Shown here: piece after piece, positions 1 through 64,000 of the stretch
Numbering within the stretch: position 1 is the stretch's first letter
How the letters are laid out: the number at the start of each line of letters is the position of its first letter
Source: Agaribacillus aureus
Lineage (GTDB): Bacteria; Bacteroidota; Bacteroidia; Cytophagales; Cyclobacteriaceae
Direction: 5' to 3'
Length of the DNA: 64,000 bases
Assembly: GCA_030442055.1 (NCBI GenBank)
Contig: JAUJEB010000001.1
Span: forward strand, 1,736,001-1,800,000
Program-made: the position numbers and the translations under genes
The notes under the pieces: model-generated
What the model saw: only the letters and a program-made list of their open reading frames with translations
Told to the model about the DNA's origin: nothing
The model's database searches: none

Positions 1-1099
1 TGATCACAAGATTAGCTTGTGTTCCACGCATCATCGAAAAGTGGGTATCCTTAGCACCTTCAGGCGCCTGGTAGTTCCAGGTAACCGATACCTTTCCATG
101 CACACCGCGGGTAGTAAACACAAATGAACCATTTGAATACACGTTTAAGATAGAATCCTCAACAACATCTTTCTGCAAATAGTCCGGGTAGTCCTGCAAA
201 CCTGTAACCTTTTCAAACTGCCCCGGAGACAACCTCGTCGGCCATCTACGTGTTGAAACCACCTCCACATCAGACTGATAGTCAATGCCTTGTTCCGGAA
301 AACACTCCCAAAAAATCAAGTCCACCAGGTGGGTGGATACATCGACAATTCCCTCTCCCTGCTGCTCCACATCAAAAAACCAGGCAGGTCTCTTCAGCGG
401 CTGACCGGCCACATATTTAAAGAAATGGTGCACACTCTCCTTGGAAATGGCCGGATTATCCGGAGTACCCTTTTCCAGTTGGCCAAATACATCCGGTTGC
501 TGAGAGAGCTCTTTCTGCAGCATAGTGGTAATCTCATAGCGCTCGGTCATAATATCATACAGCAGCACGCCGCTTGCCTCCGCCAGCTCATAGGTCTCTT
601 TCAGCAAAGGAAAGGCCTCGGGCTTTATGATCATTGGTTTGTCTGCCAGCACATTGATACCTGCTTTCACGGTCTCGTGAATGTACTTTGTTTTTTTTGC
701 GTTACTTCCTGATACCACCATGACATTTCCCGGTTTTTCCTGAAGCATTTTTTCAAAGAAATCCTGTCCTGTGTGGACATTCGATTGCCAGTTAGTAGGT
801 GCTTCTTCTCTGCTGTTAAAGCGTTCAATTCTTTTGAGATGTTCCTGCAGGTCATCCCCTTCTGGCGCGTATATGTTTACCGTGGAGTCTACCTGATCAT
901 ATTGATATTTCTGCACCAGCGCGGCATGAAAATGCCCGGGATCCAGGGTCATCAATCTGATCTCTCCTTTGGCGCCGGTAAATTGCGTCGCCTTTTCAGC
1001 ACTATCTGCAGCATTACTTTCATCTTTCATATCAGATTTTGGGGATTGACAGGATATGATGCCTAACACCAACAAAAAATACAATTGCTTTATCTTCAT
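1..1099 (-). CDS. Gfo/Idh/MocA-family lipoprotein oxidoreductase (3' end outside window)
   Basis: The frame is open from the ATG at 1099 to the left edge, giving about 366 codons without a stop, so the C-terminus is missing. It opens with a short hydrophobic stretch ending in LGIISC, a lipobox, so the product is probably an exported lipoprotein. The body has a Rossmann-type start (IRLMTLDPGHFHAAL) and the ADKPM variant of the EKP dinucleotide-domain motif, as in the Gfo/Idh/MocA family. A sugar or polyol dehydrogenase role is inferred; the substrate is unknown. It is the last visible gene of a minus-strand run, 46 bp after the Tat-exported relative. Family fairly sure, activity not. Confidence 0.8.
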   Translation of the reverse strand, partial: MKIKQLYFLLVLGIISCQSPKSDMKDESNAADSAEKATQFTGAKGEIRLMTLDPGHFHAALVQKYQYDQVDSTVNIYAPEGDDLQEHLKRIERFNSREEAPTNWQSNVHTGQDFFEKMLQEKPGNVMVVSGSNAKKTKYIHETVKAGINVLADKPMIIKPEAFPLLKETYELAEASGVLLYDIMTERYEITTMLQKELSQQPDVFGQLEKGTPDNPAISKESVHHFFKYVAGQPLKRPAWFFDVEQQGEGIVDVSTHLVDLIFWECFPEQGIDYQSDVEVVSTRRWPTRLSPGQFEKVTGLQDYPDYLQKDVVEDSILNVYSNGSFVFTTRGVHGKVSVTWNYQAPEGAKDTHFSMMRGTQANLVI

Positions 1100-1145
1100 T
1101 GAGTCATAAATTTTGAATCGTAATCAATTATTTGAAAAAATTGCC

Positions 1146-2564
1146 TCAGCTTTTAATATTATTTGTCCCGTAAGGATACCGTTGCGGCCTGGACAACATG
1201 GCATTAGCCTCATCGTCATTTTTGAATCTTTCTTTGGCCGGATCCCAATACAATTTTCTCGGCAATTTCATGGCTGTATGTGCAAGCAGACAGGCGCTGC
1301 AGGAACGATGGGCTATTTCTGCCGGTGCCACGGTTGGCTTTCTGGATTTGATACTATCCAGCCAATTGCCATGTTGCTCCGGACTGCTATAAAGATGAAT
1401 TTCATTTTCGCCAATTTCCGAAGTAAGAATCTTATGATCACTAGCGTTGAAGGCCGGGTTGTTTTTGTCTGCTTTGCCCGGATCGCTGGCGGTGACACCC
1501 ACATTTCCGCGGGATACAAAGATCCATCCCTCAGTTCCTTCAAAACGCACGCCATTAGGATTGTTTCCGCCGATGTGCATGGTAACACCATTGGCATATT
1601 TGGCAGTCACCTTAAATGAGCCGTGAACATTCCACAATCCCTTTTTAGGAAATTCGGCAGTGCCTTCTATTTCAATAGGACCGGTATATTCCGTTCCCAT
1701 CCCCCAATGCGCGATGTCCAGGTGATGAGCGCCCCAACCGGTAATCATACCTGCCCCGAATTGTTCACAGCGCAACCATCCCGGCCTGGAGTAATCGGCC
1801 TGGGGATGCACTCTTTTTTCAGTGTAGTATTTGTATTGTGTAGATCCCAGCCACATATCATAGTTGAGGTTTTTAGGGATTTGCATTTCCGGCTCTTCGT
1901 CTCCGCCAGGATCGCCGGGAAGCCCCACCTGAATGGTTTTCAGGTCACCGATACGCCCATTCCTCACCAACTCACAGGCTCTCTTAAATTGTGGCCAGGG
2001 GCTTTCAGAGCGTTGCTGGCTTCCTATTTGAAAAATTCGGCCGGTCCGATGAATGGTGTCACTCATGGATCTTCCCTCTTCAATAGTCAGCGAAGCGGGC
2101 TTTTGCAAATAGATGTCTTTTCCCGCAAGGGCAGCCTCGATCGTTGGTTGGGCATGCCAATGGTCAGGCGTGCTGATAATTACTGCGTCAATGTCTGGGT
2201 TAAGCAGCATTTCACGGTAATCTTCGTGCATTTTTACATCGACATATTGTTTTTTGCCTTTCTTTTTTTCGTACCAGCCTTCAATATATTTTTTACCATC
2301 CTCAACGCGTTTTCTGTCCGGGTCGCAGACCGCAATGATCCTGGCCACATCATATTTCATCGTCTCGGGCAGGTCGTGGCTCTGGGCGATTCGCCCGAAA
2401 CCAATCTGTCCGATATTAATTTTGTTGCTGGGAGCATCTTTACCAAAAACTGATGAGGGTACAATGGTGGGAAAAAAAATAGCACCCGTCGCACCTGCCA
2501 GTGATTTTTTAAGGTAGTTGCGTCTGGTTATTCCTGATTTGAGTTGAGATTTCTTATCTTTCAT
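1146..2564 (-). CDS. Tat-exported Gfo/Idh/MocA-family oxidoreductase
   Basis: 472 residues. The N-terminus carries a twin-arginine signal (TRRNYLKKSLAGATG, R14-R15) followed by a hydrophobic segment, so the folded, cofactor-loaded enzyme is probably exported to the periplasm. The Rossmann domain follows (INIGQIGFGRIAQSHDL), with YLQKPA at the EKP position and a conserved GWGAHHLDIAHWG segment. Such Tat-secreted members usually keep a tightly bound NAD(P) and act on sugars or glycosides; that is family knowledge, not shown here. It lies 61 bp downstream of the PmoA-like/ThuA gene and upstream of a second family member, suggesting one transcript for modification of one exported sugar. Confidence 0.88.
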   Translation of the reverse strand: MKDKKSQLKSGITRRNYLKKSLAGATGAIFFPTIVPSSVFGKDAPSNKINIGQIGFGRIAQSHDLPETMKYDVARIIAVCDPDRKRVEDGKKYIEGWYEKKKGKKQYVDVKMHEDYREMLLNPDIDAVIISTPDHWHAQPTIEAALAGKDIYLQKPASLTIEEGRSMSDTIHRTGRIFQIGSQQRSESPWPQFKRACELVRNGRIGDLKTIQVGLPGDPGGDEEPEMQIPKNLNYDMWLGSTQYKYYTEKRVHPQADYSRPGWLRCEQFGAGMITGWGAHHLDIAHWGMGTEYTGPIEIEGTAEFPKKGLWNVHGSFKVTAKYANGVTMHIGGNNPNGVRFEGTEGWIFVSRGNVGVTASDPGKADKNNPAFNASDHKILTSEIGENEIHLYSSPEQHGNWLDSIKSRKPTVAPAEIAHRSCSACLLAHTAMKLPRKLYWDPAKERFKNDDEANAMLSRPQRYPYGTNNIKS

Positions 2565-2625
2565 TTGTTATTTGTTTGTGAATTTTTATCGAAAAATAGT
2601 TCAGATCATAAGGAGATTAATGGGT

Positions 2626-4605
2626 TTACTTCATTTCAAGTGCCCAGAAAATACCTCCCAGAATATGTTTTAGCAATAGCGGGTCTTCGTAATGTTCAGG
2701 CTTGTGCCCCAACGCCGTATACCACTGCCTGCCACCATCAAATTCATGACACCAGGTAGTCGGAAAACTATCGCCAAAGACCTCACCCGGGTACTCTGCT
2801 TTTTTATCATCCTTCACAGTATTCAAGTCAGCGGCCGCCAATACGTGGATATCGGGGTTAAGATGTTTCATATAATAGCACTCATCATCCTTAATATGCC
2901 AGGTGTCGGGCAAAAACCGGGTAGACGGATGATCTTTATCCAAAATTTTCACATCAAAATCTTGCCTCGGCGGATGCCGGTGAAATTTACCCCCCAACAC
3001 TTTCCAGAACCATGGCCAGCTCCTTTCCGAACCGCACGCAGAGTGAATACCTACAAAGGCACCTCCCGATTGAATATAGCGTTTAAATACATCCCGTTGT
3101 TCCTGCGTATCAAATACCTCATTGTTCGTATTGGAAAAGATCAGCGCATCGTAGCGGCTGATATTTTTATCTGTAAATACACCTGGGTCGTCTGAGGCGT
3201 CTACCAAAAATCCATTCTCCTTTCCCAGTTTTTTGATAGCCGCAATGCTGTAGGGAATGTTTTCGTGTACATACCCCTCTCCATTTTTGGTGTATACCAA
3301 CACGCGCTTTTGCTTTTTATCCTGGCTAAATGTCCGGACTGCCACATGAGGGGGATGTGCCAGGTCGTTCCAGTAAACGTCGGCTGTCCTCGCGTCCACC
3401 TCTCCATCGTATACCATCATACGATACCTCAAACTATAATCTTTTCCGGGTTTCAAAACCCAATCCCTGTCCTGTGCCGGGTTAAAATTAAAAAACACGT
3501 TTTCCTTTCCCTTATTCATGCCCACCGGCCATATCCTTATTTTCTCAGGGAAATTATAATTGGATGGATGCGTCATGAATAACACACCCGATGTCCCTGC
3601 CTTGGAGGGACCTTTTACATCACACCAGCGTGCGCGTGTACCGTTACCGTTGGACTTATCATGTCCTTCTGAAGTAAGCAGGGTAGCACTCTTATCATCC
3701 CAGGCCTTATTAGCCCTGAACCCAAACCCTTCGTATCTATACTCTTTGATCGTCAACGGGCTGGTAGTGGCACAACTCATGGTAGAAGTAAAGTCCACCA
3801 GCCATATCTTATTTTCAGGGTCAGTATTCCAGACGCGGATATCCCATTGCTCATTTAAAGCTACTTGTGCCCCTTTTGCAGCCTTCTTATCAATATGCTC
3901 GTGTACAGCTGAGATGCTGGCAAAAACGTCTCCTTCAACCCTTGAGGATACCGATTTGACCTTTACGGTGCCCTCTCCTTTGATCAGGTTCCAAAAATCA
4001 ATTTCGCGGCCTTGAAATTCGGTTTTGGTCCATGGATTCCAGATGCCGTAGTGATGGTAGTGATCTTCCGGCTGAATGCGGGTAAGCACCTCTCCTTCGG
4101 GGGACCATAACGGATGAATGTATCCTCCCCGGCTGTAAAGTGGATCGACACCTTTGGGGACCGGTGTTAAGCCATAGTGATAAGCCAAAACGTTTTTTCC
4201 GGCGACCTGTATATTAATTGCTTCACCGGTATCTTGTAGCGATACCTTTTTCTTGCTTGCTGCGGAAGGTGTTTTATGTCTTAATTCAAAATGTCTTTTT
4301 GTTCCTGCGGGGGTTTTACCATCCAATACCCACCATAACGAATGCTGATAGCTGGATTCTACCTGCGATGCGACTTCTCTGTTGGCGCCGTTGGTGGTTT
4401 CTACCAGTTGTAATTCGTAAGACTCCGTTTTAAGAAAAATTCCGGAAAGATTTGCAAACACCGGGGTATTGATTCTATCATACGCTCCGGCATACACCGT
4501 AAACGAAGCCAAAATATTGGAGGTGGTCTCTGGGGTAGTATTGTTGTGACCGTAACTTCCAATTGACGAAAAAATAAGGGTAAGTAAAGCAAATAATCGA
4601 CTCAT
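2626..4605 (-). CDS. Secreted PmoA-like (DUF6807) / ThuA two-domain protein
   Basis: 659 residues with an N-terminal signal peptide ending near SYGHN. Residues roughly 30-410 resemble the PmoA-like/DUF6807 family, with the histidine-rich core LTRIQPEDHYHHYGIWNPW. Residues roughly 420-659 form a ThuA-type glutamine-amidotransferase-like domain (RVLVYTKNGEGYVHENIP, then GGAFVGIHSACGSE and ALGHKPEHYEDPLLLKHI). Both families are frequent neighbours of Gfo/Idh/MocA enzymes in glycan loci, but neither has a well-proven reaction in this context. It is first in a probable three-gene minus-strand unit with two exported MocA-type proteins, so an extracytoplasmic sugar-modifying step is inferred. The fusion itself is visible directly. 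Confidence 0.85.
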   Translation of the reverse strand: MSRLFALLTLIFSSIGSYGHNNTTPETTSNILASFTVYAGAYDRINTPVFANLSGIFLKTESYELQLVETTNGANREVASQVESSYQHSLWWVLDGKTPAGTKRHFELRHKTPSAASKKKVSLQDTGEAINIQVAGKNVLAYHYGLTPVPKGVDPLYSRGGYIHPLWSPEGEVLTRIQPEDHYHHYGIWNPWTKTEFQGREIDFWNLIKGEGTVKVKSVSSRVEGDVFASISAVHEHIDKKAAKGAQVALNEQWDIRVWNTDPENKIWLVDFTSTMSCATTSPLTIKEYRYEGFGFRANKAWDDKSATLLTSEGHDKSNGNGTRARWCDVKGPSKAGTSGVLFMTHPSNYNFPEKIRIWPVGMNKGKENVFFNFNPAQDRDWVLKPGKDYSLRYRMMVYDGEVDARTADVYWNDLAHPPHVAVRTFSQDKKQKRVLVYTKNGEGYVHENIPYSIAAIKKLGKENGFLVDASDDPGVFTDKNISRYDALIFSNTNNEVFDTQEQRDVFKRYIQSGGAFVGIHSACGSERSWPWFWKVLGGKFHRHPPRQDFDVKILDKDHPSTRFLPDTWHIKDDECYYMKHLNPDIHVLAAADLNTVKDDKKAEYPGEVFGDSFPTTWCHEFDGGRQWYTALGHKPEHYEDPLLLKHILGGIFWALEMK

Positions 4606-4818
4606 AAATACTCGTTTTAATTTTCTAGGTGCAAAATATCAATTGCCTGCCAGGTTTCAATTCTAAAAGTTAAGAAATTTACCTGGTAATGTGTTTAAAT
4701 CGCATGATATTTCACCTGTGTTAATAATAACATTCAACTTTTGACCCATCCGCACAGAACCTGTTACAAGCCCCTGCTTTATAGTCTGACTTTTTGTGCA
4801 TTGTAAATGTTTATAAAG

Positions 4819-4892
4819 AAGTTGTCTCAGAGGTATTGTTTTCCAGATTAAACAAGATGGTAACCTTATCCACAGTACCCTTGAGACAACTT
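4819..4892. repeat. Imperfect inverted repeat between SusD and the PmoA/ThuA gene
   Basis: Arms at 4819-4835 and 4876-4892 share AAGTTGTCTCA exactly and GGTA at the inner end, with two mismatches between, around a 40-base spacer. It starts 12 bases past the SusD stop on the minus strand. It has no T-run, so it is not a classical terminator; it could be a processing hairpin or the ends of a 74-bp MITE-like remnant. The rest of 4606-4904 holds no gene that I can support. Confidence 0.5.
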
Positions 4893-4904
4893 ATATGTTA
4901 TAAT

Positions 4905-6743
4905 TTAATCTTCCTCTATAACAATCTCTGTCAAAGGAGGAATGTTGTTTTCTGCACCCGGATAACCCAAATTCTGGTTAATCGTACCTTGCGTATTGGC
5001 ATTGATGGCCCCTGCCGGAACAGGATACAACGAGTGATAAGGACTCATTGTATATTCATCACCGTGAATGGTAAATACGCCGCGGTTGTAGAAATCAGTT
5101 TTCTCCATAATCCTGTCATACCAGAAATTCTCCTGGTGGAAATTGTCCAGGCTGTAAGTCTTGCCATTGTATGCGGCTTTCCCGGTCATCGCAAACAAAA
5201 ATGCCATTCTGGTCAGTTCGGTATTCCTGTTTTCTTCATAATAAAGCTCCCGAACCCTTTCGTCAAGTATAGTGCCGATGTTAACCTCTCCCGGTGCCAT
5301 ATCTGCTGCGCCGGCCCGATTTCTCACAGCGTTGATATCAGCAGCCGCACTATTCAGATCATTTTTCCAAAAATGCGCTTCAGCTCTCAGCAAATAGGTT
5401 TCTGCTAACCTGAAAATATACCAGTCAGAATGTCCGCCGGAAGGCTTCACAGCTTGAGGATCAGGTATAAACAACTTATAATGTGGCCAGCCATACCAGT
5501 TGCGGATGGTGTCCGAACACAAAATAGTGCCGTCATCTGTAAACAGCTGTAAATTTTGATTGTAGAAAGGGTTACCGGCATCCTCCAAGGAAGGTGCGTT
5601 ATAGGTAATGTCTTCCATATCTATCCAGTTACCCGGCGCATGTCTCAGATCACCCGGATCGGTCCACACCAGTTTGGTGCTATAAATAACACCTCGATTC
5701 CGACCGATTCCTCTTCCATATGCCAATACATGAGGAATGTCGATGTTGGGGTTATCGCTCATACCATTAGCACCATCCGGTGTATTGATAAAGCGCCACC
5801 AAAGCGGCACAGCCTGTCTCATGAGGCTGGTTGTGCTACCGGCACCCTCAAAGCCCAGACGAGATATTGTATTTAAGATCGCCTCCGTATTGTCAGGGAT
5901 ACTTTTATTTTCAGGCCGGTGCAGATCCCAGATAACATTCTTGGTTGGGTCTCCCGCTTCAGCGCCAAACCTGTCCGTCATCAAAGCATAAATGCTTCCG
6001 TCAATCACCTGACTGGCAGAGGCAATGGCAGCATCGAAATTTCCTAAGGCGAGGTTCACCTTGGTCAACAGATGATTAACAGCTCCCCTGTTTACTTCGC
6101 CCCTGCTGGTTTCTTCAGGTACCCATTGGGCAGCAAAGTCCAGGTCTTCTTTCATTTTTTCCAAAATGGTAATCCTGGCGGTGGAAACGAAGTCCAGTTT
6201 GGGCGCCGTATATTCCTTTAACAGCAATGGCACATCCCCGAATTGCTGGGTCAGCCGGTAATACCGGTAGGCGCGGTGAAAGAACGCTGTTCCTAAAATA
6301 GCATTCTTCTCGGCATCATCATCAAATTCAGCATCATCAATCCTGGAAATGACGGTATTGGCTAATTTTATACCTTCATACCACTCACGCCAGAACCAAC
6401 CGATTCTGTTGGTGTTGGAACTGTTGAGGTTGGCATCCGGAACAATCAACAAATTCAGATCCTGTGCCGGCCCGGATTTATCGGTGGTACCTTCAACAGC
6501 TACCTCCGAAAAGATATTCTCTGTAATCATAGGCGCGCCATCGCCGTAATACTCTGCTCTGAGGTTATCCATAGCAGCAAAAAGTATGGCTTCCATACCA
6601 TCCGCGGTTATCAGGGCATTTTCCGGCGTAAAGAAGGATTGCGGTTCGGTGTCCAGAAACTCTTCATCGCAACTGGTAACCACCAGAAAAGTCAGCAGCG
6701 CCGTTAAAAACAAACTATATTTTTTTATATTAATCGTTTTCAT
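4905..6743 (-). CDS. SusD/RagB-family outer-membrane glycan-binding lipoprotein
   Basis: About 612 residues from the ATG at 6743. The reading frame extends eight codons further up, but MKTINIKKYSLF followed by the lipobox LVVTSC gives a proper SPII signal, so this start is preferred. SusD features include the TPR-like helices (AFFHRAYRYYRLTQQFGDVPL) and the late AETYLLRAEAHFWKNDL segment followed by INAVRNRAG. It binds oligosaccharide at the cell surface and acts as the lid of the SusC channel. It begins 25 bp after the SusC gene, in the usual SusC-SusD order. The divergent LacI regulator and the uxuA genes nearby suggest a uronate-containing ligand; this is inference. Confidence 0.95.
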   Translation of the reverse strand: MKTINIKKYSLFLTALLTFLVVTSCDEEFLDTEPQSFFTPENALITADGMEAILFAAMDNLRAEYYGDGAPMITENIFSEVAVEGTTDKSGPAQDLNLLIVPDANLNSSNTNRIGWFWREWYEGIKLANTVISRIDDAEFDDDAEKNAILGTAFFHRAYRYYRLTQQFGDVPLLLKEYTAPKLDFVSTARITILEKMKEDLDFAAQWVPEETSRGEVNRGAVNHLLTKVNLALGNFDAAIASASQVIDGSIYALMTDRFGAEAGDPTKNVIWDLHRPENKSIPDNTEAILNTISRLGFEGAGSTTSLMRQAVPLWWRFINTPDGANGMSDNPNIDIPHVLAYGRGIGRNRGVIYSTKLVWTDPGDLRHAPGNWIDMEDITYNAPSLEDAGNPFYNQNLQLFTDDGTILCSDTIRNWYGWPHYKLFIPDPQAVKPSGGHSDWYIFRLAETYLLRAEAHFWKNDLNSAAADINAVRNRAGAADMAPGEVNIGTILDERVRELYYEENRNTELTRMAFLFAMTGKAAYNGKTYSLDNFHQENFWYDRIMEKTDFYNRGVFTIHGDEYTMSPYHSLYPVPAGAINANTQGTINQNLGYPGAENNIPPLTEIVIEED

Positions 6744-6768
6744 TATTGCAAAATTAGATATCATCAAA

Positions 6769-9700
6769 TTACAAGGTTACATTCACACCAAGCGTAAAAT
6801 ACCTGGGGGTAGGTCCGGAGCCCGCAGTTCCGTCAACTTCGCTGGCTTCCGGATCGAAAAGATCCCAGTCCGGAGCCCATACCGCTGCATTTCTGATGTT
6901 TCCATAAACTCTTAAATTTTCAACAGAAAACTTCTGAATGATCTGTTGAGGGAATGTGTAAGACAGTGTCACATTTTGCAACCTGACAAAGGAGTTATTT
7001 CTGAGAACGTCGAAGTTTGAGCTTCCCTGACTGGAGAACAATCTGGCCCATTCGTTGCTCGGATTTTCAGCTGTCCAGTAAGGTGTCTGATAGGAATTTG
7101 TCCGGTCTATAAAACCATTCCGGTTTTTAGCCGCATTAAACGCTCTTCTCATGCCCAGATGTGAATATAGCTCAAATGACAGATTGATGTTTTTCTTGAT
7201 GGTAAAGTTGTTGACCAGCGTCCACCGGAATCGTGGCTTGGCAAATCCAAGGAATTCGTTGTCTTCGTTGGTGAAAACCTGGTCGTTGTTTTTATCCAGA
7301 ATTCTGAAATCACCGGGCTGAACACCGTAAAGACCAGCCTCATCAGCCTGATCAGACTGCCATATACCCAAAACTTTTTGTCCCCAAAGCTCATCAATTG
7401 CATGACCAATAAACCATTTGTTCACAAAGTCATCCAGTTCGTTTCCATTCTCGTCCAAATCGCCGTACAGCTTATTGAGTTTATTTCTGTTCAGTGAGAA
7501 GTTAAAACTGGAAGACCACCTCAAATTGGCTCTATCTATGTTATTGGTGGTCAGTGATAACTCGATCCCATTGTTCTCAAGTTCACCGAGGTTGGTAAAT
7601 ACAGAGTTAAATCCAATCACATCCGGAAGCGCTCTTCTAACCAGTAGGTCGTTGGTGATCATATGATAACCGTCTAATGATCCTTCTACCTTTCCGTTTA
7701 AAATACTGAAATCAAGACCAAAATTCCAGGCTTTGGTTCTTTCCCATTTCAGGTCCCTGTTTTCCATGGTTGCATTTAACAGGGTAGCTACGGTTTGTAC
7801 ATTCCCCGAGCCATCCACAATCAGGTTTTTTCCGTCGTTTAATCGAGATAACGCAGCAAAACGTCCAATTTCCCTGTTACCATTTTCACCCCAGGATACT
7901 CTCAATTTGAGAAAGTCGATCAACTCGGAGTTAAAAATTGGTTCCTCGGAAATAACCCAACCTGCTGCAACAGAAGGGAAAGTGGCTCTCTTATTATTTT
8001 CACCAAACGCCGAGTAACCATCTCTTCTCATCGCAAGAGTAAGCAGATACCTGGATTTATAAGAGTAGTTAATCCTGCCCATCAGTGCATCCCCTGTGCT
8101 TTTCTGATCACCTAAAAATCCTTCATTGCCGTCAATTCGGCCATTGCCATTACTATCAATTTCACCTCTAAGGATTGGCACACTACCTAATCCCAGGTTA
8201 TGAAAACCTAAGTCGTCAGAGGGACTGAAAATGGAATTCTCAGAACGATCAAAATAATTTTGGAACTTCTCAGCATAAGCTAGCATTGTAACGTTGATGG
8301 TATGATCTCCGATACTTTTATCCCATCTAAGAATATTATCGATTTGCCATTCCTGGATTTTCTGATGTTGTCTGGAGGCTGCTCCATTAGCCCTGGCAGG
8401 ACTTTCCGATGAGAAATGGTTGAACATATCGTTCCATTCAAATCGATTTGTAAATGCAAATTCATAGGAGAAACCTAAAGGCAGGCCTATTTTTGCATAC
8501 ATTCTCGAATTTAATGTATTAAATACCCTTACACGATCGGTGAACGTTCTGTTGATAAAGGCATTGGTTGCGCCAGCGCCACTGTCATCCTGCGGACTAA
8601 GCCTGATATTCCCGTCATCATCAAATTCAGAACCCCAGGGAGAGGACCTTTGAATCTGCAGCACATCGGCAGGAACAGAGCCTTCATCCCTGTTGGCAAA
8701 CTGGGTATTGATACCTACCGTAATGAAATCATTGATCTTACCCTCTACATTTAAACGCGTACGAATGGTTTCAAACTCATCGCCTACTACGATGCCTTCA
8801 TTTTTTGTCCGGCCGATGGACCAGTAATATTTTAAAGCGTCATTGCCTCCAGATAAGCTTATATTCAGGTCGCTACGGATACCGGTCTGAATAATTTTAT
8901 CATACCAGTCGACGCTTCTTCCGGCCTGAAAGTTGCCGATCTCCACATCCTGAAAGCCGATTCTATTCAACCAGGCAACAGTCGGATCACCGGTCGCACC
9001 GTCATAAGCCAGCCATTGATCCAGTGTTACACCGGCCGGCAAATTGTTGGGGTTATTAAATCTTCCGGGAGTAGTGGCGATGACACCGGCATTGATACTA
9101 TTGAATACATCAACCCGCCAGTTAGCATAACCTTGCGGATCGTAAGGTTCTTCCTTAAAAGCATCTGTGGCCGCACCCACGCTAGCATTAATCGATATTT
9201 TTGGTTTCCCGCTTTGTCCTCTTTTTGTCGTAATCAGAATAACACCATTGGAACCCCGCGCCCCGTAAACAGCCGCGGAGCTGGCGTCTTTCATGACATC
9301 CACCTTATCAATATCATTAGGATTAATATCTGACAGATCTCCGTTGTAAATCATTCCATCTACCACGATCAACGGACTTGCTCCGGCGGTCAAGGTATTT
9401 TTTCCCCTGACTTCAAGTTGGCTAACACCTTTGGGACTGTTGGAAAATCCAACATTCAATCCCGGCACATTGGCTCTCAGAATGTCTGTCACGGAGTTAG
9501 GCGACTGGTGTGCAATCTTTGAGGCGTCAATCTGCGCCACCGCACCGGTGAGGTCCTTTTTCTTCACAGTACCATAACCAACTACCACGATTTCCTCCAG
9601 CGCCTGAATATTTGGCACTGCTACAATGTCAATTACTGACCGGTTGTTAACAGGAACCTCCTCAGTTAAGTAACCTACGGAGCTGACCACCAACGTGGCA

Positions 9701-9948
9701 TTGCCATCAACAGTAATCGTATACTTACCATCAATGTCAGTTACCGTACCGTTGGAAGTCCCTTTTTCAATCACGTTGGCTCCCGGCAACCCACCCCCTT
9801 CATCGGAGGAGGTTACTGTCCCGCTAACGACAATTTTTTGTGCCTGCGCCGTCAGAGAGGCTGCGCAAAAAATCAATGTCAGGCAACAAAAAGCCGTCCA
9901 TGTCCGCTTTAAATGGGTTTGAAAATTCAAAAATCTGAGTGTAAACAT
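6769..9948 (-). CDS. SusC/RagA-family TonB-dependent outer-membrane transporter
   Basis: 1059 residues. After a signal segment (CCLTLIFCAASLTAQAQ) come a carboxypeptidase-D regulatory-like domain (VVSGTVTSSDEGGGLPGANV), the plug beginning near EEIVVVGYGTVKKKDLTGAV, and the SusC signature KVDVMKDASSAAVYGARGSN, then a long beta-barrel ending in the hydrophobic TLGVNVTL. It imports oligosaccharides across the outer membrane with energy from TonB/ExbBD, which are not in this window. The upstream region shared with the divergent lacI-type gene contains two near-identical palindromes, so transcription is probably controlled by that regulator. It is followed by its SusD partner. Confidence 0.96.
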   Translation of the reverse strand: MFTLRFLNFQTHLKRTWTAFCCLTLIFCAASLTAQAQKIVVSGTVTSSDEGGGLPGANVIEKGTSNGTVTDIDGKYTITVDGNATLVVSSVGYLTEEVPVNNRSVIDIVAVPNIQALEEIVVVGYGTVKKKDLTGAVAQIDASKIAHQSPNSVTDILRANVPGLNVGFSNSPKGVSQLEVRGKNTLTAGASPLIVVDGMIYNGDLSDINPNDIDKVDVMKDASSAAVYGARGSNGVILITTKRGQSGKPKISINASVGAATDAFKEEPYDPQGYANWRVDVFNSINAGVIATTPGRFNNPNNLPAGVTLDQWLAYDGATGDPTVAWLNRIGFQDVEIGNFQAGRSVDWYDKIIQTGIRSDLNISLSGGNDALKYYWSIGRTKNEGIVVGDEFETIRTRLNVEGKINDFITVGINTQFANRDEGSVPADVLQIQRSSPWGSEFDDDGNIRLSPQDDSGAGATNAFINRTFTDRVRVFNTLNSRMYAKIGLPLGFSYEFAFTNRFEWNDMFNHFSSESPARANGAASRQHQKIQEWQIDNILRWDKSIGDHTINVTMLAYAEKFQNYFDRSENSIFSPSDDLGFHNLGLGSVPILRGEIDSNGNGRIDGNEGFLGDQKSTGDALMGRINYSYKSRYLLTLAMRRDGYSAFGENNKRATFPSVAAGWVISEEPIFNSELIDFLKLRVSWGENGNREIGRFAALSRLNDGKNLIVDGSGNVQTVATLLNATMENRDLKWERTKAWNFGLDFSILNGKVEGSLDGYHMITNDLLVRRALPDVIGFNSVFTNLGELENNGIELSLTTNNIDRANLRWSSSFNFSLNRNKLNKLYGDLDENGNELDDFVNKWFIGHAIDELWGQKVLGIWQSDQADEAGLYGVQPGDFRILDKNNDQVFTNEDNEFLGFAKPRFRWTLVNNFTIKKNINLSFELYSHLGMRRAFNAAKNRNGFIDRTNSYQTPYWTAENPSNEWARLFSSQGSSNFDVLRNNSFVRLQNVTLSYTFPQQIIQKFSVENLRVYGNIRNAAVWAPDWDLFDPEASEVDGTAGSGPTPRYFTLGVNVTL

Positions 9949-10071
9949 AGCTCATATAGTTAAAGTTTAGTAAATAATAGCTTAGCAAAAAAGTTTGTAT
10001 TAATCCAAGATGAAATAGGTTTAGCTCTCTCTGCAACAAGCCTTCTTTGGCAAGAAATTTCGGCAATTTTA

Positions 10072-10085
10072 CACAATCGATTGTG
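10072..10085. promoter_or_regulatory. LacI-type operator O1 (susC-proximal)
   Basis: CACAATCGATTGTG is a perfect 14-base palindrome with a central CG, the layout typical of LacI-family operators. It lies 123 bases upstream of the susC start. Together with the flanking ATTTTA it is identical over 20 bases to the second copy at 10191. Confidence 0.75.
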
Positions 10086-10190
10086 ATAGTTTAGACAGGA
10101 ATGCGTATGACAATATGCAGGCCTATATATAGTTGCCGACCAGTTTAACCTATTCTATCCCCATTGCAAGGTAAAAATAAAATATATTTT

Positions 10191-10206
10191 ACACAATCGA
10201 TTGTGT
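10191..10206. promoter_or_regulatory. LacI-type operator O2 (regulator-proximal)
   Basis: ACACAATCGATTGTGT is a perfect 16-base palindrome, the second copy of the site at 10072, with the same upstream ATTTTA flank. The two copies are exactly 120 bases apart, suitable for DNA looping by a tetramer or by two dimers. It lies about 70 bases upstream of the promoter box of the LacI-type gene. Confidence 0.75.
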
Positions 10207-10277
10207 GATTTTTTTATTTTCCGAAGAATTACACTATTATTACTATTAAAAAGTGGGGAGTTTATCGTTTTCTTGTC

Positions 10278-10285
10278 TATTTTTG
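10278..10285 (+). promoter_or_regulatory. Candidate Bacteroidota -7 promoter box for the LacI-type gene
   Basis: TATTTTTG matches the TANNTTTG -7 consensus and lies 34 bases before the regulator ATG. No convincing -33 TTG is present at the expected distance, so the call is moderate. Confidence 0.4.
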
Positions 10286-10319
10286 AAACGATATAATCCC
10301 TGGAAAGGCCAGTGAAACC

Positions 10320-11378
10320 ATGAAAAAGTCTAAAAAGGAAGTTACCATTTACGATATTGCTGAACAGTTAAATGTATCTGCTACCACGGTCTCCCGCGCG
10401 TTAAATGATCATTTCAGCATCGGAAAGGAAACAACCCTGGCTGTCAAGAAGCTGGCTAAAAAGATGGGTTATCGCCCTAATACAATTGCTTCCAGTTTGA
10501 GGAAAAATAAAACCAACACCATCGGTGTTATTGTGCCTTGGATTCACAGACCATTTATTTCCTCACTTATCAGCGGTATTGAGGAAGTCGCCGACAAAGC
10601 AGGCTACAACGTTATTATTTCTCAATCATGTGACTCATTTGAAAAAGAGGTGACCAAAGCGCAGACGCTTTATTCCAACAGGGTGGACGGCCTGATCGTT
10701 TCACTGGCGATGGAAACCAAAAATTATGAGCATTTCTATCCCTTTCAGCAAAATGACATCCCGTTGGTATTTGTAGACAGGGTGAGTTTTGAGATGGAGG
10801 CCGACCGGGTTATTATTAATAATTTTGACGCCGCTTTCAATGCTACGGAGCACCTCATTAAAATGGGATGTCGCCGCATCGCTCATTTTGCGGGTGCCCA
10901 ACATCGAAACGTCTATAGAGAAAGACAGGAAGGTTACATTAATGCGCTCAAGAAATATAATTTGCCAGTGGACGAGACCCTTATCGTATACAGCAACCTG
11001 AGCATGGAAGAGGGATGGAAAGGCACCGAATACCTGCTCAAGCTCTCTGACCCGCCCGATGCCATATTCTCAGCCAACGACTCGGCGGCCGTGGCCGCCA
11101 TTCAGTGTGCCAAAGAAGCAGGTCTCAAAATCCCGGAGGATCTGGCTGTTGTCGGCTTTAACAATGACCGGATTTCATCTATCGTCGAACCTCCCCTTAC
11201 CACCATTACACACCCCGCGATCGATATGGGAAAAATCGCAACGCAACAGGTTTTGAAGCATAAAGAGAACAAAGATGTGGTACAATCCGAAACCATTGTG
11301 CTTAAAACCGGCCTCACCATACGCACGTCTTCATTGCGCAAGGTAGCTATTAAAAATAGTGTTCAGGGGTTACGTTGA
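10320..11378 (+). CDS. LacI-family transcriptional regulator of the uronate locus
   Basis: 352 residues. Residues 8-55 form the LacI helix-turn-helix (VTIYDIAEQLNVSATTVSRALND) and hinge (MGYRPNTIASSLR), followed by a periplasmic-binding-protein-like sensor domain (NTIGVIVPWIHRPFISSLI; late PPLTTITHPAIDMGK). It probably represses or activates the divergent susCD genes by binding the palindromes at 10072 and 10191, and perhaps itself. The co-located uxuA suggests a uronate-derived inducer; that is inference. The 3' end overlaps the convergent uxuA gene by 9 bp. Confidence 0.93.
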   Translation: MKKSKKEVTIYDIAEQLNVSATTVSRALNDHFSIGKETTLAVKKLAKKMGYRPNTIASSLRKNKTNTIGVIVPWIHRPFISSLISGIEEVADKAGYNVIISQSCDSFEKEVTKAQTLYSNRVDGLIVSLAMETKNYEHFYPFQQNDIPLVFVDRVSFEMEADRVIINNFDAAFNATEHLIKMGCRRIAHFAGAQHRNVYRERQEGYINALKKYNLPVDETLIVYSNLSMEEGWKGTEYLLKLSDPPDAIFSANDSAAVAAIQCAKEAGLKIPEDLAVVGFNNDRISSIVEPPLTTITHPAIDMGKIATQQVLKHKENKDVVQSETIVLKTGLTIRTSSLRKVAIKNSVQGLR

Positions 11379-12569
11379 TGTCGAAAGCGCTCCTTTTATC
11401 CCCAGTTCCAATCCGCGTAACTCTCCTAACCCCTTTAACCTGCCGACCGCAGAATAGCCAGGATAATATTGCTCCCCTGAATCAAATGCCAGCTGGTGAC
11501 CGTGATCAGGCCGCATGGGAATACGAACATCTTCGTCCCCTGCATTGACTGCTCTTCTTTCCTGCTCCGCAATAGCTGCCTGCATCACCGCATACATATC
11601 CACACTTCCATCCAGGTGATCCGCTTCATAAAAACTGCCATCCGGCAAGCGCTGTACGTTTCGCAGGTGAAAAAAATGTATACGAGCACCTAACCGCTGA
11701 ATCATTCCAGGTAGATCATTGTCGCCTCTTGCGCCTAGCGAACCGGTACAAAACGTTATGCCATTGCAATCGGAATCTATTGCCTGAAGCACATCGTTTA
11801 AATCCTTCTCCGTACTAACGATCCTCGGTAATCCCAATATAGGGAAAGGGGGATCGTCGGGATGAATACACATTTTGATGCCGTGCTCTTCCGCAACCGG
11901 GATTATTTGCTGTAGAAAGTAAGCGAGGTTTTCCTTTAGCTGTGTACTATCTATTTGTTCATAAACTTTCAGATGACGCCGAAACTCTTCCAGGGAAAAA
12001 ACCTCGTCTGTTCCCGGCAGGCCTGCCATAATGGTTTGCTGCAGGTAATTTTTTTGTGACGACGCCAAAGATTTGATAAAATCATAGGCTTTCTTTTTTT
12101 GTTCCTCTGAATAGTCCTCCTCTGCGCCGGCCCTTTTTAAGATATATAAATCGAAACCGGCAAGGGCAGTGGCATCATAACGGAGTGCGTATGATCCATC
12201 TGCTACTTTGTAGGACAGATCCGTACGTGTCCAATCCAATACCGGCATAAAGTTATAGCAGACGGTCTTAATACCGGATGCGGCCAGGTTACGTAAAGTT
12301 TGTTGATATTTTGCGATAAAAGCACCTCTTTCGGATGAAGCCGTTTTAATGCTTTCGTGTATATTCACGCTTTCTACCACACTCCACGAAAGACCGGCTT
12401 TTTCTATCTGTTTGCGACAATCGTCTATTTCATCGGTGGTCCATATTTCTCCACATGGAATGTGATATAACGCCGTAACAATGCCTGTAGCACCGCTTTG
12501 TTTTATTTCATGTAAACTGGTAGGATCGCTGGCGCCGAACCATCGCCAGGTCTGTTTCAAAAATGTCAT
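11370..12569 (-). CDS. uxuA: Mannonate dehydratase
   Basis: 399 residues, the usual UxuA length. It dehydrates D-mannonate to 2-keto-3-deoxy-D-gluconate in the hexuronate pathway, in the cytoplasm. Family signatures are visible: the start LKQTWRWFGASDPTSLHEIKQ, VVESVNIHESIK, YNFMPVLDWTRTDL, and the metal-site region MCIHPDDPPFPILGLPR and FCTGSLG. It is 17 bp after the SDR gene, so the two are probably one operon that turns fructuronate into KDG. The C-terminal codons overlap the convergent lacI-type gene by 9 bp. No KDG kinase or aldolase lies in the window. Confidence 0.95.
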   Translation of the reverse strand: MTFLKQTWRWFGASDPTSLHEIKQSGATGIVTALYHIPCGEIWTTDEIDDCRKQIEKAGLSWSVVESVNIHESIKTASSERGAFIAKYQQTLRNLAASGIKTVCYNFMPVLDWTRTDLSYKVADGSYALRYDATALAGFDLYILKRAGAEEDYSEEQKKKAYDFIKSLASSQKNYLQQTIMAGLPGTDEVFSLEEFRRHLKVYEQIDSTQLKENLAYFLQQIIPVAEEHGIKMCIHPDDPPFPILGLPRIVSTEKDLNDVLQAIDSDCNGITFCTGSLGARGDNDLPGMIQRLGARIHFFHLRNVQRLPDGSFYEADHLDGSVDMYAVMQAAIAEQERRAVNAGDEDVRIPMRPDHGHQLAFDSGEQYYPGYSAVGRLKGLGELRGLELGIKGALSTST

Positions 12570-12586
12570 TGCCTGTTAACTACAAA

Positions 12587-13405
12587 TTAAACACCACTAA
12601 ATGAACTAAACCCTCCGTCTATTGGGATCACCGTACCCGTGACAAATTGTGAAGCACTACTGCTGAGATACAGCACAATTCCGTTCAACTCCTCCGCCTT
12701 GCCAAAACGATTCATAGGTGTATTACCGATAATTGCCTTGCCTCTTTCAGTTAAGGAGTCATCTTCATTGAGAAGTAGTTTGTGATTCTGTTTGCCAATA
12801 AAAAAACCGGGGGCAATGGCATTGACCCGAATACCATCCCCAAATTTCGAAGCCAATTCCATGGCCATCCATTTGGTAAAGATATCAATGCCTGATTTTG
12901 CCATAGAATATCCCAACACTCGCGAAATCGATTGTGTTGCGGCCATGGAAGAAATATTGATAATACTACCTTGTCCCTGCTCCGCCATGAGCTTACCAAA
13001 AATCAAAGTGGGGATCACCGAACCCATTAAATTCAGATCCAGCACTTTGCGCAAATCACCGATAGAAACATCAAATACTGTCTTGTCAGGTGGTACGGTT
13101 GCGCCGGGTAGGTTGCCACCGGCGGCATTGATTAATACGTCCACGCTTCCATATTTCTCCAAAATCGTCTGGCTGGCCTCCTGAAGTTTTTCCTCCTGCA
13201 AAACATCTACTGCTAAACCGAGCAATTCACCTCCTGTGGACGTTACTTCACCAACTATCTTTTGCACAGAGCTTTCACTCCTGCTAATGACAACAACCTT
13301 TGCCTTTTGTGTTATTAAATATTTAGCCATTGAGCCTCCCAAAGCTCCTCCGCCTCCGGTAATTACGATTACTTTACCCGCGACATCAAAAAGTTTTTCA
13401 TTCAT
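12587..13405 (-). CDS. SDR-family D-mannonate oxidoreductase (fructuronate reductase)
   Basis: About 272 residues from the ATG at 13405 (MNEKLFDVAGKVIVITGG), which places the nucleotide-binding glycine motif (GGGGALGG) at the normal position; the frame extends 18 codons further up without similarity. The catalytic Tyr-Lys is in YSMAKSG and an NISS segment precedes it. Pairing with uxuA and the FTKWMAMELASKF segment suggest the short-chain type of mannonate oxidoreductase, which replaces the long-chain UxuB in some bacteria. It would reduce D-fructuronate to D-mannonate with NAD(P)H. The SDR family is sure; the substrate is inferred from context. Confidence 0.85.
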   Translation of the reverse strand: MNEKLFDVAGKVIVITGGGGALGGSMAKYLITQKAKVVVISRSESSVQKIVGEVTSTGGELLGLAVDVLQEEKLQEASQTILEKYGSVDVLINAAGGNLPGATVPPDKTVFDVSIGDLRKVLDLNLMGSVIPTLIFGKLMAEQGQGSIINISSMAATQSISRVLGYSMAKSGIDIFTKWMAMELASKFGDGIRVNAIAPGFFIGKQNHKLLLNEDDSLTERGKAIIGNTPMNRFGKAEELNGIVLYLSSSASQFVTGTVIPIDGGFSSFSGV

Positions 13406-13666
13406 TATTTCTGGATTATTAAAAGTTGGTAAAAGCAAGTCCGGTTTTGAAAACCACACCTGATGTTATCAATATACATTGGGATTTAATGTTGAAACAT
13501 CTGGCGAAAATAGAAAATCAGCAGGAAAAATCAGGTAATTTGTCATTTCTTTTTATGCTTGCCTTCTCAAACTTAATAGCAGGTTGCGTTGTGGGTGCCT
13601 TTAAAATTGTTCTAAAAATCAGTAAATTGACTTTTATTTACAAACGATAGACTAAGATCTAAATTT

Positions 13667-14773
13667 ATGAAACACTTTATTTATTTTTTGCTGATTTTTC
13701 TGACCGGGTCATACGGCACAATGGCACAGTCCTCACAATATATGTTTGTGTCTTCCGGCACCAAAGCCAATAATGCCGGTATTTTTGTCTATGACCTGGG
13801 CGCCGATCATCAAAATATAACCCTTAAACACAAGGAGCAAAAGGTCAGTGTTTCTTCGTACCTTACCCTTCACCCCAGCAAACCCTTGCTCTACTCCGCG
13901 GGAAATAATACTTTATCGGCTTTTAGCATCAACAAAAAAGATGGCAGCCTTTCCTTCATTAACCAACAATCAACCGGAGGAGACAATCCATGTTATGTGT
14001 CTGTGGATAAAACCGGAAAGTGGGCTTTTGCAGCTAACTATAGTGGCGGCAGTATCAGTTTTTTTCCAATTCAGGATAATGGTGGTCTCGGCAAGGCTAA
14101 AAAGGTTATCAAACACGAAGGCTCGTCTGTTAACAAAGACAGGCAGAAAGTGCCACACCCACACATGATTGCTCCCAGCCCCAACAATAAGTTTGTTTTA
14201 GTGCCCGATCTTGGGGCAGATAAAATCTTTATTTACAAATTTGATGCAGCAAAAGGTACTTTTGAGGCTAATGATACGCCATTTGCCAAAGCACACCCCG
14301 GGGCCGGTCCAAGACATTTGGCGTTTCATCCCAATAAAAATTTCTGCTACGTGTTGAATGAGTTAAATGCTACGGTGACTGTTTATCAATGGGATTCCCA
14401 AGCCGGTGTACTCACATCGTTGCACACCTACCAAACCTTACCCGAGGATTTTAAGGATTTTAACAAAACGGCAGACATTCACCTGACCGAGAATGGCAAA
14501 TATCTTTACACTTCCAACAGGGGACATAACAGTCTGGCCCTCTTTAAAGTTAACGCAGACGGCAGTCTGGTACCCGGAGATCATTTTGCTTCCGGAGGCG
14601 ACTTTCCCAGAAATTTCTTTATTTTATCAAATACACAACTTGTCGCGGCCAACCGAAAATCGAACAATATGGTGTTCTTTGATCTTAATCCAAAAACAGG
14701 TGCGCTAACCTCAGGGAAAAATGTTACTGACATACCCAGTGCGCAGTGTATTAAGGTCTGGAATGGCCGGTAG
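13667..14773 (+). CDS. Secreted lactonase-family beta-propeller protein
   Basis: 368 residues with a signal peptide (MKHFIYFLLIFLTGSYGTMAQ). The rest matches the 6-phosphogluconolactonase/YbhE-type seven-bladed propeller family, with repeats such as HPSKPLLYSAGNNTLSAF, HPHMIAPSPNNKFVLVPDLG and GAGPRHLAFHPNKNFCYVLN. Since it is exported, a phosphorylated substrate is unlikely; hydrolysis of a sugar or aldonate lactone is more plausible. It is divergent from the SDR-uxuA unit and convergent with SusD 2, so it forms its own transcript. The 261-base upstream gap shows no strong promoter; TAAGTTTG on the minus strand at 13568-13575 could serve the SDR-uxuA unit. Confidence 0.85.
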   Translation: MKHFIYFLLIFLTGSYGTMAQSSQYMFVSSGTKANNAGIFVYDLGADHQNITLKHKEQKVSVSSYLTLHPSKPLLYSAGNNTLSAFSINKKDGSLSFINQQSTGGDNPCYVSVDKTGKWAFAANYSGGSISFFPIQDNGGLGKAKKVIKHEGSSVNKDRQKVPHPHMIAPSPNNKFVLVPDLGADKIFIYKFDAAKGTFEANDTPFAKAHPGAGPRHLAFHPNKNFCYVLNELNATVTVYQWDSQAGVLTSLHTYQTLPEDFKDFNKTADIHLTENGKYLYTSNRGHNSLALFKVNADGSLVPGDHFASGGDFPRNFFILSNTQLVAANRKSNNMVFFDLNPKTGALTSGKNVTDIPSAQCIKVWNGR

Positions 14774-14806
14774 GTGAGGTTTTATCACTAGCAGGCATTA
14801 AAGCAT

Positions 14807-14841
14807 AAAAAAGCGCCCTTCAAATTGAAGGGCGCTTTTTT
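14807..14841. terminator. Bidirectional intrinsic terminator
   Basis: A perfect inverted repeat with 17-base arms (A-run, GCGCCCTTCAA and its complement, T-run) sits between the convergent lactonase and SusD 2 genes. The GC-rich stem core is flanked by an A-run on one side and a T-run on the other, so it works as a terminator on both strands. Confidence 0.92.
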
Positions 14842-14872
14842 AATTCGTTGATTATATCTACCCGGTTTTTTA

Positions 14873-16576
14873 TTAACAACCGGATCCCGGATAACCGCAA
14901 TTTTGTTGATATCCTCCTTCTGTCCTGTCAATCTGAGCTTGAGGTATAGGGCGGAATTCATGGTAATCCTGGATATTTCCCGAAGCCTGAGGGTTATAAA
15001 GCCTAACGCGTTCTATCAGCTTCCGGGTACGCGCCAGATCCTGCCAGCGATGCCCTTCACCGTCCAGTTCTCTTGCCCGCTCATCGAGGATAAAGTCCAG
15101 TGTTGCCTCACCGGCAGTTATTTCCATGGCCATTTCCATTCCCGGCCAGGCTGCTCTTCTTCTAATGATATTGATATCTTCAGCAGCACCTATAGCATTT
15201 CCCTGCATCAACTTGGCTTCTGCCCGTATCAGGTAAGCATCTGCCAACCGCATCAACGCAAAATCTCTTGACCCTTGCGTATGCTGACGATTAGGACGCC
15301 GTGGATCAATAAATTTATTTAGGGTAGGATACAGCTTTTCGGTGTACTCGTCATTGGTAATGACCATATACCTGGCTTTGGCTTGTCTGTCAGCATCCCA
15401 GGCTGCATCCTGGCCTGGGCCCGGTATAAATACAGCGGTATCTCCTACTGTAAACTTAGGTTGGCCTACCATAGAAGCATCCACGTGACCGGCATTGGCC
15501 TCCTCTTGTGTCCATTCCGGTATATTACCCTCATTGTTAGCTATCCAGGCATGTTTGTAACTTAAATCGTAACGACTGTCAATACTTCTATCCCAAAGGC
15601 TGAGGTGGAAATCAGTGGGCCTGAATCGTTTCCATGGCCTTCCGTTCTCGGTATCGCGCGTCATACCCGGTAGTTTATCATATTCCATCAGGAAGTAAAG
15701 GTGCCCGCGGTGGCCATTACCATCGATGCCTTCACTTGTTTGCGATACTGAGTTCTGGACCGCAAAAATGACCTCATTATTGATATCATTATCCTGGTCA
15801 AACAAATCGCCAAAATTGGTCAGTAATTCGTATCCATAGTTATCAATTACGCTGGTCATCAAGCTCTCAGCTCTGGCAGCATCATTACTTTCGGCATAAG
15901 ATCGATAAGCCCTGGTCATTAAAGCCTTGGCTAAAAGAAATTCAGCGGCCGGCTTGATCGCTCGTCCGTAGTCATCTTGTGCATCCGGCAAATTAGCCAC
16001 GGCAAACTCAAGGTCAGGCACAATAGCATCACTGTAGATCTGCGAAGCCGGCGTACGGTTTGCGGTAGTTTCAATTCCTTCCGTTTCTTCGAGGGTCAAA
16101 TGAGCATCACCATAAAACTGTACGATCATCAAGTAGTAAAAGGCTCTCAAAAACCTGGCCTCGGCAACTCTCAAAGTCCTGACTTCCTCATCTAATCCAT
16201 CAATATCAGGAGCCCGGCCAACAACGGCATTGGCCTGATTAATTCCCTTATAAAAATCCCTCCAAGTATCCCTGAAATAACTTTCTTCCGAATTAAGGCC
16301 GCCATCATAGCGATTGATAGCCTTGTGGCCTCCGTCTGCGCCGTTTGTATGCACATCAGTACCAAAGGTAGTCATGGTAAAGCCTCTTTCCGGGCCAAAA
16401 AATGGTTTCATGGTCGAATAGGTAGCCTTAACCGCATCTTCAAAACCCTGCGTAGTTTGATAATAAACATCCCCCGAGATATCAGAGACCAATTCTTCCT
16501 CCAGAAAACTTTCACATGCCGGCACGGTGAGCGCCGCCAGCACCAAGGCAAAATATATGATTATTTTATGTTTCAT
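14873..16576 (-). CDS. SusD/RagB-family lipoprotein, second pair
   Basis: 567 residues with an SPII signal ending at LTVPAC (C21). SusD-type features include RFLRAFYYLMIVQFYGDAHL near residue 140 and the late ADAYLIRAEAKLMQGNAIG followed by INIIRRRAA. The C-terminus ends in CGYPGSGC. It pairs with the SusC gene 15 bp upstream. It is diverged from the first SusD in this window, so a different ligand is likely. It binds glycan at the cell surface. Confidence 0.95.
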   Translation of the reverse strand: MKHKIIIYFALVLAALTVPACESFLEEELVSDISGDVYYQTTQGFEDAVKATYSTMKPFFGPERGFTMTTFGTDVHTNGADGGHKAINRYDGGLNSEESYFRDTWRDFYKGINQANAVVGRAPDIDGLDEEVRTLRVAEARFLRAFYYLMIVQFYGDAHLTLEETEGIETTANRTPASQIYSDAIVPDLEFAVANLPDAQDDYGRAIKPAAEFLLAKALMTRAYRSYAESNDAARAESLMTSVIDNYGYELLTNFGDLFDQDNDINNEVIFAVQNSVSQTSEGIDGNGHRGHLYFLMEYDKLPGMTRDTENGRPWKRFRPTDFHLSLWDRSIDSRYDLSYKHAWIANNEGNIPEWTQEEANAGHVDASMVGQPKFTVGDTAVFIPGPGQDAAWDADRQAKARYMVITNDEYTEKLYPTLNKFIDPRRPNRQHTQGSRDFALMRLADAYLIRAEAKLMQGNAIGAAEDINIIRRRAAWPGMEMAMEITAGEATLDFILDERARELDGEGHRWQDLARTRKLIERVRLYNPQASGNIQDYHEFRPIPQAQIDRTEGGYQQNCGYPGSGC

Positions 16577-16591
16577 TGTCTTTTTCTTTTA

Positions 16592-19500
16592 TTAAAACTT
16601 AACATTCAACCCAACCAGGAAAAGTTTATTGGTAGGTATATCACGGGTTCTGAGCTGATCATTATTTTCAGGATCCCAGGTATCGTATTTTGACCAGAAT
16701 ACCGGGTTTTGAGCAGATGCGTATAACCTGAACTGGCTCAAGCCTAATTTATCCAGGATGGCACTTGGAAAATTATAGCCAAGTGTCACATTCCTCAGTT
16801 TCACGAAGCTACCGTCAAAATAAGACAGTGTGGATCCGTTTCTTGGCCGCTCCTGATTTTCGTTAGGCCTGGGATTGGCATTGGTCGGGTTGTCGATGGT
16901 CCAGTAATCAACATCCAGGTTATTGTACCTGGCAAACAAGGAGTTATTACCTGTATGAAAATTGTCCTGGATCATTTGGCCCTGACGGAAAAAGAAAAAG
17001 ATACTAAGATCAAAACCCTTATAGGTAAACTGGTTGGTGATACCTCCCGAGTAATCCGGCACATCCGAGCCCAATACTACCCTGTCTTCCGGTGTAATAA
17101 GACCATCGCCGTCTACATCCTCAAGTTTGATCTCACCTGGCACCTTATTGTCCTGGGCCAATGCTTCATCTACCTCATTGGCTTGCCAAATGCCAATTTT
17201 TCTATAATCAAAAAATGCTCTTATAGGCTGACCTACAAACCAACCATTACCAATATCATCTATCGGATCACCATTTTCATCCTTCAAAGCCAATTCAATA
17301 ATCTCCTCTTTGTAGGAGGTAATATTAAAATTGATATTCCAGCTGAAGTCGGACTTATCTACCACCACTGCGTTAAGGCCCAATTCAATACCTCTGGTCC
17401 TGGTTTCACTAATGTTTTGCGTTATATCGTCATATCCTGAAGTCAAGGGTAAATTCCTTTCCAGGAGTAATTCTGTAGTATTGGTCTGATAAAGGTCAAG
17501 ACTACCTGATAACCTTCCCTCTAAAAAACCAAAATCCACACCAACATCAATCGTAGCGGAAGTTTCCCATGTAAGTAGATCGTTAGGGATCTCATCTAAC
17601 GCATATCCAAAAGCCGGTGTTTCGTTAAACGCATAAACTGTTCTTCTCAACCTTCCAAACGTCTGGTAGGGATCCACGGCGGTGTTACCTACCTCACCAT
17701 ATGAAGCTCTCAGTTTCAACTCATTTAAAAAGTTGACATTAGCCATAAAGTCTTCATCAATAATTCTCCATCCTGCGGATAAACCAGGAAAAAGGTTCCA
17801 TTTGTCTCCGGGGGCCAGGCGGGAAGAGCCATCCGCTCTCAAAGTAGCCTGGATCAGGTATTTTCCATCCAGGTCATAATTGATACGCCCCATAAATGAA
17901 GCCAAAGACGTTTCTTCCAACCGGCTTTCCAGTCTTCCTTTTACCTCTGCAATCTCGATATTGTGAAATCCTACAGATTCGACAGGAAGATTGGCTACTT
18001 CCGATCTGTTGTCTTCTATTCTCGAGGTTTGAATACTTTGCAGTAATGTAACTCCTATACGGTGTCTTTCTCCAAAAGACTTACTATAGGTCAATATGTT
18101 TTCAAGCGTAAACCCTACACTATTTGTATTGTGGATTTCAGCATCTGCCGGTCCACCCCGATTATCATTGGTAAGGCTTCCTCTGAATTCTCCTCTTTTT
18201 CGATACCGAAGGTCAGGGCCGATATTAGCTCTGAATTGTAATCCATCCAGGATTTGCGCCTCTACGTAAAAGGCGGAAAATATCCTGGTTGATCTTCTTT
18301 CGTCTATGTAGGCGCCGTCGACCAGCTCGCTTAATGGGTTGGTTCTTATCCCATCATTTGTAGGCAGAAACAGCAGATTACCCTCTGCATCGTAAGGTAC
18401 TCCCAGGGGGTTGTTGGCCATTGCTTCTCCCAAAGCGGCTGATGATCCCCAATTTTGAACGGAACTTGATATCAACGTTGAGGTGCCGATTTTGAATCGA
18501 TCGTTAATTCTATGATCTATGTTTATACGCCCTGTAAGTCTTTCAAAATCTATGCCCTCAACAATTCCATCTTCATTAAAATAACCTACGGAAATATTAA
18601 ACTGGGTTTTTTCGCTACCGCCGGAAATACCCAATTGGTGATTGGTTTGGAATCCATTCTGCAATACCAGATCCAGGTAGTCAGTCGACCTTCCCTGAGC
18701 GATGGATTCAAGCTCCACGGCATCTTCAAATATTATATCATCACTTGGTATAGTACCATTCCAGGCTACATTACCGCCGGCGTCGCGCCTTCTGGATTCT
18801 CTTTTCATGGCTGCAAATTGCGCGCCATCCATCATATCTACCACCTTGGTGACACTGGTAACCCCATAGTAGGAATCAAGAGATACAACAGTTTTGCCGG
18901 AAGATCCCCTTTTGGTTGTGATCAGTACTACCCCATTGGCACCCCTGGAACCGTAAATAGCCGTTGAGGCTGCGTCTTTCAGCACCTCAATAGATTCGAT
19001 ATCCTGAGGGTTAATGTCGGCCAATGTAGATTCCGTCGCTTCTCTTCGCCCCCCATCCTGTTGGTCTAAAATAGCTGTATTATTACTGGTTTGCGGGATA
19101 CCATCAATCACAATTAAGGGATCATTGCTGGCAGTCAGGGATCGTCTACCTCGAATCCTGATAGAGGATCCTTGTCCTGGCCGGCCTCCCTGAGAAACGA
19201 TATCCACACCTGCCACCTGCCCCTGCAAGGCCTGGGCAGTGCTGGCGGTAGGGATCCTTTTAATGGATTCTCCATCGATCGAGGCTATGGCCGCTGTTAC
19301 ATCGCGTTTCTCCTGGGTTCCATAGCCCACGACGATTACTTCCTGTAAAGCCGCAATATCGCCAAGAAGCGTGACGTTGATAATCGATTGGTTACCGATT
19401 TCTACTTTTTCAGTAACAAATCCGACAAAACTAAACACCAATACGTCCCCACCGTCCGGAACTCCAATTTGATAGTCTCCATTGGTATCGGTGATAACGC

Positions 19501-19738
19501 CGGTGCTGGTGCCTTCAACAACGACGTTTACGCCGGGTAATCCGGTTCCTTTATCATCTATCACTTTCCCCGTTACGCGATTTTGCGCCTGGGTACTCAT
19601 GACAAAGAATGATAAAAGTAAGCTCAATGCTGAAATTACCGAAAGTGACGGTCTGGTTATGGGGACACTTTCATGGCAATTCTTTGACGCAATCTTCGAC
19701 CTGCGCCAATCGGTCTTTTCTGGTACGTGTGTTCTCAT
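16592..19738 (-). CDS. SusC/RagA-family TonB-dependent transporter, second pair
   Basis: About 1048 residues from the ATG at 19738 (MRTHVPEKTDWRR); the frame runs 13 codons further up. The N-terminus is unusual for a SusC: some 35 mostly charged residues precede the hydrophobic signal (LSVISALSLLLSFFVMSTQAQ). Then come the carboxypeptidase-like domain (VTGKVIDDKGTGLPGVNVVV), the plug (EVIVVGYGTQEKRDVTAAIA) and the signature IEVLKDAASTAIYGSRGANG, then the barrel. It imports an oligosaccharide with its SusD partner. Two inverted repeats lie just upstream. An AraC-type gene in the same direction precedes it. Confidence 0.95.
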   Translation of the reverse strand: MRTHVPEKTDWRRSKIASKNCHESVPITRPSLSVISALSLLLSFFVMSTQAQNRVTGKVIDDKGTGLPGVNVVVEGTSTGVITDTNGDYQIGVPDGGDVLVFSFVGFVTEKVEIGNQSIINVTLLGDIAALQEVIVVGYGTQEKRDVTAAIASIDGESIKRIPTASTAQALQGQVAGVDIVSQGGRPGQGSSIRIRGRRSLTASNDPLIVIDGIPQTSNNTAILDQQDGGRREATESTLADINPQDIESIEVLKDAASTAIYGSRGANGVVLITTKRGSSGKTVVSLDSYYGVTSVTKVVDMMDGAQFAAMKRESRRRDAGGNVAWNGTIPSDDIIFEDAVELESIAQGRSTDYLDLVLQNGFQTNHQLGISGGSEKTQFNISVGYFNEDGIVEGIDFERLTGRINIDHRINDRFKIGTSTLISSSVQNWGSSAALGEAMANNPLGVPYDAEGNLLFLPTNDGIRTNPLSELVDGAYIDERRSTRIFSAFYVEAQILDGLQFRANIGPDLRYRKRGEFRGSLTNDNRGGPADAEIHNTNSVGFTLENILTYSKSFGERHRIGVTLLQSIQTSRIEDNRSEVANLPVESVGFHNIEIAEVKGRLESRLEETSLASFMGRINYDLDGKYLIQATLRADGSSRLAPGDKWNLFPGLSAGWRIIDEDFMANVNFLNELKLRASYGEVGNTAVDPYQTFGRLRRTVYAFNETPAFGYALDEIPNDLLTWETSATIDVGVDFGFLEGRLSGSLDLYQTNTTELLLERNLPLTSGYDDITQNISETRTRGIELGLNAVVVDKSDFSWNINFNITSYKEEIIELALKDENGDPIDDIGNGWFVGQPIRAFFDYRKIGIWQANEVDEALAQDNKVPGEIKLEDVDGDGLITPEDRVVLGSDVPDYSGGITNQFTYKGFDLSIFFFFRQGQMIQDNFHTGNNSLFARYNNLDVDYWTIDNPTNANPRPNENQERPRNGSTLSYFDGSFVKLRNVTLGYNFPSAILDKLGLSQFRLYASAQNPVFWSKYDTWDPENNDQLRTRDIPTNKLFLVGLNVKF

Positions 19739-19768
19739 AGCTAAGAGTTTAGATTTAGATTTATAATA

Positions 19769-19787
19769 GTACCGCAAATCACGGTAC
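19769..19787. promoter_or_regulatory. Short inverted repeat upstream of SusC 2
   Basis: GTACCG and CGGTAC arms of six bases flank a seven-base spacer, 31 bases upstream of the chosen SusC start. It could be an operator or a 5'-leader hairpin. The short arms leave room for chance. Confidence 0.3.
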
Positions 19788-19796
19788 CGAATTGAC

Positions 19797-19814
19797 TTAG
19801 AATTCGTATTCTAA
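19797..19814. promoter_or_regulatory. Inverted repeat upstream of SusC 2, candidate operator
   Basis: TTAGAAT-TCGT-ATTCTAA is an 18-base inverted repeat with seven-base perfect arms, 59 bases upstream of the SusC 2 start. With the repeat at 19769 it may be a regulator site. AraC proteins more often bind direct repeats, so the partner is uncertain. Confidence 0.4.
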
Positions 19815-19993
19815 AATAAGTTGCCCATTGAAATTGTTTACATAGTTTGCATAGCTGCCATTTTTATTTTTTGTACTTATCTAATATCAAAAAAATAAGT
19901 TGGCTCGAGCATTTACCCGTATTATTATAAAGATCCTATAGTAAATAAATTTGATCCACCACTCAGTTGGCAAACGATGATACCATATTTGCC

Positions 19994-20878
19994 CTACCGC
20001 ATACTAACGTAATCCAGGTTATATTTCCGAAGGTATCCCGTCGGAGACATTTGCGTGATTTTTCTAAATTGTCGGTTGAAATTGGATAAATTGTTATAAC
20101 CGGACCGGTAACATATTTCTGCAATGTTGAATTCCTGCTCTATCAATAATTTACAGGCATAACCTATCCTCAGCTCGTTGATATAGCGGGAAAATGTCTT
20201 TTTGTTGTTTTTTTTAAAGTATCTGCAAAATGACGCCTTATTCATATGCGCCATATCTGCCACTGTATCCAGTGACAACTCTTCCCGAAAGTTATTCTCG
20301 ATATACTCGTACACATAATCCAGTCGCCGGTTTCTCGATTTCACAAAAGGTTGAATGAATCCCGTGCTGCTCAATAGCTGGTAGTCGTCTGTATCAGACA
20401 AATATTTCAGAATTTTCAATAGCGCCAGTAACTTTTCAAAATCATTCAGGTCAAACATTTTCCACATCTCCTGCGCCACTTCAGCGCCGATTTTTTTTGA
20501 AAAGCAAATGCCTCTTTTTGAGTTCTCCAATAAATTGCAAATGGGATGTAATTCCGGAAGGCTGAAGCAGCTATTACCTATACATGCTTTATCAAAATGG
20601 ATTTCCAGCACCTCTGCCTGTGATTTTGTAGTTTGCTGACGGTATTTGCGATCGTTCATCCAAAGGTGCGGTAAATTTTGACCTATCAGCACCAGATTGT
20701 CGGGCCCAAATCGTTCAATACTGTCTCCTATAAATCTAGTCCCCGTACTGTTGCTAATATATACCAGTTCAAACTCGGGATGATAGTGTAAGAATCCCGA
20801 AGCGTTTTTAAGACAACGTTTTTGTAATGTCAGGGACTTATCTGGCGGATTACTCCTGTTTACAAGCTCGACTTTCAT
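19994..20878 (-). CDS. AraC-family transcriptional regulator
   Basis: 294 residues. The N-terminal part resembles a cupin-type sensor domain (HYHPEFELVYISNSTGTRFIG), and residues about 190-290 hold the two AraC helix-turn-helix motifs (LSLDTVADMAHMNKASFCRY and IAEICYRSGYNNLSNFNRQF). It lies upstream of SusC 2 on the same strand, with a 255-base gap that holds two inverted repeats, and downstream of the YiaK-like gene. It is a probable sugar-responsive regulator of one or both neighbours. The inducer is unknown. Confidence 0.92.
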   Translation of the reverse strand: MKVELVNRSNPPDKSLTLQKRCLKNASGFLHYHPEFELVYISNSTGTRFIGDSIERFGPDNLVLIGQNLPHLWMNDRKYRQQTTKSQAEVLEIHFDKACIGNSCFSLPELHPICNLLENSKRGICFSKKIGAEVAQEMWKMFDLNDFEKLLALLKILKYLSDTDDYQLLSSTGFIQPFVKSRNRRLDYVYEYIENNFREELSLDTVADMAHMNKASFCRYFKKNNKKTFSRYINELRIGYACKLLIEQEFNIAEICYRSGYNNLSNFNRQFRKITQMSPTGYLRKYNLDYVSMR

Positions 20879-21167
20879 AATTTAACGCGACTTAAGGTCA
20901 GCAATATGCGAAATCAAATTCCGAATAATAATTCTACCTTACCATTATTTGACTCTAAATGGGGGATTTACCCTGACATTCAAAATATCTTAGTGCTGTT
21001 TTTGCCGGCTGAATTTATTTCGAATCCAAAAGCTTTTTAATAGTTGCTATAAATAGCTAGCATCTCGCACATTCAAAAACCTATTATCAATATAATAAGA
21101 ATTTGGCGCTATCGCTACCTTATTAAAATAATAAATAGCCTAAACCAAAACTAGTAGTACGGGGTAA

Positions 21168-22169
21168 TCATTTTTCGATCTTGTCCAAAATTTCATTCCA
21201 GATTCTGGGATCTACCTCAACGCCTTCCCTTATTTGTCTCTCCCTGGTAGCTATCGTTCTCTCCCCGGGATATCTCACCTCATTTTGTCCCTCCATAGGT
21301 TCACTGCTTTTGACGTAGTCAACTACTCGCTGAATGGTCATTTCCTGCTCGTCAGCGGGAACTAAACGTTTCAGATCGATAGCGATAAATACCTGGCAGT
21401 TACCATATTCTTCGTCTCCCAACTCGCTGGAGGTACGGCCTTGCGCCAGCAGGCTCACCAACAGATCAAGCATGATTGACAAGCCGGAACCTTTCCACAG
21501 CCCGGCGGGCAAGGCAAGTTCGGACTGAATGATTTTTAACGGGTCCTTGGTAATTGTTCCCTGGCTGTCGAGACCACCGTCAAAGGGCAGGGCCTCATTG
21601 CGATTGGCGTATTCCCACAGTTTGCCGTAGGAATAAAGTGATACGGACATATCCAGCAGCAGCGGATGTTGTTGGTTGGGAATGGCAATAACCAGGGGGT
21701 TATTACCGGTTTTTGCTTCTTTACCACCCCATACCACCATGTTAGGTTTGGCGTTGGTAAAACATATACCTATTTGTCCGGCTTCAGCGGCCTGTAAGCC
21801 GTAATTCCCAGCTCTGATCCAATGATTCGTATTTCTTATGGCCACACAACCTATTCCATGTTTCCTGGCAAGAGATATCGCCGTATCCATACAAAAGTGG
21901 GCGTTGAGGTTACCTGGTCCCAGCTTTCCATCCCACTGCTCCAAAGCGCCAAAAGTACTCACTTTTACCGGCTCGGCATCCACCTTGACCCATCCCCTTT
22001 TTATGGTTTTCAAAAAAAACGGAAACCGGTTAACACCATGTGAATTGACGCCATCGAGGCTTGCCTTAGCAAATAATTCCGCGCATAACTTCGCTTTCTC
22101 ATCGGAAAAACCGTGCTCCAGCAAGATTCGCTGAAGTACCTCGACTATATTTTCGTAATCTACTTTCAT
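21168..22169 (-). CDS. YiaK-like 2,3-diketo-L-gulonate reductase (Ldh2 family)
   Basis: 333 residues, the same length class as E. coli YiaK. Similarity runs through the protein: catalytic His at residue 44 in SLDGVNSHGVNRFP, AIRNTNHWIRAGNYGLQAA, KTGNNPLVIAIPN, and WKGSGLSIMLDLL. The family uses NAD(P)H to reduce a 2-keto acid; YiaK reduces 2,3-diketo-L-gulonate to 3-keto-L-gulonate. Here the substrate is probably a keto-aldonate of the same type. No kinase or decarboxylase of the yia/ula type lies near. It is 119 bp downstream of two Gfo/Idh/MocA genes, perhaps in one transcript. Confidence 0.85.
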   Translation of the reverse strand: MKVDYENIVEVLQRILLEHGFSDEKAKLCAELFAKASLDGVNSHGVNRFPFFLKTIKRGWVKVDAEPVKVSTFGALEQWDGKLGPGNLNAHFCMDTAISLARKHGIGCVAIRNTNHWIRAGNYGLQAAEAGQIGICFTNAKPNMVVWGGKEAKTGNNPLVIAIPNQQHPLLLDMSVSLYSYGKLWEYANRNEALPFDGGLDSQGTITKDPLKIIQSELALPAGLWKGSGLSIMLDLLVSLLAQGRTSSELGDEEYGNCQVFIAIDLKRLVPADEQEMTIQRVVDYVKSSEPMEGQNEVRYPGERTIATRERQIREGVEVDPRIWNEILDKIEK

Positions 22170-22288
22170 TGGTTTTAAAAATAGGTATATTGATTGCAGT
22201 ATCTGGTTCCATTACGAGATTAACTACAACCAATTTGGTGTTTTCAAATCTAAAATTGTTTGCTTCAGACGGGACTTTGATAACCCTG

Positions 22289-23329
22289 TTACTGATCTAT
22301 GAAAACCTGCTTGCCTGTTCTCGCTGATTCATAGATGGCTTCTATGACCGCCACAGACTTCAAGCCTTCCTTGCCATTCACAATGGGTTCTTCATCTTCA
22401 CAAATATGCTGAATTATTTCTGAAATTTGACTTTTGTGTAACCTATAATCGATTGCCATCGGATCCGATGATCCGGTTGGGGAGGTTTCTGTTTCTGACA
22501 TGGGCAGATTCCCGGCAGTTTCAGAGTTCCACTCTACTATTTTCCCTCCTTCCAGAATAATATTCCCTTGTGAGCCATGAATTTCAAGTTTTTCAGGGTA
22601 GCCTTTGTAGATCGAAGTGCTCCCTTCAACGGTGCCAAGCGCCCCGCTTTCAAATTCCAGGATCGCCAGTCCAAGATCCTCGCCGTCAATATCATGTGTC
22701 ATCGTTTTGGTTTTTCCAAATACTGACCTTACAGGGCCCATTACGTTGAGCAACAAGTCGATGGTGTGAATGGATTGATTGATTAAAGCAGCTCCTCCAT
22801 CACCGCTTAAACTACCCCTCCAATCAGCGGCATCATAATATTGTTGATCGCGAAACCACTTAATGTATGCATTGCCCAAAACAAGTTTTCCCAGCTCTCC
22901 TCCTTTGACCGCATCGCATATTTTCTGGTAATCGGGGCTGTAGCGATTTTGAAAAATGCAGGCCAGCTTTACATTTGCCTCCTCGCAAGCCTGGATCATT
23001 TGCAAACCTCTCTCCACCGAAATCTCCAGTGGTTTTTCGACAATTACATGTTTTCCCGCGCCAGCGGCCGCAAGTGCGGGTTCCAGGTGAAATCCGCTGG
23101 GCGTGCAAATGCAAACTACGTCTACCTCCGGATGCACCATCATTTGATGGTAGTCAGCATAGGTGTCTACCTTGTACTGTTCTTCCAGTTGATTAAGTCT
23201 CTCCTTGTTTCTGCTGCTCGCCGCTACGAATTTACAATTCTGTAATTCCAAAATGCTTTTGATATGGTGGCCGGCAATATTGCCCAGGCCAATGATGCCA
23301 AAGCCAAGAGGTTTTTGTATAGGTGTCAT
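22289..23329 (-). CDS. Gfo/Idh/MocA-family oxidoreductase
   Basis: 346 residues without a signal peptide, so cytoplasmic. The Rossmann start is FGIIGLGNIAGHHIKSI, the VVCICTPSGFH segment and VEKPLE follow, and the C-terminal domain contains GGAALINQSIHTIDLLL with the family histidine. It would oxidise or reduce a sugar, inositol or sugar acid with NAD(P). It follows another family member after 7 bp, so they are co-transcribed; paired enzymes often oxidise and re-reduce one substrate. The exact substrate is not visible. Confidence 0.9.
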   Translation of the reverse strand: MTPIQKPLGFGIIGLGNIAGHHIKSILELQNCKFVAASSRNKERLNQLEEQYKVDTYADYHQMMVHPEVDVVCICTPSGFHLEPALAAAGAGKHVIVEKPLEISVERGLQMIQACEEANVKLACIFQNRYSPDYQKICDAVKGGELGKLVLGNAYIKWFRDQQYYDAADWRGSLSGDGGAALINQSIHTIDLLLNVMGPVRSVFGKTKTMTHDIDGEDLGLAILEFESGALGTVEGSTSIYKGYPEKLEIHGSQGNIILEGGKIVEWNSETAGNLPMSETETSPTGSSDPMAIDYRLHKSQISEIIQHICEDEEPIVNGKEGLKSVAVIEAIYESARTGKQVFIDQ

Positions 23330-23336
23330 TAACGGT

Positions 23337-24329
23337 TTAAATAGTATTTTTTACAATTGATTCCATTATAAAATTAGTCCTCGCCGCCGATTCCCCGGTG
23401 CTCGGACACAGTCCGTGACCCCGCAGGTCATCTACTACCGTTTGAATGAGCGGCTGCTGCACATGGGCCGGCACGGCAAAGCTAAAGACTTCCCTGGTTT
23501 TTCCATTTATTTCAAGGATAACTTCGGGTTTTCCAAAACTGGCATAGGATACCTGCCCATTACTCCCCACAATGGTAGTAACATCGCAATCGGAAGGAGC
23601 GCTGGCGGTAAAACACCAACTACCGGTTCCCAATACGCCATTTTCAAAATGAAAAACTGCCGTAACGATATCTTCTGCGATATAATGGCCGGCCTGATTA
23701 GTGGCATAACCGCGGGCGCCAACGATCGGTCCCAAAACATAATCCAGGAAATCAAGCTGGTGGGAAGCCAGGTCGTAAAAGTATCCACCTCCGGCAATGT
23801 CCGGATCAACGCGCCAGTTATCTTCGTTTGACGCCACAATGTCCGGTGCGACCGGCTTTGTTAATACCACATTTACCATGCGGATGGTACCAATCATTCC
23901 CTGATCGATGATCTCTTTTACTTTTAAAAAATGAGGCAATGTCCGCCTGTAATAGGCAACGAATAAAGGAATCGATGCCTTTTTACAGGCCTCGATCATT
24001 TTCATGCATTCAGCATGGTCGCGAGCCATGGGTTTCTCCACATACACTGGTTTTCCCGCCTGAGCTGCTTTAATGGCATACTCTGCGTGTGAACCGGGTG
24101 GTGTAGCAATGTAAATGGCATTGACCTCGGGATCATTGATCAATTTGTCTGCATTATCATACCATTTGGGAACCTGATGTCTTTGAGCATAATCACGCGC
24201 TTTCTCGCCGTTCCTCCTCATTACCGCTACAAGCCTGGAATGTTCAATCAGGTTCATGGCCGGTGCGCTTTTCACCTCACATACATCTCCCACCCCGATA
24301 ATTCCCCAATTAATGCTATTGTATTTCAT
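23337..24329 (-). CDS. Gfo/Idh/MocA-family oxidoreductase
   Basis: 330 residues, cytoplasmic. It shows the start INWGIIGVGDVCEVKSAPA, IYIATPPGSHAEYAIKAAQ and VEKPMARDHAECM, then GGGYFYDLASHQLDFLDYVLG. It is the first of a probable three-gene minus-strand unit with a second family member (7 bp gap) and the YiaK-like reductase. The ensemble suggests a route for a keto sugar or keto-aldonate. It differs clearly from the downstream copy, so it is not a recent duplicate. Confidence 0.9.
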   Translation of the reverse strand: MKYNSINWGIIGVGDVCEVKSAPAMNLIEHSRLVAVMRRNGEKARDYAQRHQVPKWYDNADKLINDPEVNAIYIATPPGSHAEYAIKAAQAGKPVYVEKPMARDHAECMKMIEACKKASIPLFVAYYRRTLPHFLKVKEIIDQGMIGTIRMVNVVLTKPVAPDIVASNEDNWRVDPDIAGGGYFYDLASHQLDFLDYVLGPIVGARGYATNQAGHYIAEDIVTAVFHFENGVLGTGSWCFTASAPSDCDVTTIVGSNGQVSYASFGKPEVILEINGKTREVFSFAVPAHVQQPLIQTVVDDLRGHGLCPSTGESAARTNFIMESIVKNTI

Positions 24330-24667
24330 TTAATATTGAAAATCAGAATTATAAATAAATCAATGATTTAATGTATTTGCAAATGACACTGCATTCCGTT
24401 AAATGCATTTGGCCAAGGATAATATTCAATAATACCTATTTTTCTATATCAAAAACTATTTTTCTGGGAAAAATAATCAAATCGGCCATGACGGGCATTT
24501 GAAGTTAATGCCAGGCATTTAATATCTGAAAGCGTGAGTTTCGATAGGCTAAAAATAAAAATTGAGGTGGCAGTTAATAATAAAATCCCTGGCGCTTGAA
24601 CAAATAAATTATAGGAGATCCTGCAATAAACCCAATGGCCGATGCTGAGGTATCGTAACAGTCCTCG
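24330..24667. other. Intergenic region upstream of the MocA-YiaK unit
   Basis: 338 AT-rich bases between two minus-strand genes. I see no gene, strong hairpin with T-run, or clear promoter box. Confidence 0.6.
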
Positions 24668-25780
24668 CTAGTTTTCAGCTTCAGGTGCGGCTGACTCCTC
24701 TCCCGTCGGTTTCCCCCGCCACCAGGTAGCCAGTGATGATCCTGTGATATTCATGAGGGGACCAAACACCGCGGGTGCCAGACCAATGGTAGCCACCTTA
24801 CCCATTTGCAAGGCAATGCCCGATGCCAGCCCGGCATTCTGCATTCCAACCTCCAGGGCAATAGTCCGGCATGACCTGGCATCCATTTTTAGCAGTTTGC
24901 ACCCCCAATAGCCCAAAAAATATCCGGCCATATTATGTAAAAAGCTGGCCAGAATTAAAGCCAAACCAATTTCCAGCAAACTGTCTCTGCCTGCAGCCGT
25001 GATAATGGTTATAATAACGGCAATGGCAACCATAGACACTACCGGCATGGCCTTATCCAACCAATTTGCTTTGCCATGTGCCAGCTTGTTGAAGATCAAC
25101 CCGGCTATGATTGGTAATATTACAATCTTGATAATACCCCACATCATGCCCCAAAAATCAATAGGCACCAATTGACCGGCCAATAATTTCATAAGAACAG
25201 GTGTCATTAAAGGGGCGAGTAATGTGGCCATGGCGGTAAGGGTTACGGATAAGGCCAAATTGGCTTTGGACAGGTAGGCCATCACATTGGAGGCCAGTCC
25301 GCTTGGTGAGGATCCCACCAGCACGATGCCGGCAGCTACCTCAGGCGGAAACCCAAAAACAGTAGCTACGGAAATGCCTACCAGAGGCATAATGGTAAAT
25401 TGGCATATCAGCCCAATAAATACGGCTTTAGGCATTTTGACCACCCCGGCAAAATCTTTAAGGCTCATAGCAGTGCCCATTCCAAACATAATAATCTGTA
25501 AAAGCGGAACAATCAGTGTTTTTAATTCAAAGGTCCCAATGGTTCTGAAGTAATCCGGATAGAACATGGACACTGACACGGCCGCAAATATCCAGATGGT
25601 AAATGAAAATCCTTTCAGATTCTCCCAACCTCTTACCCCCAGCGCGAGACAGCTAAAAAAAACAGTGAGCGCCGGCCCGATGAGTGTCGCGGAGCCCAGG
25701 AAATAAAACAGGATCGTCGCCGCTAAAGCTAAAAGAGAAAGTCCGATTAATATTTTAAAAAGTTTAGTTTTTGCGGCCAT
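24668..25780 (-). CDS. BASS-family (bile acid:sodium symporter-like) transporter
   Basis: 370 residues with about ten hydrophobic segments. BASS signatures are present: VLVGSSPSGLASNVMAYLSK in the first crossed-helix region and IALEVGMQNAGLASGIAL in the second, which includes the Glu-Gln pair of the sodium site. Bacterial members move organic anions with sodium. Next to a keto-aldonate reductase and sugar dehydrogenases, a sugar acid is the likely cargo; this is inference. It is divergent from an AraC regulator 343 bp away, which may control it. Confidence 0.9.
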   Translation of the reverse strand: MAAKTKLFKILIGLSLLALAATILFYFLGSATLIGPALTVFFSCLALGVRGWENLKGFSFTIWIFAAVSVSMFYPDYFRTIGTFELKTLIVPLLQIIMFGMGTAMSLKDFAGVVKMPKAVFIGLICQFTIMPLVGISVATVFGFPPEVAAGIVLVGSSPSGLASNVMAYLSKANLALSVTLTAMATLLAPLMTPVLMKLLAGQLVPIDFWGMMWGIIKIVILPIIAGLIFNKLAHGKANWLDKAMPVVSMVAIAVIITIITAAGRDSLLEIGLALILASFLHNMAGYFLGYWGCKLLKMDARSCRTIALEVGMQNAGLASGIALQMGKVATIGLAPAVFGPLMNITGSSLATWWRGKPTGEESAAPEAEN

Positions 25781-26123
25781 ATGGTAGAAATTAAGAAGGA
25801 AATAAGCTTTTCAACATAGGAATATATTATGAGATTTCAAAAAATTTAAAGAAGAAATGCCGTATGGGTTACTGTTTCAGGAAAACGTAAAACAATGATG
25901 AAGAGCGAAGCGCGTTCATTGGACTTACCAAATACACAATAAATATCTGGCAGCGGTCTTGGCGCTCAATTTCCTTATTAAAAGAAATTATTATATTTAT
26001 AAATATAGAAATCAATGGTACCGAATGGGCCTCTAATCAATGCAATATTAATTAACATTACCATCCCAATCAGGATGACTTTGTTAACGCATAGCATGGC
26101 TTTTTACATGCCCCTAAAAAATT
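25781..26123. other. Divergent intergenic region, BASS transporter / AraC regulator
   Basis: 343 bases with no gene. It probably contains both promoters, but I see no clean TANNTTTG box or palindrome. Confidence 0.6.
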
Positions 26124-27026
26124 ATGGGAGATAAAATTCCGCTATATAATATTCCAAAAGAAAATGTAACGCTCAGCGGTTTTAAATTATATACGCTGAA
26201 AAACGACAAGAGGCATAACCCTCTTTTTCCCAACATGCCGTTACAAACCAATGTCCCCCATCGTCACAATTTCCATGAAATTTGCATATTCCTGGAAGCG
26301 GAAGGTTATCATGAAATTGATTTCAAAAGATTTAGGGTCTGTAATAATAGTGTCCACTTCATTTCACCGGGGCAGGTACATCTGATATCAATGAAAGGTC
26401 GTTGCCAGGGCTATATTCTGGCTTTTACAAGGGAGTTCCTGGAGATGGGTGCAGGCAATAAGGAGACCTTGGTCAAATTTCCATACCTGAATGGCGGCGG
26501 ACATCCTTTTGTAAATCCGCCGGCAAACCAGTTTGAGCATCTGGTGGAGATTTTGAAGCAAATCAAATCGGAATACCTTAACATACAAGAAGAAAGCCAG
26601 GAGATCATCAGGCATTATCTGGATATCTTTCTCCTAAAAAGCAAATCATTCTACAGAAGCGAAACAAATCATGAAACCGGAAAATATGATCAAACCGACG
26701 CATACCACAACTTCCGTTCGCTTCTGGAATTACATTTCCGAACCAAACAGAAAGTACAAGATTACGCAGGTCTGCTGGGTATATCACCAATCCAGTTAAA
26801 CCGCCTGGTAAAAAAAGGTTGCGGACTGAATGCCAGCGAACTCATATTGGACAGAATAACCCTGGAAGCCAAGCGGTTATTGGTTTTCAGCGATCTTAAC
26901 AACAAAGAGATTGCCTACCAGCTCGGATACAAAGAACCCTCTTATTTTAGCAGGATTTTCAAAAAGAGAACCAACTACGCGCCCTCTGATTTCAGAGATG
27001 AAATGTATGAAAAGTACCAGCATTAA
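26124..27026 (+). CDS. AraC-family transcriptional regulator
   Basis: 300 residues. An N-terminal cupin-like domain (VPHRHNFHEICIFLEAEGYH) is followed by a C-terminal AraC DNA-binding domain (KVQDYAGLLGISPIQLNRLV and KEIAYQLGYKEPSYFSRIFK). It sits 115 bp upstream of the GH88-like gene in the same direction and heads the eight-gene plus-strand run to 35342, so it is the likely local regulator of that run and perhaps of the divergent BASS transporter. The effector is unknown, presumably a sugar or uronate derivative. Confidence 0.92.
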   Translation: MGDKIPLYNIPKENVTLSGFKLYTLKNDKRHNPLFPNMPLQTNVPHRHNFHEICIFLEAEGYHEIDFKRFRVCNNSVHFISPGQVHLISMKGRCQGYILAFTREFLEMGAGNKETLVKFPYLNGGGHPFVNPPANQFEHLVEILKQIKSEYLNIQEESQEIIRHYLDIFLLKSKSFYRSETNHETGKYDQTDAYHNFRSLLELHFRTKQKVQDYAGLLGISPIQLNRLVKKGCGLNASELILDRITLEAKRLLVFSDLNNKEIAYQLGYKEPSYFSRIFKKRTNYAPSDFRDEMYEKYQH

Positions 27027-27141
27027 GTCCAAAAGTGTCTTTATTTTGGTTGTAAAAGGGTCTAGTTTTATGAAAGTTAGTTTTTATAACAATGCCCGCC
27101 TTTATAAAAAGTGCGGTTAAAAGATTATACCTGAAAGATTT

Positions 27142-28521
27142 ATGGAGATACTTTCCGATCTTAAACCGATTGATTTAAAAGAAAAGATCGAAATATTATG
27201 GGATTTGTCCGGGCAAAAGATCTTATCTATTGAAGACAGCTATGATCCATCGCAAGGGGCACCGGTTTTTACCGTAAAGGGTCAATATACTACGATGGGT
27301 TGGACGGAGTGGACCCAAGGCTTTCAATACGGATCTGCCATTTTACAATTTGACGCCACCGGCGCAGAAAAATTTCTCGAAAGCGGGCGAAAAAATACCC
27401 TGGAAAAAATGGCGCCTCATATCAGTCATTTTGGTGTCCACGATCATGGCTTTAATAATGTCAGCACCTATGGCAACCTGTTAAGGTTAATGAAAGAAGG
27501 TAAAATAGTTACCGATGCCTGGGAAAAGAATTTTTACGAATTGGCGCTCAAGATTTCCGGGGCGGTGCAGGCGGCACGCTGGACAGATACCGAAGACGGT
27601 GGATTTATTTATTCATTTAATGGCGCACACTCATTATTTGTCGACACTATCCGTACGCTCAGGGTATTGGTCTTAAGCCATTGCCTGGGACATGACTTAC
27701 GGGGAGAGCAGGATGTTAAGCAAAATCTGCTGGAACGCGCCTTAACGCATGCTATCAGCACTGCAAAATATGCCATCTATTATGGAAATGGCAGAGATCG
27801 TTATGACGTATTGGGAAGAACGGCTCATGAAAGCATCTTTAACGTGCAAAATGGGGTTTACAGATGCGCCAATGCCCAGCAGGGATACACCGGTTTTTCA
27901 ACCTGGACCAGAGGTCTGAGCTGGGCTATGTTGGGTTTTGCAGAACAGTTAGAGTTTTTGGATGCTTTCGATGACGGGTTGCCAGAGCGATATAGTGACA
28001 AAAAAGAGTTACTGGAAATTTTGGAGAAAGCCGCTACTGCTACCTGCGAATTTTACATCGAAAATACGGCAAAGGATGGTATTCCTTATTGGGATACCGG
28101 AGCGCCCAATCTCCACAAACTCGGAGACTACCTAAGCCGGCCGGCTGAGCCATTTAATGATTTCGAGCCGGTAGACAGCTCCGCCGCTGCCATCGGTGCG
28201 CAGGGCCTGCTGAGACTGGGTAAATATTTAAAGCAAAAAGGCGATAATGACCGTGGTCAACGGTTTTATCAGGCTGGATTAACGGTGGCAGGCAGGCTTA
28301 TGGAAGCCCCCTACCTGAGTCAGGATCCGGAACACCAGGGACTATTACTGCATGCCAACTATCATTATCCCAATGACTGGGACCACGTGCCTGAGGGTAG
28401 CAACATTCCTCATAGCGAATCCTGCATGTGGGGCGATTACCATCTGCGGGAGCTGGCATTATATCTACAAAGAATGATTGAAAACCGGCCATATTATAGT
28501 TTTTACGCTAGTGTAATCTAG
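27142..28521 (+). CDS. GH88-like unsaturated uronyl hydrolase, cytoplasmic
   Basis: 459 residues without a signal peptide. The two catalytic-region aspartates of GH88 enzymes are present: D101 in VHDHGFN and D168 in FVDTIRTL. Other family landmarks are STWTRGLSWAMLGF (254-267), VDSSAAAIGAQGLLRL and the C-terminal SESCMWGDYHLREL. GH88 enzymes remove the 4,5-unsaturated uronic acid left by polysaccharide lyases, through hydration of the double bond. A cytoplasmic place implies import of small unsaturated oligosaccharides, probably by the symporter of the same operon. The protein is longer than typical GH88 (about 380 residues), with an extra N-terminal region. Confidence 0.82.
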   Translation: MEILSDLKPIDLKEKIEILWDLSGQKILSIEDSYDPSQGAPVFTVKGQYTTMGWTEWTQGFQYGSAILQFDATGAEKFLESGRKNTLEKMAPHISHFGVHDHGFNNVSTYGNLLRLMKEGKIVTDAWEKNFYELALKISGAVQAARWTDTEDGGFIYSFNGAHSLFVDTIRTLRVLVLSHCLGHDLRGEQDVKQNLLERALTHAISTAKYAIYYGNGRDRYDVLGRTAHESIFNVQNGVYRCANAQQGYTGFSTWTRGLSWAMLGFAEQLEFLDAFDDGLPERYSDKKELLEILEKAATATCEFYIENTAKDGIPYWDTGAPNLHKLGDYLSRPAEPFNDFEPVDSSAAAIGAQGLLRLGKYLKQKGDNDRGQRFYQAGLTVAGRLMEAPYLSQDPEHQGLLLHANYHYPNDWDHVPEGSNIPHSESCMWGDYHLRELALYLQRMIENRPYYSFYASVI

Positions 28522-28551
28522 TCATTTAATACCGTTAAAAAATACAACGCA

Positions 28552-29379
28552 TTGCAAAGACTGTGTATCCATACCATCACCACCAAACCTTGGGATTTGG
28601 AAACTGCCCTGGAAAAATATCGCAATGCCGGCGTCACCGGCATCACCGTATGGCAGGATGCCGCACAAGCTGTAGGTATTAACAGGGCCGGTAGTCTCCT
28701 GCAGGAGAGTGGTTTGGAAATCGTAGCCTACTGCCGTGGAGGCTTTTTTCCTCACCTCGAGGAAGCAGGCAGAATGAAGGCTATAGAAGAAAATAAAAAA
28801 ATGTTGGATGAAGCCGCAGCCATTGAAGCCCCCATGCTGGTATTGGTATGCGGATCCGCTCCCGGGCAGTCGTTGGAAACCTCAAGGGATCAAATTAAAA
28901 AAGGAATAGAAAGTTTACTTCCCAGGGCCGAAGAAAACAAGGTGGCACTGGCGATCGAACCCTTACATCCGATGTATGCCGACACACGCTCGGCCATAAA
29001 TTCACTGTCAATGGCCAATGATTTTGCCGAGCACTTTAACAGCCCGTGGGTAGGTGTGGCCGTGGATGTATATCATATATGGTGGGAACCAGGGCTAAAG
29101 GAGCAGATCGTACGCTGCGGCAGCAACCAAAACCTTTTGGCTTTTCATATTTGTGACTGGAAAATGCCTACCGCCGATATGTTGCTGGACCGTGGCATCA
29201 TGGGAGAAGGCTGCATTCCCATTCAAAAAATCAGTCAGTGGGTAGACGAGGCGGGGTTTGCAGGCCATCGGGAAGTAGAGATCTTCTCTCAAAAATACTG
29301 GGAAGGCGATCAGGATGAATATTTGAACAAAATTATCACCGCATATAAAAATCATTATCCAAAGGAAATAATCGCATAG
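28552..29379 (+). CDS. Sugar phosphate isomerase/epimerase-like TIM-barrel protein
   Basis: 275 residues from a TTG codon, the only usable start in the 30 bases after the GH88-like stop. The predicted metal ligands of the AP-endonuclease-2-like barrel are E136 (AIEPLHP), D172 (VDVYH), H199 (FHICDW) and E243 (VEIFS). The family includes sugar epimerases, isomerases and lyases acting on 3-keto-sugars. Between a uronyl hydrolase and a Gfo/Idh/MocA enzyme, a keto-uronate or 3-keto-glycoside step is plausible. It is in the same frame as the upstream gene, separated by one TAG. Confidence 0.85.
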   Translation: MQRLCIHTITTKPWDLETALEKYRNAGVTGITVWQDAAQAVGINRAGSLLQESGLEIVAYCRGGFFPHLEEAGRMKAIEENKKMLDEAAAIEAPMLVLVCGSAPGQSLETSRDQIKKGIESLLPRAEENKVALAIEPLHPMYADTRSAINSLSMANDFAEHFNSPWVGVAVDVYHIWWEPGLKEQIVRCGSNQNLLAFHICDWKMPTADMLLDRGIMGEGCIPIQKISQWVDEAGFAGHREVEIFSQKYWEGDQDEYLNKIITAYKNHYPKEIIA

Positions 29380-29389
29380 GCAAAAGACA

Positions 29390-30541
29390 ATGAAGGAGCA
29401 CAAAATAGGAATCATTATGAATGGTGTTACCGGAAGAATGGGCACCAACCAGCATTTATTAAGATCGATTACTGAAATTATCAAGCAGGGCGGCGTTAAA
29501 ATCGGGCAAAATGAAACCATCATGCCAGATCCCGTGCTTGTAGGCAGAAACGAACAAAAGCTGAAAAAACTGTGCACACTTTCCGGGATTGAAAAAATGA
29601 CCACTGACCTGGATTCCGTTTTGGCTGATCCTTACAATACGATATATTTTGACGCTCAAACTACCGGCAGAAGGTATTTGGCTGTTAAAAAAGCCGTTGC
29701 CGCCGGTAAACACATTTACTGCGAAAAGCCGACAGCCGTCTCGACAAAGGAAGCGCTGGAACTATACAACATTTGCAAAGAAGCTAACTTGAAAAATGGG
29801 GTGGTGCAAGACAAACTCTGGCTGCCGGGAATTATCAAACTCAAGCGCCTGATTGAAAACGGCTTTTTCGGACGTATTTTGTCGGTCAGGGGTGAATTCG
29901 GCTACTGGGTATTTGAAGGCCATTCGGTGCCGGCGCAAAGACCCTCATGGAATTACAAAAAAGAAGAATCGGGAGGTATCATTATGGATATGTTATGTCA
30001 CTGGCGATATCTGTTGGATCATGTCTTCGGAAATGTAAAGGCAGTCTCCTGTTTGGGTGCTACCCACGTTAAGGAACGGGTAGATGAAAACGGAAATGCA
30101 TACACCTGCACAGCCGACGACTCCGCTTACAGCACTTTCCTGCTAGAAGACGACATTATAGCACACTTTAATGCGTCGTGGACAACCCGGGTCAGACGGG
30201 ATGATTTGCTAACCCTACAGGTTGACGGCACCAAAGGCTCGGCTGTGGCGGGATTGCGGAATTGTGTCACCCAACACTACGGAAATACCCCAAAACCAAT
30301 CTGGAATCCCGATATTGAACAACCCATCCAATTTCATGACCACTGGTTGTCAGTGCCTAACCAGGAGCCATTTGATAATGCGTTTAAAATTCAGTGGGAG
30401 CTTTTTCTTAAGCACATCGTGACCGACGAACCTTTTCCCTGGACTTTGCTGGAAGGAGCCAAAGGCGTACAGCTTGCCGAAATGGGTTTGGAAAGCTGGG
30501 AAAAAAGGGCCTGGGTGGATATAAATCCTTTAGATAACTAA
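29390..30541 (+). CDS. Gfo/Idh/MocA-family oxidoreductase of the GH88 operon
   Basis: 383 residues, cytoplasmic. The nucleotide-binding loop is unusual, IIMNGVTGRMGTNQHLL, rather than the common GxGxxG, and is followed by CEKPTAVSTKEAL and the C-terminal GGIIMDMLCHWRYLLDHVFG. It starts 10 bp after the TIM-barrel gene and 11 bp before the SDR. A dehydrogenase acting on the uronate or keto-sugar released by the GH88-like enzyme is inferred. The combination with a TIM-barrel partner is like known 3-keto-glycoside modules. Confidence 0.88.
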   Translation: MKEHKIGIIMNGVTGRMGTNQHLLRSITEIIKQGGVKIGQNETIMPDPVLVGRNEQKLKKLCTLSGIEKMTTDLDSVLADPYNTIYFDAQTTGRRYLAVKKAVAAGKHIYCEKPTAVSTKEALELYNICKEANLKNGVVQDKLWLPGIIKLKRLIENGFFGRILSVRGEFGYWVFEGHSVPAQRPSWNYKKEESGGIIMDMLCHWRYLLDHVFGNVKAVSCLGATHVKERVDENGNAYTCTADDSAYSTFLLEDDIIAHFNASWTTRVRRDDLLTLQVDGTKGSAVAGLRNCVTQHYGNTPKPIWNPDIEQPIQFHDHWLSVPNQEPFDNAFKIQWELFLKHIVTDEPFPWTLLEGAKGVQLAEMGLESWEKRAWVDINPLDN

Positions 30542-30552
30542 ATACCGATGTG

Positions 30553-31323
30553 ATGGAAAAAACAGCATTAATAACCGGAGGTAGTCGTGGCATTGGATTG
30601 GGCATAGCCGAAAAATTAGCCTCGGAGGGATATGATCTGGTCATCAATGGTGTCAGGCCCGAGGATGCTGTTATGGACGTATTGGAAAGACTTAAGACTT
30701 TTGGTGTTAAAGTTTCCTATTGCTCCGGGAATATCGGTGTGGCTGAAGATAGGGAAAAAATCCACGCGTTTGTTGAAAAGCTCCATGGCAACATCAATGT
30801 ACTTGTCAACAATGCAGGTGTGGCGCCATTGGAACGAAAAGATGTGCTGGAAACTTCCGAGGAAAGCTACGACCGGGTGATGGATATAAACCTGAAAGGC
30901 ACTTATTTTCTAACCCAGTCAATCGCCAATTGGATGGTTGCATTAAAACAAGCCAACAAGGAACACCAGTCCTGCATCATCAACATATCATCTATTTCGG
31001 CCACTATAGCCTCCGTTAACAGGGCTGAATATTGCATTTCCAAAGCAGGTATGAGCATGTTGACGCAACTTTTCGCAGTGAGATTAGGCGATTTCGGCAT
31101 CCCGGTTTACGAGGTACGTCCCGGCATTATCGAAACAGACATGACGTCGGCAGTCAAAGAAAAATATGATGCCCTGATCAGCGAAGGTCTGACATTACAG
31201 AAAAGGTGGGGAAGCACTGATGACGTCGGCAAAGCCGTAGCAGCGCTTGTGAGAAATGATTTTCCCTACTCCACGGGGCAGGTAATTATGGTGGATGGCG
31301 GTCTGACTACGGCAAGATTGTGA
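30553..31323 (+). CDS. SDR-family oxidoreductase
   Basis: 256 residues from the ATG at 30553; a GTG directly before it is possible. It has the SDR cofactor motif ALITGGSRGIGLGIAEK, NVLVNNAG, and the catalytic Ser (NISSIS) and Tyr-Lys (YCISKAG). Automatic similarity would call it 3-ketoacyl-ACP reductase, but the operon points to a sugar, deoxy-keto-sugar acid or polyol dehydrogenase. It is followed after 20 bp by the transporter subunits. Confidence 0.88.
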   Translation: MEKTALITGGSRGIGLGIAEKLASEGYDLVINGVRPEDAVMDVLERLKTFGVKVSYCSGNIGVAEDREKIHAFVEKLHGNINVLVNNAGVAPLERKDVLETSEESYDRVMDINLKGTYFLTQSIANWMVALKQANKEHQSCIINISSISATIASVNRAEYCISKAGMSMLTQLFAVRLGDFGIPVYEVRPGIIETDMTSAVKEKYDALISEGLTLQKRWGSTDDVGKAVAALVRNDFPYSTGQVIMVDGGLTTARL

Positions 31324-31343
31324 TTTTAATAAATTAAGGAACT

Positions 31344-31565
31344 ATGAATAAAAGTCTTTATTGGATCATTTGTCGCATAGCTGCACTCATGCTGGTGGTT
31401 ATTACGTTTACGCCACTGGTCATGCCTGCAGGAACTCACGGACCGGCTTTATGGGGGATGCCCTATACGCTATGGACTGGTATTATTGTCAGCATTCTGT
31501 TGGTTTTATTAACATTTATCGGTACCAGAATTCACCCTGGCCGTAAAAACTCCGAAGAGCAATGA
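31344..31565 (+). CDS. Small DUF3311-like membrane protein, symporter partner
   Basis: 73 residues with two hydrophobic helices separated by PAGTHGPALWGMPYTLWTG. Size, topology and position match the small DUF3311-like proteins encoded directly before SSS-family symporters in many bacteria. The stop overlaps the symporter start by four bases (ATGA), which indicates translational coupling. It probably helps assembly or stability of the symporter; the function of the family is not established. Confidence 0.7.
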   Translation: MNKSLYWIICRIAALMLVVITFTPLVMPAGTHGPALWGMPYTLWTGIIVSILLVLLTFIGTRIHPGRKNSEEQ

Positions 31566-32989
31566 TCAGGACATTAATTTTTATCGGTGTTATTTACGTG
31601 GGTATTCTTATTACCTTTTCCCTGATCTTTCGGCAACGGCAAAAAAGCACCAATTCCTACCTACTGGCCGGATCAAAGTTGGGCTCAGTGCTGGGGCTTT
31701 TCACTTTTGCCGCTACACTTTTCAGCACCTTTACACTGATTGGTATGCCGGACTTTTTCCGGACGCACGGCGTGGGTTCCTGGATTTTTTTGGCAGTATC
31801 GGATGCGGTGATGGTATTTGCGATCATTTGGCTTGGTCACGCTTTGCGTGAAAAGGCACGAAATAAAGATTTTAAAGGACTGTCAGGGTTGATCCGGGAT
31901 TGTTATCAAAGCAAATTTGCTGGATATGTTGCCTTTTTCGGAGCCTTTATTTTTCTTATCCCTTATGTTTCTATTCAAATTCGAGGCATCTCAATTTTTT
32001 TAAATGCCACATTTCCCGAGTCGCTGCCCACCTGGGCATGGGCGCTATCGATGGTGGTTGTCATGTTGATTTATAGCGAAACCGGCGGCTTAAAGGCGAT
32101 TATTTATAGCGACGTACTACAGGGAATTCTGTTGCTGATTGTAATATGGATAGCAAGCTTTGTCTGTATATCCTATTTTGGTGATATGCAAAATATGTTT
32201 AAAAAAGTCGAGCAAACCAACCAGGCGCTGCTATCAGTTCCGGGCCCTAAAGGCCTTTTTACCACCCAGTTCCTGCTTGCTTCCATGTTGGCGATCGTGA
32301 TGATCCCTTTCACCCAGCCACAAGTGGTTACCAGAATTATCATCATGAAAGATCAGAGATCGCTGTTCCGAATGGCTGTTGGGGTGGGGTGTTTCGCCAT
32401 TGTTATTATTTTACCCACACTCTTTCTGGGCATGTATGGGGCGGTTAAATACCCGGACGAATCTACCGCCGGTTTTATCAATAAAGTGCTTATCCAGGAT
32501 CAATCCGAATCTGTCGCTGCCTTTATTATTATCGGACTTATTGCAGCAGCAATATCGACAGCAGACTCTCAGATTTTTGCGCTGGGATCCGAGCTGAGAT
32601 CTTTAATGAAGGGAGATGATAAAAAAGTGATGCCAATTACCAGGGTTGCTATCGTCTTTTTTGCTGCTATTTCCTTGATTTTCTCATTATTCAGCAGTGA
32701 TCAATTGGTTTTACTGGCCAGAACAAGCTTTGCCGGAACGGCGTTGATGGGACCCATGATCATCTCGGGAATTTTCTCAGAAAAGGAAATGGGGCCGGTC
32801 GTACCAACAGCCACGTTGCTGGCTATGGCCTTGTTTGTCGGTTCCTTGCTTGGTCTGATCCCTAATAGTCTGTTGGGGATCCGTTTAGACATCACTTTAT
32901 TCGTTTTGTTGCTGGCAACGGCGTCTATCACCTATTATGTCAAAAATAATGGATCATTAACCAATGATTCCGAAGAAATTAAATCCTAG
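31562..32989 (+). CDS. Sodium:solute symporter (SSS) family transporter
   Basis: 475 residues with about 12-13 hydrophobic segments. SSS features include the start region SYLLAGSKLGSVLGLFTFAA, YSETGGLKAIIYSDVLQGI, and IIGLIAAAISTADSQIFAL, with the Ser-Thr sodium-site helix. It probably imports the oligosaccharide or sugar acid handled by the GH88-like enzyme and its partners. It overlaps the small upstream protein by 4 bp and the cytochrome-propeller lipoprotein downstream by 26 bp. Confidence 0.93.
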   Translation: MIRTLIFIGVIYVGILITFSLIFRQRQKSTNSYLLAGSKLGSVLGLFTFAATLFSTFTLIGMPDFFRTHGVGSWIFLAVSDAVMVFAIIWLGHALREKARNKDFKGLSGLIRDCYQSKFAGYVAFFGAFIFLIPYVSIQIRGISIFLNATFPESLPTWAWALSMVVVMLIYSETGGLKAIIYSDVLQGILLLIVIWIASFVCISYFGDMQNMFKKVEQTNQALLSVPGPKGLFTTQFLLASMLAIVMIPFTQPQVVTRIIIMKDQRSLFRMAVGVGCFAIVIILPTLFLGMYGAVKYPDESTAGFINKVLIQDQSESVAAFIIIGLIAAAISTADSQIFALGSELRSLMKGDDKKVMPITRVAIVFFAAISLIFSLFSSDQLVLLARTSFAGTALMGPMIISGIFSEKEMGPVVPTATLLAMALFVGSLLGLIPNSLLGIRLDITLFVLLLATASITYYVKNNGSLTNDSEEIKS

Positions 32990-35342
32990 CCCCAGCCTGC
33001 CAATAAGTATAGGCACCACAAGGTTTACAAGAAAAATAACCTGTCTTGTATGGCTTGGTTGCTGGCTGTTTGCCGCCTGTCAAACCAAACCTGAAATTGA
33101 AAGGCCACAGGATCCATGGATACTCCGCTCGGTGTTGGATCAACGGTCAAGAATGATCACCCTGGCCCTCTACCCCAATGTATATGTCTCTTATGATTTG
33201 GAAAAATGTGCCTTTTATAAAGCCTGGAGCGGGGGTATTTTCCTGGACGGAGCTGCTTTTAACAACATTAAAACTGCCCAGCCAACCAGCTGGGGACATA
33301 CCTATGTGGAAGAAAATCCGGATTCTCCTCCCTGGTCAGTGAAATCAGATGATGAAGTAATAACCGGTTCCTTAAAGTTTAAAGGTTATACGATTCAGGA
33401 GAATCAGATCACCTTTCAATATCAGCTGGCGCTTCCCGGCAATCAGGCAATCACCATTTATGAACAGCCGGAATTTTTGAAAGCCGATAATGGCAAAGTT
33501 TCCTTTGTCCGAAACATCCGTACCCAAGGAGTTCCCAAAGGTATTGCCATCACTTACCGTGACAACCACGTAAAGGCCAATGGAGACAGTAAAATTCTCA
33601 ACACCTTCGATCAGTTTCTCGCGCCAAAACGCCCGGTCCAACAATCGAAATCAAATCGCGCTAAGTATTGGCTTGCAAAAAGCGGTTGCAATACCTGCCA
33701 TGACGAAAATGAATACGAAGTAGGTCCCTCCTACCTGGGGATTGCCGAAAAATATGGCCATGATCCGGCGGCCATTGGAAAACTGGTGGAAAAAGTCGCT
33801 AAGGGAGGGAGCGGTGTATGGGGCGATGCACCCATGATTGCCCACTCCCACCTGGATAAAGAGGAAATTCGGGAAATGGTAAAGTTTATACTTTCCCTGA
33901 AACCGGCGGATGGCGAAAAGCAAAAACCCAAAGCACCTGCTTTAAAAGCTGCCAAAAAAGTCGCTAAGACAACTAATCTGCCAGGTTTTGGGGCACCGTT
34001 GGAAGGGGTGCATCCGAGCTATGACCTGGTAACCATTCGGCCAGCTGATTTCCAGCCTCGTGTAGGTGCCATGGATTTTCTGCCGGATGGAGGGCTCCTG
34101 GTAGCCACATGGGATTCGTTGGGAGCCGTCTACCTGGTAAGAGGCGTTGAAACCGGAGACACCAGTCAGGTCAGGATCAAGCGCATCGCGGTGGGACTGG
34201 CTGAACCCTTAGGTTTAAAAGTGGTGGAAGGAAGTATTTACGTACTCCAAAAACAGGAATTAACCCGGTTAATCGACCATAATGGTGATGAAATCATTGA
34301 CGAATACCGGTCAGTCTGTAATAGCTGGGGGGTAACCCAGGATTTTCACGAGTTCGCTTATGGGCTTGAATTCCACAAAGGGCACTTCTATATCAACTTA
34401 GGCCTGGCCATGCGTCTAATGTCTCACGAAAGGCAGCATCCCGATCGTGGGAGCACCCTAAAAATTGCTCCCGACGGATCTTTTACAAAAATTAACTTTG
34501 GTTTAAGGCAACCCAATGGCATTGGCGTTGGCATAGAGGACGAGCTTTTTATTACTGAAAATCAGGGCCGTTGGGTGCCGGCTTGCAAGTTTATTCATAT
34601 TCAACCCGGTGTATTTCACGGATGTCGACTGGCTTTGAGGGATTCACTGCCCGAAATTGAGATGAAACCACCGGCGGTTTGGTTACCGCAGGATGAAATA
34701 GGAAATTCGCCAAGTCAGCCGGTCTACGTTTCCGAAGGCCTCTATGAAGGGCAAATGCTTCACGGTGAAGTAACGCATGGGGGAATAAAAAGGGTATTTT
34801 TGGAAAAGGTGAACGGGGAATACCAGGGTTGTGTCTTCCGCTTCAGCCAGGGATTAGAGGCAGGCGTCAACCGCCTGGTCTGGGGACCGGATAAGGGCTT
34901 ATACGTCGGGGGTGTTGGCATGAGCGGAAACTGGGGCTGGCAGGGAAAACAATTTGGCTTACAAAAATTGGTTTACAATGGCAAAACCCCATTTGAAATG
35001 CTTGCTGTGCGGGCGACTGCAAAAGGCGTGGAGATCGAATTTACTAAACCGCTAAAGAAAGGGCTCGGTGAAAACCCCCTCGACTATTTAGTACAGCAAT
35101 GGCGATATGAGCCCACAGCTACGTATGGCGGTCCCAAATTAGACTTTACCACTTTGCCGGTAACGCAGGTGGTCATCGCTCCTGACCGGAAAAAGGTAAG
35201 TCTGTTTATTGACAATAGAAAGGAAAAGCACGTATTGTATATCCGGTTAAACAACAAACTGCTTAGTGAAGATGGCGCGTCTTTATGGTCGGGTGAAATG
35301 TGGTATACCTTGAATGCTATTCCCAATCCTGGTAGCTTATAA
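32964..35342 (+). CDS. Cytochrome c / beta-propeller lipoprotein with extra N-terminal domain
   Basis: 792 residues. An SPII signal ends at LFAAC (C39). Residues about 50-215 form a beta-rich domain that I do not recognise. A single class I cytochrome c domain follows, with CNTCH heme site (C242, C245, H246) and likely axial Met291 in DAPMIAH. An Ala/Lys-rich linker leads to a PQQ-dehydrogenase-like propeller (from about 355; HEFAYGLEFHKGHFYINLGL, GLRQPNGIGVGIEDELFITE). It may oxidise a sugar outside the cytoplasm and pass electrons to the heme. The start lies inside the symporter gene, so the two are coupled. Enzyme activity is inferred. Confidence 0.85.
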   Translation: MIPKKLNPSPSLPISIGTTRFTRKITCLVWLGCWLFAACQTKPEIERPQDPWILRSVLDQRSRMITLALYPNVYVSYDLEKCAFYKAWSGGIFLDGAAFNNIKTAQPTSWGHTYVEENPDSPPWSVKSDDEVITGSLKFKGYTIQENQITFQYQLALPGNQAITIYEQPEFLKADNGKVSFVRNIRTQGVPKGIAITYRDNHVKANGDSKILNTFDQFLAPKRPVQQSKSNRAKYWLAKSGCNTCHDENEYEVGPSYLGIAEKYGHDPAAIGKLVEKVAKGGSGVWGDAPMIAHSHLDKEEIREMVKFILSLKPADGEKQKPKAPALKAAKKVAKTTNLPGFGAPLEGVHPSYDLVTIRPADFQPRVGAMDFLPDGGLLVATWDSLGAVYLVRGVETGDTSQVRIKRIAVGLAEPLGLKVVEGSIYVLQKQELTRLIDHNGDEIIDEYRSVCNSWGVTQDFHEFAYGLEFHKGHFYINLGLAMRLMSHERQHPDRGSTLKIAPDGSFTKINFGLRQPNGIGVGIEDELFITENQGRWVPACKFIHIQPGVFHGCRLALRDSLPEIEMKPPAVWLPQDEIGNSPSQPVYVSEGLYEGQMLHGEVTHGGIKRVFLEKVNGEYQGCVFRFSQGLEAGVNRLVWGPDKGLYVGGVGMSGNWGWQGKQFGLQKLVYNGKTPFEMLAVRATAKGVEIEFTKPLKKGLGENPLDYLVQQWRYEPTATYGGPKLDFTTLPVTQVVIAPDRKKVSLFIDNRKEKHVLYIRLNNKLLSEDGASLWSGEMWYTLNAIPNPGSL

Positions 35343-35859
35343 GGGGGTGGAACGGGTAATTTCCAATATCCTATTATGCAAATTCATTTTTATCTGTATC
35401 TGTGATATACCTTGGGACCGCTGAGGGTCTGCCGTCATAAATGACGGCGGGCTACGTGTGCAGGTTCGACTTTTTTCGTCTGTCGGAATGTTTATTTCTA
35501 TTTTTTTTGAAATTAATAAATTGTGTTTTAATTTTCATAAATTGACTGAATATTCAATTAAAATTAATAATCATTTAACCCCCAGTTAATACACAATTCT
35601 TAAAATTGCCACGCTAATTTGCATCATTGTATCAATCGTTCAATAGGAAAAGGGAAAAAGCTATCTTCAATGAAGCAAGTGGCCTATGTCCCTTCCAAAG
35701 GTATTGAAATGATTGTACCACAAAACATGTTGCTTTCTTCATGAACTCCGAATTAGCGCCAGTTTAGCGCAAATGATAATATTAACGGGGAAGTGTGATT
35801 GTTGAAATAGGAAAAGGGGCCAATGATCCGTGCCAAAGTATTTGAATAATAGCCTTAAT
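35343..35859. other. Intergenic region with hairpin and short direct repeats
   Basis: 517 bases without a supported gene. An eight-base-pair hairpin, GCCGTCAT and its complement around AA, lies at 35431-35448, with no T-run behind it. AATAGGAAAAGGG occurs twice, at 35642-35654 and 35806-35818. The middle part (35500-35640) is very AT-rich. The region may include the remains of a dispersed element. Confidence 0.5.
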
Positions 35860-36120
35860 ATGATAAATATAACCGAATTGATTATTGATACGCTTGGATG
35901 GATGGGGGCTGCATTTTATATTTTCCCCTATTTACAACTGAACACAAAAAAATGGAATATCAACACGCCAGCGTATCATACCTGCAATATTATTGGCAGC
36001 CTGTTCCTGACCATCAACACCCTTTATTACCTATCTTATCCGGCGGCTTTTACCAATGCCTTCTGGGGAGCCATTGCCGTTTACGGGTTGTTGAAACACA
36101 GCACAGTAAAATCAGGTTAA
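35860..36120 (+). CDS. Small membrane protein, CBU_0592-like family
   Basis: 86 residues from the ATG at 35860; a GTG at 35830 in frame is possible but adds a weak N-terminus. Three hydrophobic segments are visible, with LGWMGAAFYIFPYL, YHTCNIIGSLFLTINTLYYL and NAFWGAIAVYGLL, the pattern of the small CBU_0592-type membrane family. No function is established. It is alone on its strand, convergent with the sugar dehydrogenase 23 bp downstream. Confidence 0.65.
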   Translation: MINITELIIDTLGWMGAAFYIFPYLQLNTKKWNINTPAYHTCNIIGSLFLTINTLYYLSYPAAFTNAFWGAIAVYGLLKHSTVKSG

Positions 36121-36142
36121 TGTGCGCATCGGCCTAACCATT

Positions 36143-37780
36143 TCATTTCAACCTCCTCTCCTCAAACACATGCCCGGCAATCACCGCATCCGCTTCATTG
36201 CCAAAGCTATTCCTGATATAAGTCAAAATGCTGGCAATCTCCTGATCGCTTAGTGATGCAAACGGAGGCATTTCCTGTTCATAAGTAACACCATTCACTT
36301 CGATGGGTTTAGAAAGCCCCTTTAATAAAATCTGAATCAAGCGGCTCCTGTTTCCGGTAACCCACTCGGTTTTCCCCAATGGAGGAATAAGACCTGGTGC
36401 ACCTGTTCCATCCGCCCGGTGGCAGGATACGCAGTGCCTGGTATACAACCCTTTACCATCTGTCAGTACGTCTCCGGTAGGTTCATAATCCCATACCTCA
36501 GAATCCATAACCAATGCCTCCGGATCTTCTTTCAACGCTACTGCATCCGTCATCTTTTCCAATTGCGCTAACATGGTTTTATTGGCTCGTTGCAGCCGTA
36601 TGATCCTGTCGCCAATAGCGGGCAGTGAATCATACATCCAGGGCTGCAAACGGGGATGCCAGTCCCGGTTGCTGGTGGCCAAATATACATCGCCATTAGG
36701 CGCTACGCATAAATCCCGCATACGCCCAAAATATTTTTGGAAAAAAATATGTTCCCCGGTGATCGTCTCTCCGCGATCATCCAGGTTTAACACACGCAGG
36801 GCCTGACCCTTCAGATTCACCAGCAATAAACTGTTTTGCCATTCGGGAATGGACTGTTGATGATAATAATCCAATCCGGCTACGGCAATGGTTGGGGTCC
36901 AGGCAATAAGCGGTTCAATTACTGTAGAATCCTCGCTATATTTTTCTTCATTGGGACGATCAATATAACCGGCCACATCCGGCCATCCATAATTGCCCCG
37001 TTTTCTGATAAGATTTATCTCATCATCATTATGAGGTCCATGTTCGGAGCTATAAATATAGCCGTTGGGCGCTGCCACCAATCCCTGCGGATTGCGGTGC
37101 CCCCAGCTCCAGACAGAAAGGTTGGGAAACGGGTTGTCCTCCGGAATGGAGCCATCAAGGTTAAAGCGATGGATCTTACCATTGAATTTTGTTGGATCCT
37201 GGCAGTATTTCAGATCGCCGATATCGCCCATTGAAAACAGTAATTTATGATCCTGTGTAATGGTAAGCCTGGACCCATTATGAAAGGTTTTGCCTGGTAT
37301 ACTATCCAATAGCACTTTGGGCGCCGTCAACGTATCATTTTGGTAAGTATAGCGTACCAACCTCGATTTGACTTTCTCCGAGTAGCCATCATCCGATGTT
37401 AAGATATTATAGTGCAAATACACGTAAGGATGTTGCGCCAGATCCGGGTGCAACGCCATGCCCAGCAATCCGGTAGATTTTTTGTAATGCACATCGGGAA
37501 GCTGCAACAACACTTTTTTTTGTCCGGTTTCCGGATTTAGGTGGTTAACGGTACCTTTGTGTTCTGTAAACCATACCCAGCCGTCAGATCCATAAGTAAC
37601 TTCCCACGGTACCTCCAGTTCAGCGGCAACCTTAGTGATGACCAGCACAGAGGAGTCGAGTTGTAAATGTCCTAGGTAAAGATTTTCAGCAAAGGGGGCA
37701 TCCTGCTCCTCAACAGGATTACAACCGGTGGCGATTAAAAAGGACAGACAGACAAAAAAGAATTGGGTGAAGTAATTCAT
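36143..37780 (-). CDS. PQQ-dependent sugar dehydrogenase fused to cytochrome c, lipoprotein
   Basis: 545 residues. The SPII signal ends at LIATGC (C20). Residues about 50-400 match the glucose/sorbosone dehydrogenase propeller: VPWEVTYGSDGWVWFTEHKG, FHNGSRL with the probable catalytic His167, and GHRNPQGL (H228). Residues about 440-525 are a cytochrome c domain with CVSCH (C450, C453, H454) and probable axial Met504 in EMPPF. It would oxidise an aldose at C1 to the lactone on the periplasmic face and pass electrons to its own heme. PQQ synthesis genes are not in the window. It is a single-gene transcript. Confidence 0.92.
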   Translation of the reverse strand: MNYFTQFFFVCLSFLIATGCNPVEEQDAPFAENLYLGHLQLDSSVLVITKVAAELEVPWEVTYGSDGWVWFTEHKGTVNHLNPETGQKKVLLQLPDVHYKKSTGLLGMALHPDLAQHPYVYLHYNILTSDDGYSEKVKSRLVRYTYQNDTLTAPKVLLDSIPGKTFHNGSRLTITQDHKLLFSMGDIGDLKYCQDPTKFNGKIHRFNLDGSIPEDNPFPNLSVWSWGHRNPQGLVAAPNGYIYSSEHGPHNDDEINLIRKRGNYGWPDVAGYIDRPNEEKYSEDSTVIEPLIAWTPTIAVAGLDYYHQQSIPEWQNSLLLVNLKGQALRVLNLDDRGETITGEHIFFQKYFGRMRDLCVAPNGDVYLATSNRDWHPRLQPWMYDSLPAIGDRIIRLQRANKTMLAQLEKMTDAVALKEDPEALVMDSEVWDYEPTGDVLTDGKGLYTRHCVSCHRADGTGAPGLIPPLGKTEWVTGNRSRLIQILLKGLSKPIEVNGVTYEQEMPPFASLSDQEIASILTYIRNSFGNEADAVIAGHVFEERRLK

Positions 37781-37940
37781 GGACTGTTATTCATTGAACG
37801 CGGGTTCATCTCCGGAAAATTGCCTTACGGTATCTGCATATGGCCATAGATTTTACTAATTCCGGCCATATGATTTGACTGCCATCACCGGGATGAACTA
37901 ATTTTAAATCGATTTAACTTAGAGGTTTTTGTTGATTATT

Positions 37941-39059
37941 TTAATAAAACCGTCCTATCAGCGGGTTTTCTACAATCGTCTTTTTCATTTTAAAAACATC
38001 TATGGTTCCCTCCTGGCTGTACACTATCTTCCCGCCCGGTTCTACCAGAATAGTATAAGGCAATGATCCCTGCCAATTGGGATCTATCGCCTCAATTAAG
38101 GCATATTTATCGTCCGTATTAAAAATATAATTTTTATTGGAAGCCTGCTTTTTTTTCAAAAAGCCCAATACCCTATCTTTTTTCTCCGGATTGTCGGCGC
38201 TGATGGTCACAAATTCAAAATCCCGATCCCGGTACATACGATCTATTTCCACAAAATCCGGAAATTCGGCTACACAAGGTCCGCACCAGGTAGCCCATAC
38301 ATTAATGAGGCGCAGTTTTTTGGAATCGTTTTCAATCAGGGCCTTGATTTGCTGTATATTGATGTCCTCCACGCTCACCGCTCTCTCGGCCCATTCTTTC
38401 AGGACTTTTTCTTTGTATTTGACCTTCCAGGCCCACTTAATAGAACAACCGAAAGTCTTGGTCTTAGCGTTGGTAACAGGCTTACCTGCCAGCAAAGCGT
38501 CAATAGCCATACGCGCATCTTCAGCATTGGCTGTTCCGGGCTTTTCGGAAGCATCTAATCTTCCGACATAACGTAGTTTTCTGTCCTGGTCAAAAATGAA
38601 AATATGAGGCGTGGCCACAGGCCCGTATTTCAGGGCGGTTTCCTGGGTATCTCCGTCATAGAGATAGGGAAAATTATATCCTTTGTCTTTATGGCGCACC
38701 TGCATATCCTCATAAGAGTCTCCCATATCCGAATAGCCTAACTCCGAGAGCAGCAGGCCTTTCTCGCTATTTGGGGAAATAGCTACGAGGCTAAAGTCTT
38801 TATTCGCATAGTCTTTGACCAACTGAATGGTCCGATCCTCGTAGGCCTGGGCGGTAGGGCAGTGGTTACAGGTAAATAATACAGCCAACACCTTAGCAGC
38901 TTTAAAATCTGCCAGCGTGTAATACTTTCCATCTACACCTTTCAAATTGAAATCAGGCGCTGCAGCACCCAAAGCGAGTATTGGCGGATTTTCCTGGGCC
39001 TGGCTTTTGAGCAAAGCACCTACAAGTGTAAAGACAATAAAAAGTGTAGCATATCTCAT
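37941..39059 (-). CDS. Double thioredoxin-fold protein (redoxin plus TlpA-like)
   Basis: 372 residues from the ATG at 39059, which gives a clean signal peptide (MRYATLFIVFTLVGALLKSQAQ); the frame extends 23 codons further up. The first domain is peroxiredoxin-like (LGAAAPDFNLKGVDGKYYTL) with a CNHC site at residues 64-67. The second, from about 235, is TlpA/ResA-like with INVWATWCGPCVAEFP (Cys 259 and 262). It is probably a periplasmic thiol oxidoreductase. It stands alone between the sugar dehydrogenase and the FAD oxidoreductase and could serve heme-thiol reduction for the c-type cytochromes here; that link is speculative. Confidence 0.88.
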   Translation of the reverse strand: MRYATLFIVFTLVGALLKSQAQENPPILALGAAAPDFNLKGVDGKYYTLADFKAAKVLAVLFTCNHCPTAQAYEDRTIQLVKDYANKDFSLVAISPNSEKGLLLSELGYSDMGDSYEDMQVRHKDKGYNFPYLYDGDTQETALKYGPVATPHIFIFDQDRKLRYVGRLDASEKPGTANAEDARMAIDALLAGKPVTNAKTKTFGCSIKWAWKVKYKEKVLKEWAERAVSVEDINIQQIKALIENDSKKLRLINVWATWCGPCVAEFPDFVEIDRMYRDRDFEFVTISADNPEKKDRVLGFLKKKQASNKNYIFNTDDKYALIEAIDPNWQGSLPYTILVEPGGKIVYSQEGTIDVFKMKKTIVENPLIGRFY

Positions 39060-39234
39060 AATAATCAAGCTTATGTGGATTTGTTTAAAGATAAGCCATT
39101 TCACGATTTTATGAAAAATATGGGTCACTGTTTTTCGATAATCAGGCGGGGTTAGGGATCCAATTTTGATTTTTTTTACAGGATTCCCTGGCAGATATGT
39201 TTTTTTCCAAAATTAATTACTCCTTTCCCTCCCC

Positions 39235-40884
39235 CTATTTAATCCGTTGTCCGTCTTTTATCAATTGCTGCTTAAGCTGGCCGTAATCAATATCCTGCAC
39301 CGCCTGATTTTGCGTAATGGCCTGTACAGCGGCAGTAGCGGCGCTTTGTCCTAAAATCATAAACACAGGTTCCATGCGTACAGAGCCGAATGCAATGTGA
39401 GAGCTGGAAAGACAAACCGGCACCAACAGGTTAGTACATTGATCAATGAGAGGCACAATGGATCCATAAGCAATGTTGTACGGTTCCTTTGGCTTGACAC
39501 CGATATCCCCTTCATTTTGTACAAAGCGGTCAGGTTTCACATATCTTTGAACGTTGTGGGAATCCATCGTATAAGATCCCATGCCAATAGGTTTGGGAAC
39601 CTTTCGCTTACCCAAGACGTCGTTTTCAGTCAGCACATGCTCTCCAATCATACGCCTGGCTTCCCGTACATAGATCTGATGCGGCCAATTGCCATTGTCG
39701 GTAAATTCATCTTTGGCCAGGCCCCATTTTTGCATTTCATTCCGAATATCAGCCGGCACCTGGGGGTCGTTGGCCAGAAAATACATTAACCCCTTCTGGT
39801 AGGCTTCGTGTTCTGCAATAATCTTTTTTCTCAATTCGTACGACCCTTCCGGGTATTCGTAATTCATGCCAATGAAATCCGTGCTGAAAGGTCCATGATT
39901 GTTAGTATCGGTTTTTCTGTTGGGGATGGCATCGAATTTATGAAATATATCATCCCTTCCCGTTTTTAGCACCCTGGCCAATAGCTGGTACATGGCGGGA
40001 TCATAACCTTCCGGTTTGGAAAATGGCACCCTGTTCTCAGGATTGTCCGTGAGACACATCCTGAAGCAGTAGGCCTGCATCCGATGGTCACCGTCTCCCC
40101 TCTTTCCGGGGTCTTCCGGAGAAATGTACGGTAGCAACCCGCTGGAGCTATCGCCCTCCACAACATAAGGATCAATATCCGATTTAAAATGATGGTCATG
40201 ATGCAGGATTCCCACCTGAATACCGTTCCATTCTTCACCATAAACGCTGTTAGCCTCTCTTCCTACACGGTAATCAACACCGGCAGACGCCATCAGATCG
40301 CCCTCATAGGTAGCATCTATAAATACCTTGCCTTCAAATATCTTTCCGCTTAACGTGCGAATGGATACTATTTTTGTGCCTTCTTTTGCAAGCCCGGCTT
40401 CCCGGTCAAGCCATTCATCCCTAAAAACCTTTACCTCATGCTCAGCCACAAAATCTTCAAATACCTGTTCCGCAGCATGGGGCTCAAATATCCACATGGT
40501 TCTCGCATCTCCATCAATCGCCGGGGTCCCCTGCCCTCTATTCCCATAGGCCTCTCTGGGCTGCCACTTCCAGGATGACTCTTTTTCGTAGTGCAAAAAG
40601 ATACGGTGGTAAAATTCCCTTGCCAGCCCTCCGATCACTTCTTTATCACCTGTATCTGTCCACCCCAACCCACCTGATGACAGTCCTCCCAGGTGGGTAT
40701 CCGGAGAAACAACCATAACTGATTTACCACTCTTGGCTACCTGAACCGCCGCTATGACAGCCGCTGAAGTGCCCCCATATACAATTACATCTGCCTGATA
40801 AACGCCTTCTTTTTCCGTGCCGTTTTCACACGCATAGATCGTTAACAAGGAGGCTGTAAAAAATGCAATAACAAACCTTTTCAT
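39235..40884 (-). CDS. Secreted FAD-dependent oxidoreductase (FAD_oxidored type)
   Basis: 549 residues from the ATG at 40884, giving a lipoprotein-like signal (MKRFVIAFFTASLLTIYAC). An FAD-binding Rossmann motif follows (VIVYGGTSAAVIAAVQVAK) with the family segment HLGGLSSGGLGWTDTG and a late FAD contact area (VCLSSSHIAFGSVRMEPVFMILGQSAA). Members occur widely in Bacteroidota glycan loci, some first named xanthan-lyase-like, but their reaction is mostly unknown. It is divergent from the GH92 gene across 342 bp. A role in extracytoplasmic sugar oxidation is inferred. Confidence 0.88.
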   Translation of the reverse strand: MKRFVIAFFTASLLTIYACENGTEKEGVYQADVIVYGGTSAAVIAAVQVAKSGKSVMVVSPDTHLGGLSSGGLGWTDTGDKEVIGGLAREFYHRIFLHYEKESSWKWQPREAYGNRGQGTPAIDGDARTMWIFEPHAAEQVFEDFVAEHEVKVFRDEWLDREAGLAKEGTKIVSIRTLSGKIFEGKVFIDATYEGDLMASAGVDYRVGREANSVYGEEWNGIQVGILHHDHHFKSDIDPYVVEGDSSSGLLPYISPEDPGKRGDGDHRMQAYCFRMCLTDNPENRVPFSKPEGYDPAMYQLLARVLKTGRDDIFHKFDAIPNRKTDTNNHGPFSTDFIGMNYEYPEGSYELRKKIIAEHEAYQKGLMYFLANDPQVPADIRNEMQKWGLAKDEFTDNGNWPHQIYVREARRMIGEHVLTENDVLGKRKVPKPIGMGSYTMDSHNVQRYVKPDRFVQNEGDIGVKPKEPYNIAYGSIVPLIDQCTNLLVPVCLSSSHIAFGSVRMEPVFMILGQSAATAAVQAITQNQAVQDIDYGQLKQQLIKDGQRIK

Positions 40885-41226
40885 TTTAGAAATATTTTTA
40901 ATTATTATAGGAATCTGTAGCACAAACCACTATATGGCAGCGGCTTAGCGGGGCGTTGTTGTTTCTCCATTCACAAGCGTAAAAGCCCGAAATACATGAC
41001 CAGCACTCTAACGACCGGCGGCAAAAGGCCATGTTGCAAACAAATATAAAAAAATCAGCCTATCTTTGCCCGGATCATTAAATTCATCTCCAAAATAATG
41101 GAGCTAATACTTCGGATGATCCTACAGTCAAATGAAAAGGTGGCATTTTTATGTTATAAAACAATTATTTATTAGATTGGATCCCTGTATTTAAACAATT
41201 CATAATCAATTACTGCTGATATCAGA
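40885..41226. other. Divergent intergenic region, FAD oxidoreductase / GH92
   Basis: 342 bases without a gene, AT-rich near both starts and more GC-rich in the middle (40930-41040). It holds one promoter-box candidate towards GH92. Confidence 0.55.
41061..41068 (+). promoter_or_regulatory. Candidate -7 promoter box upstream of GH92
   Basis: TATCTTTG matches TANNTTTG. A TTG lies 24 bases upstream, a little farther than usual for the -33 element. The leader to the GH92 start would be about 150 bases. Confidence 0.35.
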
Positions 41227-43557
41227 ATGCTTCCTGCCCGGTTAAAAATAAAAATCTGGATGATCAGATTTTTTCAATACTTAAGTCTGTTTGCTTTTCT
41301 AATAATACAGAGTTGTTCCACGCCAAACGAACCAAAAGCCGAATTAAGCTTAATACAGTTTGTCGATCCTATGATCGGCACAGATCGCGCAAAGACCATT
41401 TCTGCCATCAAGCATAGTGAATCAGGAGGTACAGAGGATCTGGCGAATACGTTTCCGGCCGTGGGTAATCCCAATGCTATGACGAACTGGACGCCACAAA
41501 CCAGAGCTACGGAAAAAAAATGCCTCTCTCCTTATTACTATTTCGACACCCTCTTTCAAGGTTTTCGGGGCTCTCGTTTTATGAGCGGGTCATGTACCCA
41601 GGATTATGGCAGCTTTACCCTCATGCCTATGACCGGGGAATTGCAATTACATGCAGAAAAGCGCGCTTCTTCCTTCAGTCACGATGACGAATCCGCCTCA
41701 CCCGCATATTACCAGGTATTATTACAAGACTATCAGATCAACGCCGAAATGACCGGGACAACCAGGGCTGGTTTTTTTAGGTTCACTTTCCTCGAGGGCC
41801 AGCAAGGCTTTGTGGTTATGGAGCCTAATAGTGACGAAATGGAAGGGTACATCGAAATTATTCCGGAGAAGAACACTATCATCGGCTACAACCCGGCTCA
41901 TCGCATTTACCAGGGCTGGGGAGAACCCGCCGGATTCAGCGGTTACTTTGTTGCCGTTTTCGATCAGCCCTTTAAGACACATGGCGTCCACCAATGGGAA
42001 GCCGGAGAACAACCGCTTACCAATACCAGTGCCTACGTGGAATTTGATCTTAGCGAAAAAAATCAGGTAATGGCTAAAATCGGCACTTCATTTACCAGTA
42101 TCGAAAATGCTTTGCAAAACCTCAACGCCGAGGTGAAGGGTTGGGATTTTGATGCCGTAAAAACAGAAACACAAAAAAACTGGGAAGATAACCTGGGCGT
42201 ATTGCACGTTAAAGGTCAGTCCGAAGAGGATCTTACACTCTTTTACACCGCCCTGTATCACGCCAATATCCTGCCCAGAGTCTTCAGTGATACGAACGGC
42301 AGCTATCCCGGTTTCGCTGATAACCAGGAAACCCAGCTTGCGACAGGCCATGATTATTACGCCGATTTTGCTACGTGGGATTCCTATCGCACGCTTCATC
42401 CGATGCTAACCATTACAGACCCAAAGAAGCAAACGGATATGGTTAAGTCCCTCATCCGCAAAGCTGAACAGGGCGGCTGGCTCCCTATATTTCCCTGCTG
42501 GAATCAATACACGGCGGCCATGATAGGAGATCATGTAATCTCGGTGATAGGTGACGCCTATATAAAGGGCCTGGAAGATTTTAATATTGATACAGCCTAT
42601 CATTACATGCGGAAAAATGCCTTCGAATCTCCTGAAGACTTCGAAGCATACAAAAATGGCAAGGGCAGGCGAGCGCTAAATTCTTACCTGCGATATGGTT
42701 ACATACCGATGGAAGATTCTGTCAAAGACGCTTTTCACAAAAACGAACAAGTATCCCGAACGTTGGAGTACGCCTATGACGATTTTGTATTGGCGCAGGT
42801 AGCCAAAAAAATGGGCAAAACAGAAGACTACCAGCACTTAATCAAGCGGGCCGCCAACTATCAAAATGTATTTGATACTACCATCGGCTTTGTGCGGGGT
42901 CGTTTCGCAGACGGAAGCTGGGTTGATAATTTTGACCCGGTATCCAGGGCCTCCTACATCACCGAAGGTTCCCCTTATCAATATATGTGGTATGTCCCGC
43001 AGGACGTCCCCGGGCTTATTAAGCTCATGGGAGGAGAACAACGATTTGTTCATCGCCTGGATTCTATGTTTGAGATCGGCGAGTATTGGCATGGCAATGA
43101 GCCGGGTCATCAAACTATCTACCTGTATGCCTGGGCCGGCGCCCCCTGGAAAACACAACATCACGCCAGGGAAGTGCTAAAGGAAGAATACAATACCGGA
43201 CCAGGAGGATTAACCGGCAATGATGACGTCGGCCAGATGTCTGCCTGGGCGGTGATGACGATGGTCGGGTTTTATCCGGTTACACCCGGCACCCCAAACT
43301 ACATCATTGGCAGTCCAGTTTTTGATGAAGTAACCATCACACCAAAAGGCAGCCAAAATACATTTACCATTAGTACTTTAAACAATAGTCCTGAAAACAA
43401 ATATATTCAGTCGGCTACGTTGAACGGCCAGCCTTTCGAGCGGATCTACCTTACGCACAATGAAATAATCGACGGCGGGGTATTACAATTTGAAATGGGC
43501 CCCAAACCCAATAAATCCTGGGCAATTGCCAGCAACGCAAGGCCAAAAGGAATGTAA
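41227..43557 (+). CDS. GH92 alpha-mannosidase, lipoprotein
   Basis: 776 residues from 41227; the ATG at 41260 (MIRFFQYLSLFAF) is an equally good start and gives a shorter SPII signal, with lipobox LIIQSC. GH92 landmarks run through the protein: FVDPMIGTD and NTFPAVGNPNAM at the front, HATW-like ADFATWDSYRTLHP, WLPIFPCWNQYTAAMIGDH, then GNEPGHQTIYLYAWAG and GLTGNDDVGQMSAWAVMTM with the conserved acidic residues. GH92 enzymes are calcium-dependent exo-alpha-mannosidases acting on mannans or N-glycans outside the cytoplasm. It is a single gene, divergent from the FAD oxidoreductase. The exact linkage is not predictable. Confidence 0.94.
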   Translation: MLPARLKIKIWMIRFFQYLSLFAFLIIQSCSTPNEPKAELSLIQFVDPMIGTDRAKTISAIKHSESGGTEDLANTFPAVGNPNAMTNWTPQTRATEKKCLSPYYYFDTLFQGFRGSRFMSGSCTQDYGSFTLMPMTGELQLHAEKRASSFSHDDESASPAYYQVLLQDYQINAEMTGTTRAGFFRFTFLEGQQGFVVMEPNSDEMEGYIEIIPEKNTIIGYNPAHRIYQGWGEPAGFSGYFVAVFDQPFKTHGVHQWEAGEQPLTNTSAYVEFDLSEKNQVMAKIGTSFTSIENALQNLNAEVKGWDFDAVKTETQKNWEDNLGVLHVKGQSEEDLTLFYTALYHANILPRVFSDTNGSYPGFADNQETQLATGHDYYADFATWDSYRTLHPMLTITDPKKQTDMVKSLIRKAEQGGWLPIFPCWNQYTAAMIGDHVISVIGDAYIKGLEDFNIDTAYHYMRKNAFESPEDFEAYKNGKGRRALNSYLRYGYIPMEDSVKDAFHKNEQVSRTLEYAYDDFVLAQVAKKMGKTEDYQHLIKRAANYQNVFDTTIGFVRGRFADGSWVDNFDPVSRASYITEGSPYQYMWYVPQDVPGLIKLMGGEQRFVHRLDSMFEIGEYWHGNEPGHQTIYLYAWAGAPWKTQHHAREVLKEEYNTGPGGLTGNDDVGQMSAWAVMTMVGFYPVTPGTPNYIIGSPVFDEVTITPKGSQNTFTISTLNNSPENKYIQSATLNGQPFERIYLTHNEIIDGGVLQFEMGPKPNKSWAIASNARPKGM

Positions 43558-43631
43558 ACTGGTTTTTGACCTAAACGAAACATCAAAAACACACCCCCAT
43601 TCCAATTTTCATTTTAATTTTAATTTAAAAC

Positions 43632-44402
43632 CTAAAGTATCTTACTCATCAACCCACCATCAACCACCACCGGCTGCCCGATCATAAAGGCTGATTCCCG
43701 GCTAAGTAGAAAAAGCACGGTCTGTGCGATTTCTTCTGTGGTGCCTATGCGACCGATCGGATGGTGATTACCCCATTGTTTCAACACCTCCTCTTCCTCA
43801 CCGTGCTGCGCCGCCCCGTAGCGTAACAATGGCGTGTCGATAGAACCGGGACAGATGCAATTAATATGGATGTTTTGCTTTGCATAATCCAATGCCATAG
43901 AGCGAGTAAGCGCGATGACACCTCCTTTTGAAGCAGCATAGGCAGACAGGTTCGACTGGCATCGTAATCCTTGTACAGATGAAATATTGACCACCGCCCC
44001 GCCGCCTTGTTTTAAGATGTGGGGAATACAAAACTTAGAAACTACGTAGATACTTTTCAGGTTGACGTCGATGGTCTTATCCCAGGTATCTTCGTCGGTA
44101 GATACCACTGTGCCGTAACTTTGCAGGCCGGCTGAATTGCAAAGGTAGTGAATGCCGCCAAAAGCCTCCGCTGCCTTATTTACCGCCACCTCGGCATCCG
44201 ACATATTGGTAACATCAGCTGCGAGCGCGATGGCACTTCCACCACTTGCGGTAATTTGCTCAGCGGTGTTGCCGGCGTTTTTTTCGTTGATATCAATAAT
44301 GGCGACGGAGGCACCTTCACCGGATAAGGCGATGGCTGAGGCCGCCCCTATTCCGGAGCCACCCCCAACGACGATGGCCGCCTTGTTTTCAAATCTTTTC
44401 AT
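43632..44402 (-). CDS. SDR-family oxidoreductase
   Basis: 256 residues. It has AIVVGGGSGIGAASAIAL as cofactor loop, NSAG, NISSVQG and the catalytic YAASKGG, so it is a classical NAD(P)-dependent SDR. Closest in style to sugar or polyol dehydrogenases of the glucose-1-dehydrogenase/KduD group. It is convergent with GH92 and separated from pckA by 316 bp, so it seems to be its own transcript. The substrate is unknown. Confidence 0.88.
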   Translation of the reverse strand: MKRFENKAAIVVGGGSGIGAASAIALSGEGASVAIIDINEKNAGNTAEQITASGGSAIALAADVTNMSDAEVAVNKAAEAFGGIHYLCNSAGLQSYGTVVSTDEDTWDKTIDVNLKSIYVVSKFCIPHILKQGGGAVVNISSVQGLRCQSNLSAYAASKGGVIALTRSMALDYAKQNIHINCICPGSIDTPLLRYGAAQHGEEEEVLKQWGNHHPIGRIGTTEEIAQTVLFLLSRESAFMIGQPVVVDGGLMSKIL

Positions 44403-44634
44403 AATGTTTCCAGTTACTATGGCATATTTTGGATCCTGGTAATCATATTAATCAAGTTAACCATAGATCACCTGCAAATAAAAGAATTTATATACTTTTT
44501 CCAATCGGCGGAGATTAGCCATCCGTAACCATATTTGTGCAGGAGTTTTACTGGTACTTGTCGATGAGAGGTCAGCGAAAGGTGTGACTGCTAACGACCT
44601 TGCGGTCTGTATATTTTTTTTACCCTCAACCTGG

Positions 44635-44680
44635 CGCCTCTGTGCCCGGGTGGTTTACCTTTCCACAAAGACACAGAGGC
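44635..44680. repeat. Imperfect inverted repeat downstream of pckA
   Basis: Arms of 18 bases at 44635-44652 and 44663-44680 share GCCTCTGTG and GTGG around a 10-base loop. The right arm read in reverse (GCCTCTGTGTCTTTGTGG) resembles a short sequence that recurs between genes in many Bacteroidota genomes. It lies 39 bases past the pckA stop and may act as a transcript end. The rest of 44403-44718 has no gene. Confidence 0.5.
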
Positions 44681-44718
44681 ACGAAGAATGAAAATTAAGG
44701 TAAAAGGGCATCTTAATC

Positions 44719-46332
44719 CTATGAGGGTACCCCTACCCGTGGTGCCCCTTCCATAATTTCATTGTTGGCATACTCGGCAAAGTTTTTAAAATTATCAATA
44801 AAAGCCTGCGCCAATTCATTGGCCTTCTGGTCATAGGCTTCTTTATCGGTCCATGTATTTCTGGGATTTAACAGGTCGGTTGGAACGCCTGGAACCTCCA
44901 CCGGCATCTGCAAACCAAAAATGGCATGCTTATGATACTCGACCCCGGACAGTTTGCCTTCCAAAGCGGCTGAAATCATCGCCCTGGTGAATGGCAGTTT
45001 AATTCGCTCCCCTACACCATACTCTCCGCCGGACCAGCCGGTGTTCACCAGCCAGATATCCACATCATTCTCCACCATTTTTCCGCCTAGTAATTCTGCA
45101 TATTTGGTAGGATGCAGTGGCATGAACGGCGCCCCAAAACAGGCTGAAAAAACGGTTTGGGGTTCTACAATACCAGCTTCAGTACCTGCTACCTTTGCGG
45201 TATATCCGGATATAAAATGATACATAGCCTGGCCCGGTGTCAGCTTCGAAATCGGGGGTAGCACACCATAGGCATCGGCTGTCAGGAAAAAAATGTTTTT
45301 AGGAATACCTCCTATAGAGGGGGTAACGGCGTTGTCAATGTGGTACAAAGGGTAAGATACCCTCGTATTTTCCGTCACCTCCATATTGCTATAATCCACC
45401 TGGGTGGTTCCCGGGAAAAAACGGGTATTTTCCAGGATAGCGCCAAATTTAATGGCTTTATATATTTCCGGTTCCTTTTCATAGGAAAGATCTATAACCT
45501 TCGCATAACATCCGCCTTCAAAATTAAATATCCCATTGTCTGTCCACCCATGCTCGTCATCCCCGATCAGATGACGATCAGGATCCGCCGATAACGTCGT
45601 TTTGCCTGTCCCGGATAATCCAAAAAATATGGCGGTATCTCCATCTTTACCCAGGTTGGCGCTACAGTGCATGGAGAGCACATTTTCCTTTTCCGGCAAA
45701 AGAAAATTCAACACACTGAAAATACCTTTTTTAGTCTCTCCCGTATATCCTGTGCCGCCTACCAAAATGATCCGTTTGGTAAAATTAATGATGGCAAAAT
45801 TACTTTGTCTGGTGCCATCGATCTCGGAGTCCGCCTTGAACTCCGGGATGGCTAAGATGGTAAAGTCAGGATGAAAATCCTCCAACTCTTCATGTTCCGG
45901 CCTGATGAACATGTTATAACAAAACAAATTATGCCAGGCCTGTGTGTCTATTACTCTGATCTTCAGTCTATGTTGCGGGTCCGCGCCGGTAAATGCATCC
46001 CGGATATACAACTTTTTCATAGAAAGGGTAGCCACCATCTTATCGTATAGCCTGTCAAATTTTTCAGCGTCAAAGGCCTGGTTAATATCACTCCACCAGA
46101 CCTTGTCCCTGGTGAGATCGTCCTTCACGATAAATCTATCTTTTGGCGACCGGCCGGTAAACTTCCCTGTATCGCACATGAGCGCTCCCGTATCTGTCAG
46201 CTGTCCTTCACCATTTTTTACCGCCTCCGTTATCAGTTCGGCGCGTGTTAAATTCCATAACACACCTTTAATATTGTTCAGCCCCAGTTTAATGAGGTCT
46301 TCCATCAGGGATTTTAAATTTGTTGTTCTCAT
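44719..46332 (-). CDS. pckA: Phosphoenolpyruvate carboxykinase (ATP)
   Basis: 537 residues, the normal length. It interconverts oxaloacetate plus ATP with PEP plus CO2 in the cytoplasm. The nucleotide P-loop is GLSGTGKTTL (238-247), followed by the metal and kinase-2 region LIGDDEHGW; FTGRSPKDRFIV near residue 58 and GYTAKVAGTEAG are further PckA signatures. The gene lies alone between the SDR and the rhamnose kinase, 191 bp from the latter, so it is housekeeping here. It fits growth on substrates that enter as lactaldehyde or pyruvate. Confidence 0.97.
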   Translation of the reverse strand: MRTTNLKSLMEDLIKLGLNNIKGVLWNLTRAELITEAVKNGEGQLTDTGALMCDTGKFTGRSPKDRFIVKDDLTRDKVWWSDINQAFDAEKFDRLYDKMVATLSMKKLYIRDAFTGADPQHRLKIRVIDTQAWHNLFCYNMFIRPEHEELEDFHPDFTILAIPEFKADSEIDGTRQSNFAIINFTKRIILVGGTGYTGETKKGIFSVLNFLLPEKENVLSMHCSANLGKDGDTAIFFGLSGTGKTTLSADPDRHLIGDDEHGWTDNGIFNFEGGCYAKVIDLSYEKEPEIYKAIKFGAILENTRFFPGTTQVDYSNMEVTENTRVSYPLYHIDNAVTPSIGGIPKNIFFLTADAYGVLPPISKLTPGQAMYHFISGYTAKVAGTEAGIVEPQTVFSACFGAPFMPLHPTKYAELLGGKMVENDVDIWLVNTGWSGGEYGVGERIKLPFTRAMISAALEGKLSGVEYHKHAIFGLQMPVEVPGVPTDLLNPRNTWTDKEAYDQKANELAQAFIDNFKNFAEYANNEIMEGAPRVGVPS

Positions 46333-46523
46333 CGCTTTTTAACGCTAGGATTTGTTATCATTTGATATGGGAAATAATGGCAACATCAATATTTGAGGAT
46401 AAATAAATGCCATTCTTCACAACTGCAATTTCTTCCCAAATCAAAGATTTAAATATGATACCCATCATGGCGGTAATTGACTTTTATCATGACCGGCGCC
46501 GGGAAAAAATTTGAAAGTGCAGA

Positions 46524-47849
46524 TTAGGAATCCCGGATGATCAAAGCCGCACCGTGTGCTGACCCCTCGGGTCTGTTACTCACTTCAAAAGTATAACCCG
46601 GAAATTTAAGTTTTAGCAAGGTTATGAAGTGTTGATTGCCGGAAAAACCGCCATTAATGACGATCTTTTTTTCCTGCGAATCATGCATAACAAGCGACAA
46701 GGACAATGCCTGAATATCAACAAGCCCCATCATTAAATAGTAATAGGCTTCCTCAAAATCCGATACTTTTTTAACATCCCAGCTATCGTTCGGAAGGCAT
46801 TTTAACAGGAGATCATTTTCCATGGTAGCCGGGTAGAAAGCTATCTTCTTTTCTCTGCATATTTCCCGCCATCTACTCCTGACCCAGGGGATACTTTTGT
46901 AATATGGGGCAGGTTTTTCAAAGATGCGGTTAAGCGAAGTAAGTTGATAACTAAATTCATTTCCCAAAAAAGCACGGGCAACTTTTACCGGCTTCCGGCT
47001 GGTATTTAAAAAGAGCAAACAATCCCTGTTGAGTTCATCAATGGTCAATGGCTTGTTGTTGAAAGGATTCAAGGCAATATTCCAGGTTCCCGTAGAGAGC
47101 AGTATAAATGGTGCTGCGGCATTCGACAAATAGGACAGCAGGGAGGATGAGCTGTCATGTATTCCAACTCCAACCTTCAGGCGCTTTCCGAGAAAAGTAG
47201 CTGCAAAACTGTGTTTTGTATCCACTATTTCAGGCAGCAACGCATCCAGCCCCTCCTTATAAACCCACTGATGATAATCTTCTTTTTCAAAATCCCAGAG
47301 TTTGGTATGACATCCAATGGATGTGGGTTCAGAGACCAGTTTGCCGGTAAAAAGAAAAGACAGATACTGAGGAAAATGTAAACTATATTTTATTTTCCTA
47401 AAAACAGCGGGTTTCGAGTATTTGAGCCAGTATAATTGTAAACCGGCATTTAGCATACCCATGGTTGGAGAGGCTGTTTGGAGATCATTTTCTTGCCGTC
47501 CCCCGTATTTTAGCAAAAAATCCTGTAAAACAGTTTCCGGGAATGGCTTGAGATAATTATACAGTGGTGTAACCGGCTTACCGGTAGCATCCAGGTGCAC
47601 CATCGTGGCGCCATAGGTTGAAAAGTTAAGGCATTTCAAGTCAAATTTTCCTTGTCGGATTGTTTCCCGAACATTTTTTTTTATCCACGCCACAACTGCA
47701 TCAAGGGGTTCACAAGGATCTCCGTCATCGTCCTTTACCGGATCAAAAACTTTTTGTTGCTGATGAATTTTGTTTAAATTTTCATCGTAGATGATGAATT
47801 TTTTATTGGTTTTCCCAATATCAAAAATACCAATCGATGAAATGCCCAT
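46524..47849 (-). CDS. FGGY-family carbohydrate kinase, probable L-rhamnulokinase
   Basis: 441 residues. The ASKHA fold start is IGIFDIGKTNKKFIIYD, and the catalytic Asp region is VGVGIHDSSSSLLSYL, followed by FILLSTGTWNIALNP. A late GGFSGNQHFITLL matches the FGGY nucleotide-site helix. Position in a rhamnose operon, 11 bp after the isomerase, makes rhamnulose phosphorylation likely; the family also phosphorylates fuculose, so specificity rests on context. It is the last gene of the operon, 191 bp before pckA. Confidence 0.88.
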   Translation of the reverse strand: MGISSIGIFDIGKTNKKFIIYDENLNKIHQQQKVFDPVKDDDGDPCEPLDAVVAWIKKNVRETIRQGKFDLKCLNFSTYGATMVHLDATGKPVTPLYNYLKPFPETVLQDFLLKYGGRQENDLQTASPTMGMLNAGLQLYWLKYSKPAVFRKIKYSLHFPQYLSFLFTGKLVSEPTSIGCHTKLWDFEKEDYHQWVYKEGLDALLPEIVDTKHSFAATFLGKRLKVGVGIHDSSSSLLSYLSNAAAPFILLSTGTWNIALNPFNNKPLTIDELNRDCLLFLNTSRKPVKVARAFLGNEFSYQLTSLNRIFEKPAPYYKSIPWVRSRWREICREKKIAFYPATMENDLLLKCLPNDSWDVKKVSDFEEAYYYLMMGLVDIQALSLSLVMHDSQEKKIVINGGFSGNQHFITLLKLKFPGYTFEVSNRPEGSAHGAALIIRDS

Positions 47850-47860
47850 ATCCTCAGTAG

Positions 47861-49144
47861 TTATAAACCGGTGGATATCGTCTTATGCCCTCTTTCGGTA
47901 ATCAGTTGTTGTCTGATTGCTAACTCCCTGAACATGCCTACCGGATCCAGGGCACCTGTCGATCTTAACCTGGCTTCGGCCACCAAAGGCCGTACATCTG
48001 TCCTGAAGGCATTTTGCAACAACTCCTGGGCTTTGACCACATCATTCTGTTCTCTCGCTTCTTCCAATTCATGTTGCTTTACCAGTAAAGCCCTGGCATA
48101 GGCAATTTTGATAGCTTCCACAGATTGCAGTAAATCTTCCAGGGGGTCTTTTACATTGTGGCTTGCATCTATCATCCAGGCGGGTGTTGGGTTGGATAGG
48201 GCCGGATTTTCAATCCCCTCCACTAATTCATTGAAAACCAGAAATAGCTGGTAGGGTTTTATACTGCCTACTGTAAGGTCATCATCTCCATATTTGGAGT
48301 CATTAAAATGAAAACCTCCAAGCTTACCCTCCATTATCAGCAAAGCAACAATTTGCTCAATATTTGTATTGGGTAAATGATGCCCCAGGTCCACCAGGCT
48401 GAATGCCCTGTTCCCAAGCTTGCCAGCTAACAGGTGGGAGGATCCCCAATCCTGAATGACTGTCGAATAAAAATTAGGTTCATAGGGTTTGTATTCTATG
48501 AGCATTTTCCAGTCGTGGGGTAAACCAGCATAAATCTCCTGAAGGCTTTCCAGCGTTCTCATAAAGGCTTTTCTAAAATTCTGCTGCCCGGGGAAACAGG
48601 TGCCGTCAGCAAGCCAAACCGTCAAAGATTTTGAGCCGAGTAATTCGCCATATTTAATGACTTCCAGATTGTGGGCAATACTTCTATCCCGGATGGCCTC
48701 CTCGGTATGCGCCAGCGATCCAAATTTGTAGGAATGCGCCTGGCGAGGCTGATCCTGAAAAGTATTGGAATTAACAGCATCGAAAACAAGATCATTGTCT
48801 TTAGCCAGATCCAGGATGGCTTTTGGATCATCGGGGATATCCCATGGTATGTGCAAAGAAATAGCCCCACTTGATCGGTTTAACTTATGGAGTGTTCCGA
48901 TATCGCCGATTTTCTCTTCAAGATTTCGGGGCTCACCACCGCCAGGAAATCTCCCAAAGCGCGTTCCCCCGGTACCTAATGCCCAGCTGGGAATGGCCAC
49001 CTGCAAGGCTTTAATTTTACGCACTAATTCCTCTGTGTCGTGGCCATCATCGGTCAGTTTATTTTCCAGGTATTGATAATCCCGCCGATGTTTTTTTTCC
49101 AATAAATCGTTATGGCCATTAATTTGGCCAGGGAGAATATTCAT
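47861..49144 (-). CDS. L-rhamnose isomerase-type sugar isomerase
   Basis: 427 residues, the length of the Pseudomonas-type L-rhamnose isomerase (about 430), and not the E. coli RhaA layout. Family features are the start HNDLLEKKHRRDYQYLENKL, IPSWALGTGGTRFGRFPGGG, the metal-site segments MLIEYKPYEPNFYST and LVDLGHHLPNTNIEQ, and GGFHFNDSKYGDDDL. It converts L-rhamnose into L-rhamnulose in the cytoplasm. It lies between the aldolase/dehydrogenase fusion (24 bp) and the kinase (11 bp), so all three are one operon. Confidence 0.93.
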   Translation of the reverse strand: MNILPGQINGHNDLLEKKHRRDYQYLENKLTDDGHDTEELVRKIKALQVAIPSWALGTGGTRFGRFPGGGEPRNLEEKIGDIGTLHKLNRSSGAISLHIPWDIPDDPKAILDLAKDNDLVFDAVNSNTFQDQPRQAHSYKFGSLAHTEEAIRDRSIAHNLEVIKYGELLGSKSLTVWLADGTCFPGQQNFRKAFMRTLESLQEIYAGLPHDWKMLIEYKPYEPNFYSTVIQDWGSSHLLAGKLGNRAFSLVDLGHHLPNTNIEQIVALLIMEGKLGGFHFNDSKYGDDDLTVGSIKPYQLFLVFNELVEGIENPALSNPTPAWMIDASHNVKDPLEDLLQSVEAIKIAYARALLVKQHELEEAREQNDVVKAQELLQNAFRTDVRPLVAEARLRSTGALDPVGMFRELAIRQQLITERGHKTISTGL

Positions 49145-49168
49145 GCCATTAAATTTAAAAAAGTCCTG

Positions 49169-51277
49169 TTATCTGACAAAAGCACCCGGAATGCCACCAT
49201 CAACATTAATTATATTTCCTGTACTTTTGGATAACAATCCGCCGACCAGGGCAAAAACCGCATTGGCGATATCCCGGGTTCCGATTATTTCGTTAAGCAA
49301 GGTTCTTTTAGCATAGTGACCTGGCAATTCCTCCGGACTGATACCATAGGCTTTGGCCCTGCCTTCCGCCCATGCTCCTTCCCATATCCTGCTACCTTCA
49401 ATGACGGCATCCGGGTTTACAACGTTAACCCTGATACCAAAAGGGCCAAGCTCTGCGGCCAGCAACCGGCTCATATGTGTCTGGGCGGCTTTGGCGGTTC
49501 CATAACCGACATTGTTTGGCCCTGAAACCAATGCATTTTTGCTGGCAATATTTATTAGATCGCCCCCGATACCTTGAGCTTTGAGGATTTCCACCGCCTT
49601 TTTAGTAACATTAAATTGCCCTTTTACGATAACATCCTGTAAGTGTTCCCAATCTTTTTCGGTGGTTTCTTCGAGGGGTTTTGAAATAGCCAGTCCCGCG
49701 CAATTAACAACAATATCTACCCCTCCAAATTGTAAACTAATCTTACTGAAGGCTTCTGCTACAGCGTTCTGACGGGTTACATCCAGTGGAGCAAATCCTG
49801 TATTTTCCCGGTCCAGTTCCTGCACCGACTGTGCTAAAAACGTCTCGTCAACATCTGTCAGAAAAACACAGGCACCTTCTTCCAAAAGTTTTTGGGCAAT
49901 CGCTTTGCCAATGCCGCCCGCCCCCCCTGTAATCAGGGCTATTTTGCGTGCTAACGGTTTCTCCCTGGGCATTCTTTGCAATTTTGCTTCTTCCAGTAAC
50001 CAATATTCGATATCGAACGCCTCTTGCAGAGGTAAGGCTACATATTCGGAAATGGCCTCCGCTCCCTTCATCACATTGATGGCATTAATATAAAATTCCC
50101 CTGCCACACGGGCGGTCTGTTTATTTTTGGCGAATGAAAACATACCCACAGATGGCCACAAAATGATGACCGGATTGGGGTTGCGCATGTCAGGGCTATC
50201 GGCTCTCTTATGGTCCTCATAGTATTGCGCATAACCCTCCCTGTAGACTTCAAAGAGTGGCTCAAGGCGTTTGCTTATGTCCAAAGGGTTTGACAGCGGT
50301 ACGTTAGCGGGCAGGTCTAAAACCAGGGGGCGAATCTTGGTTCTTAAAAAATGATCCGGGCAGCTGGTACCTAAAGGAGCCAGTTTTTCCAAATCATGGC
50401 TATTTATAAATTCTAAAACCCGTTCATCATCGGTAAAATGTCCGATCATAGGCGCCTCCCGGGATACCAGGCCTCTCAATACCGGGGCAAGGCTGGCAGC
50501 CTGATTTAATCTTTCCTGCGCGGGCAATGACGCTACTTTTTCCCCGCCAAAAACGGGGTGTAACCTGCCATAGGCATTTTCCAGATAGTGTGAGGCTTTC
50601 TCAATAACTTCCAGACTATTAATGTAACAATCGTAGGAGGTTTCTCCCCAGGTAAATAAACCGTGGCCACCCAACATAATGCCTCTTATATCGGGAGACG
50701 CACCTAAGGCCTTTTCAAGCTGTAGCCCCAGATCAAACCCGGGGCGTTGCCAGGGTATCCAGGCAATCTGACCTTCATATAATTCTTCGGTGATGGCCTT
50801 GCCTTGTTTGGAAGCCGCAATAGCAATAACCGCATCGGGATGCAGGTGATCAATATGTTTGAATGGCAGAAAGGCATGTAACGGCGTATCTATGGAAGGG
50901 GCCCTCGAATCAACATCGAAGAGGCAATGGTTGAACAGCCGGACCATTTCATCTTCGTAAGCCAGCCCCCGGTAAATCGCTTTTAGAGACCTTAACTTTT
51001 CGACGTATAGTGTTGACAGCCCCTCGCGGGTTAAGGTTCCAATATCACCACCGGATCCCTTTACCCACATTACCTCGGCAGGCAAACCTGTTACGGGATC
51101 TTTTTCAATCGTTTTGCAACTGGTATTGCCTCCGCCATAATTTGTAATTCGCAGATCCGAGCCAAGTATATTAGATCTGTAGAGTAACAGCTGAACCTCG
51201 TCACCATCTATTGTTTCGACGTGTTTTTTGTCCCACAAATAGTTTACATATTGAAAGCTGTTTTCAACTAATTCCAT
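49169..51277 (-). CDS. Rhamnulose-1-phosphate aldolase / lactaldehyde dehydrogenase fusion
   Basis: 702 residues. Residues about 1-430 are a class II aldolase domain with zinc ligands H144 and H146 (HIDHLHPDAV) and H205 (LGGHGLFTW). Residues 443-702 are an SDR domain (ALITGGAGGIGKAIAQ, then YGTAKAAQTHMSR with catalytic Tyr-Lys). This fusion, also known as RhaEW/YuxG-type, splits rhamnulose-1-phosphate into DHAP and L-lactaldehyde and oxidises the latter to lactate. It is the first gene of the rhamnose operon and is divergent from the GntR regulator over 181 bp. Confidence 0.95.
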   Translation of the reverse strand: MELVENSFQYVNYLWDKKHVETIDGDEVQLLLYRSNILGSDLRITNYGGGNTSCKTIEKDPVTGLPAEVMWVKGSGGDIGTLTREGLSTLYVEKLRSLKAIYRGLAYEDEMVRLFNHCLFDVDSRAPSIDTPLHAFLPFKHIDHLHPDAVIAIAASKQGKAITEELYEGQIAWIPWQRPGFDLGLQLEKALGASPDIRGIMLGGHGLFTWGETSYDCYINSLEVIEKASHYLENAYGRLHPVFGGEKVASLPAQERLNQAASLAPVLRGLVSREAPMIGHFTDDERVLEFINSHDLEKLAPLGTSCPDHFLRTKIRPLVLDLPANVPLSNPLDISKRLEPLFEVYREGYAQYYEDHKRADSPDMRNPNPVIILWPSVGMFSFAKNKQTARVAGEFYINAINVMKGAEAISEYVALPLQEAFDIEYWLLEEAKLQRMPREKPLARKIALITGGAGGIGKAIAQKLLEEGACVFLTDVDETFLAQSVQELDRENTGFAPLDVTRQNAVAEAFSKISLQFGGVDIVVNCAGLAISKPLEETTEKDWEHLQDVIVKGQFNVTKKAVEILKAQGIGGDLINIASKNALVSGPNNVGYGTAKAAQTHMSRLLAAELGPFGIRVNVVNPDAVIEGSRIWEGAWAEGRAKAYGISPEELPGHYAKRTLLNEIIGTRDIANAVFALVGGLLSKSTGNIINVDGGIPGAFVR

Positions 51278-51325
51278 AGAGAATTTATTTCAAGTTTATT
51301 TAGTAAAAACCTAAAGATACAACAT

Positions 51326-51338
51326 TCCGGCAGCCGGA
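51326..51338. promoter_or_regulatory. Palindrome in the rhamnose/GntR divergent region
   Basis: TCCGGC-A-GCCGGA is a perfect palindrome with a central A, about 50 bases upstream of the aldolase-fusion start and 121 bases from the GntR start. Its GC content contrasts with the AT-rich surroundings. A minus-strand TATCTTTA, one base off the -7 consensus, lies between it and the gene, so it is well placed for an operator. Confidence 0.5.
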
Positions 51339-51458
51339 CTGTCCTGTGCTGTACTGTGATAAAAGCTCAGATTTTTCAGAGAACTAAATAAAGCTGGCAC
51401 AGTAATCATTTTTCGATATTTTATATAAATTTAACAAAAACAAACCAAGATAAGCTAA

Positions 51459-52505
51459 ATGGAGCAAACTTTAGGGCTACAGATCAATGCTAAATCCAGA
51501 ATTCCGAAATACCAGCAGATCGTTAATTCCATCGTGCATAATATAGAAAAGGGGCGCCTTGATATGGGACAAAAAATCCCATCCATTAATGAGGTCAGCG
51601 AGGAATATTACCTGTCACGGGATACTGTCGAGAAGGCCTATAGTGCGTTAAAGCAAAAGCGAATAATTGTCTCTGTAAAGGGCAAGGGATACTACATTGC
51701 CAAGACCAACCTCGTATCGAAGTTTCACGTGCTGATTTTAATGAACAAGCTAAGCTCCTACAAAATGAGAATATACAACTCATTTGTCAAAAGCCTGGAG
51801 GCCAAAGCCCACGTCGATCTGCAAATCTATCACTGCGATCCCAAAATCTTCCTGGATATATTAAAGGAAAAAATGGGTGGTTACGATTATTATATCGTCA
51901 TGCCCCACTTTAAGGATGAAAACCAACGACATATCAACATCAGTAGTGATATCCTTGATGCTTTAAAAAAAATTCCTTCGGATAAGCTGCTACTTTTAGA
52001 TAATGATATCCCGGAACTGGGAGGGGCATATGGATCCGTTTACCAGGATTTCAAGACAGATATTTATAAAGCCCTGGCTGAAGCAGTATCGTTGTTAATA
52101 AAATATGAAAAACTTATTCTGGTATATCCTTCCAACATCATGTATCCGTATCCAAAAGAGATTACAACCGGTTTTAGGAAATTTTGTGTGGAACATCAAT
52201 TTGACTTTGAAATTCTCGATGAGATTTATGACGATATGGAAATGGTACACAAAGACGCCTACATCCTGGTGGAAGAAACAGATCTGGTAAATCTGATCAA
52301 AGAAGCCAGGGATAAGGAATTTCAGCTGGGTAAGGACATAGGTATTATTTCATACAACGAAACCCCTCTCAAAGAACTCCTGGGTATCACCGTGATCACC
52401 ACCGACTTCAAAGCCATGGGAGAAACCGCGGCATATATGATGCTAAACAGAAAAAATGAGAAGGTAAAAAATGCTTTTAGGTTTATTAACCGGAACTCAG
52501 TATAA
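51459..52505 (+). CDS. GntR-family regulator of the rhamnose operon
   Basis: 348 residues. Residues about 12-80 form the GntR winged helix (IPKYQQIVNSIVHNIEKGRL, INEVSEEYYLSRDTVEKAYSAL, GKGYYIAKT). The remainder is a LacI-like periplasmic-binding-protein sensor (FHVLILMNKLSSYKMRIYNS; late GIISYNETPLKELLGITVIT). Proteins of this build respond to sugars. It is divergent from the rhamnose genes and probably represses them until rhamnose or rhamnulose is present; the palindrome at 51326 is a candidate site. Confidence 0.92.
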   Translation: MEQTLGLQINAKSRIPKYQQIVNSIVHNIEKGRLDMGQKIPSINEVSEEYYLSRDTVEKAYSALKQKRIIVSVKGKGYYIAKTNLVSKFHVLILMNKLSSYKMRIYNSFVKSLEAKAHVDLQIYHCDPKIFLDILKEKMGGYDYYIVMPHFKDENQRHINISSDILDALKKIPSDKLLLLDNDIPELGGAYGSVYQDFKTDIYKALAEAVSLLIKYEKLILVYPSNIMYPYPKEITTGFRKFCVEHQFDFEILDEIYDDMEMVHKDAYILVEETDLVNLIKEARDKEFQLGKDIGIISYNETPLKELLGITVITTDFKAMGETAAYMMLNRKNEKVKNAFRFINRNSV

Positions 52506-52544
52506 ATACAGCTATAAAAATGGACGCGGCTTCCAGCATAGGAC

Positions 52545-52570
52545 CCGACAATTGTCGCGTCGGCTTTCTT
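52545..52570 (+). terminator. Weak terminator candidate after the GntR gene
   Basis: CCGAC at 52545-52549 and GTCGG at 52559-52563 can form a five-base-pair stem around nine bases, followed by CTTTCTTT. The stem is short, so the call is tentative. It lies between two convergent genes. Confidence 0.35.
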
Positions 52571-52575
52571 TAAGT

Positions 52576-53826
52576 TTAGTGTTGCAAGCCGAATAATGTG
52601 ACCTTTAAGGGATTACTTATACGCTGAAAATAGTCCCGGATTTGCGCAGAAGGATCTTTCGAATTTACAGCAAAAACCAGGTAAGCATTTTTTTCTATAT
52701 ATCTGCTTCCCTTTGGAACTAAAGTTTTTTCCTCGTGTATCAACCTCCTGTTCCAGTACCTCCCGCCGTTGACGCCGGCGCTTATCTTCGTATGTTTTTG
52801 AAAAGTTGGAGATTGGCCACCGTTCATATTGGTATTATCATAGGCAATGCGTATACTGCCAAGAGCATATTTCAGGTCGGTGTGATAAAAACATAACCAG
52901 TTTACATCATCCGGGATACGATCCCGATCCAAATCCTCAATAGTATTGGAGGCATATAATTCAATTTCTCTTATTTCACCGTTGTCACCAGGAAACATCA
53001 GATGCGTGAAAAGGCTATCCATGGTCATTTCATCATTTCGAAGTAGTGTAAGTGCTACATCATCCTCCATAAGCATTTCAGATGAAAAAGTAAAATAGGG
53101 AAGTCCGGCGAAGAACTGGTAGGTACCGGTAACACAAATCTCCTCATACTGCTTAACATTACCTTTCCGGAATATCGTGGACAAATAAGGCCCTTCGCTG
53201 TTGACAAAAACAGAATCAGGCCGAACATGCCCCAATGTTTTATAGGAAAGTCCTTCCTTTCGAAAACTGGGAGCCCAATGCATGTCTATATGACTGCGCT
53301 CCAGCAGTTGATTGTTAAATTGCTTTAATACCAGTCCGGCAACCTGACCTGGCTCCAGACCGTTTTCGGCGGTAGCTTTGGTTGACGTAAGATCGGCAAT
53401 AAAATGCGTGTTCTCTAACTTCAGCTCCAGGCCGGTTCCATGGGTTATAAGGCCTTCCTGCGGAGGATCACCTTCCAGAAAAACGATTTCAAATTTTTTG
53501 GATTCGTGAGCCCCTACTGTTACCGGGAAAATATATTCAAGCAAAAATTTGCCTGAAGAATCTTTTTTTGCTTTTAACAGCTGCCCGGCTATCAATCCCG
53601 ATTCCTTCTCTGCTTCGCGCAGACTTACGGGAGAAATCTCACCTGCATTTAGGGCCACGGTAATGTACTCAAGATCGCGACCGATACCTGCTGTTTCTGT
53701 TACCAGTAACGTGGTAAGTTCCTTAGTCTGACATGCGCATAAAACGAAAATTGGCAGCATCAAAACGCAAGCCTTCTTAATCATCAGGGGTTGCATAAGC
53801 AACGATATTAAATTAAATCTGATCAT
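52576..53826 (-). CDS. Secreted lipoprotein of unknown function
   Basis: About 416 residues from the ATG at 53826; the ATG at 53784 gives a more compact SPII signal (MIKKACVLMLPIFVLCAC), and the frame extends to 53868 inside the upstream gene. I do not recognise a catalytic motif. The body looks beta-rich, with LTTLLVTETAGIGRDLEYIT near the front and a conserved-looking C-terminal part (NGGRYWNRRLIHEEKTLVPK). It follows the amidohydrolase gene by 17 bp and is probably co-transcribed, so it may bind or modify the same extracellular substrate. Function is open. Confidence 0.75.
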   Translation of the reverse strand: MIRFNLISLLMQPLMIKKACVLMLPIFVLCACQTKELTTLLVTETAGIGRDLEYITVALNAGEISPVSLREAEKESGLIAGQLLKAKKDSSGKFLLEYIFPVTVGAHESKKFEIVFLEGDPPQEGLITHGTGLELKLENTHFIADLTSTKATAENGLEPGQVAGLVLKQFNNQLLERSHIDMHWAPSFRKEGLSYKTLGHVRPDSVFVNSEGPYLSTIFRKGNVKQYEEICVTGTYQFFAGLPYFTFSSEMLMEDDVALTLLRNDEMTMDSLFTHLMFPGDNGEIREIELYASNTIEDLDRDRIPDDVNWLCFYHTDLKYALGSIRIAYDNTNMNGGQSPTFQKHTKISAGVNGGRYWNRRLIHEEKTLVPKGSRYIEKNAYLVFAVNSKDPSAQIRDYFQRISNPLKVTLFGLQH

Positions 53827-53843
53827 TTTTTGGTTATTGGATT

Positions 53844-55181
53844 TTATTCTGTTCCGGGTTGGATCCAAACACCATTAAGCATTACTTTTTCAATATTACG
53901 TAAATTTGTGATATCTGCAACAGGATTGCCACTTACTAATACCAGATCAGCTAATTTTCCCTTTTCAACACTTCCGAGACGGTCATCTATTTTAAAGAAA
54001 CGAGCATTTTCCATGGTAGCTGCCACGATAACTTCTTCGTTGGACATACCACTTTCCGCCAACAGCTCCATTTCCCGGTGAAAGGCCCATCCCATCGCCG
54101 CATATGGTACGATGGAATGTGAACCCACCACTACCGGTACTCCGGCCTTTTTAGACTTACCTACAAAAGCCAGCATTTTTTCAAAGCCTACAGATCTCAC
54201 ACTATCTGCCTTGCCTGCTTCCAAACGATATTCGAAAACTGCCAAAGTCGGGCTCAGAAAGGTTTTTTGAATAGCTAAAAAATGCAATAAAGAATCCGCT
54301 TTCTTTCCATTTACATCAATGTTGCGCCACATTTCATATCTTCCCGGTCTCCTGGCGTTATTGTCGGCCAATACCTTTTGCCGATATTTTTCTTCCTCAA
54401 CCGGCGATAGCAATGCAGTACCAAAGGAGGTAACGTGCTCTATACCATCTACTCCCGCATAAATAGCATCCCTCGCATTGGTAATCTCCAAATGGGCGGT
54501 GACCGGGAGGCCACGCTGGTGCGCCGTCTTACACACCGCTTGTATCGTTCCCACCGGTAGCCTGAAATAGACTTTTATCGCGGTAGCTCCCTGATCTGCC
54601 AGCCGGTTAACGGTAAGCTCGGCCTCTTCCTTATCCCTGACTATCAAGGCATCATGGGGATAGGCGGGCGGATACATATCCAAATGCGGGCCGGTAAGAA
54701 AAAGTCGTGGTAAAGTGTAACCGGCTTCTCTGGCTCCTTTGTAAGCTTCTATCCACGCACCCGGATCTCTTACCGAAGTGACACCGTTGGTTAAAAATTT
54801 ATGAGGCAACGAGTCATGGCCATCCAAATGAAAATGAGAATCGATAAAGCCGGGAAGCAAGGTTAACCCATTGGCATCTACCAATTCAGCACCTTCCGGT
54901 ATAGTGATGTCACTGGTTTTTCCTACATTCTGAATTTTATTTCCCCGGACAATTACACAACCATCCGTTAGCGGTTTACCGCCATTGCCATCAATAATCG
55001 TTGCGCCTACTATGGCCACGGTTTGCGATCCTTCCGGGATCTCTTTTTGGTTTATCGCCAAAATCCCGGAGGGTGTTGAGACTGTTGGCAAATCGCTGTG
55101 GCTCCCTTCCTCTTCCGGCTGGCTACAGGCGCACCAAAAGAGAAAAATCACCCATTTCCACTTTATCAGGTAGTTTGACAT
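53844..55181 (-). CDS. Secreted amidohydrolase-family lipoprotein
   Basis: 445 residues. The signal ends in LFWCAC, a lipobox. The metal-dependent amidohydrolase barrel starts with GATIIDGNGGKPLTDG and LTLLPGFIDSHFHLDGH, with the His-x-His metal pair, then KVYFRLPVG with the bridging Lys, TAHLEITNA and GIEHVTSF for further His ligands, and GKLADLVLVSGNP near the end. Secreted members are often dipeptidases or imidazolonepropionase-like enzymes. Between an unknown lipoprotein and a NagX-like membrane protein (16 bp), an amide of an amino sugar or peptide is possible. Confidence 0.88.
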   Translation of the reverse strand: MSNYLIKWKWVIFLFWCACSQPEEEGSHSDLPTVSTPSGILAINQKEIPEGSQTVAIVGATIIDGNGGKPLTDGCVIVRGNKIQNVGKTSDITIPEGAELVDANGLTLLPGFIDSHFHLDGHDSLPHKFLTNGVTSVRDPGAWIEAYKGAREAGYTLPRLFLTGPHLDMYPPAYPHDALIVRDKEEAELTVNRLADQGATAIKVYFRLPVGTIQAVCKTAHQRGLPVTAHLEITNARDAIYAGVDGIEHVTSFGTALLSPVEEEKYRQKVLADNNARRPGRYEMWRNIDVNGKKADSLLHFLAIQKTFLSPTLAVFEYRLEAGKADSVRSVGFEKMLAFVGKSKKAGVPVVVGSHSIVPYAAMGWAFHREMELLAESGMSNEEVIVAATMENARFFKIDDRLGSVEKGKLADLVLVSGNPVADITNLRNIEKVMLNGVWIQPGTE

Positions 55182-55197
55182 ATTTTGAATTTTAGGA

Positions 55198-56322
55198 CTA
55201 AACTTTAATAACTATTCCCTTTTTGTACATGATCCAAATGGGAATAAACATGACCGAAGTATTTATTATAGCGTAAGCCAGGGAGGCATTATAGCGATCA
55301 AAAAATGAAAGAAGGATTTCTTCATAAACCCACTGCTTGATAGGGATATCATTTCCCCCGACGGTGGCAACAATAATAGTGTTACTTAATTTACCCCAAA
55401 TACCCGCCAGGAAGTAAGCGATCAAAGCATTTACCCCAAAAGCAACAAATGGGGCTGTCATCTTACGGTATTTTAATACATCCAGAAACCAGTAGGCACT
55501 TGCTATACATATCAAGGCAATACCGGAAGTATAAAGAACGTAGCTGGAGTTCCAGATCCGTTTTATCATAGGGAACTCAAAACTGAAGATCCACCCCAAC
55601 AGCATCATGGCGCTTCCTGCAATAAACAGCCATATCAAACGGACTTTCTCATCCATGGATTTCTGATCTAACAAATAACCGGCAAACAATCCTGACATAC
55701 CTGAAGCAACCGCAGGAATGGTGGAAAACAGCCCGGTAGAATCATAGCGATCCAGCCCTTTGGTACCTAAAAACCCATCTAAAATCAAACGATCAAACCA
55801 GGCGGAAAAATTATTGACCGGATCGAGATTGGCCGGACCAATTCCCGGAACCGGCACATAAGTAAGCAACAGGTAATATCCTACCAGTATGGTACCGTAT
55901 AAAATAAACTGTGATTTTTTGCTGATGAAAAGATAAATCATGGCACAAGCTAAAAATACAAGTGCGATGCGTTGTAATACGCCAAGGATTCGAAATTGGG
56001 TAAAATCAAATTCCGGGAAAAGCCCGAGAAAAAATCCCAACAAAAAGATGATGGCACTCCTTTTCAAAGTTCTTATCACTAGTTGGGACCGGCTCGTTCC
56101 TTTTTTTAGCGCCTTGCCAAAAGAAAGTGTGATAGATATGCCAACAATAAATAAGAAAAACGGAAAAATAAGATCCGTAAAGGTGCAGCCTTCCCATTTG
56201 GCATGAGAGAGTTGATCGTATTTATAGGTCCAACTGCCTGGGTCGTTGACCATAATCATAGCCGCCACAGTAGCACCTCTGAAAAAATCAAGTGAAATTA
56301 ATCTATTGCCGGAGTCATGCAT
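55198..56322 (-). CDS. NagX-like (DUF5009 / HGSNAT-type) membrane acyltransferase
   Basis: 374 residues from the ATG at 56322 (MHDSGNRLISLDFFRGATVA); a start at 56352 is possible. About ten transmembrane segments are visible. The start RLISLDFFRG and WEGCTFTDLIFPFFLFIVGI match the family that includes heparan-alpha-glucosaminide N-acetyltransferase and bacterial NagX. In some bacteria NagX genes sit in GlcNAc loci, where they are thought to help amino-sugar transfer or acetylation at the inner membrane. It is the first gene of a minus-strand unit and divergent from nagB, which supports an amino-sugar role. Confidence 0.85.
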   Translation of the reverse strand: MHDSGNRLISLDFFRGATVAAMIMVNDPGSWTYKYDQLSHAKWEGCTFTDLIFPFFLFIVGISITLSFGKALKKGTSRSQLVIRTLKRSAIIFLLGFFLGLFPEFDFTQFRILGVLQRIALVFLACAMIYLFISKKSQFILYGTILVGYYLLLTYVPVPGIGPANLDPVNNFSAWFDRLILDGFLGTKGLDRYDSTGLFSTIPAVASGMSGLFAGYLLDQKSMDEKVRLIWLFIAGSAMMLLGWIFSFEFPMIKRIWNSSYVLYTSGIALICIASAYWFLDVLKYRKMTAPFVAFGVNALIAYFLAGIWGKLSNTIIVATVGGNDIPIKQWVYEEILLSFFDRYNASLAYAIINTSVMFIPIWIMYKKGIVIKV

Positions 56323-56688
56323 GGCATAGGACTTATTTATGATTAGAAACATTAAAAACCTTCACAAGGTATCAATTAATTATTTCTTTTCCTTTCTTTT
56401 TAAATAAAAAATACCAAAAAATAGAAATATGCAATCAAAATATCTTACATAACCTTTTAATATTATAAAAATAACTATTAACTTCCAACATTATGAATTA
56501 AATTGACCAGGTATTTTATTTGTAGGAACAGTAGTCTTTTAAATTAATAAGCCAGTATTTTTTAAGCATTAAGTATAGTATTAGCCTGAAAAACCTATAA
56601 TTGAATGCGTTGATCAAATTATTATTAATGCGGCGAGGTTTATTATTGATTGTAGTGCGACACACCAATTCTATTAAAATATAAACTA
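56323..56688. other. Divergent AT-rich region between nagX-like and nagB
   Basis: 366 bases, strongly AT-rich, no gene. It must hold promoters for both directions, but I find no exact TANNTTTG box and no strong palindrome. Confidence 0.6.
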
Positions 56689-57441
56689 ATGAAAGTTGTT
56701 ATTTCGGAAAACAAAGAGGTATTGGGAACCCGGGCCTCGGCCTTCAGTGCCAAACTAATTCATGAAACCATTTCACAAAAAGGGGCTGCTAATATCGTTT
56801 TAGCCACGGGCAGTTCCCAGTTTGAGATGTTGGAATCGCTTATCAAAGAAGACATTAATTGGTCACTGGTTACCTGTTTTCACCTGGATGAGTACATCGG
56901 TCTACCTATGACACATCGGGCATCTTTCCGCAAATACCTGAAAGAGAGGTTTGTAGATAAGGTGCAGCCCGGAGCATTTTATTTTATCAATGGCGAGGTT
57001 GACCCACTCGTCGAATGTCAACGTCTTGGCGATCTGATCGCCCGGCACCCTATTGATCTGGCATTCGTCGGTATAGGAGAAAATGCCCACCTGGCTTTTA
57101 ACGATCCCCCCGCTGATTTTGAAACGGAAGAGGCCTTTTTAGAAGTTGTACTGGATGAGGATTGCCGCAATCAGCAATTTGGAGAAGGCTGGTTTGAAAA
57201 ACCGGAGGAGGTACCACAACGGGCTATCAGCATGTCGGTAAAACAAATTTTGAAAGCTAAAAATATCGTTTGTAGTGTTCCGGATAGTCGTAAAGCAACC
57301 GCAGTCAAGGCCGTCATCGAGGGTCCGGTAACCGCGAACGTACCTGCATCCATACTACAGCAGCATAAAAACACTGCGATCTTTCTGGATAACCAGTCAT
57401 CGGCACTGCTGAGCACAAAACAAGGAGTGTATGAAAAATAG
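56689..57441 (+). CDS. nagB: Glucosamine-6-phosphate deaminase family protein
   Basis: 250 residues. It would convert glucosamine-6-phosphate into fructose-6-phosphate and ammonia. The general-base Asp is kept (D67 in FHLDEYIGLP) and the active-site loop is GIGENAHLAFNDPP (129-141) with His134. Where E. coli NagB has Asp141-Gly-His143, this protein has Asn132-Ala-His134, so one catalytic-loop acid is replaced. The operon with nagA supports the assignment. The last 11 bases overlap the Nramp-like gene, whose Shine-Dalgarno-like AAGGAG lies inside this gene. Confidence 0.85.
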   Translation: MKVVISENKEVLGTRASAFSAKLIHETISQKGAANIVLATGSSQFEMLESLIKEDINWSLVTCFHLDEYIGLPMTHRASFRKYLKERFVDKVQPGAFYFINGEVDPLVECQRLGDLIARHPIDLAFVGIGENAHLAFNDPPADFETEEAFLEVVLDEDCRNQQFGEGWFEKPEEVPQRAISMSVKQILKAKNIVCSVPDSRKATAVKAVIEGPVTANVPASILQQHKNTAIFLDNQSSALLSTKQGVYEK

Positions 57442-58669
57442 CCTGGCAAAAAAGATTCTTCTGGCCTTAAGTATGGTGGGGCCGGGGCTTTTCCTTATCG
57501 GTTATAATATTGGTACAGGCAGCATTACGACCATGGCCAAGGCGGGTGCGGAATTTGGAATGTCTCTCTTCTGGACCGTAGTTTTGTCTTGTATTTTCAC
57601 TTACATTCTGATGGTGGCTTACGGACAGGTGACGCTAGTAAGTGGAAAAACCGCCTTATACAATATTAAAACACAAATACCTTTCGGTAAATTCATCGCC
57701 ATCTATATCATGCTGGCACTGATAATCGGGGAATTGCTGGCTTTAATGGGAATTATGGGAATTGTGGCAGACCTGATACAAGAGGGTATCCGCCTGATCG
57801 GTAGTGGCCTGACAGTAAGTACTTTGTTAATTACTCTTATCTTATCATTAGGCCTTTTTTTGCTGCTCTGGAGGGGACGTTACCAGATGTTTGAAAAAAT
57901 CCTTACCGGTTTTGTTGTCTTCATGGGACTTTGCTTTTTGATTGTCTTTTTCCTCGTTAAACCCGACATTTCCGCAATTTTCAAAGGACTGATTCCCCAG
58001 ATCCCCAACCGGCCCGGAACGCTTGGGTTAATAGCGGCCATGGTGGGCACTACCTGCTCAGCGGCGGTTTTTATTGTTCGAAGCATCGTATTATCGGAAA
58101 AAGGCTGGAGCGCGGAAGACCTAAAACTTGAAAAAAAAGATGCGCTGGTTTCCGCGGCAATGATGCTCTTTTTGAGTGGCTTGATCATGGCGGTAGCTGC
58201 CGGCACGTTGCACCTGATGGGGAGCAGATTGACCGATACCATCGAAATGATCCAGCTTTTCCATCCGCTGGGAGGAAATACCGCTGCACTTATTCTTATT
58301 CTGGGGATTACCGGAGCAGCCCTCTCGACAATCTTTCCCATTATTCTGATCGCACCCTGGCTTATTTGCGATTATTTACAAAAACCCAGGGATATTCGCT
58401 CCCCGCTATTTCGCATTTTGGGGCTGGTGGGGCTTCTATTCGGGTTTACCTTACAATTTATTGACAAGCGTCCTCCCGCAATGATGATATTCTCACAGGG
58501 CTTCCAGGCATTTATTCTTCCTGCGGTAACTTTACCAATTCTTTATCTCATCAATCAAAAGTCGGTGATGGGAACTCATACGGCCGGTGTTCGAATGAAT
58601 GCAGGCATAATCTGTGTGTTTTTATTTGCGGTTCTAACCAGTTATTTTGCCATCCTGGAGCTGTTCTAA
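57431..58669 (+). CDS. Nramp-like transporter lacking the metal-binding motifs
   Basis: 412 residues with 11 or so transmembrane segments and clear Nramp layout: GPGLFLIGYNIGTGSITTMA in helix 1 and AAMVGTTCSAAVFIVRS in helix 6. In metal carriers helix 1 reads DPGN and helix 6 MPH; here these become IGTG (27-30) and SAA (210-212), so the Asp, Asn and Met metal ligands are gone. It lies between nagB (11 bp overlap) and nagA (27 bp), which suggests an organic substrate such as GlcNAc or glucosamine. Family relation is good; cargo is inferred. An AAGGAG ribosome site precedes the ATG. Confidence 0.85.
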   Translation: MKNSLAKKILLALSMVGPGLFLIGYNIGTGSITTMAKAGAEFGMSLFWTVVLSCIFTYILMVAYGQVTLVSGKTALYNIKTQIPFGKFIAIYIMLALIIGELLALMGIMGIVADLIQEGIRLIGSGLTVSTLLITLILSLGLFLLLWRGRYQMFEKILTGFVVFMGLCFLIVFFLVKPDISAIFKGLIPQIPNRPGTLGLIAAMVGTTCSAAVFIVRSIVLSEKGWSAEDLKLEKKDALVSAAMMLFLSGLIMAVAAGTLHLMGSRLTDTIEMIQLFHPLGGNTAALILILGITGAALSTIFPIILIAPWLICDYLQKPRDIRSPLFRILGLVGLLFGFTLQFIDKRPPAMMIFSQGFQAFILPAVTLPILYLINQKSVMGTHTAGVRMNAGIICVFLFAVLTSYFAILELF

Positions 58670-58696
58670 GAATTTATCGTACATATTTATATCATT

Positions 58697-59908
58697 ATGT
58701 TATCATTAACTTTTTTATCCATTTTGATCATGGCACAATTAACAGCCAGTGACTCGCAACAGGTGGTGGAAGGCATTCATTACCTCGACAATACGCCGGT
58801 ATCAATAGAAATTAACAACGGAAAAATCACCAAGATTACCAGAAAGCGTAAGTTAACGGATCCCTCCCTCGCCAATACCTATATTGCTCCGGGCTTCATT
58901 GATCATCAGATAAACGGCTATCTTTCCCATTCCTTCACCGGAGAGCACCTCAGTGTCGAACAGGTGCAGACAATAACCCGGGCGCTTTGGGAAAACGGCA
59001 TCACCACCTATCTTCCTACCCTGACAAGCCATAGTCAGGATCGGTTGCTGAGAAATTTTGCCATTCTGAAAGAAGCCATGAAGGACCCGCAGATTAAAAT
59101 GTCAGTGCCGGGGTTTCACCTGGAGGGGCCCTACATTTCACCAGTAGATGGCTTTCGGGGCGCACATGAAAGTAAATGGATCCGAAACCCGGATTGGGAT
59201 GAGTTTTCGAAATGGTATAAGGCTTCCGGCGACAAGATTCTGGAAGTTACCGTAGCACCCGAGCTGGAAGATGCCATTGACTTTATACACAAATGTCGCG
59301 AAAAGAATATTGTGGTAGCTTTAGGGCATCATAACGGTTCATCGGAAATTATCAAAGAGGCTATTGATTCCGGCGCCTCGGTAGCCACCCACCTGGGCAA
59401 TGGTTGCGCCAATCTGATTCATCGCCACGATAACCCGCTATGGCCCCAGCTCGCTGATGACCGGTTGATAGCCAGCCTTATTGTCGATGGCTTTCATCTC
59501 AGGCCCGAAGAAGTTCAGGTATTTTACAAAGTGAAAGGTCCCGAAAAGACCATCCTGGTCTCTGATGTCAGTAGCCTGGCCGGTATGCCCCCGGGAGAAT
59601 ATAGGTCATATGGGCGCAAGGTAGTTATGACACCTGAAGGAAAGATCTCAATGCCTTCCGAAGACGTACTGGCCGCAGCTTCATTCTTAATTACCAGGGG
59701 TATAGAAAATGTATTGTCCTTCACACAATGCTCACTGGCCGAAGCCATTCATATGGTCAGCCGCAATCCTGCCAAATTACTGGGGCTGGATGATCGTGGC
59801 GACCTGTCTGTTGGCAAAAGGGCCGATCTGGTCTGGTTTACTTTGCAGGATGGCAAACTGGATGTGAAGAAAACGATGGTAGAAGGTAAGGAGGTATTTG
59901 GTTTTTGA
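58697..59908 (+). CDS. nagA: N-acetylglucosamine-6-phosphate deacetylase
   Basis: 403 residues from 58697; the first 11 codons are a hydrophobic stretch not usual for this cytoplasmic enzyme, and the ATG at 58730 (MAQLTASDSQQ) may be the real start. NagA features are APGFIDHQINGYLSHSF, the metal Glu in FHLEGPYISP, metal His residues in VALGHHNGSSE and ATHLGNGCANLIHR, and the catalytic Asp in ILVSDVSSLAGMPPG. It removes acetate from GlcNAc-6-P and feeds NagB. The HxH pair after PGFID is replaced, as in E. coli NagA. Confidence 0.9.
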   Translation: MLSLTFLSILIMAQLTASDSQQVVEGIHYLDNTPVSIEINNGKITKITRKRKLTDPSLANTYIAPGFIDHQINGYLSHSFTGEHLSVEQVQTITRALWENGITTYLPTLTSHSQDRLLRNFAILKEAMKDPQIKMSVPGFHLEGPYISPVDGFRGAHESKWIRNPDWDEFSKWYKASGDKILEVTVAPELEDAIDFIHKCREKNIVVALGHHNGSSEIIKEAIDSGASVATHLGNGCANLIHRHDNPLWPQLADDRLIASLIVDGFHLRPEEVQVFYKVKGPEKTILVSDVSSLAGMPPGEYRSYGRKVVMTPEGKISMPSEDVLAAASFLITRGIENVLSFTQCSLAEAIHMVSRNPAKLLGLDDRGDLSVGKRADLVWFTLQDGKLDVKKTMVEGKEVFGF

Positions 59909-59994
59909 TCCTTTGTTGTGGATGGAAGCGTAAGGTGCGTGAGGATGTATTTTTTTGTGTGATTGTTTACTACACCTCATCCATCCCCTAGTTG

Positions 59995-60173
59995 CGTCAT
60001 TGCGATGAACGAGTGTGTGAGTGAAGAAGCAATCCCCTGGCTTACCCTGCTCTGTTTTGCTCCGGGCAGCCGTGACATCTTGGGAGCGTGGTGGTCAGGC
60101 AAGGTTTGGTTTTTATCGCTGAGGGATTCCTTCACAACCCACCCACAAGGCCAGCGCTTTGTTCGGAATGACG
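59995..60173. repeat. Degenerate palindromic intergenic repeat (REP/MITE-like)
   Basis: The outer ends CGTCATTGCGATGAAC (59995-60010) and GTTCGGAATGACG (60161-60173) are imperfect inverted copies. An inner pair, GTGAAGAAGCAATCCCC near 60020 and GGGATTCCTTCAC near 60123, is also inverted. The left end is like the CGTCATTGCGA...GAAGCAATCCC type of dispersed repeat known from many genomes. It fills most of the 428-base gap 59909-60336; the remainder has no gene. Confidence 0.7.
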
Positions 60174-60336
60174 TGTAGACGGGAGCGTTGGTGGTATTTG
60201 CTAATTCATTGAGACCAAAATAATTTGTATATTTAACGCGATTGTAACATATGGGGCTCCGTAGATGAATCTAAAATAAGCTCTGTAAATACCGTAGCAA
60301 ATCTCCATTGAAACAAAAGAAAAGGACTACCGATTT

Positions 60337-61167
60337 ATGCAAAAGCTAAGTGCACTGCTGATATCAGGGGTAATAATAAGTACCATTGCCTGTCAGCCCA
60401 AATCAAAAGTTGCCGACGAAAAAAACAACAATGAAAGTGCTGATACCCAGGAAGTAGTGCTAAGTCCGGCAGAAATCCAGGGAAAGGAAATGCTGGAAAA
60501 ATGTTTGCAGGCCCACGGTGGATTAGAAAGCTGGAATGCTTTTGAGGGCCTGGATTATACCCTGATTAATAATGGCAACCCTGTCTACCAGCTTACTCAT
60601 TTGAAAGACCGGCGTGCCTATATTAAGTCTGAGGACTACGAGGTTGGTTTTGACGGCAAAGTGGCCTGGGCAACCCCCGATATGAGCAAGCTACCTGGTA
60701 AATCCGCGGCTTTTTATTATAACCTTGATTTCTATTTTATTGGCATTCCCTTTGTGTTAAAGGATCCCGGGGTTTCGGTAACATACGAAGGAAAAAGTAC
60801 CATAGATAGCCTGGAGTATGAATCAATCAAAGTAACTTTTGGATCCGGTGTTGGCCTCACACCGAAAGATGTGTACTATCTGTATATTGATCCCGAATCC
60901 AATCTTTTAAAAATACTGGTATATTCTATCTCCTATTTTGATAAATCGGAAACACAAACGTTGGGTAGTGCCAAGGTTTACTCCGACTACAAGCCAACTC
61001 AGGGCCTGTTAATGCCTGGAAAAATGGAAAATTTCGTTTGGGAAGATGGAAAATTAGGCGCAAGTAAGAACCATTTAAGGGTTTTTGAAAAAATCCGGTT
61101 TCTGAAAGAAATTCCCGATGAAAAGAAATTTGCCGCGCCCGAAGGCGCCGTTATGGAGGAAATATAA
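60337..61167 (+). CDS. DUF6503-like lipoprotein
   Basis: 276 residues. The SPII signal ends at ISTIAC, followed by a charged, low-complexity linker (residues 20-45). The folded part begins with MLEKCLQAHGGLESWNAFEG, the HGG-x-W pattern of the Bacteroidota DUF6503-like family, which has a LolA-like beta fold by family knowledge. Function is not known; an outer-membrane lipid- or ligand-binding role is possible. It is a single gene, convergent with the sulfatase 189 bp away. Confidence 0.75.
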   Translation: MQKLSALLISGVIISTIACQPKSKVADEKNNNESADTQEVVLSPAEIQGKEMLEKCLQAHGGLESWNAFEGLDYTLINNGNPVYQLTHLKDRRAYIKSEDYEVGFDGKVAWATPDMSKLPGKSAAFYYNLDFYFIGIPFVLKDPGVSVTYEGKSTIDSLEYESIKVTFGSGVGLTPKDVYYLYIDPESNLLKILVYSISYFDKSETQTLGSAKVYSDYKPTQGLLMPGKMENFVWEDGKLGASKNHLRVFEKIRFLKEIPDEKKFAAPEGAVMEEI

Positions 61168-61356
61168 GATTAATGCCAAAGCCGGCAATATCATACAGTC
61201 ATGAAGATTGTGTGTTTGGCAGCTAAATAAAATACTACTTCGTTGTCATTGGTACAGAATTTTGGGCCCAACACCAGGCCCAAGTATTAATACCCAATTT
61301 GCCATTAACCATCCCGGCAATAATCGAACATACGCCCGGTATCCTCAAATTTTATA

Positions 61357-62781
61357 TTAATTGCGATCAGCCAATTGATCTTTACCTTTAATCAAGTTCG
61401 ATTTGTGCTGTCTGACCAACTCATTAATCTGCTGAATAATTTCAGGATGTTTATCGGCAATATTGTATTGTTCGGAAGGGTCATGACTCAGATTATACAA
61501 TATGGGAGGATCATGTACCTCTTTTTCCCCAAACATACCATATACTCCCTGGGTAATAAAATGTGCCTTATAATCTCCCAAACGGGCAGCATAGATTGAA
61601 GTCCCCCGGTAATATAGAATGCTTTGTCTCGGTCCTTTTTCTTTGCTAACCAACGTTGCGCTCAGATCAATTCCATCCATGATCCGGTCATCGGGAACAG
61701 GCAGCCCTGCCATGGCGCTGAATGTTGTGAAAAAATCCATGGTGGAACCCAGATCAGAAATGACTGCCGGCTTAATTTTTCCCGGAGACCAGAAAATACA
61801 AGGTTCCCTCATACCGCCTTCCCAGGTGGATCCCTTACCAGCCCTTAACAACCCCGCGCTTCCCCCATGGGTTTTAAAAGGAAGCCAGGGACCATTATCG
61901 GAAGTAAAGACCACGATTGTATTTTTGTCAAGACCTTCTGCTCTCAAAGTGGCCATGATCTGACCAACCCCATGGTCAATTTCTTCTACCACATCGCCGT
62001 AAAGTCCGCGCTTACTGGTTCCTAAAAATTTCTCAGAGGCAAATAATGGGATGTGCGGAAGGTTATGGGCCAGATAAATAAAGAATGGCTGATCTTTATT
62101 TTCTTTTATAAAGGAAACAGCCTCTTCGGCATATCTTTTGGTAATTGTATTTTGGTTGGCGGGCCGCTCAATGATCTCCGTGTTTCGGATCAGGGGGACG
62201 TTGAAATCTTCGGTTTTGATCGCAGCTTCATTTTTCCAGTAATCTCCATTTTTATTCTTGGCAATAAAATCCATATCATTTGAATACGGAATGCCAAAAT
62301 AGTAATCAAAACCATGATTGGTTGGAAGATATTCTTGGTGATGACCCAAATGCCATTTGCCAATACAAGCGGTTTTATATCCTCCACTTTTTAATTGTTC
62401 GGCCAGGGTGATCTCCGAGGCTGGTAACCCGTGATGCGAGTCCGGAAACAGCACTCTGTGTTTGTCACTACACATTCCGCTCCTTATGGGTAAACGCCCG
62501 GTAAGCAGGGCCGCTCTGCTGGGGGTACAAACACTGGCCCCGACGTAAAAATTGGTCCATTTCTGTCCTTCCGCAGCCATTTGATCCAGGTGAGGTGTTT
62601 TAATAGTCGGGTGTCCGTAAACACCCAGATCCCCGTAGCCAAGGTCATCTGCAAAAATGATGATAAAGTTAGGCCTGCGCTGGGTATCGGCCTGACTCAG
62701 GCAGTCCGTCCCGGCCAGGACTAACATCAACGTCAACAACCAGAAACTTAAAGCGGGTTTGTTTTTCAAAGTATTTTTCAT
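61357..62781 (-). CDS. Secreted sulfatase (formylglycine-dependent)
   Basis: 474 residues with a signal peptide (LSFWLLTLMLVLAGTDCLSQ). The sulfatase fold is clear: metal aspartates in FADDLGYGDLG (D45, D46), the modification motif CTPSRAALLTGR with Cys85 as formylglycine precursor, GKWHLGHH, and the second metal site FTSDNGPW. It would remove sulfate esters from a glycan in the periplasm or at the surface. The maturation enzyme (anSME or FGE) is not in the window. Transcribed alone. The specific sulfated sugar cannot be read from the sequence. Confidence 0.94.
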   Translation of the reverse strand: MKNTLKNKPALSFWLLTLMLVLAGTDCLSQADTQRRPNFIIIFADDLGYGDLGVYGHPTIKTPHLDQMAAEGQKWTNFYVGASVCTPSRAALLTGRLPIRSGMCSDKHRVLFPDSHHGLPASEITLAEQLKSGGYKTACIGKWHLGHHQEYLPTNHGFDYYFGIPYSNDMDFIAKNKNGDYWKNEAAIKTEDFNVPLIRNTEIIERPANQNTITKRYAEEAVSFIKENKDQPFFIYLAHNLPHIPLFASEKFLGTSKRGLYGDVVEEIDHGVGQIMATLRAEGLDKNTIVVFTSDNGPWLPFKTHGGSAGLLRAGKGSTWEGGMREPCIFWSPGKIKPAVISDLGSTMDFFTTFSAMAGLPVPDDRIMDGIDLSATLVSKEKGPRQSILYYRGTSIYAARLGDYKAHFITQGVYGMFGEKEVHDPPILYNLSHDPSEQYNIADKHPEIIQQINELVRQHKSNLIKGKDQLADRN

Positions 62782-63001
62782 GTGACATAAGAATTAGCGC
62801 GTTAAGTTACTATTAAAATTAATAACTCAAAACTGACTCGAGCATTCTTAAACAGCCACTTTCAGCAACATTTCAGGTAGGCCTGGCAGGGGTTCTCCGG
62901 GTTGGCATTGGCGAGACCGGGAAAATAACTATTCGAAGTTTTAATTTTTTTTTGAAGAAGTCGACTTCAGACCGATCAAAGCCTAAGCCAGTGAAACATA
63001 T

Positions 63002-63862
63002 TTATTCGGCCAACAAATAAATGGCCACCATCGTCAGTACCATACCGGCAATCACAACAGGATGCGGGATCACGGCATAGATGATCAAGGACAAAACTAC
63101 AGTAATAACCGGGGCCAGGGCGGTCAGCGGTACAACGATGATAGCTTTTCCAAAACGCAAAGCATAGACCAGGGTAAGCGCTCCCAAGGCATTAAGCACC
63201 TGGATCATCGCCGCCAGGTACGGTCCCTTAAACCCCCAGTTGATTTCCTGATTAAAATCCGTCATCATTAAAGCCACTGGAATTAACAAAACACCAGTCA
63301 CCATCATGTAAAAGAAAATACTTTCTGCCCTCATGGTTTCATTGGAAAATTTCATCACAAAAGCCTGAATACCCCAAAGCAAAAAAATTATTACCGGCAA
63401 CAGCAACCAAAGAAAGCTGGTGCCGCCTCCGTTTTCTTGCCCCTGATATGACAACATAAGAATGGCAAAAAGTGCGGCTACAATACCATACCAATGCCTT
63501 TTGTTGGTGCGCTCTTTCAAAAACATAACCGATAATATCACGGTAACGACAGGATAAAGAGATATAATTGGAAATACCAAATAGGCAGGCACCTTCACAA
63601 GAGCATGAAACAATATTATCTGCCCCCCTGCTCCCAACAATCCTGTCGTCGACCCCAGCAAAACAGAACGCAGATCCACATCCAACTTCCATTTAATAAT
63701 ATTGAGCGCAAATAAAGCACATGGAATCATGGTCATTGCCCACACCACGTAACCCAAAGTAGCCGGGAACCCGGACTTTTCCGGGATCTCAATAAACGCT
63801 CCCCAGACTCCCCAAAAAAGTGTGGTGATGATGGCATAAATTAACCAGGGTTGTTTTTTCAT
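63002..63862 (-). CDS. EamA/DMT-family transporter
   Basis: 286 residues with ten hydrophobic segments in two EamA-type halves (front half AIITTLFWGVWGAF, with YPVVTVILSVMFLKERTNKR closing it; second half LLPVIIFLLWGIQAFVMKF and APVITVVLSLIIYAV). DMT carriers move sugars, nucleotide sugars, amino acids or act as exporters. It is alone next to a sulfatase, 220 bp away, so the cargo is unknown. The 138 bases after its start, up to the window end, are AT-rich and hold no visible gene. Confidence 0.88.
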   Translation of the reverse strand: MKKQPWLIYAIITTLFWGVWGAFIEIPEKSGFPATLGYVVWAMTMIPCALFALNIIKWKLDVDLRSVLLGSTTGLLGAGGQIILFHALVKVPAYLVFPIISLYPVVTVILSVMFLKERTNKRHWYGIVAALFAILMLSYQGQENGGGTSFLWLLLPVIIFLLWGIQAFVMKFSNETMRAESIFFYMMVTGVLLIPVALMMTDFNQEINWGFKGPYLAAMIQVLNALGALTLVYALRFGKAIIVVPLTALAPVITVVLSLIIYAVIPHPVVIAGMVLTMVAIYLLAE

Positions 63863-64000
63863 GATAAAAAAGATGTTAAAAAATTCACCGTTGCCTACAT
63901 ATTACCATAATGAAAGCTTTCGAAGAAAAATAATAACAATAAAACAATATAATAATAATATGAAATATATTTTTATATAAAAAGAAAATATTCGAAATAT

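Follow-up and report, generated by a model that had tools for sequence, protein, structure and literature searches.

A branch of the Nramp family that lacks the canonical metal ligands and is linked to nagA and nagB: a candidate amino-sugar carrier

The nagB-carrier-nagA locus

The window, by which we mean the whole stretch of 64,000 nucleotides from Agaribacillus aureus that was analysed, carries a gene for an Nramp-like protein between a nagB-like and a nagA-like gene (Table 1). An earlier note on this DNA had put the overlap of the carrier gene with nagB at 11 bp and the distance to nagA at 27 bp and had placed a NagX-like gene opposite to them, and the coordinates bear this out. The NagA-like protein passed the TIGR00221 model (258.3 bits against a cut-off of 225.65) and is the only match over this cut-off in the window's genome. 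An alternative later start of nagA, at Met12, is possible and would give a protein without the signal. The NagX-like protein scored 174.2 bits with NF046061, which is under the cut-off of 480. None of the NCBIfam models listed for the NagB-like protein reached its cut-off, the best score being 145.3 bits against 326, and the name nagB is therefore used here as a looser label. This protein keeps D72, H143, and K208 (E. coli numbers) and has a Gln at the position of Arg172. Taking this Gln as proof of a phosphate-free substrate was weakened because, by our reading of the alignment, a longer homologue at locus L104 is also without the Arg. The pattern that we presumed to be that of Bacteroidota-type promoters was not found before nagB, and across the window it gave 4 matches against 3.12 expected.

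Table 1. Positions of the genes and of the carrier features in the window
Feature	Position	Strand	Remark
NagX-like membrane acetyltransferase	55198..56352	-	HGSNAT_cat in Pfam
NagB-like sugar isomerase/deaminase, 250 aa	56689..57441	+	no export signal seen
Nramp-like carrier	57431..58669	+	412 aa; GTGS/CSAA where DPGN/VMPH are expected
Helix-1 break, codons 27-31 (I-G-T-G-S)	57509..57523	+	G28-S31 at the DPGN position of canonical Nramps
Codon 101, Glu in helix 3	57731..57733	+	residue differs by branch
Helix-6 break, codons 209-212 (C-S-A-A)	58055..58066	+	VMPH position of canonical Nramps
NagA-like deacetylase, 403 aa	58697..59908	+	hydrophobic N-terminal extension (probable signal peptide)

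The only Pfam family found in the carrier at E ≤ 0.001 is PF01566 (Nramp), with 189.8 bits against a cut-off of 29.8. In the HMMER alignment D-P-G-N of the D. radiodurans Nramp falls on G28-T29-G30-S31 and V-M-P-H falls on C209-S210-A211-A212, and the ligand positions are changed in all four cases, namely, D to G (Gly28), N to S (Ser31), M to S (Ser210), and H to A (Ala212). With these four changes all the canonical metal ligands of helices 1 and 6 are gone, as the earlier note had claimed. Its CSAA in place of VMPH is what the alignment gives; the substitution in helix 1 is real too, except that the IGTG named there is one residue off because it is GTGS that aligns with DPGN. An AlphaFold2 model, for which the input was a 42-sequence alignment of the clade described below, has a mean pLDDT of 88.4 and a pTM of 0.88 and predicts a LeuT-type fold in which helix 1 is broken at residues 27-28 and helix 6 at residues 209-210, which are the expected places. 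The top match of the model in the PDB is EleNRMT (7qia; TM 0.86, 20% identity), canonical Nramps come next, and the best 29 matches are Nramp-type entries throughout. The structural model that the earlier note had called for and the PF01566 score thus agree with its view that the landmarks of the Nramp fold are kept.

The clade, its branches and their gene neighbourhoods

A search of the phylum (296 genomes) returned a group of proteins at 37-59% identity with E < 1e-69, then a gap, and then proteins at 29-31%. Members of this clade were present in 13 of the 395 class genomes drawn (E ≤ 1e-45, the window's own genome counted), and a contig scan of a species-genome collection gave at least 573 confirmed stretches, which rules out that the protein is an oddity of a single genome. 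The neighbourhoods were compared between 112 clade loci, the window included, and 41 loci that carry other Nramp-family genes and served as controls. The clade set contains 80 named loci that were taken from the species-genome collection as those closest to the query, hence a non-random sample with many Flavobacteriaceae. GTGS is present in 112/112 clade proteins and in 0/41 of the other Nramp-family proteins, while DPGN was seen in 0/112 and 11/41, respectively, and the MPH-type motif of helix 6 likewise in 0/112 and 11/41. The group has two motifs in common, GTT of helix 6 and the helix-1 GTGS, the latter preceded by G-Y-[NT]-[IV] in its members, L058 excepted. At position 217, in helix 6, all 112 clade proteins have Arg, which is found in 0/41 controls, 24 of which have His there.

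In a careful tree of 68 proteins, which did not contain MntG itself or NRMT proteins, the clade forms one branch with support of 100/100, and within it there are four sub-branches: A, to which the window protein belongs (100/100), B (100/100), C (100/100), and D (99/95). The proposal in the earlier note of a distinct motif-less Nramp branch, which was to be judged by phylogeny and motif mapping, is borne out by this support and by the distribution of GTGS. For the second tree 32 rows of the first, the longest branches among them, were left out and the member from E. coli was included; meeting of long branches was flagged for both trees, and the sister branch of the clade is unsure. The isolated member L058 was tallied under D, and the 80 named loci were assigned to branch A by the first tree in 25 cases and, in the others, because the proteins are 61-72% identical to that of the window. 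The window's genome has five Nramp-family genes over the cut-off, none with DPGN. Branches A, B, and C are each represented there by a single clade member, at three loci: one with nagA and nagB, one with a NagB-like gene and a TonB receptor nearby, and one with an enolase-superfamily gene. In helix 3, A (84/84) and B (10/10) proteins have Glu at position 101, C proteins (12/12) have Gln, and D proteins vary between Val, Ile, and Gln.

The link to nag genes is a property of branch A and in part of branch B. In 69 of the 84 branch A loci NagA or NagB is encoded on the same strand no more than three genes away, and in 69/84 one of them is immediately adjacent to the carrier, against 0/41 control loci with either one within five genes at E 1e-8; at the looser 1e-6 one control (L201) has two weak matches to Tat-type NagA. 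Nine arrangements were seen, some of them ended by a contig edge, in which the three genes take four relative orders. The most frequent is nagA-carrier-nagB (42 loci and 2 more with an intervening gene), followed by nagA-carrier (12), carrier-nagA-nagB (5), and nagB-carrier (3); the order of the window, nagB-carrier-nagA, is found at 2 loci and at 1 more with intervening genes, and carrier-nagB and nagB-x-nagA-carrier occur once each. By record name the link is present in six phyla, that is, in Bacteroidota (56/65), KSB1 (4/5), Pseudomonadota (3/3), and Fidelibacterota, Planctomycetota, and Chlorobiota (1/1 each), and it is absent in Calditrichota (0/2), Acidobacteriota (0/1), and one unplaced MAG (0/1). 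The nag linkage described in the earlier note therefore recurs across phyla and gene orders in branch A but does not extend to every motif-less homologue.

Fifteen of the 84 branch A loci have no nag gene within three genes, six of them at contig edges and nine elsewhere. One of these nine, L039, has an adjoining gene of the asparaginase-2 family, a family that includes glycosylasparaginase. Four branch A members were obtained by random draw or are the window's own; of these, L040, L167, and the window have the link and L039 does not. NagX is not a constant partner, being found no more than five genes from the carrier at only 5/84 branch A loci, and the NagX-like gene is probably no fixed component of the system. 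Upstream of the carrier operons there are, at some loci, LacI-type regulators with sugar-binding domains. Among 25 of 90 families listed for 69 operon neighbours there was no sugar kinase family. A second protein on the same strand with at least seven hydrophobic segments was found within five genes at 13/84 branch A loci and was absent at 71/84; the Nramp-like protein, usually the one multi-span protein nearby, is a candidate importer.

Any sugar marker was found near 75/84 A, 10/10 B, 8/12 C, and 1/6 D members and near 0/41 controls, counts that favour the clade because, NagA and NagB apart, the markers had been chosen among the neighbours of clade genes. The ten branch B loci are polysaccharide loci: 9/10 have at least one of GH20, GH2 beta-glucuronidase, and GH88-like genes, nine have a xylose-isomerase-like protein, eight have TonB receptors, and four have a NagB-like gene within five genes. 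The twelve branch C loci are mostly beside uronate genes, and the neighbours encode alginate lyase, chondroitinase B family lyase, KDPG aldolase, 2-keto-3-deoxy-galactonokinase, and PfkB kinase. An extra same-strand multi-span protein occurs at 6/10 B and 4/12 C loci, of the SSF or MFS type in five and three of them, respectively. Since these loci have other carrier-like proteins, the Nramp-like protein need not move the sugar there, and the case is weaker for B and C. Branch D, which contains the E. coli member, is mostly found elsewhere than beside sugar genes; the E. coli locus reads LacI, CoA transferase, enoyl-CoA hydratase, carrier, and FAD oxidoreductase, and a 1,501-base query from it was matched over at least 80% in 545 of 5,426 complete E. 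coli genomes and to any extent in 825. The earlier note had named motif-less homologues away from nag genes as evidence against its proposal, and taken literally such homologues do exist, but those of B and C are mostly beside other sugar genes (10/10 and 8/12). For the sister branches other sugars or sugar acids are the probable cargo.

Export signals and conserved residues of NagA and NagB

Export was called by a simple hydrophobicity rule and not by a trained predictor. NagA was scored at 60 of the 65 branch A loci that have it within five genes, the other five being short or too distant, and an export-type N-terminus was seen in 59/60, the remaining one being cut by the contig end. These NagA proteins fall into two lineages, one of the Sec/lipoprotein type and one of the twin-arginine type that is about 29% identical to the NagA of the window. 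Among those with a complete N-terminus 55/55 of the former and 4/4 of the latter look exported, where three of the four twin-arginine proteins failed the hydrophobicity rule and were judged from the motif. The N-terminal extension is present neither in E. coli NagA nor in the control NagA proteins of the same phylum (0/4; eight control loci were fetched and four entered this test). The NagA neighbours of the carrier thus depart from the textbook cytosolic NagA, which has no export signal. In contrast, 55/58 NagB neighbours are without an export-type N-terminus, and in the three that pass the rule (L090, L116, and L142) the stretch is, by eye, the first helix of the fold. Two Gfo/Idh/MocA groups that are frequent in the operons look exported by hydrophobicity or twin arginines (50/53 and 34/37), as do 11/11 3-keto-disaccharide hydrolase-like proteins, and an export-type N-terminus is absent from KDPG aldolase (0/5) and galactonokinase (0/2). 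Judged from these N-termini, deacetylation probably takes place outside the inner membrane. If NagA is exported, as it looks, and NagB is cytosolic, the substrate must cross the membrane between the two enzymes. It is this predicted difference between the NagA neighbours, with export-type N-termini, and the cytosolic-looking NagB that is new here.

In a NagA set of 59 proteins, slightly different from that used for the export calls, Asp273, Glu131, His195, and His216 are kept in 59/59, and we take these to be the catalytic and metal residues, the roles of residues in E. coli NagA and NagB being in part our assumption. The exported NagA proteins also keep Arg227 (59/59) and Asn219 (55/59), and NagB keeps Lys208 (58/58). 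By our mapping Arg227 and Asn219 appear to match the residues linked to the 6-phosphate in mycobacterial NagA, and in the available part of that report the enzyme had no activity on plain GlcNAc and accepted GlcNAc-6-sulfate (PMC6016474). Lys208 of NagB would, by the same kind of mapping, fit a phosphorylated substrate, going by the portion of PMC8369159 that was available. Because the residues of the phosphate site are kept in NagA, its true substrate may be negatively charged, as GlcNAc-6-sulfate is, and a sugar with a sulfate or another charged group may be what the exported NagA acts on.

Proposed role, alternatives and known systems

We lean, with modest confidence, to the view that the protein is a secondary carrier of LeuT fold, related to Nramp, whose site has turned from a metal to a small organic substrate, and that branch A imports glucosamine or a near relative. 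The exported NagA-like enzyme would deacetylate N-acetylglucosamine, or a derivative of it, outside the inner membrane, the Nramp-like carrier would take the free amino sugar inward across this membrane, and in the cytosol the NagB-like enzyme, either alone or together with a kinase whose gene lies elsewhere, would convert the amino sugar to a fructose compound and ammonia. The features that speak for this are read from sequence: the fold, as a model, the loss of the ligands, the clade, the gene linkage, and an export-type N-terminus on NagA with none on NagB. We infer that the cargo is a sugar and that this sugar is glucosamine, and likewise the direction of transport and the energy source. 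The earlier note had suggested an amino-sugar carrier, and the linkage backs an amino sugar; however, the cargo is likelier to be glucosamine than N-acetylglucosamine because the neighbouring NagA has an export-type N-terminus (59/60). That Glu101 is found in the NagB-linked branches A and B and Gln101 in the uronate-linked branch C is suggestive of a switch between cation and anion, a pattern that spans three branches only; it would fit a cargo with positive charge in A and B and an anionic one in C. The generalisation that this whole branch of the superfamily consists of carriers of sugars and sugar acids, that branch A combines an exported NagA, import of glucosamine, and a cytosolic NagB, and that Glu or Gln at 101 may set the choice of charge is a tentative one, which we think somewhat less probable than its opposite.

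The protein could still be an importer of divalent metal that feeds the metal enzymes of the operon, NagA being one that needs metal, through a non-canonical site in the manner of MntG. MntG (YcsG) of B. subtilis is motif-less, is encoded in the 5-oxoproline operon pxpABC, and was formerly annotated as a 5-oxoproline importer; as far as the available text of PMC10448178 goes, its overproduction raises cell Mn2+ and it is reported to be an Mn2+ importer, although the part of a 2026 preprint that was available terms this import hypothesised. Given this precedent of a metabolic operon with Mn2+ as the reported cargo, gene linkage alone cannot settle what the carrier moves. EleNRMT, too, lacks the canonical motif and transports Mg2+ and Mn2+, and the clade member of E. 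coli is publicly annotated as 'Nramp family divalent metal transporter'. However, EleNRMT retains the Asp of helix 1 (DxxG) where the clade has Gly in 112/112, and the clade is separate from the branch that lies beside LamB_YcsF and CT_C_D/CT_A_B genes in the tree, which was built without MntG itself. Moreover, the enzymes beside the sister branches have no obvious metal need in common, and metal import would leave the entry of the sugar unexplained at loci without another carrier. We therefore regard this explanation as unlikely, if the most serious of the alternatives.

The textbook pathway, in which the carrier would move N-acetylglucosamine or an oligosaccharide and a cytosolic NagA would act on the phosphate, would account for the conservation of Arg227 and Asn219, which by our mapping match known phosphate-site residues, and of Lys208 in NagB. 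It is quite improbable in view of the Sec- and Tat-type N-termini of 59/60 NagA neighbours, against 0/4 in the same-phylum controls and none in E. coli NagA, and no BcrAD/BadF-type kinase was over the cut-off in the window's genome, in a search that ROK-type kinases lay outside. Export of a toxic intermediate, or of acetate or ammonium as pathway waste, would fit the linkage to a deacetylase and a deaminase, but branch C adjoins enzymes of uronate and KDG metabolism, which release neither acetate nor ammonium, and if NagA is exported the acetate is already released outside, so that we consider this very improbable indeed. If the preferred assignment of amino-sugar import, and with it a metabolic role for the clade, is true, the branch, the E. 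coli gene included, would be re-annotated, the metal transporters would gain a relative with a different cargo, and a route for amino sugars in which the acetyl group is removed outside the cytosol would be indicated. It also makes the question of what motif-less Nramp branches carry directly testable.

The window protein shares with canonical Nramp/SLC11/MntH proteins the Pfam family, the fold, and the broken helices 1 and 6, and the query-normalised TM is 0.83 for the D. radiodurans protein (8e60) and 0.80 for that of B. fragilis (10ky). It differs from them in that its clade has neither DPGN nor MPH and forms a separate branch. EleNRMT is the closest structural match, and the Met of the binding site is missing in both proteins. 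NRMT proteins have the helix-1 Asp in DxxG and TxxA/T in helix 6, whereas the window protein reads GxxS-TxxS and so falls outside the NRMT definition, a comparison made by motif and model, with NRMT absent from the tree. The MntG group ('G-motif 3') is likewise without the canonical motif and in a metabolic operon, and the Nramp-family protein of L063, whose neighbours (LamB_YcsF and CT_C_D/CT_A_B genes) are of the pxp type, is on another branch and has GPGT, MntG itself not being in the tree. Nramp-related proteins without DPGN and MPH were already known, according to the available parts of PMC4072509, PMC9606685, and PMC12873925, and the accessible part of the 2026 preprint calls the motif-less groups besides the NRMT-like ones and that of MntG 'entirely uncharacterized'. 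In the parts of the open-licence PubMed Central literature that were available, no assignment of a sugar to the motif-less Nramp branch was found. For Alteromonas sp. 76-1 a supplement legend lists a 'Nramp, metal-ion transporter' among the genes of the alginolytic clusters (PMC6431674, available in part), and an Nramp-type gene in an alginate cluster resembles, by that description, some of the branch C loci. In the hydrolytic GlcNAc pathway, as given in the available portion of PMC9537276, uptake by a PTS or an MFS carrier is followed by a kinase, NagA, and NagB. The system of the window has the NagA- and NagB-type enzymes in common with this pathway and differs from it in that no sugar kinase is among the families listed and in that it has an Nramp-like carrier and an exported-looking NagA.

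Neighbours of the carrier and further NagB-family genes

Upstream of nagA, the carrier gene and nagB there are often genes for exported-looking Gfo/Idh/MocA proteins and a 3-keto-disaccharide hydrolase, neighbours suggestive of 3-keto sugars. For one of the Gfo/Idh/MocA proteins the best NCBIfam match was the glycoside 3-dehydrogenase BT_2158 family, with a score under the cut-off. Sulfatase-like genes were found near the carrier in 14 of 103 clustered loci, which would be in keeping with an amino sugar that bears sulfate. A long NagB homologue at one compared locus (L104), similar to the two further ones in the genome of the window, has downstream an HPDDD stretch which we take to resemble PIG-L/LmbE deacetylase. 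Such a deacetylase-like part might provide a cytosolic deacetylation route.

Coordinates of carrier genes, their neighbours and other sugar genes
Feature	Location	Remark
Gfo/Idh/MocA proteins and 3-keto-disaccharide hydrolase	L132:5265-6713, L090:6693-7724, L147:6803-7648	near nagA-carrier-nagB
Sulfatase	window 61357-62781	near nagA, opposite strand
Two more NagB-family genes, window's genome	G000:C31:873312-873983 and 650451-651125	open frames 645 and 666 aa
FGGY kinase, unassigned 427-aa protein, aldolase-dehydrogenase fusion, GntR-type regulator with sugar-binding domain	window 46524-51277 and 51459-52505	
SusC/SusD-type pair and GH92 enzyme	window 4905-9948 and 41227-43557	
E. coli clade member (carrier gene)	L237:9229-10458 (NZ_AP018784.2)	between dnaB and qorA
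L236, second E. coli locus	CP054241.1 799178-816394	834-kb record labelled plasmid
Neighbours of two branch D carriers	L172:9195-11288, L173:5767-7998	DUF255 thioredoxin-like domain and GH88-like region

Elsewhere in the window, the genes from the FGGY kinase to the GntR-type regulator probably form a deoxysugar operon, presumably a rhamnose-like one (46524-51277 and 51459-52505).

Branch D and the E. coli clade member

In branch D of the clade, two carriers adjoin proteins that pair a DUF255 thioredoxin-like domain with a GH88-like region. The E. coli clade member, publicly labelled a divalent metal transporter, is an accessory gene: at least 80% of the query was matched in 545 of 5,426 complete genomes and any part of it in 825. 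It is accompanied by CoA transferase, enoyl-CoA hydratase and FAD oxidoreductase genes. The carrier copy in CP054241.1 is broken across two frames. Because dnaB, alr, tyrB and dusA are present on this record, it may be chromosomal.

Motif-less relatives outside the clade

Two other motif-less Nramp relatives (L063 and L065), which the tree places on a branch different from that of the clade, adjoin either LamB_YcsF and CT_C_D/CT_A_B genes of the pxpABC type or hydantoinase/oxoprolinase genes. Thus, a 5-oxoproline-type linkage recurs, on a branch separate from the clade.
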